Positions 1-64,000 of a stretch of DNA of 64,000 bases are shown piece by piece. The first letter of the stretch is position 1. Every line of letters starts with the position of its first letter. The notes beneath the pieces were generated by a model. The model did no database searches and was not told the origin of the DNA. It saw nothing but the letters and a program-made list of their open reading frames with translations. A program made the translations under genes and the position numbers. The stretch is taken from assembly GCA_020055645.1 (NCBI GenBank), contig CM034546.1:134685875-134749874 (forward strand), written 5' to 3'. This DNA comes from Tomocerus qinae. Taxonomy: Eukaryota > Arthropoda > Collembola > Entomobryomorpha > Tomoceridae.

Positions 1-88
1 CCTTTATATAACTGTTTCTATTATAAAGTTTATCATTAGAAAAGTTTGTGGTTCCAGAAAAAATGTCAGAAAACAAAAGAAAAATTAA
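1..88 (+). CDS. UDP-glycosyltransferase, last exon (3' end of a gene that starts left of the window)
   Basis: Reading from base 2, 28 codons end at a TAA (86-88). They give a hydrophobic stretch followed by a basic tail ending RKQKKN, almost the same as the C-terminus of the complete UGT gene at 12810-14785 (its final codons lie at 14700-14785). In that family this part is the single membrane-spanning helix plus the short cytosolic tail that anchors the enzyme in the endoplasmic reticulum. The similarity continues only about 25 bases past the stop. So this is a second UGT, upstream and on the same strand, and the retrotransposon at 802-11972 sits between two members of a UGT tandem cluster. 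The exon start lies outside the window. Confidence 0.75.
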   Translation, partial: LYITVSIIKFIIRKVCGSRKNVRKQKKN

Positions 89-797
89 GGGAAATAAACC
101 AATGATGATAGGAATCGACAATTAATCTTCAAAGTCACATTGCTTGCTAATAACTCCCTTTTTTCGGTTAGACTGTCGCAAAAGGTGCACAAAAGTTCCT
201 CTAAAACTTTATTGCAACTGTTGCAACGCTAAGAAAAAAGCTTCAGGTTTTTTGCAAAATGGTAATTTTGCAGCCACCCTTTTTTAGCCATTGCTACCTC
301 TTTTTTGACCTAAGCTAATAAATATAAAAATAATAAATGTAATAATGTAATAAATAATAAATGACCTGTTTATTAAGTGGTGTGAAACACCGCTATATAG
401 CGAAAACTTTAGATGTAAGCTTTAAAAAACCCGACCCACAACTCTGTAAAGGCGGATATAGACATAATCCTATTAATATTATAACTACAGTCTGAGATAA
501 AGAAATTTAACCTACATATTATATACTTGTATCTATCTATATACCTACGTATGTATGTCTGATAGGTAGAGCCCAGAAATGCGCAAGCGCTTATTGCACA
601 AAACAAAAGAACTACACTCTGGGAAATATTTGAATTTTCCGAAATTAAACCAAATTTTTAGAAATTCATTAAGAATTCAATAGAACTCCACACAAACTTC
701 TGAACTTGCCTGGGTTCTGCCATCAAATGCATAATATTATACAGCTATGGCAATGATGGTGCAAATATGCCATTCGGTAAGCACATGTTCCACTCAT
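89..797. other. Intergenic DNA between UGT 3' end and retrotransposon
   Basis: AT-rich sequence with no coding pattern that I trust. The last four bases before the retrotransposon (ATAT, 798-801) are its target-site duplication. Confidence 0.6.
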
Positions 798-801
798 ATA
801 T

Positions 802-1225
802 TATGAGGGTGTGGACGCAAGTGCTCACGAAATATGCAGTCCGCATATACGTAGAGCGGTCCTAGTTCGCCTTTATTCTATTTATGCCAGAAATGATGAA
901 ATAATATGTGTGATTCAAGTTACCCGTGATACCGAAAAGTCCAATAATGCCCGATGATCCACAGGAAAGTTCAGGAACACAATGTATTATTTATTGCACA
1001 CAAAGAATAATCAATTAGAATGAGAAATGAACTTTAGAAAATAATGAAATAAATGTATTGAACACAAAACTGGCGTAGTCTCCCCGTCCCAGGTTCTCCA
1101 GCAACTGGTGTGTCAAACGGAGCTCCTCGCGTAGTCTTTCCGCTGCACTATGCAAATTGGTGGGTTGCTGAGGTGGATAGTTGGGTGGTGACGTCATGAG
1201 GAGTGGGCTGGTAGCCATCCTCATA
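802..1225 (-). repeat. 3' LTR (424 bp)
   Basis: Direct repeat of 10415-11972 once the 1132-bp nested element and its TA duplication are removed; lengths then agree exactly (424 bp each). Ends are TATGAGG and CCTCATA. On the element strand the ORF3 reading frame closes on a TGA formed by the first bases of this LTR. Confidence 0.9.
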
Positions 1226-1871
1226 TCCTCCCCCACTTCGATCCCCCCCTCACTGTGCGGGTGTCGGATCGAAACCGCTGGTCATACGCAGGAAAATGGT
1301 GTCGTCCGAGATCCTTTGTTGTCTCCGTGTAAGTCCTCCTATGGTAATACTCTTCCCTTGGTCTCGTACGATACTCTGGCATCCTTGACGGCTGACTTTC
1401 TTTCTGTAGTCCCATCCTATTTCCTCGTATATTGCTATCCGGTCTGGTTCCTCTAGATGTCGAAGGACCATTCTGTCCATGGTTCTGCTGTAACTTCTTC
1501 CTAAGTCTCTTGATCTCCTGGTTTTTCCTGTAGAGTTTCTCTTTCAAGAGTTGCTTCTGATAGGCTTCTGGATGTTCTTCCTTCAGATGAGCTAATTTGG
1601 CCTTCCGGTTCCTCTTATTCGGGCAATTCTTCCCTAGATGGCCTTTGAGTTGACACCTACTACATTTTACTGTTGAGAGATCTCCGTGTCCATTTAGTAC
1701 TTGATCAGTTTCCGGTTGATCTGGTCTCCTTGGTGGGTTTAAGTCGTTGTGACTGTTGACATTTGGGGGTACTGTTCGTGGCTGATCAGAAGTATTTTCT
1801 CCAACTTTCTCTCTTGGTGGGGTTGCGAATTCATTGTCCGGTGCGTCGACGCGTAAGACGTCGTCTTCCCA
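1221..1871 (-). CDS. ORF3 C-terminal part: CCHC zinc knuckle plus basic coiled region, downstream of an in-frame TAA
   Basis: The frame is exactly that of the exonuclease ORF upstream and follows its TAA (1872-1874) without further stops until a TGA at the LTR edge. About 216 codons. It starts with a Pro/Asp/Asn-rich linker, then a zinc knuckle reading C-S-R-C-x4-H-x4-C (about 1630-1675), then a Lys/Arg/Leu/Gln-rich helical stretch (about 1480-1560) and an Arg/Tyr-rich tail. Zinc knuckles of this spacing bind nucleic acid in retroelement Gag proteins. There is no good start codon of its own, so I infer that it is, or recently was, the C-terminal part of the exonuclease protein, reached by stop readthrough or cut off by a nonsense change. 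Coherent amino-acid composition supports real coding history. Confidence 0.6.
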   Translation of the reverse strand, partial: WEDDVLRVDAPDNEFATPPREKVGENTSDQPRTVPPNVNSHNDLNPPRRPDQPETDQVLNGHGDLSTVKCSRCQLKGHLGKNCPNKRNRKAKLAHLKEEHPEAYQKQLLKEKLYRKNQEIKRLRKKLQQNHGQNGPSTSRGTRPDSNIRGNRMGLQKESQPSRMPEYRTRPREEYYHRRTYTETTKDLGRHHFPAYDQRFRSDTRTVRGGSKWGRI

Positions 1872-2918
1872 TTATTCTTCCTGGGGATCCGCTGCAAAGA
1901 ATTTTGGAGCATTCGTCATGATGATGGCTTCGTCGTCGCTGACTATCTCGTAGTACTCGATATCACTATCCTCGTCGTCTGATAATGGGGGTCCAAGTGT
2001 AGTATGTCCCGCCGGCTGATTCTCGATAACTGTGTCTTCAGTAAAGATGTCTACTATATGTTGGCGGTATGGAAGAATTAAAACATCCGTGAATGGATCT
2101 AGAATTTTTGCCACTTCCTCGAAGGATTTAGGATTCTTCTGTACCAATGTCCGCAAAGTGTATGACGAAATAAGATTGAGCTCGCTCTCATCTAAAGATT
2201 TTGCCATGTCTCGCCTCCATTCGTATAGGTCTACTAGTAGTTCCTTCTGCTTCGATGAAAACTTCTCGAACTCAGGATCTGCTTTCGGATTGGGGGCTTT
2301 TCTATGACTGTAGATCACGTTAGCAGTCTTGTTGGACTTCTTTATGATGTCCCGTCCTTCAACTGTGTCATCAATATGATGGTAACATTTTGCCCAAACT
2401 TCCATAAGTTTAGCACTGTCTGTTGCCGCATACTTCCTCTGTCTATCATGAAGTGGTCGCTTCCTCCAGTCAGAGTAGGTGCAGAGATGATCCGAAGTAA
2501 ACGTAGGTTCCTTTAGAATCGTTCGGACCATAGTGTCAAAAGCGACGTTTTCGCTTCCGCCGACGATCTTGAAGTACAAGTGTTGGGTGTCAATGAGTCC
2601 AACGGTGAAAATTTGGTAGTCTCTTTGAAGATGTCGAATGTCATTGGATGCGCCATGAGCTATTTTGATGACATCCGGGCTTTCAAAAATTGGTTTGAGA
2701 CGTTTCACGATAAACTTGGTCATTCCGGGTGCAAAGGGGTCAATGAGGTAAGTCTTCCCCATGGTTGAGATTTGGATTAATGCCGTCATTCCGTGAAACG
2801 AATGAGTGTCGTGGTTCTCCAGGTCAAAGGCAAAAACTGTCACATTTTTCAATCTGCGGTATAAGTCTTCTGCTCTATTGTTGTCGTTGACGAACAGTGT
2901 ATGGCCAACCGATTCTGG
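1872..2918 (-). CDS. Retrotransposon ORF3: EXOSC10/Rrp6-like DEDDy 3'-5' exonuclease with HRDC-like region
   Basis: Numbering from the TTG at 2852 (326 codons), the three exonuclease motifs are complete: D10 and E12 in FDLE, D71 in HGASNDI, and Y141/D145 in YAATD, the DEDDy signature of the RNase D family. The surrounding sequence (SFHGMTALIQIST, SDWRKRPL) matches the EXOSC10/Rrp6 subgroup, which trims RNA 3' ends as part of the nuclear exosome. Residues about 195-260 (RKQ/WRRD pattern, then a Ser/Tyr helix) look like an HRDC domain, the usual partner in that family. An acidic tail follows (DDEDSD). The frame is open to 2918 but lacks an ATG; it probably continues from the adjacent 5' ORF through a frame change near 2918-2930. 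Location between pol and the 3' LTR is where env or other accessory genes sit. Function in the element is unknown; RNA processing or defence evasion would be guesses. Confidence 0.85.
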   Translation of the reverse strand, partial: PESVGHTLFVNDNNRAEDLYRRLKNVTVFAFDLENHDTHSFHGMTALIQISTMGKTYLIDPFAPGMTKFIVKRLKPIFESPDVIKIAHGASNDIRHLQRDYQIFTVGLIDTQHLYFKIVGGSENVAFDTMVRTILKEPTFTSDHLCTYSDWRKRPLHDRQRKYAATDSAKLMEVWAKCYHHIDDTVEGRDIIKKSNKTANVIYSHRKAPNPKADPEFEKFSSKQKELLVDLYEWRRDMAKSLDESELNLISSYTLRTLVQKNPKSFEEVAKILDPFTDVLILPYRQHIVDIFTEDTVIENQPAGHTTLGPPLSDDEDSDIEYYEIVSDDEAIIMTNAPKFFAADPQEE

Positions 2919-3259
2919 TTAGGTCTAAGCATAGTTTTTGTCGGTCTCCAATTTCTGATGATGTCGGCATTCGGATTTCTTGAAACCGGAAATTCGTCTT
3001 GACGGTTCAGGTAACGTCTTTCGTTAAGATACTCTGGATTCTCTTCTTGAGATCTCTTGAGACAAACTCCCAATTGATGTGAAGCTTTCCTGACCTTCAC
3101 ATGATATTTGTCCTCCGGATCGTACGGAAGCTTAAATGCATGATCCCCGAACAAATCTTGCTTGGCGGCTACGCTTCCAGTTGACTTTCGGGTGAACACA
3201 CCCTTAGTATTGCGCTCCCGCAGGTTGTTACGATGCCCGTCTTTCACGTATCTTGACAT
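2849..3259 (-). CDS. ORF3 N-terminal part (basic, unknown)
   Basis: ATG at 3259 opens 136 codons ending at 2849 (the frame is also open upstream to about 3301). The product is basic, Arg/Asn/Lys-rich, with no domain I recognise. Its last residues run out of frame just where the exonuclease frame opens, and the positions near WRPTK (about 2935-2950) resemble the segment that precedes the exonuclease domain in EXOSC10-type proteins. I infer that 3259-1221 was one gene (N-terminal basic region, exonuclease, HRDC-like, zinc knuckle) now split by one frame change and one stop. Confidence 0.55.
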   Translation of the reverse strand: MSRYVKDGHRNNLRERNTKGVFTRKSTGSVAAKQDLFGDHAFKLPYDPEDKYHVKVRKASHQLGVCLKRSQEENPEYLNERRYLNRQDEFPVSRNPNADIIRNWRPTKTMLRPNQNRLAIHCSSTTTIEQKTYTAD

Positions 3260-3260
3260 C

Positions 3261-3280
3261 CTGTGGATATTAAGAAAGTA
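3261..3280 (-). promoter_or_regulatory. Probable 3' splice site for a spliced ORF3 mRNA
   Basis: On the minus strand a pyrimidine-containing stretch ends in CCACAG immediately before G-ATG of ORF3 (AG at 3262-3261, ATG at 3259). Accessory genes of Gypsy-type elements (for example env) are often expressed from a spliced transcript, so this acceptor could deliver the ORF3 start. Inference from consensus only. Confidence 0.4.
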
Positions 3281-3390
3281 TTGAGTATATTGAATTATCA
3301 CTTAAGTCCGGAAACGCACTTAGTATGGTGACTGTATTATAACGTGTATATCTGCAAAACCGCATAGTATTGACACGTACACGGGTTTTA

Positions 3391-3919
3391 ACACCGTGGG
3401 TTGACGGTTAAAAGATGGTAACCCCAGTGAGTTGACTGCTATAAGTAGTAACCTCAATGGGTTGACGCTTAATACATGGTAACCTCAGTGGGTTGACTGG
3501 TTTTGAGTAGTAACCTCCGTGGGTTGACTGCTTAATAAGTGGTAACCTCAGTGAGTTGACTGCTATTAGAGTGGTAACCCCAGTGGGTTGACTGTTATTA
3601 GAGTAGTAACCCCAGTGGGTTGACTGTTATTAGAGTGAGAGTGGTAACCCCAGTGGGTTGACTGCTATTATAGTGGTAACCCCAGTGGGTTGACTGTTAT
3701 TAGAGTAGTAACCCCAGTGGGTTGACTGCTATTATAGTGGTAACCCCAGTGGGTTGACTGTTATTAGAGTAAAAACCCCAGTGGGTTGACTGCTATTATA
3801 GTGGTAACCCCAGTGGGTTGACTGCTATTATAGTGGTAACCCCAGTGGGTTGACTGGTATTAGAGTAGTAACCTCAGTGAGTTGACTGTTATTAGAGTAG
3901 TAACCCCAGTGGGTTGACG
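3391..3919. repeat. Minisatellite, about 17 units of 31-33 bp, between pol and ORF3
   Basis: Tandem units with core CCCCAGTGGGTTGACTG followed by an AT-rich part (TATTAGAGTAGT or similar). Left-hand units are more diverged than the central ones, which are nearly identical. One unit carries an extra GAGAGT. It lies inside the retrotransposon, in the gap between the end of pol and ORF3. Confidence 0.95.
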
Positions 3920-4244
3920 TTGCAGTGCTGCCCTTATCTAATGGAGATTGTTGTGGTGACCAGTTGGCTAACACGCCGATGTATGTCTATCTGTGTTTAT
4001 TTAAATAATTAGCTGGTATATGCATGTTTTTGTTTATGTGTCCTGTTATGATGCCGATTGAGATTGAAAGTACGGATGAAGGATATCCGTACCACCGTAT
4101 GAATGTGATACACACAATAATAGACTAACTTAACCTATAATAAACTTCTATATACAGTAGAAAAGAAGATGGTTAGTGATAGTATTTTGAGTACTGTCCA
4201 GGGACGTACTGATGTCTTTTCGGGCGCAGAGTATTAGAGTCGCC
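3920..4244. other. Retrotransposon pol-to-minisatellite spacer
   Basis: Non-coding on inspection in both strands; contains no recognisable domain. Confidence 0.5.
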
Positions 4245-7016
4245 CTAGGAAACTTCTGGCTTCTTTCTTGATTTTGAGGTAATTTTTGAAACAGAAACAT
4301 TTTTTTGTGGTTTTGGCATTTTTAAGTAAAGTTTTGGAGAATTTTTCGAACGTTTGAAATACGGTTTTATATCCGAGACGTTTCTCTTCCCTAACGAAGA
4401 TTTTGTCTTCTCGTCAAAGATTTCATAAGTGACAGGTGTGATCTGTGACTTAATGATGAACGGACCCTTCCACGCTGGGGCTAACTTCGCGGAGAAGTTC
4501 AGCGCCGCATCTGAAAGTACGTGGTTCCTTATTAACACTTGCTGTTCCACAGCATAGGAAACTTGACGATAATGGCGATCATAGTCATCCTTATACGCAA
4601 CTTGGGCTTCAACAATGTTGTCTCTAACCCAATTGATGATCTGCAACAATTTAGCTGGGACTTCTTCCAACTTCTTCCTCGCAGCATCAAAATCAATTTC
4701 TCTTGAATCCATGAGTGTCCTATCGAATGGTAAAGCAATCTCTCTTCCGAGGTTAAGCAGAGCAGGGCTGACTTGAGTTGTGTCATGCACAGCAGAACGT
4801 AACCCGAGTCCGAAGAACTGCAGATGCTCATCCCACGAAGACTGTTGACTGTCGATGAAACACTTAATCATAGTCTTCAATGTACTATTCACTCTTTCGA
4901 CCTGGTTAGGTTGCGGGTGATACACACTCGTAAACCTGTGATCCACACTCCAGTCTTTACATAACTTCTTCAACTTCTTGGACATAAATTGATCTCCATT
5001 ATCTGAAACAAGTATTTTTGGGGCTCCAAAATGACAAAAGATCCATTCCAGCCAATACTTCAACTGCGATGAAGTCGCTGCTCTCATTGGGATCAACTCA
5101 ACCCATTTTGACAATTGGTCTTGAACTACCAGTAAATATTTATTCGCTCGTCCTCCCGAACTGGTGGGGAACGGTCTTTGAAAATCCACATATAGTGTAT
5201 GAAAAACGGTCGGTGCGACGTCCGAAATTCCCATCAAACCTGCTTTCAGTTGATGCGATGCTTTAACTTTTTGGCAAGTGTCGCAAGACTTCACATATTC
5301 TCTCACGTCTTTCTCCAAATGGGGCCAGTACGCTTGTGATCTCACACGACGTAAAGTCTTCCTTATGCCCATATGACACGCTTCAGGTACATCATGAAAC
5401 TGAAACAACACGTGTGTCCTCAAACTCTTCGGAATAAATGGAAGTAAGTATTTCTGTGACTTCTCCTGTTCAGTGTTGGCTTCTCCAGTACCAACTTTTT
5501 CGCTATTCTTGCTTTTAGTGTGACCGCGTGCACTCGGTTCCCGCACACTATTATCCAACTTGGGAGTAACGGTTTTGCCATTAACCCTACTGTCATCTGT
5601 AGAATTTACTACTTTCTTCGATGCAGCTTCCTTAAGCAATTTCTTCGAACATCCTGGCTTCTCATCCATGCTAAGTTTACTGCCTTCTTCTGCTGATTGC
5701 GCAACTTCAGCAGATGCAGTCTTCAACTCAACTCGTTCCTCTTCTGCATTCGCTCTCTGGTGATCCTCACCATGAGCTGAACGATTCACGCTTCTCCAAT
5801 TCAAGTCCATGAATCTATAGAGTAGATTGTCCTTGAAGCAGTACTGGGAGTTCTTCGTGGCCATCGAATTACCCATTACTGACTTCAGAATCTTGTTGCA
5901 TTCTTCATCCGTCTTCTGTTCTTTTCTGATCGTTGCAAGATCTGGACCTTTAAATAGTAATCCAAAACATGGAACGAACATGACATCCGGATCCTCATCG
6001 ACAAAATTAGACTCATTTCCCGTAGGTTCCACTGGAGCTCGCGACAACGCGTCCGCTATCACATTCTCCTTGCCTGAGATATGGCGAATCTTGTCTAAAT
6101 AAGGTTGTAACCATCTTCCTAGTTTGGTGTTTGAGTCCTTGTTTCCGTTTAAATATTGAACAGCTTTATTATCCGTTAAAATGAAGAAGTCTTCACCCCA
6201 GATGTAGTCATAAAACTTTTCTACTGCCCACAAGATTGCTAAGAGTTCCTTTTCACAAGCATGAAGACTTAGCTCAGATTGTCGTAATAATTTGCTGGCA
6301 AACTGAATGATTCTTTCTTTCCCGTCGATGTTCTGCGTAAGAATAGCTCCTAGTCCAATACTAGATGCGTCGCATTTTATAATGATTGGATATTCGTAAT
6401 CGATCCCGTTGAGCATTGTGTTTTCGCACATATACGATTTTAAGGTTTCAAAGGATTTCTGCTGTCTACTGCCCCAATACCAAGTCGTCTTCTTCCTTAA
6501 CAAGGAGTTTAAGGGTTCTGCAAGTGTGGCGAAGTGTGGGATGAACGCTTGACAGTAGCCAATTTTTCGTAAGAATCTTCGAACTTCTTGTATATTCTTT
6601 GGAGCTGGATATTCCTTTACTGCTCTGATCTTCTCCGGATCCATACTAATACCTTGAGCGCTGATTACGTGACCCAAAAATGTAATAGAAGTCTTTGCAA
6701 ACTCGCATTTTTCTCTGTTTATAGACAAATTTGCTTGCTTCAATCTATCGAGGATAATCTGCACGTGTTTGTAGTGTTCTTCTAAAGTTTGTGAAAATAT
6801 AATAATGTCGTCGACAAAAACGAAAGCGAAGTTCCCGATGAGTCCATCCAAAACTTTGTTCATGAGTTCCACAAACGTTTTTGGTGCATTCTTAAATCCA
6901 AATGGCATTACTAAAAATTCGTATAGAACGCCATCTACTGTGAAAGCTGTCTTCCCGATACTATCTTTATGCATTGGAATCTGCCAAAATCCTGATCGTT
7001 GATCGATACGACCCAA
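4245..7016 (-). CDS. pol: pol, second segment: reverse transcriptase (from the catalytic palm), RNase H, integrase
   Basis: 923 codons. RT palm box FVDD at residues 67-70 (the YxDD equivalent), RNase H with D in KCDASS, E in CEKELLA and D in LTDNKAV (about 205-290), then HHCC zinc-binding and DDE integrase: D in YVDF, D in SDNG, E in QVERVN (about 540-750), and a GPF/Y module (WKGPFII) near the C-terminus. Between RNase H and integrase lies an unusual insert of about 110 residues rich in Glu, Ser, Lys and Ala (about plus-strand 5460-5790). The upstream part of RT is in another frame (6967-7866); a one-base length difference around 7010-7016 separates them, so as read the polyprotein is broken. 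The element's position and intact catalytic residues elsewhere suggest the break is recent or a sequencing indel. Confidence 0.93.
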   Translation of the reverse strand: MGRIDQRSGFWQIPMHKDSIGKTAFTVDGVLYEFLVMPFGFKNAPKTFVELMNKVLDGLIGNFAFVFVDDIIIFSQTLEEHYKHVQIILDRLKQANLSINREKCEFAKTSITFLGHVISAQGISMDPEKIRAVKEYPAPKNIQEVRRFLRKIGYCQAFIPHFATLAEPLNSLLRKKTTWYWGSRQQKSFETLKSYMCENTMLNGIDYEYPIIIKCDASSIGLGAILTQNIDGKERIIQFASKLLRQSELSLHACEKELLAILWAVEKFYDYIWGEDFFILTDNKAVQYLNGNKDSNTKLGRWLQPYLDKIRHISGKENVIADALSRAPVEPTGNESNFVDEDPDVMFVPCFGLLFKGPDLATIRKEQKTDEECNKILKSVMGNSMATKNSQYCFKDNLLYRFMDLNWRSVNRSAHGEDHQRANAEEERVELKTASAEVAQSAEEGSKLSMDEKPGCSKKLLKEAASKKVVNSTDDSRVNGKTVTPKLDNSVREPSARGHTKSKNSEKVGTGEANTEQEKSQKYLLPFIPKSLRTHVLFQFHDVPEACHMGIRKTLRRVRSQAYWPHLEKDVREYVKSCDTCQKVKASHQLKAGLMGISDVAPTVFHTLYVDFQRPFPTSSGGRANKYLLVVQDQLSKWVELIPMRAATSSQLKYWLEWIFCHFGAPKILVSDNGDQFMSKKLKKLCKDWSVDHRFTSVYHPQPNQVERVNSTLKTMIKCFIDSQQSSWDEHLQFFGLGLRSAVHDTTQVSPALLNLGREIALPFDRTLMDSREIDFDAARKKLEEVPAKLLQIINWVRDNIVEAQVAYKDDYDRHYRQVSYAVEQQVLIRNHVLSDAALNFSAKLAPAWKGPFIIKSQITPVTYEIFDEKTKSSLGKRNVSDIKPYFKRSKNSPKLYLKMPKPQKNVSVSKITSKSRKKPEVS

Positions 7017-7866
7017 AGTAAGCTGCTTTCGGTAAGCTCTTTAAGATATGTTGTCCGTTGTGCATCGGAGTTCTGTTTGTTCTTGTTACTTTATTTACTT
7101 TCTTGAAGCTGACACACATTCGTAAGTCTCGGTTGTGTTTGGGAGCCATGACAACGTTAGAGTTGTAAGGAGAAGTTGACTGACGAATCAATCCTTTCCT
7201 GACAAGGTCTTCGGTTTGTCGTCGAATTTCTTCGGCTATTTTTCTACCCGGTCTTCTGTACGGTGTATACACAGGTGTATCAGGTGCATCAATGTAATGT
7301 TCGATAAGAGTTGTTTTTCCGAGCACATTTTTCCCAGTTACTGTAGGATATTGGTCTAATAGATCCTTAAACATTTTCTGGATATCTTGTTCCGTTACTG
7401 ATCTTACTTCATTAAAATTAAGTGCAAATAGGTATTTCCTCGGTGTTCGATTGATGATTGAATAATTTCGGTGTTTCGGATCGTCCTTTAACCAAAACGT
7501 ATTTCCCTCGTAGTCTAAAACCATACGTGAAGATATAATAAGATCTTTCCCAATCAACACGGGAACATCCAATTTTTCCATAACGTAAAATCGATGAGTA
7601 ATCCTTTTATGGCCTAATTGAATTTCTAAAATTAACTTGCCGATTGGAGTAACTTTCTGTCCATCAGCCATAGTTTGTGGTCTGACGGGACACGTTTCAA
7701 TTCTTCTAGCAATTTTCTGTGCAAAAGATTTCCGAATAAATGAAAAATCCGAACCCGGATCGATATATGAAGGAGTTACTGTAGCTGTGTCGTTGAAAAA
7801 TACTGAAACTGCTGATAAACGTTGGTTTAGTTCTTCTTCTTTTATGGGAAGACAGGCATCAGGAAA
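6967..7866 (-). CDS. pol: pol, first segment: protease and N-terminal reverse transcriptase
   Basis: Open from 7866 after a TAA (7867-7869) to a stop at 6967. The retropepsin active-site loop reads IDPGSDFSFI (about 7755-7785), with Pro where Thr or Ser normally follows the catalytic Asp; the flap and second strand (PVLIGKD) follow. Then come the RT entry motifs (YRRPGRK, LIRQSTSPYNS, CVSFKKVN) up to the frame break near 7010. No ATG precedes the protease motif in this frame; the first is at 7671, downstream of it. Gag ends at 7884 and this frame opens only at 7866, so no gag-pol overlap for a simple frameshift is visible. Confidence 0.88.
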   Translation of the reverse strand, partial: FPDACLPIKEEELNQRLSAVSVFFNDTATVTPSYIDPGSDFSFIRKSFAQKIARRIETCPVRPQTMADGQKVTPIGKLILEIQLGHKRITHRFYVMEKLDVPVLIGKDLIISSRMVLDYEGNTFWLKDDPKHRNYSIINRTPRKYLFALNFNEVRSVTEQDIQKMFKDLLDQYPTVTGKNVLGKTTLIEHYIDAPDTPVYTPYRRPGRKIAEEIRRQTEDLVRKGLIRQSTSPYNSNVVMAPKHNRDLRMCVSFKKVNKVTRTNRTPMHNGQHILKSLPKAAYFGSYRSTIRILADSNA

Positions 7867-7883
7867 TTATTCTGCCTCCCCCG

Positions 7884-9479
7884 TTACTGGTTTAAAGAAT
7901 TATTTTCTTCAGGGTAGTATTCTTGGGATTCATCGACCCAATTTTGATCTTCATCTTGTACAGCCATAAGTCTGCCTCTTCTCTGGGGACAATCGCGACT
8001 TTTGTGGCCAAACTCTCCACAGGTATAACATTCAGACCCTTCGCGTGGTTGTTGCCCGGTTCCTCTGCCCTGAGAGTTTTGCTGGGACCTGTTTCCTGAA
8101 GTACTTGGGCCAGAGTTTTGATTTTGCCAATTATTTTGGGATCTTTGTTGTTCTTGGCGATTTGTACCATTATTCTGTGACTGATACTGTTGTTGATTCT
8201 GTTGCTGCTGATTCCGTTGATATTGCTGATTCTGTTGATTCTGCTGGTTGGTCTGTTGGCGATTCTCGCCCTGACCTCCGAAATTCTGTCGTCCGTTTCC
8301 TCTGAAATTTCCTCTTCCACGGAAATAATTGTTTCTCCCTCTGTAGGATCCACTTCCTCTAAAGGGTCTTCCTCGTCCATTGTTTTGTCCGTTACCTCTA
8401 ACTTGTACACCAGCATCAGGGGCTAAAGAATTTGCTTTGCCTTCCCTGGCATCCTGTGCACGTAAGTCTTCAACTGCCACTTTGGCTCTTAAAATAAGGT
8501 TGACTGCTGTGTAGGCTCCAATGTCTCCCATTGCAAGCTTGATGCACGGTAACAGGCCTTGCCTACATCTCCTTATTGACTCCGCCTCCGGTTCATCAGG
8601 GAAAACTTGTCTTGCTAACCGTACTATGTCCCAAACGATCTTCTCTACGTTTTCTTTCTCCCCTTGGGTCTTCGACATCAGGTACTGAATCCTCTTATTG
8701 CGTTCCAGCCATGTATCATACTTTGCTATGAAAGCATTTTTGAAGTCATCCCAAGTCCAATCTGGTTGTCGTACATGTTCGAACCATGCTTTGTTCTCCT
8801 TGATGAGAATGGTAGAGAGCATATACAGCCATTGGTTTCTTGCATATCCCTGACTAGTGTAGTATGCTTCTATGTCTTGCAGGCAATTAGCTGCTGTTGT
8901 CTCATAAACGTTATACCTTGGCATAGGGACGTTAGGGTTTCCAGGTCCTGGATGACGCATATACTGATTTCCATTGGGGATCGCCTGTCCATTGGCATTG
9001 GGGATCTGCCGTCCATTTGCGTTGGCAATGACACGACCATTTGCATTGGCAATTACGCGCCCATTTGCATTTTCTTGTTGCCTGAAATGCTCAATTATCA
9101 AGCGTTGTTGCTCCTCAGGTAAATTAAAACGAAGATGCTCTGGTAGGTGATTGCCTGGGACCACATTCAAAATGTTCTGCTGAGGGATTACATTAAAATT
9201 ATTTTGTTGGGGACCGGCATTCAAATTATTTTGTTGGGGACCCCTCTGTTGATCCGCAGCCTTTCCCTCTGCATTATTATTCCTATCCATGATTTCTTGT
9301 ATATCACTCTCTGATTCTTGTGAAACCTGCTCTCCAGGTGAGTTGCTGTTAGCCTGTCGGGGACGCCTACGATACCTTTCAAGTCTTGCTTGTATCCTTC
9401 TTTGTATTTCTGCTTGAAACTCTGGATCGTGCCTTCTGTTAAGTCTTGACCTCCTTTCCGATTTCTCGCTATCACTCAT
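7884..9479 (-). CDS. gag: gag (capsid domain and CCHC zinc knuckle)
   Basis: 531 codons from an ATG at 9479. N-terminal Arg-rich segment, then a run of Asn/Gln-rich short repeats including several copies of NANGR, a capsid-like helical domain (about residues 190-340, with WLYMLSTIL, AWFEHV and the QGLLP region), a long Gln/Asn/Arg/Gly-rich linker, and a zinc knuckle C-Y-T-C-x4-H-x4-C near residue 485. This is the structural protein that packages element RNA. The frame is intact and closes 15 bases before the TAA that bounds the pol frame. Confidence 0.92.
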   Translation of the reverse strand: MSDSEKSERRSRLNRRHDPEFQAEIQRRIQARLERYRRRPRQANSNSPGEQVSQESESDIQEIMDRNNNAEGKAADQQRGPQQNNLNAGPQQNNFNVIPQQNILNVVPGNHLPEHLRFNLPEEQQRLIIEHFRQQENANGRVIANANGRVIANANGRQIPNANGQAIPNGNQYMRHPGPGNPNVPMPRYNVYETTAANCLQDIEAYYTSQGYARNQWLYMLSTILIKENKAWFEHVRQPDWTWDDFKNAFIAKYDTWLERNKRIQYLMSKTQGEKENVEKIVWDIVRLARQVFPDEPEAESIRRCRQGLLPCIKLAMGDIGAYTAVNLILRAKVAVEDLRAQDAREGKANSLAPDAGVQVRGNGQNNGRGRPFRGSGSYRGRNNYFRGRGNFRGNGRQNFGGQGENRQQTNQQNQQNQQYQRNQQQQNQQQYQSQNNGTNRQEQQRSQNNWQNQNSGPSTSGNRSQQNSQGRGTGQQPREGSECYTCGEFGHKSRDCPQRRGRLMAVQDEDQNWVDESQEYYPEENNSLNQ

Positions 9480-10414
9480 TTACTTATTATGCTAATGAGA
9501 ATTTGAACTAGCTTTTGTGTGTCTATCTATGAAGTCAATATAATTATAGTAAAAGTACGCAAGTACCCATAATAAAGAAAAATGCCCAAAAGGTTAAATG
9601 GTTAAATCTACATAAATTTGATAAAATTAGGAAGATATGTGCCCTAGTAAGCCTAAGTCCTATGTGACGCACAACACGAATATGTATATTTGGTGACACA
9701 CCAAATTTCGAGAAACACTCGAGTCACTGTATATTACGTGATACACGTATATAGTGGGGAACACCCGATGATGAAAGGTTCGGTGATACACCTACCTTCG
9801 ATATCCCTCGACCAATGTACTTATCTAAGTATACTACGTGAGCCACACGCCAATGTCCTATACCCACAGTGGTGTTATGGACATGCACTATAACCAAGAC
9901 GGTGGGGTTACTTAGATATGTGTTTAATGTATACGTACCTTGATGTAGTTGTGACCGATATCTCTGCTATACTTAAAGTCGTTCCTGTGATGTCGTACTC
10001 GTGCACACAAAGGTAATGTAGACCGAGTTGGCGCCTTACAAATTTGCATACGATGACTAAAAATAAAAGAGTCGTTTTAACCTACAATTTCTTCACTATA
10101 CATAGGCACAAAATTCAACTTTAAGATTCAAAATTTTACAAAATTTCTACATTTTCTATAATAAAAATTATGTCAAAATGATTATAAAATTGGGCTCTTT
10201 CCGTTAAAATTATTAAATTCCCAAAATTCCGTTTTTCCCTAACTTGGGGCGAACTGCACAAGACCCGTGCTTTTGGAAATTTACACTTAAATTTCGAGAA
10301 ACACTCGACAAATAATATTCTTCGTAAAACACGACAATATTATTTCTCCGAAAATAATTATTTCACCGATTTCAGTGCACAAAATAGAAATAAAGTCGGG
10401 TTTCGGCAACAATT
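9480..10414 (-). other. Retrotransposon 5' untranslated leader
   Basis: 935 bases between the 5' LTR and gag. Contains repeated short motifs (AATTTCGAGAAACACTCGA occurs near 9702-9725 and 10290-10308) and several GTGA-ACAC stretches, but no coding frame. Primer-binding site expected next to 10414 was not recognised. Confidence 0.7.
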
Positions 10415-11972
10415 TATGAGGGTGTGGACGCAAGTGCTCACGAAATATGCAGTCCGCATATACACCCTGATTGCTAATTATGTCCACACGGTCTAAGCTC
10501 TCTAACTCCTAAATGGAGGCTGCTACGAAAATGAGAGAACCACCGTTAGAAAGATGAGGAAATTTCCTACAAAACAGACTATAAGGACAAATTTATTGAT
10601 TTCCACTTAAAAAATTAAAAATCAGGAAGTGAAATACCAAATTTTCATGTCAAATTCCTCATTTCTCCACAACATTCTTTTTTTAATGAATCTTTGTTCC
10701 TAAGTTTCGGGATTTTTTGGAAGTGGTTTAAACCTGTTTTAAAGAGTAGTTGGAGGTTGAAACTCGCTAAAAGATCTGTTACAATGAATATTTGAATTTC
10801 CAGAGATCACTTTGTGGTTGAATTGCCTAATAGGGGTGATAAAGTCTTTTGAACTTAAACTCAAATTTTAAACAAGCTTCAAGGTACCAAAAACTGTAAT
10901 GCAGTTGAAATGGGCAGCAGACCATTTGCATTTTCTTGTCTTTGCACATTTCACTTCAAATACAGATTTGGATTGACAACAAAAATTGTTTGTAGTGGGT
11001 AGCTCATTTTCAAGAAAAATCTTTGTTTCTTTAAACTTCCTCATAATTTAAACAACGAAGCTGTCTTTTGGATTGGAGCCAATAAGGTTGACTTGAGCTA
11101 ATTTTTCACGAAAATCAATGCTTGAATCCGTTTCAGATTGATAGAAGAACTTTTCTTTTACCACCTCCAAACAAGATTTAACTTGGAATAAAAAATGTTC
11201 CGCAAACCTGGGATCTTTACCTCAAATCAACTAGGGTGGTGTTTAAATCTTCGTTTTGATGTCTAAGCTGATAACAATAAATTTTTACCGATTTATTGTT
11301 ATGATTACCTCTTTGATGAACATCCACCACTTTAAGCAGCGTTAAAAGCTTAGAATTTACCATGTAAAATGAGCAACCTCATCAACTGCAGACAAATACA
11401 TACAATTTTAGGCTACTTTTGTCATATTTCATAAAATTGCCTAGCTTGAAACTAGAGTCAATAAAATTATCCTTATAGTCTGTTTTGTAGGAAATTTTCT
11501 CCTTTTTCTAACGGTGGTTCTCTCATTTTCGTAGCAGTCTCTGTTTAGGAGCTAGAGAGCCTAGACTGTGTGGACATTATTAGCAATCAGGCTGTACGTA
11601 GAGCGGTCCTAGTTCGCCTTTATTCTATTTATGCCAGAAATGATGAAATAATATGTGTGATTCAAGTTACCCGTGATACCGAAAAGTCCAATAATGCCCG
11701 ATGATCCACAGGAAAGTTCAGGAACACAATGTATTATTTATTGCACACAAAGAATAATCAATTAGAATGAGAAATGAACTTTAGAAAATAATGAAATAAA
11801 TGTATTGAACACAAAACTGGCGTAGTCTCCCCGTCCCAGGTTCTCCAGCAACTGGTGTGTCAAACGGAGCTCCTCGCGTAGTCTTTCCGCTGCACTATGC
11901 AAATTGGTGGGTTGCTGAGGTGGATAGTTGGGTGGTGACGTCATGAGGAGTGGGCTGGTAGCCATCCTCATA
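10415..11972 (-). repeat. 5' LTR, interrupted by a nested MITE
   Basis: Same 424-bp sequence as 802-1225 in two parts, 10415-10462 and 11595-11972, with 1132 bp plus a TA duplication inserted between. 1558 minus 1134 equals 424. Confidence 0.92.
10463..11594. mobile_element. Non-autonomous DNA transposon (long-TIR MITE, TA target) nested in the 5' LTR
   Basis: Terminal inverted repeats of about 137 bp (10463-10600 and 11458-11594), starting CACCCTGATTGCTAAT and CAGCCTGATTGCTAAT, roughly 90% alike by eye. TA is duplicated at both sides (10461-10462, 11595-11596), and the uninterrupted LTR at about 840-860 shows the empty site. TA targeting suggests the IS630/Tc1/mariner superfamily. No transposase frame. 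Confidence 0.88.
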
Positions 11973-12079
11973 ATATATAATAAAATATTATACAGTTTAA
12001 GCGTGAAATGTCATTGGGTGTATGGTTATTCAATGTAATCTTATCTTTATTAACACAATTTTTTTAATGTTTCCCATTA

Positions 12080-12620
12080 TTAAGTAGCGAAGCTGCATTA
12101 TACCAATGCCCGTCGGTCTTCTGTCTGTCCTTATGGTATCACAACTATTATAGAATGGTTTAATATAACCAGCTCAAACTTCATTTTTTAAGCGTAATCT
12201 AGGGATAAAAATTAATGTCAAAATTTGAAAATTGTCAAAATCGGATACACCCTTTGGACGTGGTTCGGAACTTAAAAATGGAGTTCTGTGTATGTCATCA
12301 AGTCGTATAATAGCTCATGTTAAAGTTAATTCGAGTTTCAAAATATGCATTATTAGATACGCCCTTACCTTGTTTGTGTGGGTGGTTAAAAAACCAAAAA
12401 TCAAAATAACTTTAATTCTACACATAGTAGAACGTCATGAGATGATTCGCTCAAAAGGTTATTCGTCGGGTCAGGTCAACGTCAAGTCAGACAGGGTTAC
12501 AAGGATAAAAATCATGGGAAAAATACTTCACAAAATGTAATGTGCGTCTCTAATCATGATTATCTCCGCTACTTTTTTAAATGCATTTGGCATGGTTTAT
12601 TATTACGATAACTACGATGT
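12080..12620. repeat. Dispersed repeat, copy 1
   Basis: Shares several blocks with 61990-62400: a TAAGTAGC start, a CTGTCTGTCC stretch, GTAGAACGTCATGAGAT, CTCAAAAGGTTATTCG and a CGCTACTTTTTTA block. The order is the same in both copies. Type unknown; no coding capacity. Confidence 0.6.
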
Positions 12621-12809
12621 TAAGGTAAACTGGTAGATAAACCATGGACCGTGAGGACTAGTATAAGATAATAGTTGGAGATAATAATGCTGGTTTGAAA
12701 TGGTGTCTGTAAGTATTTGAAAAGTGTTGTTCGATGCAGTAGTTTAACTACTGTAGTTAATGTGCGTGCATGTGACTTTCGTTATTTTTTCTTCTCTCAA
12801 ACGGTCAAA

Positions 12810-14785
12810 ATGAAGAAACAAGTATTTCTGCTGTTGTTAATTTCTTCTACTTTACTTTTTGAAGTTGTTCATACCGATAAAATTCTGGTACTGACATTTT
12901 TCTCGAGTAAAAGTCATAAAATCACTTACATGAGACTGATTGAAGAACTTGCGAATCGAGGTCATGAAATAACAATTCTGTCACCCGTTAAGCCTATGAA
13001 GGAAATCAAAAATGTGAAGGAAATTCTAACATTTGATTTGGAAGAGGTATCCCTGGGAAAGCATAATTTCTTCGAGAAAAAACAAACAAACACTTTGACC
13101 AATCCCTTTTTCATGCTTCAAGAATTCGAACAAATCTGCCGAAAGACTTACGACCTCCCGCATGTCATGGCCATTTTGAAAGAGAAGTTCGACCTTATTT
13201 TTATGCAGCCTCTTTTCAATGATTGTGCATTGGGAATCGTCTACAGGCTTAAGGCCCCACTTGTGTTGTTCTACCCAACATCTGCACCAGGGTTTTTATT
13301 GTCCAAAATCGGCGGAGATGCGCCACCTTCAGTCACGTCAAATGTTTTCATGGGATATTCCGATGAAATGAACTTCTTTCAAAGGTTTGTCAACTTTGGA
13401 TTTTCGGCATTTTTTGAAGCCATCTTGCGATTTTCGTTCGAACCACACATGGCCTCCATTTATCGGGAGAAGTTGGGAGATGATATTCCTTCGGTACGAG
13501 AGATTCTTGCAAATACCTCCCTATTACTGTCTAATGGGCATTTTAGTATCAACAAACCTAAATCATTGCTCCCGGATGTTGTAAATGTCGGAGGAATCCA
13601 TTCACGACCAGCTAAACCTCTACCAAAAGTAAATCAATTTTTTAAAATTTAAACTTCATGTAAAATTGCTATATCTACGGTTAATAGTAATTGTCTTTGG
13701 AATTAGAATCCAAGTACGAGTTACAAAATCAAATCGTATAAGGGAATCGGGGAAAGATTTTAATAACGATACTTCTTTACAGGATTTGGAGGATTTTGTA
13801 GCTAAAAGTGGCAAAGATGGTTTCATCTTTTTCAGTATGGGTTCAGCTATTAGAGGTGACCAAATGCCCGAAGAAAGACGTAAACTGTTCATAAATGTCT
13901 TTTCGAAATTGAAGCAACAAGTCCTGTGGAAATGGGAGTCTGAAACGATGCCTGATCTCCCCAAGAATGTCAAATTGAGTAAATGGCTTCCCCAACAAGA
14001 TCTTCTGGGTCATCCGAATATCAAAATGTTTATCACGCACTGTGGAGGTGGAAGCACCGAAGAAGCCATTTATCATGGGGTTCCCCTACTTGGCCTACCT
14101 ATGTTCGGGGATCAACCTATGAATGCAGGACAAGCAAAGATTCATGACATTATTTTCCAATTGGAATGGAACGAATTAACGGAAGAACTGTTGTCCTACG
14201 GAATCAACGAAATTTTAAACAATCCAAAGTATATTTTGAAGATTTACATATTATTTAACTTTTATTTAATATAATAATATCGGAACGCATGTTTAACCAA
14301 GCAATAATTGCATAGTTGAAGTTAATTATTTACGTTAATGTTATTATTTCAGATATCGCAACAATGTACAAAAACTGTCTACAATTTTCAAAGATCAACC
14401 TGATGATCCTCTTAGGCGAGGTGTCTATTGGATAGAGTACATCCTACGCCATAAAGGTGAAAATGAAGAAATATCCTGATTTTCTAAATCGAAAAATAAT
14501 AGCGAAACAAATAACTTATCGTTTGATACAATGTTTTAAATATACATAATATTAAACATTTTTGTCTAATTGCATTATTTGTTGAAATATAATCAATTAG
14601 GTGCCCCACATCTGCGGTCTGCCTCTCGGAAGCTAAATTATATTCAGTATCATTCCTGGGACGTCTTGGCTTCCTACCTCGCAATACTTCTAGGAGCCCT
14701 TTATATCACTGTTTTCATTATCAGGTTTATTATTAAAAAAATTTGTGGTCCCAGAAAATATGTCAGAAAACAAAAGAAAAATTAA
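12810..14785 (+). CDS. UDP-glycosyltransferase, complete, four exons
   Basis: Exons 12810-13628, 13783-14228, 14353-14456, 14601-14785, with phases that agree and GT-AG introns, give 517 residues, the normal UGT size. The ATG at 12810 is chosen because a signal peptide ([16 protein letters not shown]) starts there. The N-terminal half should bind the acceptor. The donor-binding signature lies at residues about 341-384 ([35 protein letters not shown]) and ends with the Asp-Gln pair that contacts the sugar. A membrane helix and a basic tail ([10 protein letters not shown]) close the protein, so it faces the ER lumen. UGTs conjugate a sugar to small lipophilic compounds (detoxification, pigment, pheromone). 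Part of a UGT cluster with the exon at 1-88. The Cys after His in THCGGG replaces the more usual Gly. Confidence 0.92.
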
Positions 14786-14975
14786 GGGAAATAAACCAAT
14801 GATGTTACACATCTAACAAGTACATTAACTAAAAATAATATTTTATCATAATATTATATAATATCTTACATTGTGCCAGTGTGGTTTTGTATTTAAGATT
14901 GGAGTTATATTACTAATTTAAGTCAATACGCTTTATATGAGGTTCCCTTTATACAAATGAGCAGCAATGGTAAGT

Positions 14976-15655
14976 AAAATATTTCTCAAAATAGCAAAAT
15001 TATTCATTATTAGGCCATTTTTGACTCATTTTCGTCAAAAGATGTCAAAATTTTACGCCCGAATATATATCTCATTTTAGCCCTCCTCAAAACCCAGTTG
15101 TGTATATTTGCTTAGAGCCGAGATGAGATGGGCGAATATTGTTTATTGTAAGAGATAGTAAAGGTGATACAAATACTGAATCTTTCATAATGCTAAAAAA
15201 TGAAGTAGGCTGCGGTAAATCATTAGAATGAAATCTTTGACAGTTTTGGTCCACTTTGGCTGAACTATATCTGCATCCCTTGCCAATTACCTCCTTTCCT
15301 TAACCCTTAAGGCTCATTCCCGCAGTCTATTTCACTGGTTTTCAAATTTTCACTACCTTTATAAGAAACCTGTTTACATAATTATTTTATGTACGAATTT
15401 GACTACAGTCGGCCATAATTGCCCATCAGTTTGCTGTAAGATTGCCCTGCGCTTTTACACCAAATATGCATGATTTGGCTTATTTTCACTATTTTGCTCT
15501 GATTACACAGTGGGTTACAAGCACGTATACAGAAGTGAGTTTCGGGGAGGGCTAACAAGTCATATATTTTCGCCAGAAGATGAGTCAAAAATGGTCTCAA
15601 AATGGCAAATAATCGCGTGGAGCGCGAATTTGCTATTTTGAGAAAAAATTATTTT
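14976..15655. repeat. Inverted-repeat element, probably MITE
   Basis: Left arm (about 14976-15110) and right arm (about 15520-15655, reversed) share TCTCAAAATAGCAAA, CCATTTTTGACTCAT and TAGCCCTCC blocks in matching order. The right arm carries an extra CGCGTGGAGCGCG palindrome. Ends and duplication not resolved. Confidence 0.45.
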
Positions 15656-15733
15656 TTCTTGGATTTTGGGGAGGCTTCAGCCCGTTAAGCCCCCCTCTCA
15701 ACATGTCCTTGGTGAGTTATTCAGTTGATTGAA

Positions 15734-15945
15734 AGGGGCACTAGGAAATGTTAATTTATTTATTATATACAACATTATTATTGAAATAGTAAAATCATTG
15801 AATACAGTAAAAACACGTTTATTAGTAAAATGAATGTCGGTGAAATTTTTTTCCTCAAAAATGCATTAGATACTAGTTAATTGACTGTTTCTACTGTATT
15901 CATTGGTTATTACTATTTCAACAAAAAATAAATAACTAATGCCCC
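15734..15945. repeat. Hairpin element, about 212 bp
   Basis: Arms starting GGGGCACTAGG at the left and ending CTAATGCCCC at the right; about 75 bp each pair (TTGAAATAGTAA, TGAATACAGTA in both). Likely a short MITE. Confidence 0.55.
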
Positions 15946-16050
15946 TGTCCATCAACCTATTGTGGGTGTAGATTTGTGAAGAATTTTCTGCTCTCCGCAA
16001 TAATTCTTAAAAGACCTTTGAGATTTTAAAATCGCTGACATTGCATCAAA

Positions 16051-16654
16051 ATGAAGTTCCTGCACACGGTTCTTCTAATTCTTTGTTTTGGTAAGGAAGC
16101 GAAGTTTGATTTTTTTTAATATTAGGACTCAAGTGTCACAAATGTACAAATCCGGAATGCACGAATACCGTGAAATGGGATTGTGGATAAGGTGTAAAAT
16201 GGTGTGGTGTACAGCCAGTCCAGTCACCTTAATAATATTTATTGTGATTGTTAAAGGTACGGGGAAGCCTTTTGAGGACCATGAGTGTTGGTCACGACCA
16301 GCAGACAGACGCAGGCTGCAAAAGTAGGGACAGAGGAATAAGGATATCGTCCTTTAAGGAACGAAAAAGCCAAAATCCTTTTTTTGTTTGGTGGACGAAT
16401 AAGCCTATATCCATTTTTTGTTTGGTGCAGGAAATACTAGCCTAAATCCACTAACAAGCGAATCGATATAGTTAGGCTTTTTCCGCCACCAAACAAAAAA
16501 TGTATATTTGCTTTTTCGTGCAGCAGAAAAAATAGATTTTGGCTTTTTCGTTCCTTAAAGGACGATATGCTTTTGCAATACGGATTTGTGTAACACTGGG
16601 AAGTTCGTAATAAAGGTGGTCACCGCACCGGTTTTCTGGCACTCGGCTATCTGA
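16051..16654 (+). pseudogene. Ly6/three-finger-like secreted protein, copy 1, interrupted by a MITE
   Basis: Exon 1 (16051-16090) encodes a signal peptide MKFLHTVLLILCF and ends at a GTAAGG donor. After a 35-bp intron, the next exon begins at 16126 and reads LKCHKCTNPEC, the N-terminal cysteine pattern of Ly6/uPAR (three-finger) proteins, but meets a TAA at 16188-16190. The C-terminal motif CFCNTDLCN is at about 16568-16594, followed by a hydrophobic tail and TGA. A 218-bp MITE (16348-16565) sits inside the coding sequence directly before this motif. Two more copies follow at 22985 and 30576. Family role: secreted or GPI-anchored modulators. Broken as read; exons between are uncertain. Confidence 0.5.
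16348..16565. mobile_element. MITE with TCGTCC termini, TA target site
   Basis: Perfect terminal inverted repeats of about 29 bp starting TCGTCCTTTAAGGAACG, flanked by TA (16346-16347, 16566-16567). Interior has internal inverted blocks (ATCCATTTTTTGTTTGGTG). A related, more diverged copy lies around 24140-24320. Confidence 0.85.
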
Positions 16655-16798
16655 TCCCTCGGTCACTCTTATCCTTAAACAAAACCTAAGTAATCATAGC
16701 CATACAATGCTTTGTATAATAGGCTCAAAATATTTGGTTTGATTTCTAAGTAGTAATAATGTATAACTTTATCAAAATCCTACAATATTTGAAAAGAT

Positions 16799-17313
16799 TG
16801 ATCAAGAATGCTCACGGGCTGGTACATGCGGGCACTTGCTAATCAACGATTTTCACGGGCGGGTAGTGGCTGACCAAGTTGTGTCACGGGCAGGCATTAT
16901 GCTGCCCACGGGCCCCTGTATGTACTCGTAAATATATATCGTCTGTTTAACATTACAAAGTAACAAGCCTAATATTATCGTGGCCGCTAAAAAGTAACAA
17001 TCCATTTTAACACTGCCGCGACAATGTAACAAGCTTATGTCCTGATAAAATGGTTTGTTACATTGTCGCGATCATGATAAAATATTGTAATGTAAAGTAA
17101 AAAATTGTAATGTTAAGCAGACGATAAGGTAAAGAAAATGCCTGAAATTTTGGTTTTTGTGTGTGCCCGACCTGTGCCTACGAGTACTTACGGGCGCTAG
17201 CGGTCCCCATGGAGTTGCCTGCCCTGACACACCTTGGTCGGCCACTACCCGCCCATGCCCACTGGTGGCAATTGTTGATCAGCATGTGCAAGCCTGTGAG
17301 CATCCTTGATCAA
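16799..17313. repeat. Long hairpin element, GC-rich arms
   Basis: Left arm 16799-16932 and right arm about 17175-17313 are inverted copies (TTGATCAAG-AATGCTCAC at the outer ends, ACGGGC repeated along both). Arms are much more GC-rich than surrounding DNA. A second element is inserted in the loop. Confidence 0.65.
16939..17124. mobile_element. MITE nested in the hairpin loop
   Basis: Ends TCGTCTGTTTAACATTAC and its inverse, flanked by TA at both sides (16937-16938, 17125-17126). Interior also has inverted GTAACA / TTGTTAC blocks. Start TCGTC suggests relation to the 16348-16565 family. Confidence 0.65.
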
Positions 17314-18860
17314 CCCTGCCCGAGAAAAATATGTATCATGTGCCCCTGGAACTCTCTCTTAAGATGAACCTTAAGTCAGCTCTGGAAATTAATACATATC
17401 TATACAAATCCGATTATATTATTTTGGTCATCTCAACCCGGGGAGTTCGGCAGGCATGTTCGTGCAGGCATGCCATGTTCTATTTGTCAGAATTGGAATT
17501 ACAGCCATTATCTAGTATCACAAATAGTACCATGGAGGCTGAAAGATGAGGCAGTTTTGTTTGGGGAGGCTTTCTCTGTCTAACGAAATGTTTTCTTACC
17601 TCAATGAACGTCCAACTACAATTAGCATTGATGTTTGTAACCTTCGATTTGGATTGCCCAAAAACCACAGTGGAAAAACCGAGTCGATATCTGTCGCATC
17701 ACAGGTCGCCACTGATTGTCAAATTCACAAAACAGAGGCCGTCGTAGGGGAGCCGAAACGAATCGGATTATTTTAAACTTTATTCAGAAACATTTCAGGT
17801 GCTTATTCTATTCGTCGATTGGCAGTAATGATCGTTTTTCAACAATAACTCTCGGCAACACTCCATGTGTATGTTTCTTTTTCAATGCAGGATTTTCGTC
17901 TTGTAGTAGGTACTCTGCTATTATTAAATTGAATGTTTAAAATGTCCTGAAGCTTTTAGTAAAACGCAAACGAGATAAACAAAGATAATATAAAGTGCAG
18001 TTAAATATACGACGAGTAAAACAGTAAAAGATGAGATTTCTGAACCGACGGGGCACTTTAAGATGGACAGAATTGGAGAAACAAGAAACGGCCGATGGTT
18101 GATACTGCTGCTGAGATGACTGCAACGAGGGACAGGGAAGGTAGTAGTGGTAGTACTATTAGTAGTAGTACTGGTAGTCGTAGGACCTTAGCTTATTTTG
18201 CAAAGAGTAACTGAAACAAAATTTGATCATCTTGTGTCTGGTGGTTAAGCTATGTTATTATATCATACTATACTTAATTAAATGGAATTTTCAAATCGGT
18301 AATTATGTGCATGCTTAGGAACACTAATGTTTAATACTTATCATCATCACCCTTCCCTCACCTGCACAACATTATACTATTCTTTGTTATTCATAAAAAT
18401 AAAATCATCGAGTTTAGTTCAACCTTGTTACTTAAAAGTGATCAATAATCAATATCGAATGCTCTATAGCCATGAATGGCCATGACCATTCCGAAGAAAA
18501 AAATATTAATAGAGCTTTGTATGGTTTGGTTGTGTTTGTGGTGTATACCTATGCAATTTAAGCTCAACAGCTACGGCATACCGACTATAACTTTAATCGG
18601 GCAAATATGTTACCTCTATCTCTCTTTCATGAAGTTTATAAAGTATTTAAACGACCATTGAAATTTGATTCGCAAGAAACGTATACGGAATTATTTCTGG
18701 TTAATTAACCATCAATAGCGGAAGAACATAAATATCCAACAATTATTTTATTACTTGGCAGTGTTTTATACTGTATATCTTGTGTGTATTTGTACTATTT
18801 TGAATCATCTGCCAACTTCCAACCATTAAAACCAGCAACAACCATTTATATCTATCCAAA

Positions 18861-20750
18861 ATGAAGTTTAAAATATTCATCACTTCAATTTTGGTTCTCA
18901 ATTCTTTGCATTCAGTCCACTGCGTCCGAAATTTGTCGTTCTATAGAAATTGTGATTTCAACCTGGTTGCCTTCAAAAATTCTATTTGGGAGACAAGGTT
19001 TTTGGTGTCTAATCAAAATACACAGCCATGGACAGTTGCCACTTCCGACTACAACAGAAGTGACTTTGGTCGGTATGAAAATAACCCAAGAGATTTGTCA
19101 CGTAATTTATGCAGTGTGAATATTCTAATGGAGCCAGACGATTCTTTCAAATGGTTAACTGATTTTTTTGGAAAGGAAATAAATCGTCTCAGATCAACAT
19201 TCTTAGTTGTCTATGACAGAAAAGTAGCAACACGCAAAAAGCATAATTGGTTATTTTATCTGCGAAAAGACTTGGTTAGTCCCATTTTCTTACTACTAAT
19301 TGATAACGCGACTTCAGATTCGGTATACACTCACCAACTTTATCAACAAGGATCGATGAAATCCCAGTCCTATTTTGAAGTAGAAATCACAAACGAAAGT
19401 TGGGAGAAAATTTGGTTTAGTTTAAATGGAAATATGCATGGAATTTATGTTGGGAGTGTGTCTACGAAAGTTGTGGGCGATTATGCTTCGGAAGGGCCTC
19501 ATTGCAAAATGTCTGCCTATTATGCAATAAAAAAATTCGGAAAGCCTTGTGACCCGCAATTTAGGGCCGTAGAAATGATATCAGATATGTTAAATTTTAC
19601 TGCACTTTATGCTAGGCATGAAAGCATTTTTAAATCAGAACAACTTTGTGGATGGATTTTTATGTTAGCCACTTATAATGACCTTTACTCCAACCGCTGG
19701 GATCAAACTACCTTTATTGAATACTTCCAAGAGAGCATTCCCTACTACTGCGAGCCATCCCCTAATTTCTATTCGGTGCCACTGTCGGTGTTAGTTCAAA
19801 ATACATTTGATGATCAATGCTGGCTTCTCATCTTCTCTCTTTTCCCACTCTCATTTTTAGTTTTAGTTTTCGGGTTGACTAATTCCTCCCACCCCAAGAA
19901 ACTGGAATGGATCTTGATGTCCTTGACAGCTGTTCTTTTAGACCAGGGAGTTGTTTATAACAGAAGAAGGAGTCTCTTCTTGGTAATAGCAACCACAGGA
20001 TTCGCAATCACTTCTCTCTATCAAACTTGGATAACATGCGAAATCATTGCACCCCCAGACAAGAAAATATTTAATGACTTCAAGGAACTCGTCGAAAATG
20101 ATTACAAATTACTGTCGATGAAAGATTCTCGAATTAAACAGGACAGCTACATTTGGAATTATAACATTTTCAAGAAATACAAAATGCATAAAAAGATAAA
20201 CTCCAGTATTTACATTTATGATTGGCAAAAAGAAGACCCAGAAAAACATTTTGGAAAGCCTAAAATTAATGCCAACGAAGTCAATTCGAAATTGCTGACA
20301 AACTATTCATTGAAATTATTTTCCTTTGCTATTAAAAAGTATAGTTACCATGTGGCAAGGATACCGAAACAAGTTTCAACTTATGGATTTTGTATGACAA
20401 CCAAAGAGGCTGATACTGCACATCCCAAGTTGTATATATTTCAATTTTGCCAGCGGCACAGTTTTGTATCGTTTTTCCAAGTGCTAATGGAAAAAGGATT
20501 TTTATATACTTGGAAAGAGCACGAATTCTTTAGACGTTCTCGTCTTTCGGATGAATTCTATTCGAAATTTAAATACGAAGAGGCTCAACCTATCAGAATA
20601 AACCTCAATATGAAAATGTCCACCATCTTTATCTTGTGTGCATATCTTTTTATAGCATCTGTAGCCGCATTTGTTATAGAATTAGTTTGGAAGGAATATT
20701 TTCCTTCACTAATATTTTGTAGACAGGCAGTGATCATTTATCCTAAATAA
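18861..20750 (+). CDS. Divergent ionotropic-receptor-like protein A, intronless
   Basis: 629 codons in a single exon. Signal peptide 1-22 (IFITSILVLNSLHSV), a long Cys-containing extracellular part (about 23-315), then TM1 (320-339, CWLLIFSLFPLSFLV), a re-entrant-like segment (348-362), TM3 (371-395, SLFLVIATTGFAITSLYQTW), a second extracellular lobe, and a last helix near 595-620 before a short tail. This layout is that of ionotropic receptors (glutamate-receptor relatives, ligand-gated cation channels in chemosensory neurons). I see no clear glutamate-binding residues, so it belongs with divergent IRs. A near-identical paralogue lies at 27447-29324. Confidence is good for the superfamily, none for the ligand. 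Confidence 0.75.
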   Translation: MKFKIFITSILVLNSLHSVHCVRNLSFYRNCDFNLVAFKNSIWETRFLVSNQNTQPWTVATSDYNRSDFGRYENNPRDLSRNLCSVNILMEPDDSFKWLTDFFGKEINRLRSTFLVVYDRKVATRKKHNWLFYLRKDLVSPIFLLLIDNATSDSVYTHQLYQQGSMKSQSYFEVEITNESWEKIWFSLNGNMHGIYVGSVSTKVVGDYASEGPHCKMSAYYAIKKFGKPCDPQFRAVEMISDMLNFTALYARHESIFKSEQLCGWIFMLATYNDLYSNRWDQTTFIEYFQESIPYYCEPSPNFYSVPLSVLVQNTFDDQCWLLIFSLFPLSFLVLVFGLTNSSHPKKLEWILMSLTAVLLDQGVVYNRRRSLFLVIATTGFAITSLYQTWITCEIIAPPDKKIFNDFKELVENDYKLLSMKDSRIKQDSYIWNYNIFKKYKMHKKINSSIYIYDWQKEDPEKHFGKPKINANEVNSKLLTNYSLKLFSFAIKKYSYHVARIPKQVSTYGFCMTTKEADTAHPKLYIFQFCQRHSFVSFFQVLMEKGFLYTWKEHEFFRRSRLSDEFYSKFKYEEAQPIRINLNMKMSTIFILCAYLFIASVAAFVIELVWKEYFPSLIFCRQAVIIYPK

Positions 20751-22984
20751 CAACAGCTAATTTTATTTTTGCTTGATTTTGTGAAATTGCATTGTAATTA
20801 ACACTAACTATATGTTATGATGAATTTAAATGTGCTATTAATGTATTTCAAAATGTCTTGAAATTTAGTTATTAAAAATGATAATTACAATTTTTGTTTA
20901 TTTTTCAAAGGTTGTACTGTTTTGGGTCATCTGCTTTGGCAGTTTTAAAATTTTTATTTATTCGATAGTCGCTGTAGACTGGGGGGAAACAGTGCTATGT
21001 TACAAGTTGTAAAGGTCTGAGTGGGCATATTTCAAAAAAATATTTTAAGTGAGATTTATTTAGGAATTTTTTGAAAAATTAACAATGTTTTTTGGGATAT
21101 TGTGTTACCTGGTTAATTCAAGGATTCCGGCAGAAAGTCTGACAATTTTTTTTAATTAAGGGGGTTCTGGAATTATTTTGGATTTCCTATAAATGGATTT
21201 TTCCGGTCCATCTAGTCGTACTGCGATGATAGGTATTTGTTCAGTGTATTTAGTTGGTGTTGGGATTGGAATAAGTGGAATATTTTTTGTGGCTTGACAC
21301 AACTATGAACCCTTCCACCGTTCCACCCTATAAGGAGAATAAATGAGACTCCTCCGAATTAATTCAGACCTTCCTAGCAGATTTCCTTCTTGTAACAAAT
21401 ATGTACCGGACAACGGACATGACAGAGATGCCACGTTTTAAACCGATCAGGCTAAAATGCCCGATTCTACAAACGTTAAACCTAAGGGTGCACATTGTTC
21501 ACTAAGGCCTACTGAAATGGCCATGCATTTCGTGCCAGAAAGAGCGGATTTGACTTTTTCCTATCTCTCTAATGTTAAATAACCGAATTTCAAATGGCTA
21601 TAACATTAGCAACGGATCTATGCGGATCTTGTAACTTACATATATTGTTAATTAAGACAATACAATTCTACTGATGTATATATCATTGCTCCAGGTCGTA
21701 CCAGTATGCGTCAAAAACCGATCGGAAATATTTAAGTAGGGAACTGCGTTGTTAAGCAGTGTGGTTCTAAATGGCCACCAGTCTCTACACTAGGTGAAGT
21801 GTGTGGGGTGGTGTGGATAGAACCTTTTAGCCTTGCCGCCTTCCTTCTCTGCCTTAATTACTTCAACTGCGTGGAGGTTGATATATTTACAAATCAGGTG
21901 AAATAACATGGTTAAGGAGCAACAAATCCAAAAAGCTAGGCTCCAAAGCCCCATCCTTAGATTTAGATTTAGGTTATAGATTTAGTATAATTTCTTAAAT
22001 TAGTCTAGATTTGTAAGATGGGGCGGATAGTGCACTTATCTTACTATGGGACCCTTTAGTCTGGCTAGTCCTGTCCGGCAGATACCCGATTAAACGTTCA
22101 GACAATGGTCATCGCTGTAGAAGGATGGTATGAAGTAAAACAGTGGTTGCAGAGGTGGAGGATGACGGTGGAGGGAGAGGACTGAGGTGGAGGAGGTAGA
22201 GGAGTCAGGTGAAAGTAAAAAATTGAGAATCTTTTGAGAATCTTCCTCTCCTTACTCACTCCTTAATAGCATACAATACACTAGCTTTATTATTATGTAA
22301 TTTGTACAGACCGGTATGAAAATAGTATGTAAAATGCCTATGATAAATATGTACGATATTATATTATGTATGTAATTACCAAAATTTTGCTTTATAACAA
22401 ACCTAACCTGATTTTAATCAATCAAACTTACATGAAAGTATATTCTGCAGTCAAAAAGTTTTAAATTAGGTTAGGTTTGTTATAAACTAAAAATTGTGGT
22501 ATCTAAAATTACATAAAATGTTTTAGGCATTTTACATTGATAATCCATCTACCTACTGTCTGTATTAAGTACATAAAATAAAACTAGTGTAATGTATGCT
22601 TACCTTAGTTGAAGTGTAAGTGAAAATTAGGGGAGTAAGCGAGGATAGAAAAACTCTCTATTATTACTTCCACTTCATTCCTCCACCTCCTCCATCTCAC
22701 TCACTCTTCTCCTCCACCTCACTCCTCCTCCATCCTCTACTTCCACCTCCACAATCACTCCCTTACTTTAATCGGAATGTGGCATTTTTTCCCGGAGATC
22801 TGATTCTGGGAAAATCCGGCGAAATCTCATTTATTAGGAGAGGAAGGAGCGGCGCATGGACCCTTTATCCGAACACCAACTAACTATATTCTACTATTTC
22901 TGCTTTCCGGATTTTTTAAAAATTATCTTGTTCAAACAGTCCACTTCAACTTGAAGGTTATTAATAGCCATTTTCTGCATCGAA
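20751..22984. other. Intergenic (block A downstream flank)
   Basis: Parallels 29325-30575 over most of its length (3' UTR of the IR gene, then TGGGGCGGATAGTGC, then AGGAGAGGA). The hairpin at 22125-22767 is present only here. No gene. Confidence 0.6.
22125..22767. mobile_element. Long imperfect hairpin MITE, absent from the duplicate block
   Basis: Arms 22125-22430 and 22470-22767 are inverted copies: GGAGGTGGAG-type purine-rich ends on the left match CTCCACCTC-type ends on the right, and TAACAAACCTAACC pairs with GGTTAGGTTTGTTA near the centre. The equivalent position in block B (about 30370-30385) has no insert, giving an empty site. Confidence 0.7.
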
Positions 22985-23554
22985 ATGAAATTGTTCATCG
23001 TTGTACTGCTCACAGCATTTCCAGCCCTTTGTTTTGGTAAGAATCGGGAATAAAGTTCGGTGTTCGGTCATTTTGGAGTCCTATGCTAAAAATAGGATAT
23101 AGTTAGTACATTGTAAGAAATACAAGAACAAAAGAACCTATGTCTATATAAAAAATACCAATACCTATAAAACTCAGATGCTATATGCGGCACGAAGGAA
23201 ACCCCTAAAGTCAATATCACTCGCGTCATAGGTCATCGCGGTCACTTATATTTGTTTAAAATAGGTGGATGCCGACCACAGGTATCTATCTGCTAAAAGA
23301 TGTGGCGTTTGAGAGTGCTCTTTAGGAACGGCAAATAAACGTAGTGGTTTTATTCTGGCAGAGGGAAAAGGATAAAAAACGATATTTTTTCTGGTGTCAT
23401 CAATCGTCACTGGGTTTTTGTCGGTCGCGCAGGCTGCTAAAGCGGAGATAAAGGAATATGCGTACTACGCTTTTGCAATACGGATTTGTGTAACACTGGG
23501 AAGTTCGTAACAAAGGTGGTCACCGCACCGGTTTTCTGGCACTCGGCTATCTGA
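22985..23554 (+). pseudogene. Ly6-like gene, copy 2, degenerate
   Basis: Signal-peptide exon 22985-23036 (MKLFIVVLLTAFPALCF) with a GTAAG donor. The terminal exon at about 23430-23554 reads GICVLRFCNTDLCN then the same hydrophobic tail and TGA as copy 1, but the upstream codon in this frame is TAA (near 23434-23436), and no equivalent of the LKCHKC exon is found between. Probably dead, or using an alternative exon I cannot see. Confidence 0.45.
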
Positions 23555-24941
23555 TCCCGTGGTGACTCTTATCCTTAAACCAAACGTAAGCAATCATCGC
23601 TATACAATGCTATTGTGTAATAGGCTCAAAATGTTCGGTTTGATTTCTAAGTAGTAATCGTGTATTCATTATCAAAATCCTATAAAATTTGAAATACGTT
23701 TATATGTACTTGCCTATTGTTGTAAATCCCAATACTATGTTGCCTTTAAAAGTTGCAATTGTCATGATCAATAATAATTTGTTGATACAAAAGTTTCTCA
23801 ATAAATTATATTTCCCTCAGTAAACCTACTGTCGACCACAGTAAAAGTCCGTAAACACTTAACTATATACTCATTCATATTAAATCCCAAGTGGTTCCAA
23901 ATGTCCCTTACGGTAGAAAGTGCAATTAAATATACAACGATTAAAAGAAGTAAAAGTTGAGATTTCTGAACCAAAGGGGCAATGTAAGGACTGTATTGGA
24001 GAATCTAGAAACGGCCTGACACCAAAAATACGCAATATACATATTCAGGCTGGTACAGAAAATACGCAGTATGCATTTTCGGTACCAGTCTTAACTGATA
24101 CGATCCTTATTGCGTATTTTCGATGGTAGCTTGAAAATATATATCGTCCCTTAAGGATGGAAAAAGCCTCTATTCACTTTTAGATTGGTGCAGAAAAAAG
24201 CCAATATCCATTTTTTGTTTGGTAGGGGAAAAAGCCTATATCCATACACTTGTTAGTGGAGTTAGGTTATTTCCTGCACCAAATGAAAAATGGATATTGG
24301 CTCGTATTTTCGGTAGAAACTGAGATTGCATATTGCGTATTCCTATACATAAAAAGAATGTAAAGCTCGTCCGTGTCTTGTTGCACATGATACTTTTCCT
24401 GTAGGATAGAGTAGGAATAGGAATTGTAGATAGTTCAACTTTTCAACACAGTAGATGAAGGTAGAGGAGTCAGTACATTTAATGGAATGCACTCACTCCT
24501 CTCCCTTCTTCTGCCTAGGGTTCAGGATTAAAATTTTACCTGTGGGCTCAAGATTAAAATTATAAGGAGGGTTCAAATTTAAAATTATAAGGCAGAGGGC
24601 TCAAGATTAAAATATTAAGGGTGGTCATTCTGAATCTCTTCGAAATTCTTTGAATCCTTTTCTACTCTTCTTTTATTCTTTTCGAGTGTTTTGGAGATTA
24701 TTTGATCTTTTTGAAATCTTTTCGAGCTCTTTGGATTATTTTTGAATATTTTCGAATTTTTTAGACCATTTTCGAATCTTTTCAAAATTCTTTCATCATT
24801 TCAAAGTTTTAATCGTATGTTCGAAATTCTTCTTTTGTCTTCGAATCTTTTCAAAATTCCTTCATCATTTTTGCATCTCTTTCGAGATTATTTGATCATT
24901 TTTGAGCAGTCTTCAATAAATATGGAGAAACCTAATGTATC
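23555..24941. other. Intergenic, repeat-rich and low complexity
   Basis: Around 24000-24320 are interleaved inverted repeats (ATACGCAATAT / ATTGCGTATT and a diverged TCGTCCC MITE copy). 24640-24905 is a degenerate tandem array built on TTTTCGAATCTTTT-like units, whose open frame is probably meaningless. Confidence 0.6.
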
Positions 24942-26289
24942 TGTTAACGGTAATAAGTAAATTCAGGCATTAAGCTTAATGCCTAGGCAATAAGCTTAAT
25001 TCCTAAAAATGCCCGGCATTAAGCTTAATGCCTAGTCTTTAAGCTTAATGCCTGAATTTTACTCGGCTTTAAGCTTAATGCCTGGTCTTATTGCCTGATT
25101 TAGGTGGAAATCAACGTAAACAACAAAAACTTAAGTCTAATATACACATATATATGTGTATTTATGTAAAATGCAAATGCACACGGTTAGGGTTAGTCAT
25201 TTAAAACAATATGGGATTTTTAAATGTATTTTAATTTCATAAATTTTACTAATGCTCTATGTTACCACCTCCTTCAATCGGATTTCCCAATAGAGTTGCA
25301 TTGGAGATGCCAGGATTTCTTATCTAAATGTGATGAAATGACTCCACGAGATAACGATAGAATTAGGACACAGACAAATCTATAAGTATATAGTTTATTG
25401 TAATGAAATATGAATCGATCCGATTAACTCGGAAAGTTACTAAGTTACTGAGGTAAATTATAATATTAGTGACATGGTGGAGGTGATTACGTGGGTGGTG
25501 ATGGGCTCATGATGATGGCACTCCTCGTAAGTCATTGGGCAGGCCTGAGTATGGATAAGGATGACAAATTTTGACAATTGAAATTTTTCCTTTGGGGACA
25601 TTTTAAATCATGCATTTACGAAACCACACCTTAAGACTCAAGACATTGCTGAACTGAAGGTTCGAACTGTCGCCGAGGTTGAAAGAATTACTCCAATGGA
25701 ACTCTTTAACACTCGACTTGCTGTGAAATCCGATTGGAGGAGGTGGTAACATAAAGTATTAGTAAAATTTATGAAATTAAAATACATTGAAAAATCCCAT
25801 ATTGTTTTAAATGACTAACCCTAACCGTGTACATTTGCATCTTTACTCTAAATAAACATAATCTTTTAAACATAAAGTGGGACATGCGCATGGAATTTTT
25901 TTTGAATGTATTAAGGTTTGTATATTTTTCCGTAATATTTTGTAATTAATGAGTAATGGTAATATTTTGCAATTAATGAGCAAGGACTAGACTTAGACTA
26001 TCAGTACTGAGTCCAATCAACGGTCCATGAATTTCGGGCCAATGCGCAGTCGCTAGAAATTTACTGATTTCAACATTTTCTAGCGCACTTTGTGTGCTAG
26101 GATTCAGCTATTTTACATAAATACACATCGACTGTGTATATTAGACTTAAGTTTTTGTTGTTTACATTGATTTCCACCCAAATCAGGCAATAAGACCAGG
26201 CATTAAGCTTAATGCCTGGCATTTTTAGGCATTAAGCTTATTGCCTAGGCATTAAGCTTAATGCCTGCATTTACTTATTACCGTTAACA
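24942..26289. mobile_element. Foldback-like element with palindromic AAGCTT terminal subrepeats
   Basis: Outer ends TGTTAACGGTAATAAGTAAA and its inverse. Each end holds several copies of the palindrome GGCATTAAGCTTAATGCC (about five left, 24963-25085; three right, 26195-26270). Arms continue inward as inverted copies to about 25305 and 25690 (CACCTCCTTCAATCGGATTT and inverse). The right arm is interrupted by about 240 bp unmatched on the left (about 25855-26095). Central 400 bp has no coding frame. Structure resembles foldback transposons. Target duplication not identified. Confidence 0.7.
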
Positions 26290-27446
26290 TATTATACACG
26301 GGAGTAGAGTTAAATTAATAGCTTTATAGGTTTTGTATTAATAAACTGGAAAGTCTTGAAATTTTTTGTATGTAATAATGCCTTAAATTTTTATTTTAAG
26401 ATTTTATTAGAAATTATTTTGAATTTTTTTGAAATTTCAAGCACGTTTTTATGGTTGCTTTGTTCGTAGAACCTTACTAGTTTAATATCTTAAGGGACGT
26501 GCTGAGATTGTCTGCAGTGAAGGACACGATAGATAGGACTAGGACCTCAGCTAAAAAATTCGGTACAAACTAACCTGCCAGAAGAAGAGATTCTCAATAA
26601 TTAATGTTACCGTTTTTCTTTTTCATTCTTTCAACTAAATAATTTAATAATTAATTATACCTGTTTAATTTCCTTTTATTAGCTTTATTTGTATATCTAG
26701 GGCTAATTTTGCTTTCCTCTAAACCCTTAACGCATATTTTGCAGAGTCATGAAACCAAATGTTATTGTCTGGTGGTTAACCTAAGTTATTATTATCATAC
26801 TACACTTAATGAAATGGAATTTTTTAAGACTATTGAATCGGTAATTATGTGCATGCTCAGGAACACTAATTTTTAATACTTGTCATTATCACACTTCCCT
26901 GACCTGCAAATTACTTTATTCTTTGTTATTCATAAAAATAAAATGTTTCATTCTTCTTATTCAACTGGTATCAATTCATTCATTCATTCTAGTTTAGTTC
27001 AGCATTATTACTTAAAAGTGATCAGTAATCAATATCGAATGCTCCATAGCCATGAATGACCATGACCATTCCGAAGAAAAAAAATAAATAGAGCAGTGTG
27101 GTATGGTTTGGTTGTGTTTGTGGTTTATAACCATGCAATTTAATATGCTCAACAGCTAAGGCATACCGACTACATAGAAACTTTAACTGGGCAAATATGT
27201 ATCTCTCTCTCTTTCATGAATTTTATCTCAAGTATTTCTAATGACCATTGAAATTTGATTCTCAAGCAACTTATACGTAATTATTTCGAGTTAATTAATC
27301 ATCAAAAGCCAAAAGCAGGACATAAATTTCAAACAATTATTTTATTACTTATCAATGTTTTATACTGTATTTTGAATCATTTGCCATCTTCCAACCATTA
27401 GAACCAGCAACAACCATTTATATCTAAAGGTTATCCAAAATCCAAA
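26290..27446. other. Intergenic, upstream flank of IR-like gene B
   Basis: From about 26755 it parallels 18230-18860, the upstream flank of gene A, with small indels. No gene. Confidence 0.6.
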
Positions 27447-29324
27447 ATGAAGTCTAAAATATTCATCACTTCAATTTTGGTTCTCAATTCTTTGTATTCA
27501 GTCCACTGCGTCCGAAATTTGTCATTCTATAGAAATTGTGATTTCAACCTGATTGCCTTCAAAAATTCTATTTGGGAGACAAGGTTTTTGGTGTCTAATC
27601 AAAATACACAGCCATGGACAGTTGCCACTTCCGACTACAACAGAAGTGACTTTGGTCGGTATGAAAATAACCCACGAGATTTGTCACGTAATTTATGCAG
27701 TGTGAATGTTCTCATGGAGCCAGACGATTCTTTCAAATGGTTGACTGATTTTTTTGGAAAGGAAATAAATCGTCTCAGTTCAACATTTTTAATTGTCTAT
27801 GACAGAAAAGTAGCAACACGCAAGAAGCATAATTGGTTATACTATCTGCGAACAGACTTGGTTAGTCCCATTTTCTTACTACTAATTGATAACGCGACTT
27901 CAGATTCGGTATACACTCACGAACTTTATCAACTAGGGCCGATGAAATCGCAATCCTATTTTGAAGTAGAAATCACAAACGAAAATTGGGAGAAAATTTG
28001 GTTTAGTTTAAATGGAAATATGCATGGAATTTTTGTTGGAGCTATGTCTAAGGAAGTAACATTTAATTATGCTGGAGAAGGATCTCATTGCAAAATATCT
28101 GCCTATTATGCAATAAAACAATTCGGAAAACCTTGTGACCCGGAATTTAGAGCCGTAGAAATGATTGCTGATATGTTAAATTTTACTGCACGTTATGCTA
28201 GGCATGAAAGCATTTTTAAATCAGAACAACTTTGTGGACGGATTCTAATGTTATCTACTTATAATGACCTTTACTCCTACCGATGGGGTCAAACTACCTT
28301 TATTGAATATTTTGAAGAGAATATTCCCATGTACTGCGAGCCATCACCGAACTTCTACTCGGTGCCACTGTCGGTGTTAATTCAGAATACATTTGATGAA
28401 CATTGCTGGCTCCTCATCTTCTCTCTTTTTCCACTCTCATTTTTAGTTTTAGTTGTCGGGTTCACTAAATCCTCCCTAGCCAAGAAACTAGAATGGATTT
28501 TGATGTCCTTGGCAGCTGTTCTTTTAGACCAGGGAGTTGTTTATAACAGAAGGAGGAGTCTCTTCTTAGTAATAGCAACCACGGGGTTTGCAATCACTTC
28601 TCTCTATCAAACTTGGATAACATGCGAAATCATTGCACCCCCAGACATGAAAATATTTAATGACTTCAAGGAACTCGTCGAAAATGATTACAAATTACTG
28701 TCGATGATAAACTCACAAATTCAATTGAACAGCTACTCGTTCAGCATTGATATTTTCAAGAAATACAAAATGCTTGAAAAGATAAACTCCAGTATTTACA
28801 TTTATGATTGGCAAAAAGAAGATCCAGAAAAACATTTTGGAAAGCCTAAAATTAATGCCAACGAAGTCAATTCGAAATTGCTGACAAACTATTCATTGAA
28901 ATTATTTTCCTTTGTTATTAAAAAGTATAGCCACCATGTGGCATTGATACCAAAACAAGTTTCAACTTATGGATTTTGTATGACAACCAAAGAGGCTGAT
29001 ACTGCAGATCCCAAGTTGTATGTATTTAAATTTTGCCAGCGTCACAGTTTTGTTTCATATTTCCAACTACTGTTGGAAAAAGGATTTTTATATATTTGGA
29101 AAGAGCATGAATTTTTTAGACGTTCTCGTCCTTCGGATGAATCATATTCAAAATTTAAATACGAAGAGGCTCAACCTATCAGCATAAACCTCAATATGAA
29201 AATGTCCACCATCTTTATTTTGTGTGCGTATCTTTTTATAGCATCTGTAGCAGCATTTGTTATAGAATTAGTTTGGAAGGAATATTTTCCTTTACTAATT
29301 TTTTGTAGACAATGGTCATCATGA
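27447..29324 (+). CDS. Divergent ionotropic-receptor-like protein B, intronless
   Basis: 625 codons, near-identical to gene A over most of the protein, same signal peptide and same membrane segments. Differences cluster in the stretch after the signal region at about residues 196-212, in the segment around 425-440, and at the extreme C-terminus, where A ends AVIIYPK and B ends QWSS. Both copies are open and under apparently similar upstream sequence, so both could be expressed. Recent segmental duplicate; no ligand is inferred. Confidence 0.75.
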   Translation: MKSKIFITSILVLNSLYSVHCVRNLSFYRNCDFNLIAFKNSIWETRFLVSNQNTQPWTVATSDYNRSDFGRYENNPRDLSRNLCSVNVLMEPDDSFKWLTDFFGKEINRLSSTFLIVYDRKVATRKKHNWLYYLRTDLVSPIFLLLIDNATSDSVYTHELYQLGPMKSQSYFEVEITNENWEKIWFSLNGNMHGIFVGAMSKEVTFNYAGEGSHCKISAYYAIKQFGKPCDPEFRAVEMIADMLNFTARYARHESIFKSEQLCGRILMLSTYNDLYSYRWGQTTFIEYFEENIPMYCEPSPNFYSVPLSVLIQNTFDEHCWLLIFSLFPLSFLVLVVGFTKSSLAKKLEWILMSLAAVLLDQGVVYNRRRSLFLVIATTGFAITSLYQTWITCEIIAPPDMKIFNDFKELVENDYKLLSMINSQIQLNSYSFSIDIFKKYKMLEKINSSIYIYDWQKEDPEKHFGKPKINANEVNSKLLTNYSLKLFSFVIKKYSHHVALIPKQVSTYGFCMTTKEADTADPKLYVFKFCQRHSFVSYFQLLLEKGFLYIWKEHEFFRRSRPSDESYSKFKYEEAQPISINLNMKMSTIFILCAYLFIASVAAFVIELVWKEYFPLLIFCRQWSS

Positions 29325-30575
29325 ATCCTAAATAACAGCTGCTAATTTTATTTTTGCTTGATCTTGTGAAATTGCATTGTAATTAACACTAATTATTATA
29401 ATTTATTTATGAACCTGAATTAACAAATTTATTTCAAAATGTATTGAATTTATTTAATAAAAATAATATTTTTGTTTTTTTTCAATTTTTATTTATTTGA
29501 TAGCGGTAGCCCGGGGAGAAATCAGTGCATGTTACAATTTCGAGTTGTAAAGATAAGAGTGAATATATTTTAAGCGGGATTTATTTAGGAATTTTTAGAA
29601 AAATTAACAGGATTCTGAAAGAAAGTCTGGGAAAATATTTTTTTAACTGAGGGGTTCTTAAATCACCTTGGATTTTCTAAAAATTTACTTACAATAGTCG
29701 GTTTCTCTCACATTATGGGTTATCACTGTTACCCAGCTCAAATCTCATCTAAAATCTTTTGGTCTATCAAATCGCATTGCGAAAATTGGTTGGCATTCGT
29801 TCACTGTATAGGTTGGTGTTGGGATTAAGTCGAATATTTTTTGTGGATGACATTAGATAGACACGACTATAAATCCGTCCACCCAATAAGGAGAATAAAT
29901 GAGACTCCGCACCGAATCTATTCTAACCTCCCTAACAGAATATTATTCCTCCATTTAACCAATTTGTACAGGACATGACAGGATGTCACATTTTAAACCG
30001 ACCAGGCTAAAATGCCCGACCTCCATCCTAGATTAGGTTATATATATTTAATATAACATACAGTACTGGGAAGTTAAAAGTGATCATAGGGATTACATAC
30101 CCCTAATGGGAAATTATGAAAAAAAACATTGTCCATCATAACCTCATTTTTTCATATCTGCCTATCCATCGTAATCCCTATGGTCACCTTTAACTGCCCC
30201 GTATTGTATTAAATCAGCGTAGATTTGTAGGGTGGGGCGGATAGTGCGCTTAATTTAGGATGGGACACTTTAGTCTGGTAGATTTAGGAGGGTAGAACAT
30301 GACCTCAAGGCTGTGTCCGCTGTTCGGTAGATATCCGATCAAACATTCTCACCATGATCACGCAGTAGGAGGGGAATGATATGACTTTTTTTCCGAAGAT
30401 CTGCACCTGAGAAAATCCGGCGAAGTCTCATTTATTAGGAGAGGAGGAAGCTGCACAAGGTGCGCTTATCGAAACACCGACTAAATACTGTTTCCGCTTT
30501 CTGGAATTTTTTATCTTGTGTTTCTGGCAGTCTACTTCAACTTGAAGGTCCTTAATGACCATTTCCTGCATCAAA
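29325..30575. other. Intergenic (block B downstream flank)
   Basis: Counterpart of 20751-22984. Contains a 146-bp MITE (30061-30206) that block A lacks. Confidence 0.6.
30061..30206. mobile_element. Short MITE with CAGTACTGGG ends, TA target
   Basis: Inverted ends CAGTACTGGGAAGTTAAA and CAATACGGGGCAGTTAAA, with TA on both sides (30059-30060, 30207-30208). Block A (about 21975-21990) shows the empty site. A fragment of the same family is near 30685-30770. Confidence 0.75.
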
Positions 30576-30626
30576 ATGTAATTTTCATCGTTCTACTGCT
30601 CACAGCACTTCCAGCTCTTTGTTTTG
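30576..30626 (+). pseudogene. Ly6-like gene, copy 3, broken signal-peptide exon only
   Basis: Matches 22985-23036 except that the second codon is TAA and one base is missing shortly after. The splice donor (GTAAG) is preserved. I found no terminal exon downstream. Confidence 0.6.
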
Positions 30627-31786
30627 GTAAGAATCGGGAATAAAGTTCGGTCATTTTGGAGTCCTATTGATGGTAAAAAACATAGTACAGTCCAGGGCAG
30701 GTAAAAGTGACAGTAAGGGGCATGTAATCCCATGATTTGTTTTAGCTTCCCCGTATTGTATAATAGTACACTAATAAGAACTGCCAAAACATAAATTTAG
30801 CACATGAAGGTATGCGTTGGGGTACATTATTGAAAACACTAATATACTTCGAGGTCAGTATAAAGACTCAAATTATTTTCGCAGAAAAATCACTAAATGG
30901 ATAAATAAATACGCCTCAAATGCCATCTGTCAATCAATCTTGAGTGCGACAGTACGAGTCCATGAAATTAGATAAACCGTTTTAAAGAGGAACTACTTAC
31001 TGTTGTCGTGTTGTCATTAAAATAGTCACTAAATACGTGTCTGTTGAGGTTGAGGTGGGCAGTGTTAGTTTTTAGAGCTATAGACAAAAATTATATTTAA
31101 TATTTACAGAGGTTTGCATCATTGTACAATAACCTCAGCATTTTATCGATTGCCATTGGAAAAATCTGAATAGAAAGTGGTTAATTCCAGAAATCTTTTC
31201 TCCTTATTCTCAGACAAATGTATCAATTTTCATTATGCATTCTTTTTTAGAACCAATTCGTGTATACTACGCTCTGCTGTGTACAGTCATGAGTCATGAC
31301 AGTAAATGCAATTTGGAAATATGTATTCGTAATGTATTTGTAAGTCTTATAATGCGCATAGTTCCTATCGCTGCAACAGGCTAAGTACGACGTACGACCC
31401 GCCGAAGCGAGACTCCAAAGTCGTTGTCACTGGAATTCAAGTTTAAAACATTAATATTCAAAGCGTTAGTCGTTACTCGTTAGTCATCGTTATCAGTCAT
31501 CCATCATCACTGGACACTGAAACTTGAAAATCTGGCTTAAGAAGTAGCGGCAACAGAGATAATATATTTAGGAAGTCCAATTCGCAGAAAAGTAAGCCAA
31601 TTAAAAATTACTGATTTTCCACGATTGTAACATTTGCATAAATATATTTTAACGATAGAAGAGATCATAATATTCATAAATTGTGTATGATATGATGTAA
31701 TTCTGGTTTGCTTAAACAAAACTTAAAACTACGAAATATTTATATTTTGTGTCAGAGTGCAGTTCGTTTTTGTAAAATCCGAAAAT
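30627..31786. other. Intergenic, upstream of the kinase gene
   Basis: No gene. Includes the MITE fragment at 30685-30770 and unannotated AT-rich DNA. Confidence 0.5.
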
Positions 31787-32743
31787 ATGTCCTGCTCTAC
31801 AACATTGGGGATCGATTCGAAAATTCTCATCGGGAACAGTTATCGTGTTAGCAAGAAAATTGGATCTGGATCGTTTGGCGAAATTTTTAATGGAATTAAT
31901 GCAAATACCGGGGAAGAAGTAGCAGTCAAATTTGAGAGTCTCAATCTTCGTTATCCCCTATTGGATCAAGAAAAGAAGATGTACGATATTGTAAAAAACG
32001 GCTGCGGAATCCCCCGAATTCATTGGTATGGCCAAGAAGGAAATTGCAATATTTTAGTGATGGAGTTGTTACGAGATTCGCTTAATGATCTTTTTAAACA
32101 ATGCGGTCGTCAGTTTACTATAAAAACAGTCTTGATGATAGCCGATCAAATGATAACACGTATTGAGTATGTCCACTCTAAAGGAGTCATTCATCGGGAC
32201 ATCAAGCCACACAATTTTCTAATGGGACGGGGAATGAATAGTAACTTGGTTTATTTAATCGACTTTGGTCTGGCAAAAAGATACATCGATGAACAGACTG
32301 GCTCCCACATAAATGAAGAGAATAAGGAAGGATTTGCTGGAACACTCCAGTTTGCGTCGGTAAATGTACAATGTAAAAACGATGCAAGCCGCCGTGATGA
32401 CTTGGAGTCCTTGGGATATTGTTTTATTTATTTCCTTCGCGGAAATCTTCCTTGGAACAATTTGAGATGCGCAAATAAAAAGCAAAAATACGAAAAAATT
32501 ACGGAGATTAAAATGAACACGTCAGCGGAACTCCTCTGTCAAGATCTTCCGTCGGAATTTATTTTGTATTTCAACTATTGCCGCGGTTTGTCCTTTGATG
32601 AAACTCCTAACTACGAATACCTGAGAAAATTATTTCAAATACTTTTCTTTCAAACCCTCAAATTCCGATGCGATGAAAATTTTGATTGGAATGCAATCGA
32701 AAATCAGAAAACTGCCGTAGAGGGAACGTCCACGAGTAATTGA
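31787..32743 (+). CDS. Casein kinase 1 family Ser/Thr kinase (alpha-like), intronless
   Basis: 318 residues from the ATG at 31787 (the frame extends further up only through a GTG). All kinase hallmarks are present: glycine loop GSGSFGEI, catalytic Lys in VAVKFE, HRDIKPHN with catalytic Asp and the metal-binding Asn, and DFG in IDFGLA. CK1-specific features include KTVLMIADQMI, RRDDLESLGY and KKQKYEKI. The family's SIN/SVN activation segment reads FASVNVQ here. It phosphorylates acidic or primed substrates in Wnt, Hedgehog and clock pathways. One exon, short and somewhat diverged (the usual Asp after RDIKP is His), so probably a retrocopy; the open frame and intact catalytic residues suggest it is functional. 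Confidence 0.9.
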   Translation: MSCSTTLGIDSKILIGNSYRVSKKIGSGSFGEIFNGINANTGEEVAVKFESLNLRYPLLDQEKKMYDIVKNGCGIPRIHWYGQEGNCNILVMELLRDSLNDLFKQCGRQFTIKTVLMIADQMITRIEYVHSKGVIHRDIKPHNFLMGRGMNSNLVYLIDFGLAKRYIDEQTGSHINEENKEGFAGTLQFASVNVQCKNDASRRDDLESLGYCFIYFLRGNLPWNNLRCANKKQKYEKITEIKMNTSAELLCQDLPSEFILYFNYCRGLSFDETPNYEYLRKLFQILFFQTLKFRCDENFDWNAIENQKTAVEGTSTSN

Positions 32744-33891
32744 TTTAGACACCAGTTTCAGTTTTGGTTCATGACTATCCGACCATGGCCTTTATTTTTT
32801 TTAATCTATCTAAGTAGTGAGTATTCTACATATTTATATCGTTTTTATATCTATAAGAAAATATTTTGTTATTAATAATCTGTCTGCAGGTGTTTATGTA
32901 GATCAAATATCTATTTATCAGGACTGATTATTTTTTTTCACTTTAAGTTACTTAATTATTTTGTAAAGAAATATGTAATTGAATTTTAATAGTTTATCTA
33001 CATTTTGAAGTTTTGATTTAGAGTTAGAGTTTGTGTTAATTCGTTGGTAATTTTGTAAATGTAAATAAACATTTAGTGTGATAATTAGAATAATCGGACA
33101 AAAGCACCAATGCAGAGATGTAGAAGCAATAAGCATAATTTTTTTCGTTTCTAGTTTATGGAAAAGGCAAATAAGACTTAACGTAACGATTGGTGTAAAA
33201 TAGAAATTTTTTCTTTAATTTAAGCATTTTAAAATAGTCAATTGATTGGCTGTAATAACTACCTATATAATATAACTAAAGGATTATTAGCTTATTGCTC
33301 CGACTCTTGAATACGATAAGCGTTATTATATCTTGTATAAATAAAGTTTTCCAAGACGTTATGCTATGAACAGTGAAACTGTGGAACTTTTTATAATCTA
33401 GCCAGAGGTAGTTTAATATAATTTCAATATGCATTGGGAACAATTTCAAATTTTTTCTCATGTGTTCGAAATTACTCCAGTGAGAAACCACTGGTTGAAC
33501 CGTAGCGTTATAATATGCTAAGGTGCTTAGTTAATGAAGTTATGATTGTCATAGTCACAAGTGGGTATAGGCTATACTTGAAAACAGACGTTTGCAGACC
33601 ATATAAGGGGGAAGGGGTCCATAATCGCAGATGTCGTAAATGGATTGTCCCTAATGCAGTATTACATAGTAGGTTCTGCCAATGTTATACTTAATTGTAA
33701 TAATATTATAATTTGAACTAAACTAAATTCGAAACTATTTTACCCGTTAATTGTTAATGCATTTTGTTTTCTTAAAACCGTAAAATTGTCGTTATCAGAT
33801 TTTAAGCAATTCAATCTAATTTTGTATTTTAATATTTAGTCGGATTTTAACATTCTGTCTGAGACTATTGTTCATCGTAATATTTCAGTTC
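32744..33891. other. Intergenic between kinase and oxygenase array
   Basis: AT-rich; no coding pattern recognised. Confidence 0.5.
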
Positions 33892-35146
33892 TTAAGCTAT
33901 TATGCCGAGTCTTTCAGTCTCTTGGCGAAACCATGAATCTAAAACCATCCTTCCTCCGATTCTGAAAGTGTAACTTAAGTTAATAGGACCAGTAATTATC
34001 CCTAGATATTGTAGACAAACAATGTCTTCCGCATCCATGATGTTTAACATATTTCTTCCCTCAAAATCTGGAAGAGGTGACAAAAAATAAAAGAGCCAGC
34101 ACTTGAAACGAACAAGAGTGGGCACTAGGAAATGCCTGTAAACACCCTCCATTAAATTCCCCATTTGGCGAATGTTCTTTTCATCTACATTTTTGAAACT
34201 TGCAACGATTGTGTTTCGATAGAATCGTTCGTAATCACTTAAAGGTAAGTGAAGAGCTACATTGAATCTGTCTTCGATGCCCAGCTGTCTTCCCACGACG
34301 GCCCAAAAATGTATATGTGCTTTAATATCTTCATCTGATGCTGTAAAAAGGCCAAAGACCCGAGGACTAAACACAATTTGCCCATAGAAAAAAAATTGTG
34401 CCACTCCCAAATCGTATTGACCAACGGGCTTTGAAAAGTCCCAATTTCCAATGTCTTTTGGAGCTTCACTCGTGTCAACAGTTGCCATATCGGCTCGCAA
34501 AGCCCAAACTAATTCACGGGTGTCCCTATCTGGTACAAAGTCAAATCTTGGAGGGGATTCACTCAAAGAATTATCTTTCAGAGCCTCGAGTGCTTCAATT
34601 GAACGATTGTCAGCCAAGTAAGCTGCTGATCTGTGTCGTTGACGAATTAATTTTATTCCCTTCCCAACATTGCTTTCTGGATTCAAAATTTCGGGACCTG
34701 CTTCACAAAGGATTTGGACATACATTAGTGTAGTGAGCATTCTTTCGTAGGCTCCTGGAACGTCGTCACAACTTTTGGTAGTTTGTACAACAGATGAAAT
34801 AGTCTTTAATGCCAGTGCTTCAATTAAGGAATTCATGTGCAGAACTTTAAGGCCCACATAGTTCTTGAGGTAGAAATCTGTACTTCGTCTCAATAAATAT
34901 TTATCAGCCCAGGGAACATTCTCTGTAAGATTTTTGTCGTAATTGGCATCGTACAAAGGAGCTTCGTTGATAAAATACGTTAAGAAGTCTTCGTAATACG
35001 CTAGAAAATAATTTAATGATCACATATTTATATTTTTATTTTTTTTAATAAAATTTATTCTTACGCGTTCTCCTTGGCAGCTTCGCCGTGACAAACGAGT
35101 TACTTAATAAGTGTAAGGCCACAATCAGGGTTAAGAACAAGTTCAT
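33892..35146 (-). CDS. MpaB/rubber-oxygenase-type (DUF2236) protein 1
   Basis: Two exons, 35146-35065 and 35000-33892, separated by a 64-bp phase-1 intron, give 396 residues. Exon 1 is a signal peptide (MNLFLTLIVALHLLSNSF). The body has the family's two hallmark regions: an Arg/His segment (IRQRHRSAAYLADNR) and VGQYDLGVAQFFFYG...HFWAVVGRQLGIEDRFN. In Lcp rubber oxygenase and fungal MpaB these lie in an all-helical heme-binding oxygenase fold; I infer a secreted or ER-luminal oxidase, substrate unknown. Copy 1 of four on the same strand. Its first exon and intron are duplicated at 36383-36584, with a 1.2-kb insertion between. Confidence 0.82.
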
Positions 35147-35166
35147 GGTGTATTATTGGTAGGTAG
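34965..35166. repeat. 202-bp direct repeat, gene-proximal copy
   Basis: Covers exon 1, intron and the start of exon 2 of oxygenase gene 1. Matches 36383-36584 with one substitution (T versus A in the AT-rich intron). Confidence 0.95.
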
Positions 35167-36382
35167 TATGTATGTATGTATGTATGTATTATAAGGGGTT
35201 GTCATCAGCCTATTGAGTAGAACTGACGACAAGGGCGCAGGCCGCCTGTACGGGCCTATTGCCAACTCCCCTGGCGACAACTTTGATTCCCGGCAGGCTC
35301 TGCCACACCATACCAGTGCTTAGATATGGCGTTTTAGCAGCAGCACCTGCCACCACAAAATAAAATAAGAAAAGAACGAAATTGGGCACCCCGCCCCACC
35401 TACCTCATCTTGCGGTCCAGGGGGATTGGGATTCTAGGGTTCCTTTTAGCCCCCTATTCTCCGGTTCTGGCAGTTCTTGCTGCCACGTCGGCAGTATACC
35501 TGCTGCTTTGGGAAGTGGTTACTCATAAAATATGATCCCCACTTACGCACGTAAATGGAGTACGTTGAGACAGGTTGGCTCTGCAGCTCCCCATCTCTTT
35601 CATGCAGTCCTCATTTCTGAGTACTGATTCCTGGACACGGTTGACATGTGTCCTAGGATTTCAATGGGAGCCATCAAATAGCCCCACCCGAAACCAAGAG
35701 AGAGGCCAGGCGGCGGCTATACACGGCGGTATGGTAAGGCACCCCGGGGAAAGAGCCAATGTGAGACCCCCGGTACAGACTTCCCAATCCGCGGCAGTCC
35801 CCCCGCATGACCACGCCCACAATCCCGAGTAGCACCACCCGACACCCCCATTAAAATCCACCCGCATCAATTAAAAACGAATAAAATTTTTACCGTGCAT
35901 GAGGTTGGGTGTATGAATTATGGGCAGAGTGCAGTGGCGCAATGCATCATCGTCTCATGCCCAACATCACACACACAACACAGTCTCGAGTTCATGATGT
36001 TGATACATGAACAACTTGAGAAAAATGTTGGTTATGTTTCATTCCAGAAAGGCGGCCCTGCGACATCTTGTGGTCACTGTCAACAAGTAGCACATTACTC
36101 TGAGTGCCCCCGAGATGGCGCAGTGCCGAAGTTCCCAGCAATGACCATGAACCTCAATAAGACGAAAAAATTTGTTTTCTTCACTGCACAATTAATGGTA
36201 AATTAAATACGATAAAGTAAAACCACAAGTTGGACCACTTACCTGAGGTACAGCCTTACAGTTTTACACTTTTGAAAATGCCTGGAAAATCCTAAAAATA
36301 GGAATTTCCAGGCATTTTCTTCAATCGACGGACACGGTAAAAACCCAGATGTGCCTGGTTCAAACGCCCGCGCCAATCCTCA
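35167..36382. mobile_element. 1.2-kb insertion between the 202-bp direct repeats (possible truncated LINE)
   Basis: GC-richer than its surroundings. It begins with (TATG) repeats at 35167-35190, the kind of simple tail that ends many non-LTR retrotransposons (here on the minus strand), followed by sequence such as GCAGGCCGCCTGTACGGGCC. No reverse transcriptase frame remains. The right part (35890-36200) has a short open frame without recognisable domain. Flanking repeats of 202 bp would be an exceptionally long target duplication; a recombination or assembly origin is possible. Confidence 0.5.
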
Positions 36383-36584
36383 CGTTGATAAAATACGTTA
36401 AGAAGTCTTCGTAATACGCTAGAAAATAATTTAATGATCACATATTTATATTTATATTTTTTTTAATAAAATTTATTCTTACGCGTTCTCCTTGGCAGCT
36501 TCGCCGTGACAAACGAGTTACTTAATAAGTGTAAGGCCACAATCAGGGTTAAGAACAAGTTCATGGTGTATTATTGGTAGGTAG
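36383..36584. repeat. 202-bp direct repeat, distal copy (orphan exon 1 of oxygenase gene 1)
   Basis: Same signal-peptide exon, donor, intron and acceptor as the gene-proximal copy. DNA upstream of it (36585 on) probably includes the original promoter, so transcripts could start here and splice across the insertion to exon 2 at 35000. Confidence 0.9.
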
Positions 36585-39500
36585 ACAAAAACTAAGATTA
36601 TTTTTCTGCGATCATCTAGTGGAGATTTAATGTTGAGTATCTTTTGTAGATCTGTCATAAAGAATATTTTATACTCCTGATGCTATTTCGCTTAATTGAG
36701 TTTTCTTGTTGAACAGTATCACCTTTTGCATAGCCAAGTGAATAACACGTTATAACATTACACCAGCAAGGGTTGTAAGATAAATAGAATTTTTAGTTTA
36801 ACCGACTGGTTGAAATTCTAAATGTAACTTTTTGTTTATAAGAATATGTTCGTGTACCTATCTACCTGAAGGAGTATTTCTATATGTGTACTATATAGCC
36901 ATAGCATTTATACATTTGGCAAGTATTTAAATGTGAGTCTCAAAATCCTTTAAAAAGTCCATGGAAGTTGGCGTTCATGTACGTATTTTTTAGATAAGGC
37001 GTGCTTGAAATAGAAATAAACAACTTGCATAATGTACACTTACACAACGTGTATACTGCCACATGGACGAAAACTCTTCTTACTTAGTAGAAAACAAGAA
37101 TAATAAAATATATAATTATCTTCTGTATGTAATCTGTAAGCAGATATAGGCAGAAAAAAACAACTCGAAGGAAATTTTATCATGTCATTCGCTTCATCTG
37201 AAATTCCCATAAATTGCGAAAGAGAAAAATGTTATTTGGACACCCCTCCAAAAGCAACCGAAACGGATATGGATTGGCAATGAGGATTAATTTTCATACG
37301 TGAAGTTCATTTATAGAGTTGACAGGTCATAAGTATCGTGGATGTTATACCCAGGGAGTTTTTTGACTGTATGTTGTATGAGATTCTAATAGAAAAAGCT
37401 TCAGTAAAGAATTTTTCTGTTGGTAAATGTATTAGGTTTTCCCGCAAAAACCAGTTTGAGTAAAAATTTCAAGATGTTATCAGGTATTTTGGTTTCGGTT
37501 TGTTGCAATAACAAAATTTGTGGGTAAAAACCATAGAATTATATTGTATTGCTTTATAGGTATGTTGACTTTTAATAGATAAAAGCTTTATGCTATTTTT
37601 GTTCATTTATCTACTTTATGTGTTTCCACAGATTTGATACTTAAGTATATTGCCCTATTAATACTCTAAGAGATAAATGAAAATGCCATTGAATTTTTCT
37701 TAATTAAACAGTTAAAACATTTTAATTAAAGTCGTTGAAATTAAATAGTGACGAAACAATAACGAAAGTAAAATTATGATAACAAGACCGACACAATTAT
37801 ATTAAGTATAGTTATAATTGTTATAGCTCTTGGTACTATCGAAGTTCTTGTAGAAAATGGACCTATAATAGTTTAAGACAATAATTCAGTGGAAGTTCCA
37901 AGTTTTGAAAGAAAAAAAGCCGTGGTTGATTAAAGAAGACAAAGACGTTTTATCTCGTCTTAAAACTGCCACATGTGTTTAACTATTTTAAATAAAAGAA
38001 GTACTAATGATTAATTAGTGACGTTATTTGAGAATAAAACGAAGGTTTAACACAAGATTTTTTCGGTTATGTATTGGTTATATCATCATCGTTCTCACGG
38101 AGTAAGAAGTGCAACGCGTGTGGTATAGCGTGATATGGTAGTATTTCTCAGACATATTAGTCATCAGTATTAAATTTTCACCATGTCAATTTGTTACGTA
38201 AATGAATCTTAATTATTATTAAAAAACTTTGCTGGATGATTGAGAACACGAGTTCTTGAGAGTGATTAGAGGAAAAATATCTTAAAATGAGAGTGCTAAG
38301 TCTAAGTCGAAGTTAAGTCAACTCTAGAAGTCGGCGAAAGGAGACCAGTCGGGAAAAAAATGCAACTCTACAATTTTATCTGCAAAGAGAGAGGAGTAAT
38401 GGTCTAGAGGAGAGCAGAAAAGGAAGTGTGTATAAGTGTAGGTAGATTGGGTAGAGTTGACACATTTTACCTTTCATTCATTTAGGTTCATCAACCCAAA
38501 GTTAAAACTGAGAATGTTTTTAAAGCCTGTTTGTCCGAGATTTAATGCTAAAATTCTTCAATTTAAAAGGTTGGTAATGGATGTACCTTTAAAAAATGCT
38601 TGGGATAAAATAATAAAATGCGATAAAATATAATCTTTTATTCATTCAATCAAAATCTATCGTTCTAGTATAAATAACTGCCCGGTAGTGCAAGATTGCC
38701 ACTAGTGCATAATAATATGGATCGTAAAATTTTTCAAGGTGTTGTGATTAGAGGGAAAACATGTCTTGAAATTACATAACAATGTAGGTAGCAAAGTAAA
38801 ATTGCATTGTAATGTGCATTGGGAAGAACTTCACGTGTTTTCTCAAGAGCTCGGTAAGTTTGCAGTCATCCTAATGGGAATCCTGGTCGAACTTCATTAC
38901 ATCATAGTCCCTAGTTAATAAAGAATAGGTTAGAGCTGCACTTTACTTACCATTTCTGGAGTCTAACGAACTATTTATTATTGCGTTAGGGGATAAATGG
39001 GAAAATAACTAATTTTGATCTTTCATTCAGAAATGGCACTTGAAATATTTCTGAGAAATAAATAGGCAAAATATTTTTCGGAAATAAATAGGCGAAATTT
39101 TTGAAATATTTCTCGGAAATAAATAGGCAAAATTTTTAAAATCTCGGAAATAAATAGGGAAAATTTTTGAAATATTTCTCAGAAATAAATAGGCGAAATT
39201 TTTGAAATATTTCACCCTCACTTTCCTTGAAAAATGAAATATTTGAAGCAAATGAAATAAACAGAGTACATGGCATTTATTTCAAAAATTTCAATGAATT
39301 TCAATTTTTAAAAACTCGCATGAGTGCACACATGCGCATTTCACTTATTTAATGTATTTCAAATATTTTATTTTTCAAGAAAAATTCCTTGAAATAAGAA
39401 ATTAATTCCATGTCTGCTTCCATTGGATAATCCCATGGTATAAAAGTATATCGTTTGGATCTTATGCATAATATTATTACCTACTGTGTAATGAAACTAA

Positions 39501-40090
39501 TCACTATGCAATATTACACAGTGACTTGTATTCGTTTATCCTTATTAGATTTTTTCAAATCTTATTGTTCCAGTCTAATTGTTACTTAAATGGACCCAAG
39601 TCATATTTTTTAATAGTATTCATTTTAATCCTGTAATTTATTATTATATTCTGAAAGATCACCCAATCGTTTCTTGAGGGAAGCTGCAGTGAGTGGCCTC
39701 TAAAATTGATAAACCAACCTGGACTTCAAACTCAAGTTTTCGAAAGCACAATATCCAGCTTTACCAGATTTTAAAAATTAAATTAATTTTTATTTTACGA
39801 TTTTCCTAATTATATTGTTTGTCCGAAACTGAAAGTAGGAGCTTTGCATGCTTGGGAAAAATTGTTCTACAAATCCGAGGATCCATCATGCTTCAAGGTA
39901 ACATTATTGTCATTATTCTATAATATTAAATGTTAAGTGCAGGGGCCCAAGATTGTAGTAAAAAGACAAATAAATAAATGAATTTTCCAGGCCCAAAGGG
40001 TTTACAAGTTGTACATAAAAATTGTTTTTGGTGTAAAATCCGTTTGCTCTTAGATAGAATTTTATTTGACTATTAGATTTGGTATAATAT
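36585..40090. other. Intergenic, 3.5 kb
   Basis: No gene found on either strand; AT-rich. Contains the tandem repeat at 39030-39215. Confidence 0.55.
39030..39215. repeat. Tandem repeat, about 5 units of 30-43 bp
   Basis: Unit contains GAAATATTTCTCGGAAATAA and ATAGGCAAAATTTTT with variation (GGCGAAA, GGGAAAA). The open frame across it is an artefact of the repeat. Confidence 0.8.
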
Positions 40091-41395
40091 TTATAATTTT
40101 ATGCTGAGTCTTTCAGTCTCTTGACGGAACCATGAATCAAAAGCTAATTTTCCAAAAGTTCTGACAGTGAAACTTAGATTAATAGGTCCAGTAATAATTC
40201 CGAGGAATTGCAGACAAACTATATCTTCTGCATTCATTATGTTTAATAGATTTCTTCCTTCAAAATCAGGAAGAGGGGATTTCAAAAAATAAAATATCCA
40301 GCATTTGAAACGAGCAGCAGTAGGCACTAGAAAATTGCGATACAGTCCTTCCATCATGTTGGCCATTTGGCGAATGTTCTTTTCATCTGCATTTTTGAAA
40401 CTGGCAACTATTATATTTCGGTAGAATCGCCCGTGATCACTAAATGGTAAGTGAAGTCCCAAATTGAATCTGTCCTCGATGCCCATCTGTCTTCCTATGA
40501 CGGCCCAAAAGTGTGTATGTGCTTTAAGGTCTTCATCTGATGCGTCATAAAGTCCAAAAACTCGCGGACTAAACAAAATGTGACCATAGAAAAAAAATTG
40601 GCCAATCGACAAATCATATTGGCCCACCGGTTTGGACCAATCCCAATTTGCAATATTTTTTGGCGCTTCACTCGTGTCGACAGTAGCCAAATCAGCTCGA
40701 ATTGCTTGTACTAATTCACCGGTTTCCCAATCTGATACAATATCCAGTTTTTGAGGGAACTCCCCCAAAGAATTATCTTTCAGAGCCTCGAGTGCTTCTA
40801 TAGAACGATTGTCGGCCAGCCAAGCAGCTGATCTGTGTCGTTGACGAGTTATTTCTATGCCCTTCCCAGCCAAGCTATTTGGGTTCAGAATTTCTGGACC
40901 AGATTCACAAAGGAGTTTGACGTACAGAAAAGTAGTCAGCATTCTTTCATAAGCTCTTGGCACGTCGTCAAAACTTCGGGTGGTTTGTACAACAGATGAA
41001 ATGGTCTTTAAAGCCAGTGCTTCAATTAAGGAATTCATTTGCATAACTGATAAGCCCACATAGTTCCTACGATGGAAATCTGCACTTCGTCTCAATAAAT
41101 TTATATCGGCCCAGGGAATAATCCCTGTAAAGTTTTTGTCGTAATTGGCATCGTATAAAGGAGCCTCGTTGATGAAATACGTAAAGAAATCCTCGTAATA
41201 TGCTGCAAAAATTATCTAAAAATTATTTTGACAAAATTATTTATTAAAAATGTCAATATTAATATGAAATTCATCCTTACGAATTCTCCTTGGCAGTGGC
41301 CGTAGTCGAGACTTCTCCAATGTGTCGACAGAAGAGTTACTTAATAATTGTAGGAGAACAGTCAACACGATCCCAATAGGGAAGACCAACTTCAT
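40091..41395 (-). CDS. MpaB/rubber-oxygenase-type (DUF2236) protein 2
   Basis: Exons 41395-41281 and 41202-40091 give 408 residues; the intron is phase 1, as in the other three copies. Signal peptide MKLVFPIGIVLTVLLQLLSNSS. The family motifs are ITRQRHRSAAWLADNR and VGQYDLSIGQFFFYG...HFWAVIGRQMGIEDRFN. Of the array it is closest to gene 1 (shared YYEDF-TYFINEAPLYDANYDK start of the second exon). No disabling change seen. Confidence 0.82.
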
Positions 41396-43583
41396 TGTTC
41401 TGTTGCTGACCCACGGCCATGAACTAGGAACGTTTTCACGATATCATTATAGTTGAAGTATGAACATTTAATTGTTTTCCTTTGTTAGTGAATTACAGGA
41501 AAATTTTTTAATCACTGTATCCCAATTATATAACAAACCTATCTGTAGTTGGATTTTCTTGCCTTACTATTAAATTGACTCTGTACCTTTTGTAAAGGAT
41601 ATTTTAATGATAATTATATTTACTATAATATTTCATCAGAGAGTAATAATATAAAATCTAATATAACCGACTGCTTGAAATTTTAAAGATAACTAAACCT
41701 GCTTAGGAAAATGTTGATGAAAATGGAGTATCTAAATATTTATGCATACTAATTAATGTATCCGTACACACTAAACATTGATAAAGTTTTCATCACATAG
41801 GACTCCGTATTTGCGTATACATGAATAACCTGTATATGAAATAATTAGCAACTACGTAGGAATGCAAAACGTAAGCAACAACTCTAAGAACATTTATGAT
41901 GTGATTTTGTCCATTTGAAGTTCCCACAAGATCCAATGGAGGAAAATGTTGATCTATAAACGTATGGGTTCTAAAAAACGATTAAATTATACAGGTAGAA
42001 AAGGTTTTAATTTTCCGTTTATAGTTTAAAACATCAATTTGGCCGTTTCATGGACAATTAAAAACACATAAAATAATTATATTATCCATCATTAGTAGCT
42101 TTGTTGCTTTGCAATAAATTAAAAAATTATGTCTCCCCTAAAAATATCGTTATAGTAGTTTATAAAATAAAGAAAGACAAAGTCGCATTAGGTAAAGTTA
42201 TATTTGCACCTACTGCAAAGGATTTTTAACTTTGTTACTGACTTGATGTTGATCAGGGAACAAAAAAGGACCTTTTCTACCTTTTACCTTTTTTGCCTTT
42301 TTTATAAAAAATATTTTAAATAATTTAAATTTAATTTAAAGAAAGGAGCAATATTTTTAAAAAGCAGTCCATTTTTGCCTTTTTACCTTTTTTGATGTAG
42401 CAGCGTACCCCATTTATTTCTACTTTACATGTAAATAAGGTAAAAAAGGTAAAAAGGACTGCTCTATTTAAGAAAGTAGTCCTTTTTAACTTTTTGGTAA
42501 AACAGGAGTACCTTTTTTGTTCCCTGGTGTTGATATGGGATTTCTGGAAGAGTCACTCCTTGGCCAACATTTTATCTGTTGATTCTGTTTTCCGCGAATC
42601 CCTTGTTTATTGCATTACGATTTCACACAAAAACCAGTTTGAGGAAATTGTAAAGATGTAGCAGATGCATGCATATATTTGCCTTTTTATGTTTTGCAAT
42701 AATAGTCTAGTAATAATTTTCGACGGTTCATTGGTGAAAAATCTATTCTATTGTTGGCTGCATATCTCTACTTGTTTAATGATAATAAACCAGAATAATT
42801 GTAACATTTGATGATATTAAAGTTTCGGAATAATTGCTACTGCTGACTGCATAATTAAATACAAGCGTGGAAATACCAAGTTTGAAGCGAAATGGTAGGA
42901 ACAAAAAATTGCCATGCCTGCCAGTCATGCAAGTAGATTGAACAAGAAAGGAAAATGTATGTTTCACTAGCCCATTATACCCAGCACCTACCTTTACTTA
43001 TTTTATATTGATGTATTCTACAGCTGATTAATTCGTTTTGTTTGAGAATCAAACGAAGGATAAAGACAAGATTAACTACAGTATATATAACTAGAAACAC
43101 AAAGCACAATCAAAATGAAAGATGTTGGAAGTTTTGAAATAATTACACAACAGATCTCAACAAAGAATTTGCATTTTGAAACTTGTAGTTGGAAAATGCA
43201 TACGTACTTTAGCAGTTGAGCACTCCTCATTTAAGGGACATCATCCAAATGAAGACTTCGCAAAAAGAAAATTCCTTTATAGTGAATAGACTATCTTTGT
43301 CTAAAAAACTCTATAATCTATTTTCGAGAGTGCGCTGGTGCATTTTTCTTAAGAGAGAAGATATTATTACCTTTTGATCATCCACATGTATAATGTTTAC
43401 TCAATTTAGAATAGCGAAAGATACATGAAAGTTCATTTACCACAGTGATACAGTTTTCAACGAATTCTCCAAACTTCCACGAATCCTTTGAGCGGCGACT
43501 GTTATTATTATTATTGCAATATTTAAGAACGTTTTAGAGAATATATAAGTAATTTTAAGCAAATAGCACAGGCTCGAAGAAAG
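41396..43583. other. Intergenic with a hAT-like MITE
   Basis: Apart from the MITE at 42254-42526 nothing recognisable. Confidence 0.5.
42254..42526. mobile_element. hAT-like MITE, 273 bp
   Basis: Inverted ends CAGGGAACAAAAAAGG and its inverse, flanked by ATGTTGAT / GTGTTGAT (42246-42253, 42527-42534), an 8-bp duplication with one mismatch. A second copy is at 60097-60292. Confidence 0.75.
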
Positions 43584-43770
43584 TCAATACGTGATTTGTT
43601 GTAGTATTGCATGACTTGAAAACGAATTCTCTTGTCCAATCTCAGGTAACGGGGCAGTCGAGATGGGGTTTCCCCTTGTGCAAATAGTTATAGCATGCTT
43701 ATGTTCTGATTGCAACAGTGGTATGAGTTTCCAAATGGACGGATGAGCCTTGTCGACACCTGACACACAG
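43584..43770 (-). other. Possible second exon of the FLYWCH gene or transposase remnant
   Basis: Open frame of about 55 residues beginning after a TGTCAG acceptor-like site with AHPSIWKLIPLLQSE, a pattern seen C-terminally in FLYWCH/MULE-type proteins. The phase does not join cleanly to 43838, so the link is uncertain. Confidence 0.3.
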
Positions 43771-43837
43771 CCTTACCAACAACTGTGCATTATTTAAGCT
43801 AAAAATTAAAATTACAATACAATTAAATTGTACTTAC

Positions 43838-44046
43838 TGTATCGCATCCGGTGGATGATTATGACCAATTTTCCCATTTATAATGTCCCCATTCAACAAA
43901 TATTCAATCAGCGATGCTGTACATTTTCTACTGTTTCTTTCAGTGCACCTCCAATATTTTTTATTTTTAATAACAATTTTTATGGTATAAGAAAACCCTT
44001 CTCGGTGGAGTTTTTCTTGCTTAGCACGCTTACGTCCGCCATTCAT
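43838..44046 (-). CDS. FLYWCH zinc-finger exon (possibly transposon-derived)
   Basis: ATG at 44046 (MNGGRKRAKQ) runs to a consensus donor (CA-GTAAGTA at 43838/43837). It contains a single FLYWCH-type finger: F-S-Y, YWRC, C-T-A-S and the closing HNHPPD (about residues 17-66). These domains bind DNA and occur both in host regulators and in MULE-related transposases. No complete downstream gene was found, so it is a partial gene or a relic. It lies between oxygenase genes 2 and 3 on the same strand. Confidence 0.6.
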
Positions 44047-44831
44047 GGTAAGCAAGGAAATACTAAAAGCTTACTGCTACTTATTTTTTGTGAATGTTTC
44101 GTTTATCGTTCACTGATTATCATTATGACGGTGTAATTTCCATATTTCTTTCACTATGCATATACATATGAATCAATAACATCGTAGGTATGTGTAAGAA
44201 ATATAGAAAGAGAGCTACCAAGCACCAAACGTCATAAACGTAATCAAATTACACACAGGCAACGAATTTTAGCTCAAATTATATGTGTATTTCTACATTC
44301 TTAAACTACTTGCTTAAAATTACTTATATATTGTCTAAAATGTTCTTAAATATTGCAAAATGTTGAATAACTTACACATTTCCATCGATTATTTACTATA
44401 TGTGACTAATTCCTGCGCAAATAAAGTTTTGGCCTAAAAGGTCACTTTTTTTGGCCTAAATGGGTTTTCAGAGTTTTTGGTTTGGCCTAAATGGGTTTTG
44501 CCTATTGGCCTAATTGGATTGGCCTAAGTATCCGTACACCGTTATTAAGAGTTTCACCCAATTTTCAGTAATATTTAATATTTCATTAGTTAAGGAATTG
44601 CGGGCTGGGCGGAATTGCCGCTGAGAGTATTCATTTACATGGGTAGGATTAAATTTTAGTTTAGGTTAGGTTAGGCTTAGCCACGTTAGAGGATTATGAC
44701 AGAGTAACCATCGTCCGTTAAGATAACTTAGTATACTTACATACTTAACGGTCGCTGCTTAGTCATATTCGTTTAAGGGAAGTTAACTGACTTGTTCATT
44801 TTTATATACAACAGACGATATTTCCTCCACA
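44047..44831. other. Intergenic
   Basis: Nothing coding. A short TTAGG-like run (44655-44680) and GGCCTAAATGGGTTTT repeats (44430-44530) were noted. Confidence 0.5.
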
Positions 44832-46157
44832 CTAAAACTCGTATTTAATATCGAGTCTTTGTGTCTCATCTCGTAGCCACAAATCAAAACCGTGAGCGCT
44901 TAAAGCTTTAAAAGTAAAAGTCAAACTGAGAGGACCACTAACGAGCCCGAATAATTGTAGACAAAGAATGTCCTCCGCATTCATGAGACTAAATAGATGT
45001 CTGCCTTCAAATTCTGGCATAGGTGACTTGAGAAAATAAAAAAGCCAACATTTGAGACGAGTAAATGTAGGCACTGGAAAATTTCTGTACACACCCTCCA
45101 ACAAATTCCCCATTTGGCGAATGTTCTTTACTTCTGCATTTTTGAAACTAGCAATGATTGTGTTACGGTAGAATCGCCCGTGATCACGATATGGTAGAAA
45201 AAGAGCTACGTTGAATCTGTCTTCGATGCCAATTTGTCTTCCCACGACTGCCCAAAAGTGTGCGTATGCTTTAATTTCTTCATCAGTTGCAGTATAAATC
45301 CCATAACCCTGTGGATTTAGTACGATCATTCCGTAGAAAAGGAACTGCACAATCCCCAAATCAAATTGACCGACGGGTTTGGACCAATCCCACTTTCCAA
45401 TGTCTTTAGAAGCCTCACTAGTATCGATATGGGCTAAATCAGCTCGAAGTGCCCAAACGAGTTTTTGAGTTTCCCAATCTGAAACGATATCCTTTTGATT
45501 TGGCAATTCTCGCAAATAATTATTGTGCAAAACTTCAAGAGCTTCCAAAGAACGGTTTTCTGCAAGATAAGCTGCCGATCTATGTCGTCTGCGAATTAAC
45601 TCTAAGGTTTTCCCAGCATTGCTTTTTGGATCCAAAATCTCTGGTCCAGATTCAAAAAGCAGTTTGAAATATATAAAGGTTGTCAGCATTCTTTCGTATG
45701 CTTTCGGGATGTTTTCAAAACTTCTTGTAGTTTCTACCACAGATGACATAGTTTTTATTGATATCGATTGCATCATTCCATCCAGTAGCATCAGAGAGAA
45801 GCTTACGTAGTTCCTACGGTAGAAATCTACGCTTGCTTTAAGTAAATTCACATCAGCCCAAGAAACATTTCCAGTGAAGTTTTTATCGTAATTTGGATTG
45901 TGAAAAGGAGATTCGGTGATGAAATAAGTAAGGAAATCCTCGTAGTACGCTGCAATAAAACTTTGGATTATTTTTTATTTTGAGTGTATTTGGTTAGTTT
46001 AGTTCAGAAAATTCATTAAAAATATACAAAATATCAATCATTAATGTGTAAATCGATTCTTACGAATTGCCCTTGTTTGTCTGAAAGTGACAGCAAAAGT
46101 GTTACTTAATAATTGTAATAGAATCACAGCTACTCCATTGATAAAAGTCAATTTCAT
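44832..46157 (-). CDS. MpaB/rubber-oxygenase-type (DUF2236) protein 3
   Basis: Exons 46157-46064 and 45949-44832, intron phase 1, 403 residues. Signal peptide MKLTFINGVAVILLQLLSN. Motifs: IRRRHRSAAYLAENR and VGQFDLGIVQFLFYG...HFWAVVGRQIGIEDRFN. It shares QFLFYG and the RRRHRS version of the first motif with copy 4, so the array splits into pairs 1-2 and 3-4. The frame is intact. Confidence 0.82.
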
Positions 46158-47789
46158 TGTCACCGTTGGTCAGAACTCAGAACCAAAGACATCACCATCA
46201 CAGATATTTAATCCCACTTTACAAAAATATATTTTAACGAATTGAATTTAGCTCAGATATTTAATTTACAAGATTATCAGGAAATAATGCTTTTAATCAC
46301 CCAATTCAAATTTAATAATAAAAGTATCTTACAGTTAATCAGGTTACTCATCTTTCTATAGAGATTATATTCACTGCAGAGATAAATTTGTTATATATTG
46401 TGTTTGTATCACATTTGTAAATGCCGACTAAAAGCTGAAACGGAATACAAAATCGACGGAATGATCAGACATTCAGATGATTGCTAAACATGCCTTGTAA
46501 TACAATGTTTCATGCTAACAGTGCAGCCCAACAATATAATCATGGTTTTAATTCACCCGACTAAAATGGCGAAAACGAAATTTCCATATTTTATGTTACT
46601 GGTTGCATTCACTTTACATTTGTTCTAAAGATCGGTACATACTTCATTCAACGCAGTCTTAATATGGTAATCAAAATAGCGATTTTCTTTATTTATGCTA
46701 TTTTGGCCAGATGGACAAAATATGTTTAGCCGGCTAAAATGGAACACTGAATATGACATGAAGTACCTATATAAGTAAATTTTTCATCCATATCTTATAG
46801 TTATGCGAAAAATTGAGCAACACGATGAGATAATGTCCATCTGTAATTCCCATCAAATCCTTTAAAAGAGCCTGCAAGTTTTTCTGGATGGGTTCTATGA
46901 TCTCAAAAAAGATTAATGTATAATTAGAGCTAGAACTAATTTTCCGTGATTATTAGAGTTAACTACTGGAAAAACCATAAATTGGCCATAATATAACAAA
47001 AACTTTAATAATACGTAGTTTATTCCAATTGAAAGAATGTTCTATTTATCTTCGGAATTTTTAATACTTTTTTCAAAATAGGTTCCAAAGTTACAATTAT
47101 TGAGATTCAAAGTAGCCTCATCACATATATCAAATTTAATATACTCATCACAACCTGAATCGTTGTAAACGAAAAGTCCCAACATAGCCATTTGTCATTT
47201 CAAAAGATATCCAAATGTTGTTTTTCGGTCCCTGGCCTAAACACCAAAGAGCAAATATAAAGACGATACAATTTTTAATGTTTGGAGGTCTGACGTTGGA
47301 AATTGGAATTTACACGCGTCTTATTAAGCTTAATTGGTTTTTTAAACAGTTAAAGTTTTCAAAGTCAGCTCTACACGCTCTACTGCATTCTTTTCTCCTT
47401 TTTATGAAACTAAATTTGACTTATTTGACCGTATTTACAAATTGATTGAAGTAAGTTTTCTACATTTTGAAATTGAGTCACATAATACTCATACTATAAT
47501 TGTTATTTAATGATATAATTATAAAATTCTTATCAAAAGTGCGATTTCTGGCAAACTAATACTACTATTTGCATACTAATTTTTTTACTACGATAGCTTT
47601 TACTGATTGTTTTACTACACCGAGAACCAAAACGACTAAGCGATTGTCCAGCTCGCTGAGGGCGACCACCTCTGCTCAAGCCTAAATGTGCTCAACGATT
47701 CTCGATTATCTCCCAATTATTCTACAGACAAATGTCAAATAAATGTAGATTTAACGTATTTGTTTAAACATTAGCATCTAAATCCTTTA
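46158..47789. other. Intergenic, possibly including 3' exons of the next candidate gene
   Basis: On the minus strand around 47625-47700 there is a short frame rich in Gly/Arg/Ser (LSRGGRPQRAGQSLSRFGSR) that could be a terminal exon; no donor or acceptor is convincing. Confidence 0.35.
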
Positions 47790-47799
47790 AAATAAAATG

Positions 47800-48658
47800 T
47801 TGGGTACCTTTTACAGCAGCATAGTCATTGACTTCTACAAATTTCGAAAAGAGCTTTTCGTGATTCGTTTTTGCTTTTATTATCCAGTGTTGAAGACATT
47901 AAAATCTCCAGTTTCATAGGCACTGGGCTGTCAATTTCATTGCGTATTTCTACTGGCAGCTAACTCTGTTTTATTTTTCCCCCAGTGATTTCAACTAAGG
48001 TTTGAGACAGGATGTCTTCAATCCTTTTTTCGTGAACTTCTGTGACGACAAAATCTATTAGTAATATATTCCAAAATAAGTACGTAATTCGGCATAACTA
48101 GTGAATCATCTCAAGGCAGTTCAAAATAATATTATTAACCATAGCGATTCATATGTTTTTCTGTACAACTTTTTCTTCGTCAGTCTCTCTATAGCATTCT
48201 ATTAATTTACAAATTAGACAAGTCAATTTAAACTGTATGTACAGATAATATACGCAGCATTTTAGACAAATTTAGATCTTACGAACATAAGGCAGAGCTT
48301 AGGTGACATACACGTCAAAGTTAATAATTATCACGTAATTTGTAATATTGTGAACAATTAAAGATTTCTTACTATTTTGTAATATTCTTCTCTACTCACA
48401 CTGATGACTTTGTGGGCTAAAAGCTGTAGACATAAATTCAAAACATCTCCATTAAACACTTTAAATAAATAAATTTTTATGGTCAAAAGATCGTTAAATT
48501 CATCGGTCGTTTCTTCGAATTGAGGATGATCTGCATTCTTTATCCTGCAAGTTTTATGATTTTTTTGGGACTACGTTATATTTCATGACGATAATATAAT
48601 TACAATAAATAGTTATGTAAAATAACTACACTTACAATTTGGGATTTTCTGCCGCCAT
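47800..48658 (-). CDS. Candidate small multi-exon gene, CARD/death-fold-like, uncertain
   Basis: ATG at 48658 in good context (GCGGCAGAA follows) reads MAAENPKL, with a GTAAGTG donor inside the Leu codon. The next exon (about 48550-48367) joins in phase and gives about 60 residues with a Leu-rich helical pattern ending LLAHKVISVSREEYYKI, reminiscent of a CARD (death-fold adaptor). A donor (GTAAGAAA) follows. Further frames at about 48050-47960 (TEVHEKRIEDILSQTLVEI) and about 47860-47810 (EKLFSKFVEVNDYAAVK) look coding but do not link in phase, and one meets a TAG. Structure, completeness and function are unproven. Confidence 0.3.
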
Positions 48659-49508
48659 GATGATTTACTGGAATATTAAAACCTTAACTTCTCTCAACTA
48701 TACGATTGATACACGATGTTGCAATACACAAAATACACAAAATTTAGGAGTCCATTAAATTAATATATAAACCGGAAATTTTACTTTTTTATGTAATGCT
48801 TGATAGATAGGAATGACATTTAGAAGGCATACCATTGAAAGATATAATAGTAAATAGTATATCATCACGTGAAAATGTTTAGTATATAAATATATATAGC
48901 GATTTAGTTTTCAAGGCTCATGAACAACAAGTCAGCAAAAAATGTTTACTCGCCTACGTGGCTATAATAGATGAATATATGAATCTAGTAAAAACATGAA
49001 ACATGTATATTATTTATACTATACTTTTATATTTTCACATGTATTTAGTAAATATGATAATAAATGTATAGTCATTGCACCTACTAATGACTAGCATTAC
49101 AGCAACCATAATCTTGCCGGTTGAACATCCGGTAAGATAGAAGAAGTAGAAATTATTAGTCATGCAATTAATTTTTAAAAATGTTTAACTTTACTTTCTG
49201 TAATGTAGTAGGTCATTATTTGATATTCGGGTCCAAAACTATACAAATTAACTAGTTGGCTATTTACTTTCTACTTGAACGAACTATGAAATAATGTTAA
49301 CAATATAAGATGTAATGTTAAAGAAATTTTCCAGTATACTGTTCTCGCAGGATTATTATCTTGCGAAATTGTATAACCAGCTAGCTGAACTACATATTTT
49401 ATAACGAATATATATTTCAAGTTTTCTTATTATCTGAAATTTCATTTTCTTCCAATAATGCTATACTCTCAGCCTGATCTTAGGCGGCTTTGTTTCCACT
49501 AACTTCCA
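48659..49508. other. Intergenic
   Basis: AT-rich DNA with no feature recognised. Confidence 0.5.
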
Positions 49509-50054
49509 CTAACAATCTTCTAACGTTACACTTTGTGCATTATCTTCTGATATTTTACTCTCGGGATTATCTTCTGACATTTTACTCTCGGGATTATCTT
49601 CTGATGTTTTACTGTGGGGGTCATCTTCTGATGTTTTATTTTTGGGGTTATCTTCAGATATCCTACCTGTGTCTAAATTTGTATTATTTTTCACATCGAT
49701 TGCTGAAATAGAATTAGGATCAAACTCGTCCGTTGTTACATTCTCTGGATTTCCATCTTTCAAAATTGAATCTTTATCGTCCGAAGTAATGGTATTTTCA
49801 CTATCTCCAGAATCCTCATAGTTTGAAATCATTTTTTCAGCATTTTTTTCTGTAGTTTTATTTCCGTGTGTATTTGTGTCAGAGAGGGGAGTAATTGGTG
49901 GATTAGCGTCTGAAACCATGCCCGTTTGCTTATCTTTTGACATAATTGTGGTTTCAAGGTAAATATCTGTACTATTGTCTGCAAATAATGGCGTTTCGGA
50001 TTTTTTGTCATCTGAAACTATACTTTCTGCATTATCTGGAGTAGCAAAGGTTTC
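49509..50054 (-). CDS. In-frame acidic repeat extension after the LAP1-like stop codon
   Basis: Same frame as the gene ending at 50055, separated only by its TAA, then 181 sense codons to the next stop. Very rich in Asp, Glu, Asn, Ser and Thr. Near the end it has four or five tandem copies of an eight-residue unit (TSEDNPES, MSEDNPES, ISEDNAQS). Such order in one frame is unlikely by chance. It could be reached by stop readthrough, be part of the gene in other alleles, or have been cut off by a recent nonsense change. The first ATG inside it is at 49943. Confidence 0.55.
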   Translation of the reverse strand, partial: ETFATPDNAESIVSDDKKSETPLFADNSTDIYLETTIMSKDKQTGMVSDANPPITPLSDTNTHGNKTTEKNAEKMISNYEDSGDSENTITSDDKDSILKDGNPENVTTDEFDPNSISAIDVKNNTNLDTGRISEDNPKNKTSEDDPHSKTSEDNPESKMSEDNPESKISEDNAQSVTLEDC

Positions 50055-51449
50055 TTAGTGAATACTGTTGTCCAGAGTAGTCATTACAAGAAAGTTATCA
50101 TTTGATGTTGTACCTTCAGGATTTTCATGGGCTTTGTTTTCAATGGCTTCATTAAAATTCGGTATTGTAGTTGCGGGATCTTTATCGTCCAAAACTGGGT
50201 CTCCAGCACGCTTATCATTTGAAAATTGCGTGTACATCAAATAAGGACTAACACGTTTCTTATTATCCCCATAAGCAGTCCCCGCGCTCTTAGTGTTGAT
50301 ACCATTGTTATCCGTTTTTGTGTACTCCCAAATTGTAGAAGCTGAATTACAATCCGAAATGTTGCTTTTGGTGATCATGTGTTTCTCAAGATAATTTTGA
50401 TTTTGCTGAAGGTCTATGATGGTGCATGGAACGTGGTTTTCATTTTCATCAACAGTTGTATTTCCAATTTGACGAACGTCTAAAACTGCAATTTGATTTC
50501 TATCAGAACTAAGATCATTGTTTTGCATCGGTTCTTGTTCACCAAAGTCAATTTTCCTCTGAAAGTTGATAGTTGAATTAGGGCTGGTATATTCTGTTAA
50601 AATTTCACTGTCCTTCACATCTACTAGAGTTTCCTCATTCCGGCCAATAAGAATTGTATTGACGCCAATTCTGGAAATTAATGCTTCTCTTTCATTCTGT
50701 TCAAAATGAGTCCACGCTTCATTGAAAATGGTATTTCTTAATCCCTCGTTGCTTATTATTCCCTCTGTCTGCATTGTTTGATTGTCCAATCGTTCAGGCA
50801 CCGTAGCTGTGAAGATGAAAGTTACATTTTTGTAAGGGGCAAAGTCGTTGTCGCAATAGTTGTGCAAATAGATGAAGACATTTTCATTTTTTATTTTGTC
50901 AACGTTTTCGATCAAGACAACTCTTGACGTTTTCTCAGAAAAGGCTTTTTCAATCAAAGCAAAATTTCCCCTGACCGCTTCTTCAGTAACAAAGTCTAGA
51001 TAACTTTTCTTGATTACGAAGAGACCACCTGGTTGATTCAATTTATTGCATGTTTCTGCTATTTCGTGAACAAGATTGTTACACGCGTTTTCATCCCGGT
51101 ACAATCCTTGTTTGTTCGGTTTTAAGAATAGAAATACAGCAGGTCGTGTTGAAATACCCAATAAAGTTGGTGTTAGGGAAGCTATGATTTTTACTTTATC
51201 GTCTTCCTGAATTCCTGGACTTTCCTTGCCAACATTTCTAAAGGTAGCGTCTACTTCGTTAGCTTTGTCATCTCTGTACTTTCGTCCTGTTTCCACTAAT
51301 GCTTCTTGAAACGGCCGATTTCTCCGTTGTTTATTACGGATGTAATAACAATGCGGATCAGAAGATATACAGTTTCCAAAGAACATTTGTAACAGAACAC
51401 CCACAGAAAATAATGGCACTGATCGGGTACCCTTGTGATTAATTCCCAT
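50055..51449 (-). CDS. LAP1/TOR1AIP-like torsin-activator domain protein
   Basis: 464 residues from the ATG at 51449. An N-terminal hydrophobic stretch (VPLFSVGVLLQMFFG) would act as signal or anchor. Residues about 110-275 match the luminal AAA-like domain of torsin-interacting proteins LAP1 and LULL1: LHNYCDNDFAPYKNVTFIFTA corresponds to the family's YCD-AxK-V strand, and ISRIGVNTILI to the segment holding the arginine finger that activates torsin ATPases (R in SRI). No nucleotide-binding motif is present, as expected of this degenerate AAA fold. The C-terminal half is long, polar and low in similarity. Known relatives act in the nuclear envelope and ER lumen. It lies within the oxygenase array by position only. 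Confidence 0.62.
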   Translation of the reverse strand: MGINHKGTRSVPLFSVGVLLQMFFGNCISSDPHCYYIRNKQRRNRPFQEALVETGRKYRDDKANEVDATFRNVGKESPGIQEDDKVKIIASLTPTLLGISTRPAVFLFLKPNKQGLYRDENACNNLVHEIAETCNKLNQPGGLFVIKKSYLDFVTEEAVRGNFALIEKAFSEKTSRVVLIENVDKIKNENVFIYLHNYCDNDFAPYKNVTFIFTATVPERLDNQTMQTEGIISNEGLRNTIFNEAWTHFEQNEREALISRIGVNTILIGRNEETLVDVKDSEILTEYTSPNSTINFQRKIDFGEQEPMQNNDLSSDRNQIAVLDVRQIGNTTVDENENHVPCTIIDLQQNQNYLEKHMITKSNISDCNSASTIWEYTKTDNNGINTKSAGTAYGDNKKRVSPYLMYTQFSNDKRAGDPVLDDKDPATTIPNFNEAIENKAHENPEGTTSNDNFLVMTTLDNSIH

Positions 51450-52730
51450 TGTAGCTTACTGTAACAACCAAAAATAAATTAACATTTTTAATTTGCTATC
51501 TTACTTTCATCGACCCTGGATATATTTACAAAAATTGGAAGTTGTGTTTCTAACCTTGTCTTTTGCACACCTTATTGCATAAATTATCGGGGAACTAGTT
51601 ATTACTTTAAAAATAACCGAACTTAAATGGTTGCTTCCTCAGTAGTGTAATGTACTGATATAAGTGATAATTGGATTCAGAAATGATTCATTCATCATTC
51701 CATTTACACTTGTCTCTGTAATCTTAATTGGCATTTAATATGTTATCATAACATGCCATTGAAATACCGATTACGGTTGATTACTTGTGGACAACGTGGA
51801 TGCATATATCTTATAGGCTACCTGTAAACGCAGCCAGATAAAAATCGAGAGGGCACAAATTTTTTTGACGTTTTATAACGAGACGTGATATATAGTTTAA
51901 ACTATCAGATACACCATACATTATAGCCATGAGTCATCATCAGTCATAACATGACCTAATAGGTATCGGTATTAGTTGTGTATGACAATCTTTTATCTTT
52001 CCACACGTGTGTGATTCACGGCCATCTGAAGACTCGCGTTTGGACTCAAAAAAATTGCTTATGCGTGATGAAATCAAATTACATTCATCCAGTAAAATAT
52101 CTTTCCCCAGCCATTTGCATTACCACAATCTGTAATTCGTTTATTTACTGAAACTTATAAGCTACCTTCAGGTATATTATGGTTAATTTATTTTTAGATT
52201 CCCTTTGGATGTAAAGCTTTAAAATTGTTTATGCGGCAATGAACATACTATTCTCTTTTACACTAAACTAAAGCCCGACACATTATTGATTCAAATACTG
52301 TAATCTTTTGCGTGCTACAATTGACAATGATATTGCATTCCTTCTAGACTCTGACACGGGGGAGCATAGTTCATCAACGAATAAAAAATAAACACAATAG
52401 AAAATATTTAATTATAATTGGTTGACCGTTTTAAATAAATCGACTTTATTTCTAGATTTAAAAAACTGAAAGGGTAAATAAAATTTATTACAAACAACAT
52501 CAACTAATTAAAATAAATCGAAATGAATAGTTTTTGGACGCGTAACTGAGGATCAATACGATACCATCTTTTATTCTCTGTTTCTTTTAGTTTTTTACTG
52601 CTGGTAGTACTAATACTGATGTTATGAAGTAAGTACTGACCTACAGGTTGTGAATATAGTTAAAATTTGTCCTATTACTATAATAGTTGATATTATATTA
52701 TCTTGTCAATACAATAAAATACCTATCACA
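51450..52730. other. Intergenic
   Basis: No gene or repeat recognised. Confidence 0.5.
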
Positions 52731-54053
52731 TTATTGCAATTCAAAATCGTATTTAATGCCTACTCTTTCAATCTCTTGACGAAGCCATGACTCCAAGGTT
52801 AATCTTGTCATAGTTTTGTAAGTGAAAGCCAGGTTGATGGGTCCCGTAAGCATTCCGACAAATTGTAGACAAACAATATCTTCAGCATTCATTATTTTCA
52901 ACAGATTTCTTCCTTCGAATTCTGGTAGAGGAGATTTCAGGAAATAGTAAAGCCAGCATTTGAATCGTGCTCCCGTTGGGACTAGAAAATTTCTGTAGAC
53001 ACCCTCCATTAAATTTCCCATTTGGCGAATGCTCATCTCTTCGGCATTTTTGAGGTTGGCGACAATGATATTTCTGTAGAATCGTTGATAATCAAGTAGC
53101 GGTAGATGGAGAGCCCCATTGAATCTGTCTTCGATGCCCAATTGTCTTCCAACGACGGCCCAAAAATGTCTGTATGCATTAATCTCTCCTTCTGTTAAGA
53201 AATGAACTCCGTAACCCGGCGGGTTGAATAAAACGATCCCGTAAAAAAGGAATTGCACAACTCCTAAATCAAATTGACTCACTGGTTTTGTCCAATCCCA
53301 CTTTCCAATATCTTTTGGGGCCTCACTCGTGTCAATTATCGCCAAATCTTCCCGAAGTGCCAAAACCAATTCATGAGTGTCCCTATCTGGAACAACGTCC
53401 ATTGGTTTGGGAAAGTCCCCCAAAGAGTTTTCTTCTTCTTTCATTGCCATGAGAGCTTCCATAGAACGATTTTCTGACAAGTAAGCTGCTGATCTGTGTC
53501 GCCTGCGAATGAATTCCAAGGCTTTTTGTGCGTTGCTTTTCGGATTGAGTAATTCGGGGCCTGCTTCAAAAAGCAGTTTGAAGTATATAAATGAATTCAA
53601 CATTCGTTCATACCCTTTTTGTACATTTTTAAAGCTTCCTGTGGTTTCTACCACCGAAGACATGGTTTTTATAGATATTGAGAATAATAACGAATTCATT
53701 TGCATTACAGCGAAGCTCGCGTAATTTCTATGGTAGAAATCTAAGTTTTGTGTTAGTAAATTCACATCTGCCCATGGAACATTCCCTGTGAAGTTTTTGT
53801 CATAATTTCCTTCATAAAAAGGAGCTTCGTTGATGAAATACGTAAAGAAATCCTCGTAATACTCTGTAATGTAAATAAAGAACGTTTAATAATTATTATA
53901 TAATATTTGTTAAACTAACATAATCTTAAAAGTTTAATTTAAAATAAATTTATGCTTACGAATTCCTCTTTCCTCTTTGTTTGTGCCTACAAAAATGTTA
54001 CTTGACAACTGTAGCAGAATCACTGCGGCTAAAATGCTTAAGATAAACTTCAT
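52731..54053 (-). CDS. MpaB/rubber-oxygenase-type (DUF2236) protein 4
   Basis: Exons 54053-53960 and 53863-52731, intron phase 1, 408 residues. Signal peptide MKFILSILAAVILLQLSSN. Motifs: IRRRHRSAAYLSENR and VSQFDLGVVQFLFYG...HFWAVVGRQLGIEDRFN. It has a short acidic insertion (KEEENSLGDF) where copies 1 and 2 have KDNSL. Intact; closest to copy 3. Confidence 0.82.
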
Positions 54054-56085
54054 TGTTGTTTCTGACTAGGAACAGTATTAGGATCATTGAAACTGCACTT
54101 TATTAAATTTCTTCTTGAATTGTATTTTCAAATGCATTCGCCCAACTATAATTCCAAGTATAAATTGCTTAGATTTTATTTTTGTTTCTGAAGCGTTTTC
54201 AAAGAATATTATTATGAAGTCTTATTATGTTATTATTGTATCCTTTTAATTGCTTTTAGCAGCATTTATATTATACTTCAGATGAACCATACACCCCTCT
54301 ATGTTGTATTACTTATATACCTAATAATAAACACGTTGAAACCCCATGTAAGTATAACCGACTGTAGGATCAGACATTTCAAAGGTGACTAAACTGGTAT
54401 TGTGAAATGTTAGTGTTAGTGTAGTAAATACATGGTATTATATAGATATTTCTGGAGGTAAATATACCTTTAGTGCACTTTTTATAATCACGTAACTACG
54501 TAGTATGCGAAATAAATATGCAACAAAAAGGTACAATCCAGAATCACGGTGAGATTTTGTTCGTCTCAAACTCCCATAAAATCCAGTGGTTGCTGTTATT
54601 CATAAAATGTTGTTCTATAAAGTTTGTTCTATAAAGATTCTTATAAAGATAAATTGGCTGAATGATGGTAATTTTCCATAGAATCGTGTTAAGAAAAGAT
54701 TCTCTTGCCCGACACCTTAACAGAATACAGATACATAAAGTTTGCATGACGTAATTGGTTTTAATGCCGCATACCTACCGTAAAGCTAAAATTAGATATC
54801 TCATTAGCTTCACAAATGACTTGCACATTTCATGGTAAAAGATTAATTATTTTATTTTAAAAAATTTAAATTTTAATAATTTTAGTGCTTAAATGCGGAT
54901 GGCAATAGCAAAATCAAAATTTCTCAAACAATGTGATGTAGATTTTCGATGCTAATGCCTGTTCAATGTGTTCAATATTAAGCGAAAGATAGAAAATACA
55001 AGTTCAAGATAAACAGTGTTTATTTCTCATGAATCTCAGCATTCTTATGTAAACTAGAGATGATGTGGCATTATAATATCTTAAGCACAACTTTGGCTTA
55101 TTGCATTGATGTTTCTCTCGCAAAAAACCAGTTTAAGGAAAATGAAACTAAAATCCATGTTTTTGATTTGCTCTCTATGTTTTGCATTGTCTAAATTCTA
55201 TTGAGGATTAATTCATGAAATGAAGATATTCACTTTTATGTGATTAAAAAATTCCAGTCAATTTCAATTATTCTGTAGAAGATAATTTTAAATTGCCTCG
55301 TAAATCTACAGAAATGTCTGAATAGCCAAAAAGTCCCAACATAAAAGGTAACGTTGTGGTAATAGAAAAGCAATTCTTGGTTGCAACAACAACGCATTTA
55401 GAGAACACATTATTATATTCATCAGTTTCCTAGTTTTGAAAATATGTTAAGGTATCACAAAATGTCTGCAGCAATAACAACAAAGTTGTGAATTGAATGA
55501 AATGATCTGTAGGATATTTTATCTGTCCATTATAGAAAAGTACCTGTTTGATGATGCAATTAGGAAGAAATGGAAATAGATTTAAATATAATGAAGGTCG
55601 AATACAAGATTCACTCGGGTTAACTATTACGTCATACGAACTTCAATTAATATTACAATGGGTAGAAATGTATATGAATACTGTTTCGATAAAAAATACT
55701 TTTGTATCATGTGGAGTAGAATGTTGTTGTTGATAAATGATGGGTATAGGAAATACCTTTGCAAAAATTTACTCATCAATGATGTGAATAAACTTTTATC
55801 TAATAATGGTAATGGCTAGCATAATGGTATTCTGTTATGTAGTAGAGGAAATGTATGTAATGCCGTAAAATATTAAATCTCATAGTAAAAATTGAAAATG
55901 ATTTAAACTTCCTCCGTACATTCATCGGTTAAACTTTATAAAAATTGCAGTCCAGTAATTTCTCTTAATGTATGCGGTTGGTATATGAGATAATTTAATT
56001 AAGGTGAAGCGGGTTATAATTGATTGAAAGAATGTTTTTATGTTGTAATTAATTTATTTCCAAATGTCATATACAAAGACAGTTT
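54054..56085. other. Intergenic, 2 kb
   Basis: AT-rich; no coding frame of note on either strand. Confidence 0.5.
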
Positions 56086-59000
56086 TTAAACAGCACGAAG
56101 ATAGTCGACGAAAAAGAAGTCTGAGACAGCCAATGAATCACACAGATCTGTACAAACAAATATTAAATTTAGACATCTTTTGTTACGAACATCAATTAAT
56201 TGATACCTTCAGTTTATCTAAAACTTTTTGACAAATTTATTACTGTTAGTTCACTTCTCATTGTTTTTCAATAATCAATAATTGTTAAAATTATTTTGAA
56301 AATATTCATAACATGTTACTACTGAAAATTGTCAAAAATTAAGTTATACTAGAACATCGACATCAGAAGTTAGATATTACCATGAAATATTGTATTATTA
56401 TGGCTTGCCACTTTTTATTTATTTATTATTGTTTATACACTCCAATATTTTAGAAATCTTTTAACTAGGTCAATACTAAGATAATTAAATTATTCATTAA
56501 AATGCAAAAAATAATAATTATAAGTTTACCTAGAACAACTCGTTGCATTTTGCCAATCGCTTCGTTATGGCTTTGACTCTGACTTAGCTTCACCGTCAGA
56601 TTTAAATTGGGATAGCTCTTTGGAAAATTCTCTTCGCTTTCAAAATTTTTCCTCATGCGCAGACATAATTCACAGAAAATGTAGCGTACTGTCAACTCAC
56701 GAAGGAAATCGTCATACATCATTCTCGATATAATATCTATAACAATCATAATTTTAGAGTCTGTTGAATTTTAGAATTTGGATGATGCATAAAAGTTGTA
56801 TCTACCGGAATTCCTAGTAGCAGAAACAAAGGCAGTAGCCACTGTTGCAAATTTTCTAAAAATTTTGAGCGTTTGTTCGTAGAGTTCGTAAGTGATTGTA
56901 ACTCCCGAAATGGCACAGAAGGCAGCAATAGGATCGTACATAAAAAGTGTAAACAGACTTCCCTTTTGACAATTCTCTGCATATAAAATTTTAATTTCTA
57001 AATTCAGAAATTTTATACATGAAAAAAGTTTGGAGAATGAAATAAAAAGAAATATATAAAATACCAATTGGTGGCAGCTCTTGCATGGACAGAAATAGTA
57101 CACAGGAAGGACAGAAGGACTTTTCGTAGACTTGTTGGAAAGCAAATGAGTTTTCACTTTCAATGATGAGACACAAAGGCTTTCTGGTATAACTCACAAA
57201 ATCGCAAGGATAAAAACTGCAAAATATCATTTAGTCAAGATTCGTTTGAAATATTTTTAAAATTGTTGACTGTAAAACGTCAATTATTTATTTAATAATT
57301 CAACCTACCAATTTTGTTTGGTTTCCGTTGGCGTTGTCTGTAGCCCGCCTGAACCTGCAAAAAGATTGTTAGAATATAATTAACCAAAACTGGGCCCGTT
57401 TTATTTCAAGTTTTAACATAATAATATCTTTGAAACTATATTTAATTGATGTGGGACATAATCTCTGATTTAATAAATAAATGACCTTGAGAGAGCATGG
57501 AACCATCGGCTGAGAAGTATACAAGAAGGATATTTTTTGGGTCCAGATTGTTAAATGCATTGCTGACATAAACTAGAATATTTTCAACGGAGGCACGAAA
57601 TAGTAAAAACTTTTTCGGATTTTTACTTTCTGTATTCTCCCTCTCCAGAACTTGCAACATACGATACCTTAATATCATTAATTTAATGTTATATCTCATT
57701 CAATAAAAAACGTCACTACATAATTAATTGATTTTTCATACATGTCCAAAGTCAATTCTGAAAATTTGACTTGATCGCTCTTGTTGCCAATGATTAAACA
57801 TTCTTGAAGGAGTTGTTCCGACGATGAACACTTTATTCTGTAAAACCATAAAGCATAATATAATGTCGTTTATAATCCATAAAGTAGAAATTATAAAAAA
57901 GCATAAATCAAACCTGTGAGAAAAGGAATCCGGGCGATGTAAAATATGGAGAGTCTCGGCCTGTACAAATGCTTTCATTTCTTGGAGAACAATACTCCAT
58001 TCTAATTGGTCTTCGGGCTCGTATTTACTGTACTCTTCTATCTCTGTGGTAAGTTCCTACAATCATTTATTAATATCATTTTAGCATTCCAAATTTCTAA
58101 GTGACTCAATTTTTAAAGTGAAACTATCAGCGAAAAATTCAATTTGCGGATTCAATCAACTCAAAGGAATTGCAAAGAATATAATTTAATCTCAGGAGTT
58201 TTTATCTATTAAATTTTTATTAACAATGCTAATAAACATTCTGTTCTGATTGCATAGTTTTAATTATTAAAATACTAAACAATAAATTCATAAGATAGGG
58301 ATTAACATTAAACACTTGAAAAATGTAATCAGATTGAACCAGTTTGCATTTTCCATTCCAAAATATACAGCATTGAATTTTATGTGAATAGATAGCATTA
58401 GTAAACGAACAAAAAGGATGAAAATGCAACACTTCGAATTTGTTTACTTTTTTTTAAAAACATTTTAAAATTATCTATGTTAAGTATTTGTCAGATGTCA
58501 TTAATGTACAAAACTGAACAATAAATAATTTTAGTACATATTTAGTGCCTATTTAGTACAATTACTATCATGACTTATGAAAAACATGCAACTGATTGCG
58601 TAATAATTTCTCACTTGCTAAATTCTATTGAATAAATTTAAAAAATAACCTGGAATATATGAACTGGAGATCTTCCTAGTAACAAGATGACAACTATGAA
58701 CCTAGTGATAAAATTATTATTTATGAATTGAAAATTATTGTACATAAAATGAGAATAAGGACAGTAATATTGAGTGAAACAAATAACCTGCAATAGTATC
58801 TCAGTTTCTTAATTCGCAGTTCCACACGCTCTTCCACTTGAAAATATCCACGACCTTTAATCGCGCTGTAGAAACTGAAGGCTTCATTCAAGTAGTTCAG
58901 ATCACTAATTAATTAAAGAGAAATTCCTTTACTAATCACATTTAGTTTTTAAAAATTAAGTTCGCATAATCTAAGTTTCGCATTTACTTTAAAAAATGAA

Positions 59001-59627
59001 GTGTGAATAATTTAAGTAAGTTTCTGGCAATAGCAAAAGTAAAACTACCAAAAAAGTAAACTCTAAAATGTGACCAATTATAATTTAATTCTGACCTGGT
59101 TCTTAAATAATACTGATAGTAAAGCTGAGCAATCTTTGATGCGATTTCTCCAATTTGCCATCTTTTGAGCGAATATTTTCGGTCTAAAATCTCGCGATGC
59201 TCCTAAAAAATATTAAATTTACGTTTATCTGTATATTGAGTCTACAGATATTTTTGCAACTCTGAATCTTCCAGTATATTAATGTTTTTATGATTAATTT
59301 ACCTGTTGAAATTTCCATAATCTTGTGTAAATATCGAAGGATTTGGTAAAGTAGTTCTGCCACTGACTCTCGTCCGCGGTGATGGGAACGGATCTGTAAA
59401 TAATTAAGTGATAGCTATGTCATTCGTGCCGGAAGAGAGAGATCTACGCATAGGAATAAATATTCTTACCGGAGCTGGTTAAAAAGCTGTTTAGATTTTT
59501 CAAGTAGGTGACAAAATTCATTGACGATTTTCTTTTCCCGATTGTCACTGATATCTGGACTGGACACTTGGCTAGACTTCTCCCCGACCATCTTCCCCAT
59601 CCCGAGTGAACAACTGCCTAACTTCAT
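56086..59627 (-). CDS. SCAI: SCAI (suppressor of cancer cell invasion) orthologue, 13 exons
   Basis: Exons (minus strand): 59627-59470, 59393-59303, 59202-59096, 58904-58788, 58701-58650, 58056-57914, 57837-57742, 57667-57486, 57354-57309, 57216-57065, 56976-56806, 56736-56530, 56147-56086. Every junction is GT-AG and in phase; total 1584 bases, 527 residues. Family landmarks in order: KRWQIGEIASKI, YYLRTSDLNYLNEAFSFYSAI, EDQLEW, IIGNKSDQVKFSELTLDM, ILLVYFSADG, YTRKPLCLIIESENS, GSLFTLFM, DDFLRELTVRYIFCELCLRM, KSYPNL and a short last exon ending VDYLRAV. SCAI is a nuclear cofactor that represses MRTF/SRF transcription and acts in double-strand-break repair. Start choice: three in-frame ATGs at 59627, 59600 and 59591; the first is used. 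Slightly shorter than the vertebrate protein. Confidence 0.93.
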
Positions 59628-60096
59628 CTGTTCCGTCTACTTCCTTTTACGCAGCAAAACATCCAGTCGGCAAAAACGGATCGATCAAGTCCATCGATCG
59701 ATGCGAAAGCTGGAAAGGGTTGCCGGTGCCGTTGAACTGGAAAAGCCCGACTGAGTCAGAGTCAGTCGGGAGGGGGTTTGGAGAACCGACACAGACAAAC
59801 CGGGACTCTTTCTCCTTTTCTGTATAATGTGCATAATATGAATATAAGGATTCACCTACTCTTGCATCTTGCATCAAAGATGTTTACCATTGATTTTATG
59901 TCACAACAAATGCAATATAAACCTTTGAATTATAAATACATCCTAGGTGTGCTAAATATTGTAAATGTTTCTTGGTTAATCGTTTACACGTGTGCATTGC
60001 AATTATGGAAGTTAATTACCAATTGACCATTTAAGTAGAAATATGTAATAGTACACTGTTAGTGTCAGGAGATGTGCATCTATGAAATATTTTAAG
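59628..60096. other. Upstream flank of SCAI
   Basis: Contains GC-richer sequence at 59640-59780 likely to be SCAI 5' UTR and promoter region; no element is individually identifiable. Confidence 0.4.
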
Positions 60097-60292
60097 CTGG
60101 AAACAAAAAAGTAAAAGCGTACTCTGTTTTTGAAAGAGCAGTCCTTTTTAGCTTTTTTGCTTTATTACATGTAAAGTGAAATTAAATGTGACACAATGCT
60201 ACACCAAAAAAGGAAAATAGGACTGCTAAAACCCTACTCCTACCATTTTTATAACAAAGGTAAAGGCAAAACAGGACCTTTTTAGTTTCCTG
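60097..60292. mobile_element. hAT-like MITE, second copy
   Basis: Same family as 42254-42526 (CTGGAAACAAAAAAG and GTTTCCTG ends, AGCAGTCCTTTTTAG and inverse inside), flanked by ATTTTAAG / ATTTTTAG. Shorter than the other copy. Confidence 0.65.
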
Positions 60293-61235
60293 ATTTTTAG
60301 TTAACTTATTTATTGTTAATGGCCTCAGATTTTACATCAAATGGGTACGTTTTTTACATACCTACCTATATATGTATATGTATTTTGAAGTTATTTTTAT
60401 CTCTCTTTTAATAAATATTTTATTATTTCAGAAGATGCCAATTTTATATGCATAGAAATAAAAAATTATTGATAGATTTTTGAAAGTTATTTAAAAAAAA
60501 TAATATGGAAACCCTAAGTGACAGATGCATCAGCAAAAAGAAATACTACGTGCAATCAACCATCATGTAATAGTCAAAAATGTCCTAGGAGCATCTTAAT
60601 GGTTTGGCTGTGCTTTATGTTGCATATTAAATTGTAGCAGAGACCATTTTAAATAGGTACAAAATAACCCAGTGGCGATATAATACTTAAAATTTCGGAA
60701 TTCAAGCTCATGGCATTTATTGTACAGAAGTCAAAAGGATTTATAATATGCATGTAGGTTTAGAAACGACTCTATTTTAACATACATACTATCTCTGACA
60801 CAATTTCTATAGAAATGGAATGTGAAATCGGCCTCAATAAAAACAAAACAATAATCAATTACTAATACAAATAATAATTGCAACAAATTTGAAAGTTAAT
60901 TACAACATATAACCTCTATTCCATTTATGACATGTGGTTAAGCCTGTTGCACAATATAATATACATACCTAGTACATTCGTTACATTTTGTACATAATAG
61001 GCAATTAAAATTGGAGGAAAAGTAAGTAGCATAAAGAATTGCATTTAGAAAGGTCAAAATTTCCAAAATTTCTGGTATAAAAAGGCAACTGATTTTATGC
61101 TTTAGTATAGTCTCACTCATGACTTGGAACTGTCCAGACATTCAATTCCAGCCCAGCCTTCTGTAAAACCTAAAAATGCTCCGCTACAATATTTTCACAT
61201 TACTAACCTTGTTTCCTATTCTAGTATCCTATATT
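60293..61235. other. Intergenic
   Basis: Nothing recognised. Confidence 0.5.
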
Positions 61236-61806
61236 CCGACTTGAATACAAAATCTACTGCCGCCTGGAGACGAAAATTTAATCGAAAAACGTTTTTCGAA
61301 GTCGACTTTTGTACGTGTCGAACAGACGTAGTTTCTTTTGGTTATAGGTCTATTCATCCTTCTCGTCACGTAACCCTTCGACGTCGACCACCGAAGCCAT
61401 GACGTAAGCAACGATTGCGATTAATGTATGCCGATGACGATTACTACTCCTAAACCGATGTGGGTATTTTATCACACTGATAGTATATTATTATGACATA
61501 GACGCCGAGATTTATTTGACAGATTAATACATGATGTCAAATATATCTTGCCGTCCATGTCATACTATCGTGTGATTAAATCCACATCGGTCTGGTAGTA
61601 ATAATCTTCATCAACATACATCGCCCGGAATCGTTGCATACGTCTTGGTTTTGGTGGTCGAGGTCGATAGGTAACGTGACGATGATGATGAATAGACCTA
61701 TAACCAAATGAACTACGTTAGTTTGACCCGTACAAAAGTCGACTTCGAAAATCGTTTTTCGATTAAATTTTTGTCTCCGGGGGGCCGTAGATTTTGTGTG
61801 GGTTCA
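61236..61806. repeat. Long inverted repeat, MITE-like, arms about 240 bp
   Basis: Arms 61236-61490 and 61555-61806 are inverted copies sharing TTTAATCGAAAAACG, AAGTCGACTTTTGTACG, GGTTATAGGTCTATTCATC and CGATGTGG blocks. Open frames within the arms are mirror artefacts. Confidence 0.75.
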
Positions 61807-61989
61807 ATTTTATGCGACACATTTTAGAAATGGTGACCTTGAATTTTTGATTACAAGGTTACTTTATCTTCCATTAAAAAAATAATATCTACTTCCTACT
61901 TTCTTCTGCTATTTATTAAATGGTGTTACATGATGACAGTGTGAGAGTGCAAAATAAGATGTGGGATGAGATGATCGTTTATTATTATT

Positions 61990-62400
61990 ATTATTATTAA
62001 GTAGCAGAAATTCTTTATAGGAATGCCTGATCTGTCTGTATGTCCGTCTGTCTGTTAGCACGATAACTCAAGAACGGTTTGATATAATCAATTTAAACTT
62101 TTTGAACGTTATCTATGGATGAAATTTAAGGTCGAGTTTGAAAATGGACTAGATTGGCCTGTGGGCGTGGTTCAAAATCTAATAAATGGTGTAACTTTAG
62201 TTATCGACATAGTAGAACGTCATGAGATAGCTCGTTCAAAAGGTTATTCGATAGGTCAGGTCAATGTCAAGTCACCTGGTTCAAAAGGTCATTAGAAAAT
62301 GCAATACAAACGTCATTTAACGTGGCAAACCCTATCTCGCTACTTTTTTACATCCATTTGACATGGGTTATTATTTGATTGTAATGACGCAATCATTTTT
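61990..62400. repeat. Dispersed repeat, copy 2
   Basis: Counterpart of 12080-12620 with shared GTAGAACGTCATGAGAT and AAAAGGTTATTCG blocks and the same TCTGTCTGT stretch; preceded by an ATT microsatellite (61979-61999). Confidence 0.6.
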
Positions 62401-62611
62401 CCACTGAAGAAAATAGTGAATTAATTCCATTTAAGGAAGAGTAATAATATTTTTTATTAAACACAGAAGTTAGGTTATAGCAGTACAAATCCAAAGTTTC
62501 AATAGTGTAATTTTAGTTTTGGTAGTAGCTTAATATATTAATGACGTCAAAATTGTAGGCATTTGTATCTGTAATTTGAGGGATAATATTATAATATTTG
62601 GATTATTATCC

Positions 62612-64000
62612 TCACGGTAGCAAAAGTTTTCTGTAAACCATTTCAGAAAAAAATGAGAGCGTGCTAAGCAAAGATAAAGCCAGATACAATTCAAAGGCAA
62701 CTTTTAATCCACTTTGCATTGTCAGCCCTTTAACAATATCTTTGTCGGGAATTTCTCGCCAATGTTTATACATGTTTTTGAACTCGATATATTTATCCCA
62801 CAGATCGATAATTCCCATTTCTCTTGACTTTGAAATTAGCCTAAAGGTTTTAGAGGATAGTTCACCAGTAGATACAATCGAATCCCATATGCTATGCCAA
62901 GGCTCCTTTACTTGATTGCAAGTAACATTTGAGTACTTGGAGCAATAGCTTATCAAAACTTCATTTGCCTCAGACAAACCAAATTGTGTAGTAACTGTTC
63001 CAGCATATACAACGGGTGGGGCAATATTTTTTATTGGAATAACCAGGAAAATATCAGGGGTAGCTTTTATGCCGTGCCGTTTATACGTAACACGATTTTG
63101 TTTCAAACTATAATCGATTCTACTTTGATTTGGGAAAGATATTTTAAAGTTGTGTTCAATAAAGAGTTCTTTGATAGTTTTAATTTCTGCCACTGGTAAT
63201 GGGACAGTGAGATCGCTTGTTAAAATCCCTTGATAAAATTGGCTAATGATAGTAAACCAAAAGGCAGAAATTGCAATCCAAAAGTAAGATATTGATAATC
63301 TTCCCCCGTTTTCAAAACTTAGGATTGGCTGCATTATTAATAATCCGGCAAATTGAAAAAAATAACTCCATTTACGATACACCAAAGCAACAATTAAAGG
63401 AACTGCCAATGAACTAATCCAAACGTAGAGACCTAACGGCCTAATCAGTAAATCCCAAGATGCAGCTTCTAAAACTGTATTCTCTTGGCAATATATAAAT
63501 ACGATTTTTCCATTCCGATAAACAAAATGAGTCGAACTTCCCCGTTCCAATAAACGAATTTGAGTTTTAGGCTGTACATACGCAGTAAAGTCTACTATCA
63601 ACGGATAGTATTTCCAAAGCTTGTTATTCGATAGAATTTTGGTATTTAGAAATGTTCCATTTATTTCTTTCTCTAGATAATTCAAAAGTGTGCCGAACAT
63701 TTTAGAGGAATTTTTCCTTCCCCAAATTATATCATATTCTGTGCATTCGGAGATAGGGCCATAACTCTTGTAAAATATTTTGACTCCATGCGCATTCCCA
63801 TTTTGATTTCCAACAGTGTTTTTGACACTGTCATATGAAAGATTTTTATTGCTACCCAAATGCCAAACTGTTGGGCAAAATCTACAAAATACTGACCAAA
63901 TGGTTTCGTTATTATCGTTTTGTTTTATTAAAATTACAGATGAATATGTGCGTAACTCACGAAACTTCAATTGAACTTTGGAATTGTAATTTTGTAGCAG
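62612..64000 (-). CDS. Divergent ionotropic-receptor-like protein, 5' end beyond the window
   Basis: The frame is open from the right edge (64000) to a stop at 62612, at least 462 residues, so the N-terminus is missing. Membrane segments: PLGLYVWISSLAVPLIVALVY (TM1), a hydrophobic re-entrant stretch (YFFQFAGLLIMQPIL), TM3 (YFWIAISAFWFTIISQFY followed by QGILTSDLTVPLP, a typical IR post-TM3 motif) and a last helix (AFELYLALSLLSTLSFF). Between TM3 and TM4 lies the second ligand-binding lobe with paired cysteines (CSKY, TCNQ). Not close to genes A and B in sequence: a separate IR lineage. Intronless over this stretch. Ligand unknown. Confidence 0.75.
   Translation of the reverse strand: MLQNYNSKVQLKFRELRTYSSVILIKQNDNNETIWSVFCRFCPTVWHLGSNKNLSYDSVKNTVGNQNGNAHGVKIFYKSYGPISECTEYDIIWGRKNSSKMFGTLLNYLEKEINGTFLNTKILSNNKLWKYYPLIVDFTAYVQPKTQIRLLERGSSTHFVYRNGKIVFIYCQENTVLEAASWDLLIRPLGLYVWISSLAVPLIVALVYRKWSYFFQFAGLLIMQPILSFENGGRLSISYFWIAISAFWFTIISQFYQGILTSDLTVPLPVAEIKTIKELFIEHNFKISFPNQSRIDYSLKQNRVTYKRHGIKATPDIFLVIPIKNIAPPVVYAGTVTTQFGLSEANEVLISYCSKYSNVTCNQVKEPWHSIWDSIVSTGELSSKTFRLISKSREMGIIDLWDKYIEFKNMYKHWREIPDKDIVKGLTMQSGLKVAFELYLALSLLSTLSFFSEMVYRKLLLP

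What the first reader, a model, noticed from the sequence alone, without database searches (positions are those of the whole stretch)
1221..3301. A Ty3/Gypsy retrotransposon carrying an EXOSC10/Rrp6-like exonuclease gene
Between pol and the 3' LTR, where env-like genes normally sit, the sequence shows a complete DEDDy exonuclease (D10, E12, D71, Y141, D145 in the 2852 numbering) with an HRDC-like region. The closest family pattern is the nuclear-exosome ribonuclease EXOSC10/Rrp6. The gene is bracketed by element structures (minisatellite and pol on one side, polypurine tract and LTR on the other), so it is internal to the element rather than a neighbour. I know of no described Gypsy lineage with an exosome-type nuclease. 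Possible roles (trimming element RNA, countering small-RNA silencing, processing reverse-transcription intermediates) are speculation.
Basis: partly seen in the sequence, partly recalled or inferred. Interest (0 to 1): 0.9.

Follow-up and report, generated by a model that had tools for sequence, protein, structure and literature searches.

The report
Jumping gene carrying RNA-trimming enzyme
A retrovirus-like jumping gene in this genome carries, where an envelope gene often sits, its own version of a cellular RNA-trimming enzyme (Rrp6 type), and a branch of related jumping genes has kept the enzyme's core under selection, which suggests that the elements use it.

Summary
The window has a Ty3/Gypsy element (802-11972, minus strand) with a third gene between pol and the 3' LTR. 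It encodes a DEDDy exonuclease with HRDC domain, closest to Rrp6/EXOSC10 by sequence and predicted fold; a zinc-knuckle-like tail follows. This copy's ORF3 is broken (one frame break, one stop), but two sister copies have it as one open frame. The genome proved searchable, and the gene marks an element clade: of integrase loci at least 45% identical to the query, 50 of 52 have an exonuclease hit downstream on the same strand; of those at most 41% identical, 0 of 54. The 19 exonuclease ORFs tested keep D-E-D-Y-D, and the exo region is under purifying selection (pooled dN/dS 0.12). The host's EXOSC10 is a separate intron-bearing gene, and the element ORFs form a sister clade to Rrp6/EXOSC10: an old acquisition, not recent capture. 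Precedent: DEDDy ORF3s in bdelloid rotifer LTR elements (Rodriguez 2017), for which no departure from neutrality was reported. New here are the Rrp6-type core with HRDC, the clade-wide retention and the selection. What the enzyme does for the element is untested; the host species is not identified.

The parts
802..1225 (-). 3' LTR (TATGAGG...CCTCATA)
   Evidence: Blastn against the 5' LTR, pieces of 378 and 50 nt at 100%; edges read by eye
798..801 (.). Target-site duplication ATAT, 3' side
   Evidence: Read by eye from flanks printed
1226..1239 (-). Polypurine-tract-like stretch beside the 3' LTR
   Evidence: Sequence, (read by eye)
1221..1871 (-). ORF3 C-terminal frame (216 codons, same frame as the exonuclease but after a TAA); basic tail
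   Evidence: Stop-to-stop frames; translation; one open frame with the exo part in L041 and L045
1617..1667 (-). Zinc-knuckle-like motif C-x2-C-x4-H-x4-C in ORF3
   Evidence: zf-CCHC E 0.03, below cut-off; same spacing seen in P0019
1872..2918 (-). ORF3 middle frame: exonuclease and HRDC (348 codons)
2388..2891 (-). DEDDy 3'-5' exonuclease domain (PF01612)
   Evidence: E 3.8e-31; the genome search places it at the same bases
2103..2249 (-). HRDC domain (PF00570)
   Evidence: E 1.1e-6, above cut-off
2849..3259 (-). ORF3 N-terminal frame from its first ATG
   Evidence: blastp match to the N terminus of P0001, E 2e-9
3259..3262 (-). Splice-acceptor-like CAG|G just before the ATG (candidate for a spliced ORF3 mRNA)
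   Evidence: Sequence; same in L041 and L045; no RNA evidence
3389..3918 (.). 32-bp minisatellite between pol and ORF3
   Evidence: Tandem Repeats Finder; varies among copies
4245..7040 (-). pol frame: RT, RNase H, integrase (931 codons)
   Evidence: Pfam; frame
6967..7866 (-). pol frame: protease and start of RT (299 codons)
   Evidence: Aspartyl protease / Ty3 peptidase matches below cut-off; frame
7884..9479 (-). gag (531 aa) with zinc knuckle
   Evidence: Pfam zf-CCHC 1.5e-6; Retrotrans_gag 6e-4, below cut-off
10415..11972 (-). 5' LTR, split by the insertion at 10461-11596
11973..11976 (.). Target-site duplication ATAT, 5' side
   Evidence: Read by eye from flanks printed

Best explanation
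ORF3 is an accessory gene of one clade of Ty3/Gypsy retrotransposons, acquired long ago, probably once, from an Rrp6-type cellular exonuclease, and handed down with gag-pol. It encodes a 3'-5' exonuclease core (exo + HRDC) with new ends: a short N-terminal extension and a basic, cysteine-containing or zinc-knuckle-like tail. Shown: position, intact active-site residues, co-inheritance with pol, purifying selection, separation from host EXOSC10. Inferred: it is made from a spliced subgenomic RNA, works free of the exosome as an active nuclease, and its tail ties it to RNA. The role I think most likely is trimming 3' ends of RNAs in or around the element's own ribonucleoprotein: preparing element RNA or primer ends, or destroying competing or silencing RNAs. 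Shares within this claim: element-RNA or primer trimming about 0.45, counter-silencing about 0.35, other (including single-stranded DNA ends) about 0.2.
For: Exo + HRDC. AlphaFold2 model of a relative's ORF3 (P0020, 12-row alignment, mean pLDDT 71, exo core mostly above 90) best matches Rrp6 catalytic cores, top five E 2e-20 to 1e-18, TM 0.72-0.77 on the target. DEDYD kept in 19 of 19 exo ORFs tested: 16 in elements, 3 without nearby pol; L048 (partial domain) and L049 (broken) were left out. Integrase loci at least 45% identical: 50 of 52 with an exo hit within 7 kb downstream; at most 41%: 0 of 54. With window pol as query: 43 of 46 merged loci. Exo, RT and IN trees recover the same subfamilies and the same deep split. 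Pooled dN/dS of four independent pairs: exo 0.12 (Fisher p 1e-23), HRDC region 0.12, N-term 0.27, C-term 0.25. Tree: the element ORF3s, the three solitary ORFs, P0001, P0009 and P0010 form one group (99/98), sister to Rrp6/EXOSC10 including the host's (99/89); both together 95/88.
Against: No biochemical or RNA data. dN/dS is by the simple Nei-Gojobori method; the close pair L041/L045 gives 0.87 (four changes), and the four deep pairs that were printed give 0.56-0.62 at near-saturated dS. Between subfamilies ORF3 changes faster than pol (dN 0.36-0.52 against 0.085-0.13), so mainly the core is strongly held. The order of branching among the L030-type subfamilies differs between the exo and pol trees, with weak support. 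Two integrase loci of the clade lack an exo hit. 54 of 106 exo hits are not linked to an integrase listed: two of these are host EXOSC10 exons, a few are linked, and the rest are unexplained. HRDC is below the Pfam cut-off or unmatched in the subfamilies other than the window's.
Confidence: 0.75

Rival explanations
1. Counter-defence: the enzyme destroys or shortens host small silencing RNAs (piRNA or siRNA), or binds them as a decoy, so that elements carrying it escape silencing.
For: Fast change of ORF3 outside the active site, dN about 3-5 times that of pol in the five between-subfamily pairs computed for both, fits an arms race. The model's fold list includes Nibbler (7jw2, 7jw6) and Exd1 (5fis, 5fiq) among weaker matches; their links to small-RNA pathways are stated in passages of PMC13269885 (Nibbler) and in the Discussion of PMC5408684 (EXD1).
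Against: Best fold and sequence matches are Rrp6, not Nibbler or Exd1. No small-RNA data. Fast change also fits loosely structured tails: pLDDT under 50 over residues 370-490 of the model.
Confidence: 0.3
2. Passenger: a host exonuclease mRNA caught by chance, neutral for the element.
For: For bdelloid extra ORFs the authors report no significant departures from neutrality (PMC5408684, Discussion). The window copy's ORF3 is broken.
Against: Retention in 50 of 52 loci, DEDYD in 19 of 19, dN/dS 0.12 in the exo region, long open frames across divergent subfamilies.
Confidence: 0.03
3. The exonuclease acts on DNA: it trims 3' ends of cDNA or processes reverse-transcription intermediates, as WRN-type or proofreading relatives do.
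For: DEDDy enzymes include DNA exonucleases (passage in PMC5408684); the gene travels with RT and integrase.
Against: Sequence, fold and tree place it beside Rrp6, an RNA enzyme.
Confidence: 0.15
4. Host genes, not element genes: a multi-gene family of exonucleases that happen to lie near Gypsy elements.
For: Some intact single-exon exo ORFs lie without pol nearby (L040, L042, L047).
Against: Position and strand fixed behind integrase: 50 of 52, with 0 of 54 in the more distant Gypsy integrase loci; ORF3 lies between paired LTRs in the window and in L041.
Confidence: 0.01

Closest known systems
DEDDy exonuclease ORF3 of bdelloid rotifer LTR retrotransposons Juno and Vesta, and of Athena/Terminon elements (Rodriguez, Kenefick, Arkhipova 2017, PMC5408684; abstract, found passages and Discussion read)
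   Same: A DEDDy-type 3'-5' exonuclease gene downstream of pol in LTR retrotransposons; authors report invariant residues intact and the ORFs more similar among elements than to cellular enzymes.
   Different: There at least two independent acquisitions, called RNase D-like, with motif DEDD changed to DEED; the word HRDC does not occur in the text; no departure from neutrality reported. Here one Rrp6-sister clade with HRDC, marking a Gypsy clade, under purifying selection.
Rrp6 / EXOSC10, nuclear-exosome exoribonuclease
   Same: DEDDy exo plus HRDC order, predicted fold, sister position in the tree.
   Different: ORF3 is in a mobile element, lies in one open frame in intact copies, has other ends, and falls outside the cellular clade that holds the host's own intron-bearing EXOSC10.
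env-bearing Gypsy elements (errantiviruses; recalled)
   Same: A third ORF between pol and the 3' LTR.
   Different: The product is a nuclease; Pfam finds no envelope domain in the ORF3s scanned.

Membership tests
Ty3/Gypsy LTR retrotransposon | Paired LTRs with a target-site duplication | tested here: met
   LTR pieces at 100%; TSD ATAT read by eye
Ty3/Gypsy LTR retrotransposon | Order gag, PR, RT, RNase H, IN (integrase after RNase H) | tested here: met
   Pfam order in window and L043; protease matches below cut-off in both
Rrp6/EXOSC10 family | DEDDy catalytic residues in a PF01612 domain | tested here: met
   19 of 19 ORFs tested
Rrp6/EXOSC10 family | HRDC domain after the exonuclease | tested here: met
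   Above cut-off in the window family (window, L041); below cut-off in L032, L035, L036, L043 and no match in L030
Rrp6/EXOSC10 family | Groups with Rrp6/EXOSC10 and not with RNase D | tested here: met
   Joint group 95/88, but as sister clade, not inside
Rrp6/EXOSC10 family | N-terminal PMC2NT domain (PF08066; its role recalled) | tested here: inconclusive
   No match in five full ORF3s at E 1, but the cellular control P0021 has none either; the genome search for PF08066 did not complete
Rrp6/EXOSC10 family | Bound to the nuclear exosome | not testable with these tools
   No protein-interaction data
Bdelloid-type DEDDy ORF3 | DEDDy gene as ORF3 behind pol of an LTR element | tested here: met
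Bdelloid-type DEDDy ORF3 | Sequence kinship with Juno/Vesta/Athena ORF3 | not tested
   Their sequences were not at hand

The most novel reading that the evidence does not exclude
A clade of Gypsy elements has turned an Rrp6-type exoribonuclease into a fixed third gene that attacks host small silencing RNAs (or otherwise blocks RNA silencing): an RNA-degrading counter-defence encoded by a retrotransposon, perhaps spread over more than one host species (relatives P0001, P0009, P0010, whose genomic surroundings were not seen).
Probability: 0.25. Interest if true: 0.92.

Novelty: new variant of a known kind. Interest (0 to 1): 0.72.

Why it matters
The one original report of DEDDy ORF3s in retroelements that I found is from rotifers, with catalytic activity not demonstrated and no departure from neutrality reported. 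Here the gene marks a Gypsy clade, with its active site and core held by selection over divergent subfamilies. That makes the open question of what a retrotransposon does with an exonuclease testable by plain biochemistry. It also gives an Rrp6-like enzyme that evolved apart from the cellular Rrp6 clade.

Tried and rejected
Recent chance capture of the host gene: rejected by the separate intron-bearing EXOSC10 and the tree. Neutral passenger: rejected. Viral-contig scans with P0001 and with ORF3: no relatives. Rfam on 1-12500 at gathering scores: nothing. Host species: not settled. The nearest named relative of the ORF3s is a springtail protein (P0010, Orchesella dallaii), but that does not name the host; that the host is an arthropod is my guess. 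Bdelloid kinship: could not be tested. PMC2NT absence: not usable, because the control was negative too. Gypsy sub-lineage name: not assigned, no labelled references. Papers: answered searches are (one search was rejected for a term). Searches held 703, 25 and 93 papers and listed only 20, 8 and 10. Among the rows listed, the only original report of an LTR-element exonuclease ORF that I recognised was PMC5408684. PMC5718144, PMC6431247 and PMC6338049 mention that finding or the Terminons (passages read); PMC6338049 also cites Novikova 2008 and Ustyantsev 2017 in the same sentence, not looked up. PMC3985635 and PMC13269885 (passages read) report no such ORF there. The other listed papers were seen as listings only.
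Full report
What is there. On the minus strand of 802-11972 lies a Ty3/Gypsy LTR retrotransposon. LTRs: 3' at 802-1225; 5' at 10415-11972, split by an inverted-repeat insertion of about 1.1 kb (arms 10461-10599 and 11458-11596). The aligned LTR pieces (378 and 50 nt, overlapping by 3) are identical, and the flanks read as ATAT duplications (by eye). Gag is 9479-7884; protease-RT-RNase H-integrase run from 7866 to 4245 with a frame break near 7000. A 32-bp minisatellite follows (3389-3918), then ORF3 to the edge of the 3' LTR.

ORF3. The frame at 2918-1872 holds a PF01612 exonuclease (3.8e-31) and an HRDC domain (1.1e-6). The piece before it (ATG at 3259) is in another frame; the piece after it (1871-1221) is in the same frame beyond a TAA and carries a zinc-knuckle-like motif that scores below the Pfam cut-off. 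So this copy's ORF3 is broken. In the sister copies L041 and L045 the whole ORF3 is one open frame of 692 and 691 codons. Just before the ATG, window, L041 and L045 share a pyrimidine-rich stretch ending in CAG, which would fit a spliced mRNA; there is no RNA evidence.

What it is related to. By sequence the best solved structures are Rrp6 and EXOSC10. A model of a relative (P0020, the ORF3 of L030) is confident over the exo core and matches Rrp6 cores from Trypanosoma, human and yeast. Three protein searches found mainly proteins that are named ribonuclease D or fall with RNase D or Rrp6 in the tree, plus three closer relatives: P0001 and P0009 (unnamed) and P0010 from the springtail Orchesella dallaii. 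P0001 also matches the ORF3 N-terminal piece (E 2e-9). In a tree of 56 exonuclease domains, the 16 element ORF3s, three solitary ORFs and these three relatives form one group (99/98), beside a group of Rrp6/EXOSC10 that holds the host's own gene (99/89); the two together have 95/88 support. Several branches are long, so deep placements are less sure than the support values suggest. The host EXOSC10 lies around C4:9054850-9056250 in at least three exons.

The gene belongs to a clade. The window's assembly (334 Mb) could be searched. It holds 106 exonuclease-domain hits. The window's LTR family has 21 hits; the four other loci with paired LTRs each have an exonuclease hit between two LTRs. Against this, three intervals of about 5 kb between LTR hits at C1:8266270-8281944 contain no exonuclease hit; the one that I could read (in L049) shows no gag-pol match either. 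With window pol as query, 43 of 46 merged loci have an exonuclease hit within 8 kb downstream on the same strand (49 of 1011 candidates were scored); of the three others, one (C4:20475588) abuts an exo hit that the count missed because the two overlap by five bases. With the L030 integrase as query (106 of 802 candidates scored), 50 of 52 loci at 45% identity or more have the exonuclease within 7 kb downstream (436 to 6056 bases, median 932), and 0 of 54 at 41% or less do. The scored candidates are the best ones, so both counts are of a capped list; the sharp break with identity is what matters. Decayed exonuclease copies would be missed by the E-value limit. Among 20 fetched loci, pol matches lay upstream of the exonuclease in 15; in L049 pol lies mostly outside the stretch; L040, L042, L047 and L048 have none. 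RT, integrase and exonuclease trees give the same subfamilies and the same deep split, with the exonuclease evolving about twice as fast on the deep branch; the order among the L030-type subfamilies differs with weak support.

Selection. Within subfamilies, 13 exo-core pairs with dS above 0.05 have dN/dS 0.02-0.26. Exceptions: L041/L045 0.87 on four changes, two near-identical pairs, and four deep pairs at 0.56-0.62 with dS near saturation; deep pairs with dS of 1.5 or more were not printed. For whole ORF3, values range 0.08-0.38, with the two closest pairs (L031/L032, L041/L045) at 0.58. Pooling four pairs that share no branches: exo 0.12, HRDC region 0.12, N-terminal 0.27, C-terminal 0.25, each with Fisher p below 0.001. 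Gag (0.07-0.27) and pol (0.07-0.13) are in the same range. Between subfamilies ORF3 dN is 0.36-0.52 against 0.085-0.13 for pol and 0.27-0.29 for gag, so the core is held while the rest changes fast.

Mechanism. Shown: a conserved nuclease core, co-inherited with pol and kept by selection. Inferred: an active 3'-5' exoribonuclease, probably free of the exosome, tied to nucleic acid by its tail, that trims RNA ends in the element's life cycle or attacks silencing RNAs. Nothing here separates these two, and I rate them close.

Compared with what is known. Rodriguez et al. 2017 (PMC5408684; abstract, found passages and Discussion read) reported DEDDy ORF3s in bdelloid Juno and Vesta elements and in Athena elements, suggested 3'-end processing of element RNAs, and saw no significant departure from neutrality. 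The window's case is therefore a new variant of a known kind: an Rrp6-sister enzyme with HRDC, clade-wide retention, and clear purifying selection. The host is not identified; from gene content I guess an arthropod. In ten answered paper searches (three with capped lists) I recognised no report of such an ORF outside rotifers; the library holds open-licence papers only.

Noticed in passing
10461-11596: Insertion of about 1.1 kb with 139-bp inverted ends (91% complementary) inside the 5' LTR, apparently flanked by TA: a DNA transposon that landed after the retroelement.
   Followed up: partly
L040, L042, L047, L048: Exonuclease ORFs of 386-431 codons (L048: 181) with no pol match in the fetched stretch, DEDYD kept in the three tested; possible domesticated or source genes. 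L048's hit has four places with the same score; L042 lies beside hAT transposase-like ORFs.
   Followed up: partly
G000 C1:8266270-8291413: Five LTRs of the window's family; four lie about 5.1 kb apart, with no exonuclease hit between those four.
   Followed up: partly
G000 C1:51212428-51238061: Three related pol-exonuclease units, pol starts spaced 8330 bases: apparently tandem copies; the third has its exonuclease about 6 kb further on.
   Followed up: no
18861-20750 and 27447-29324: Two closely similar ORFs (629 and 625 aa), 8.6 kb apart; the first has no Pfam match at 1e-3. They look like membrane receptors, perhaps ionotropic-receptor type (my guess).
   Followed up: no
33892-34956, 40091-41095, 44832-45851, 52731-53765: Four-member family of ORFs of about 340 aa on the minus strand; the first member has no Pfam match at 1e-3.
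   Followed up: no
12717-14274: UDP-glucuronosyltransferase-like gene pieces just outside the element (first piece PF00201, 8e-20).
   Followed up: no
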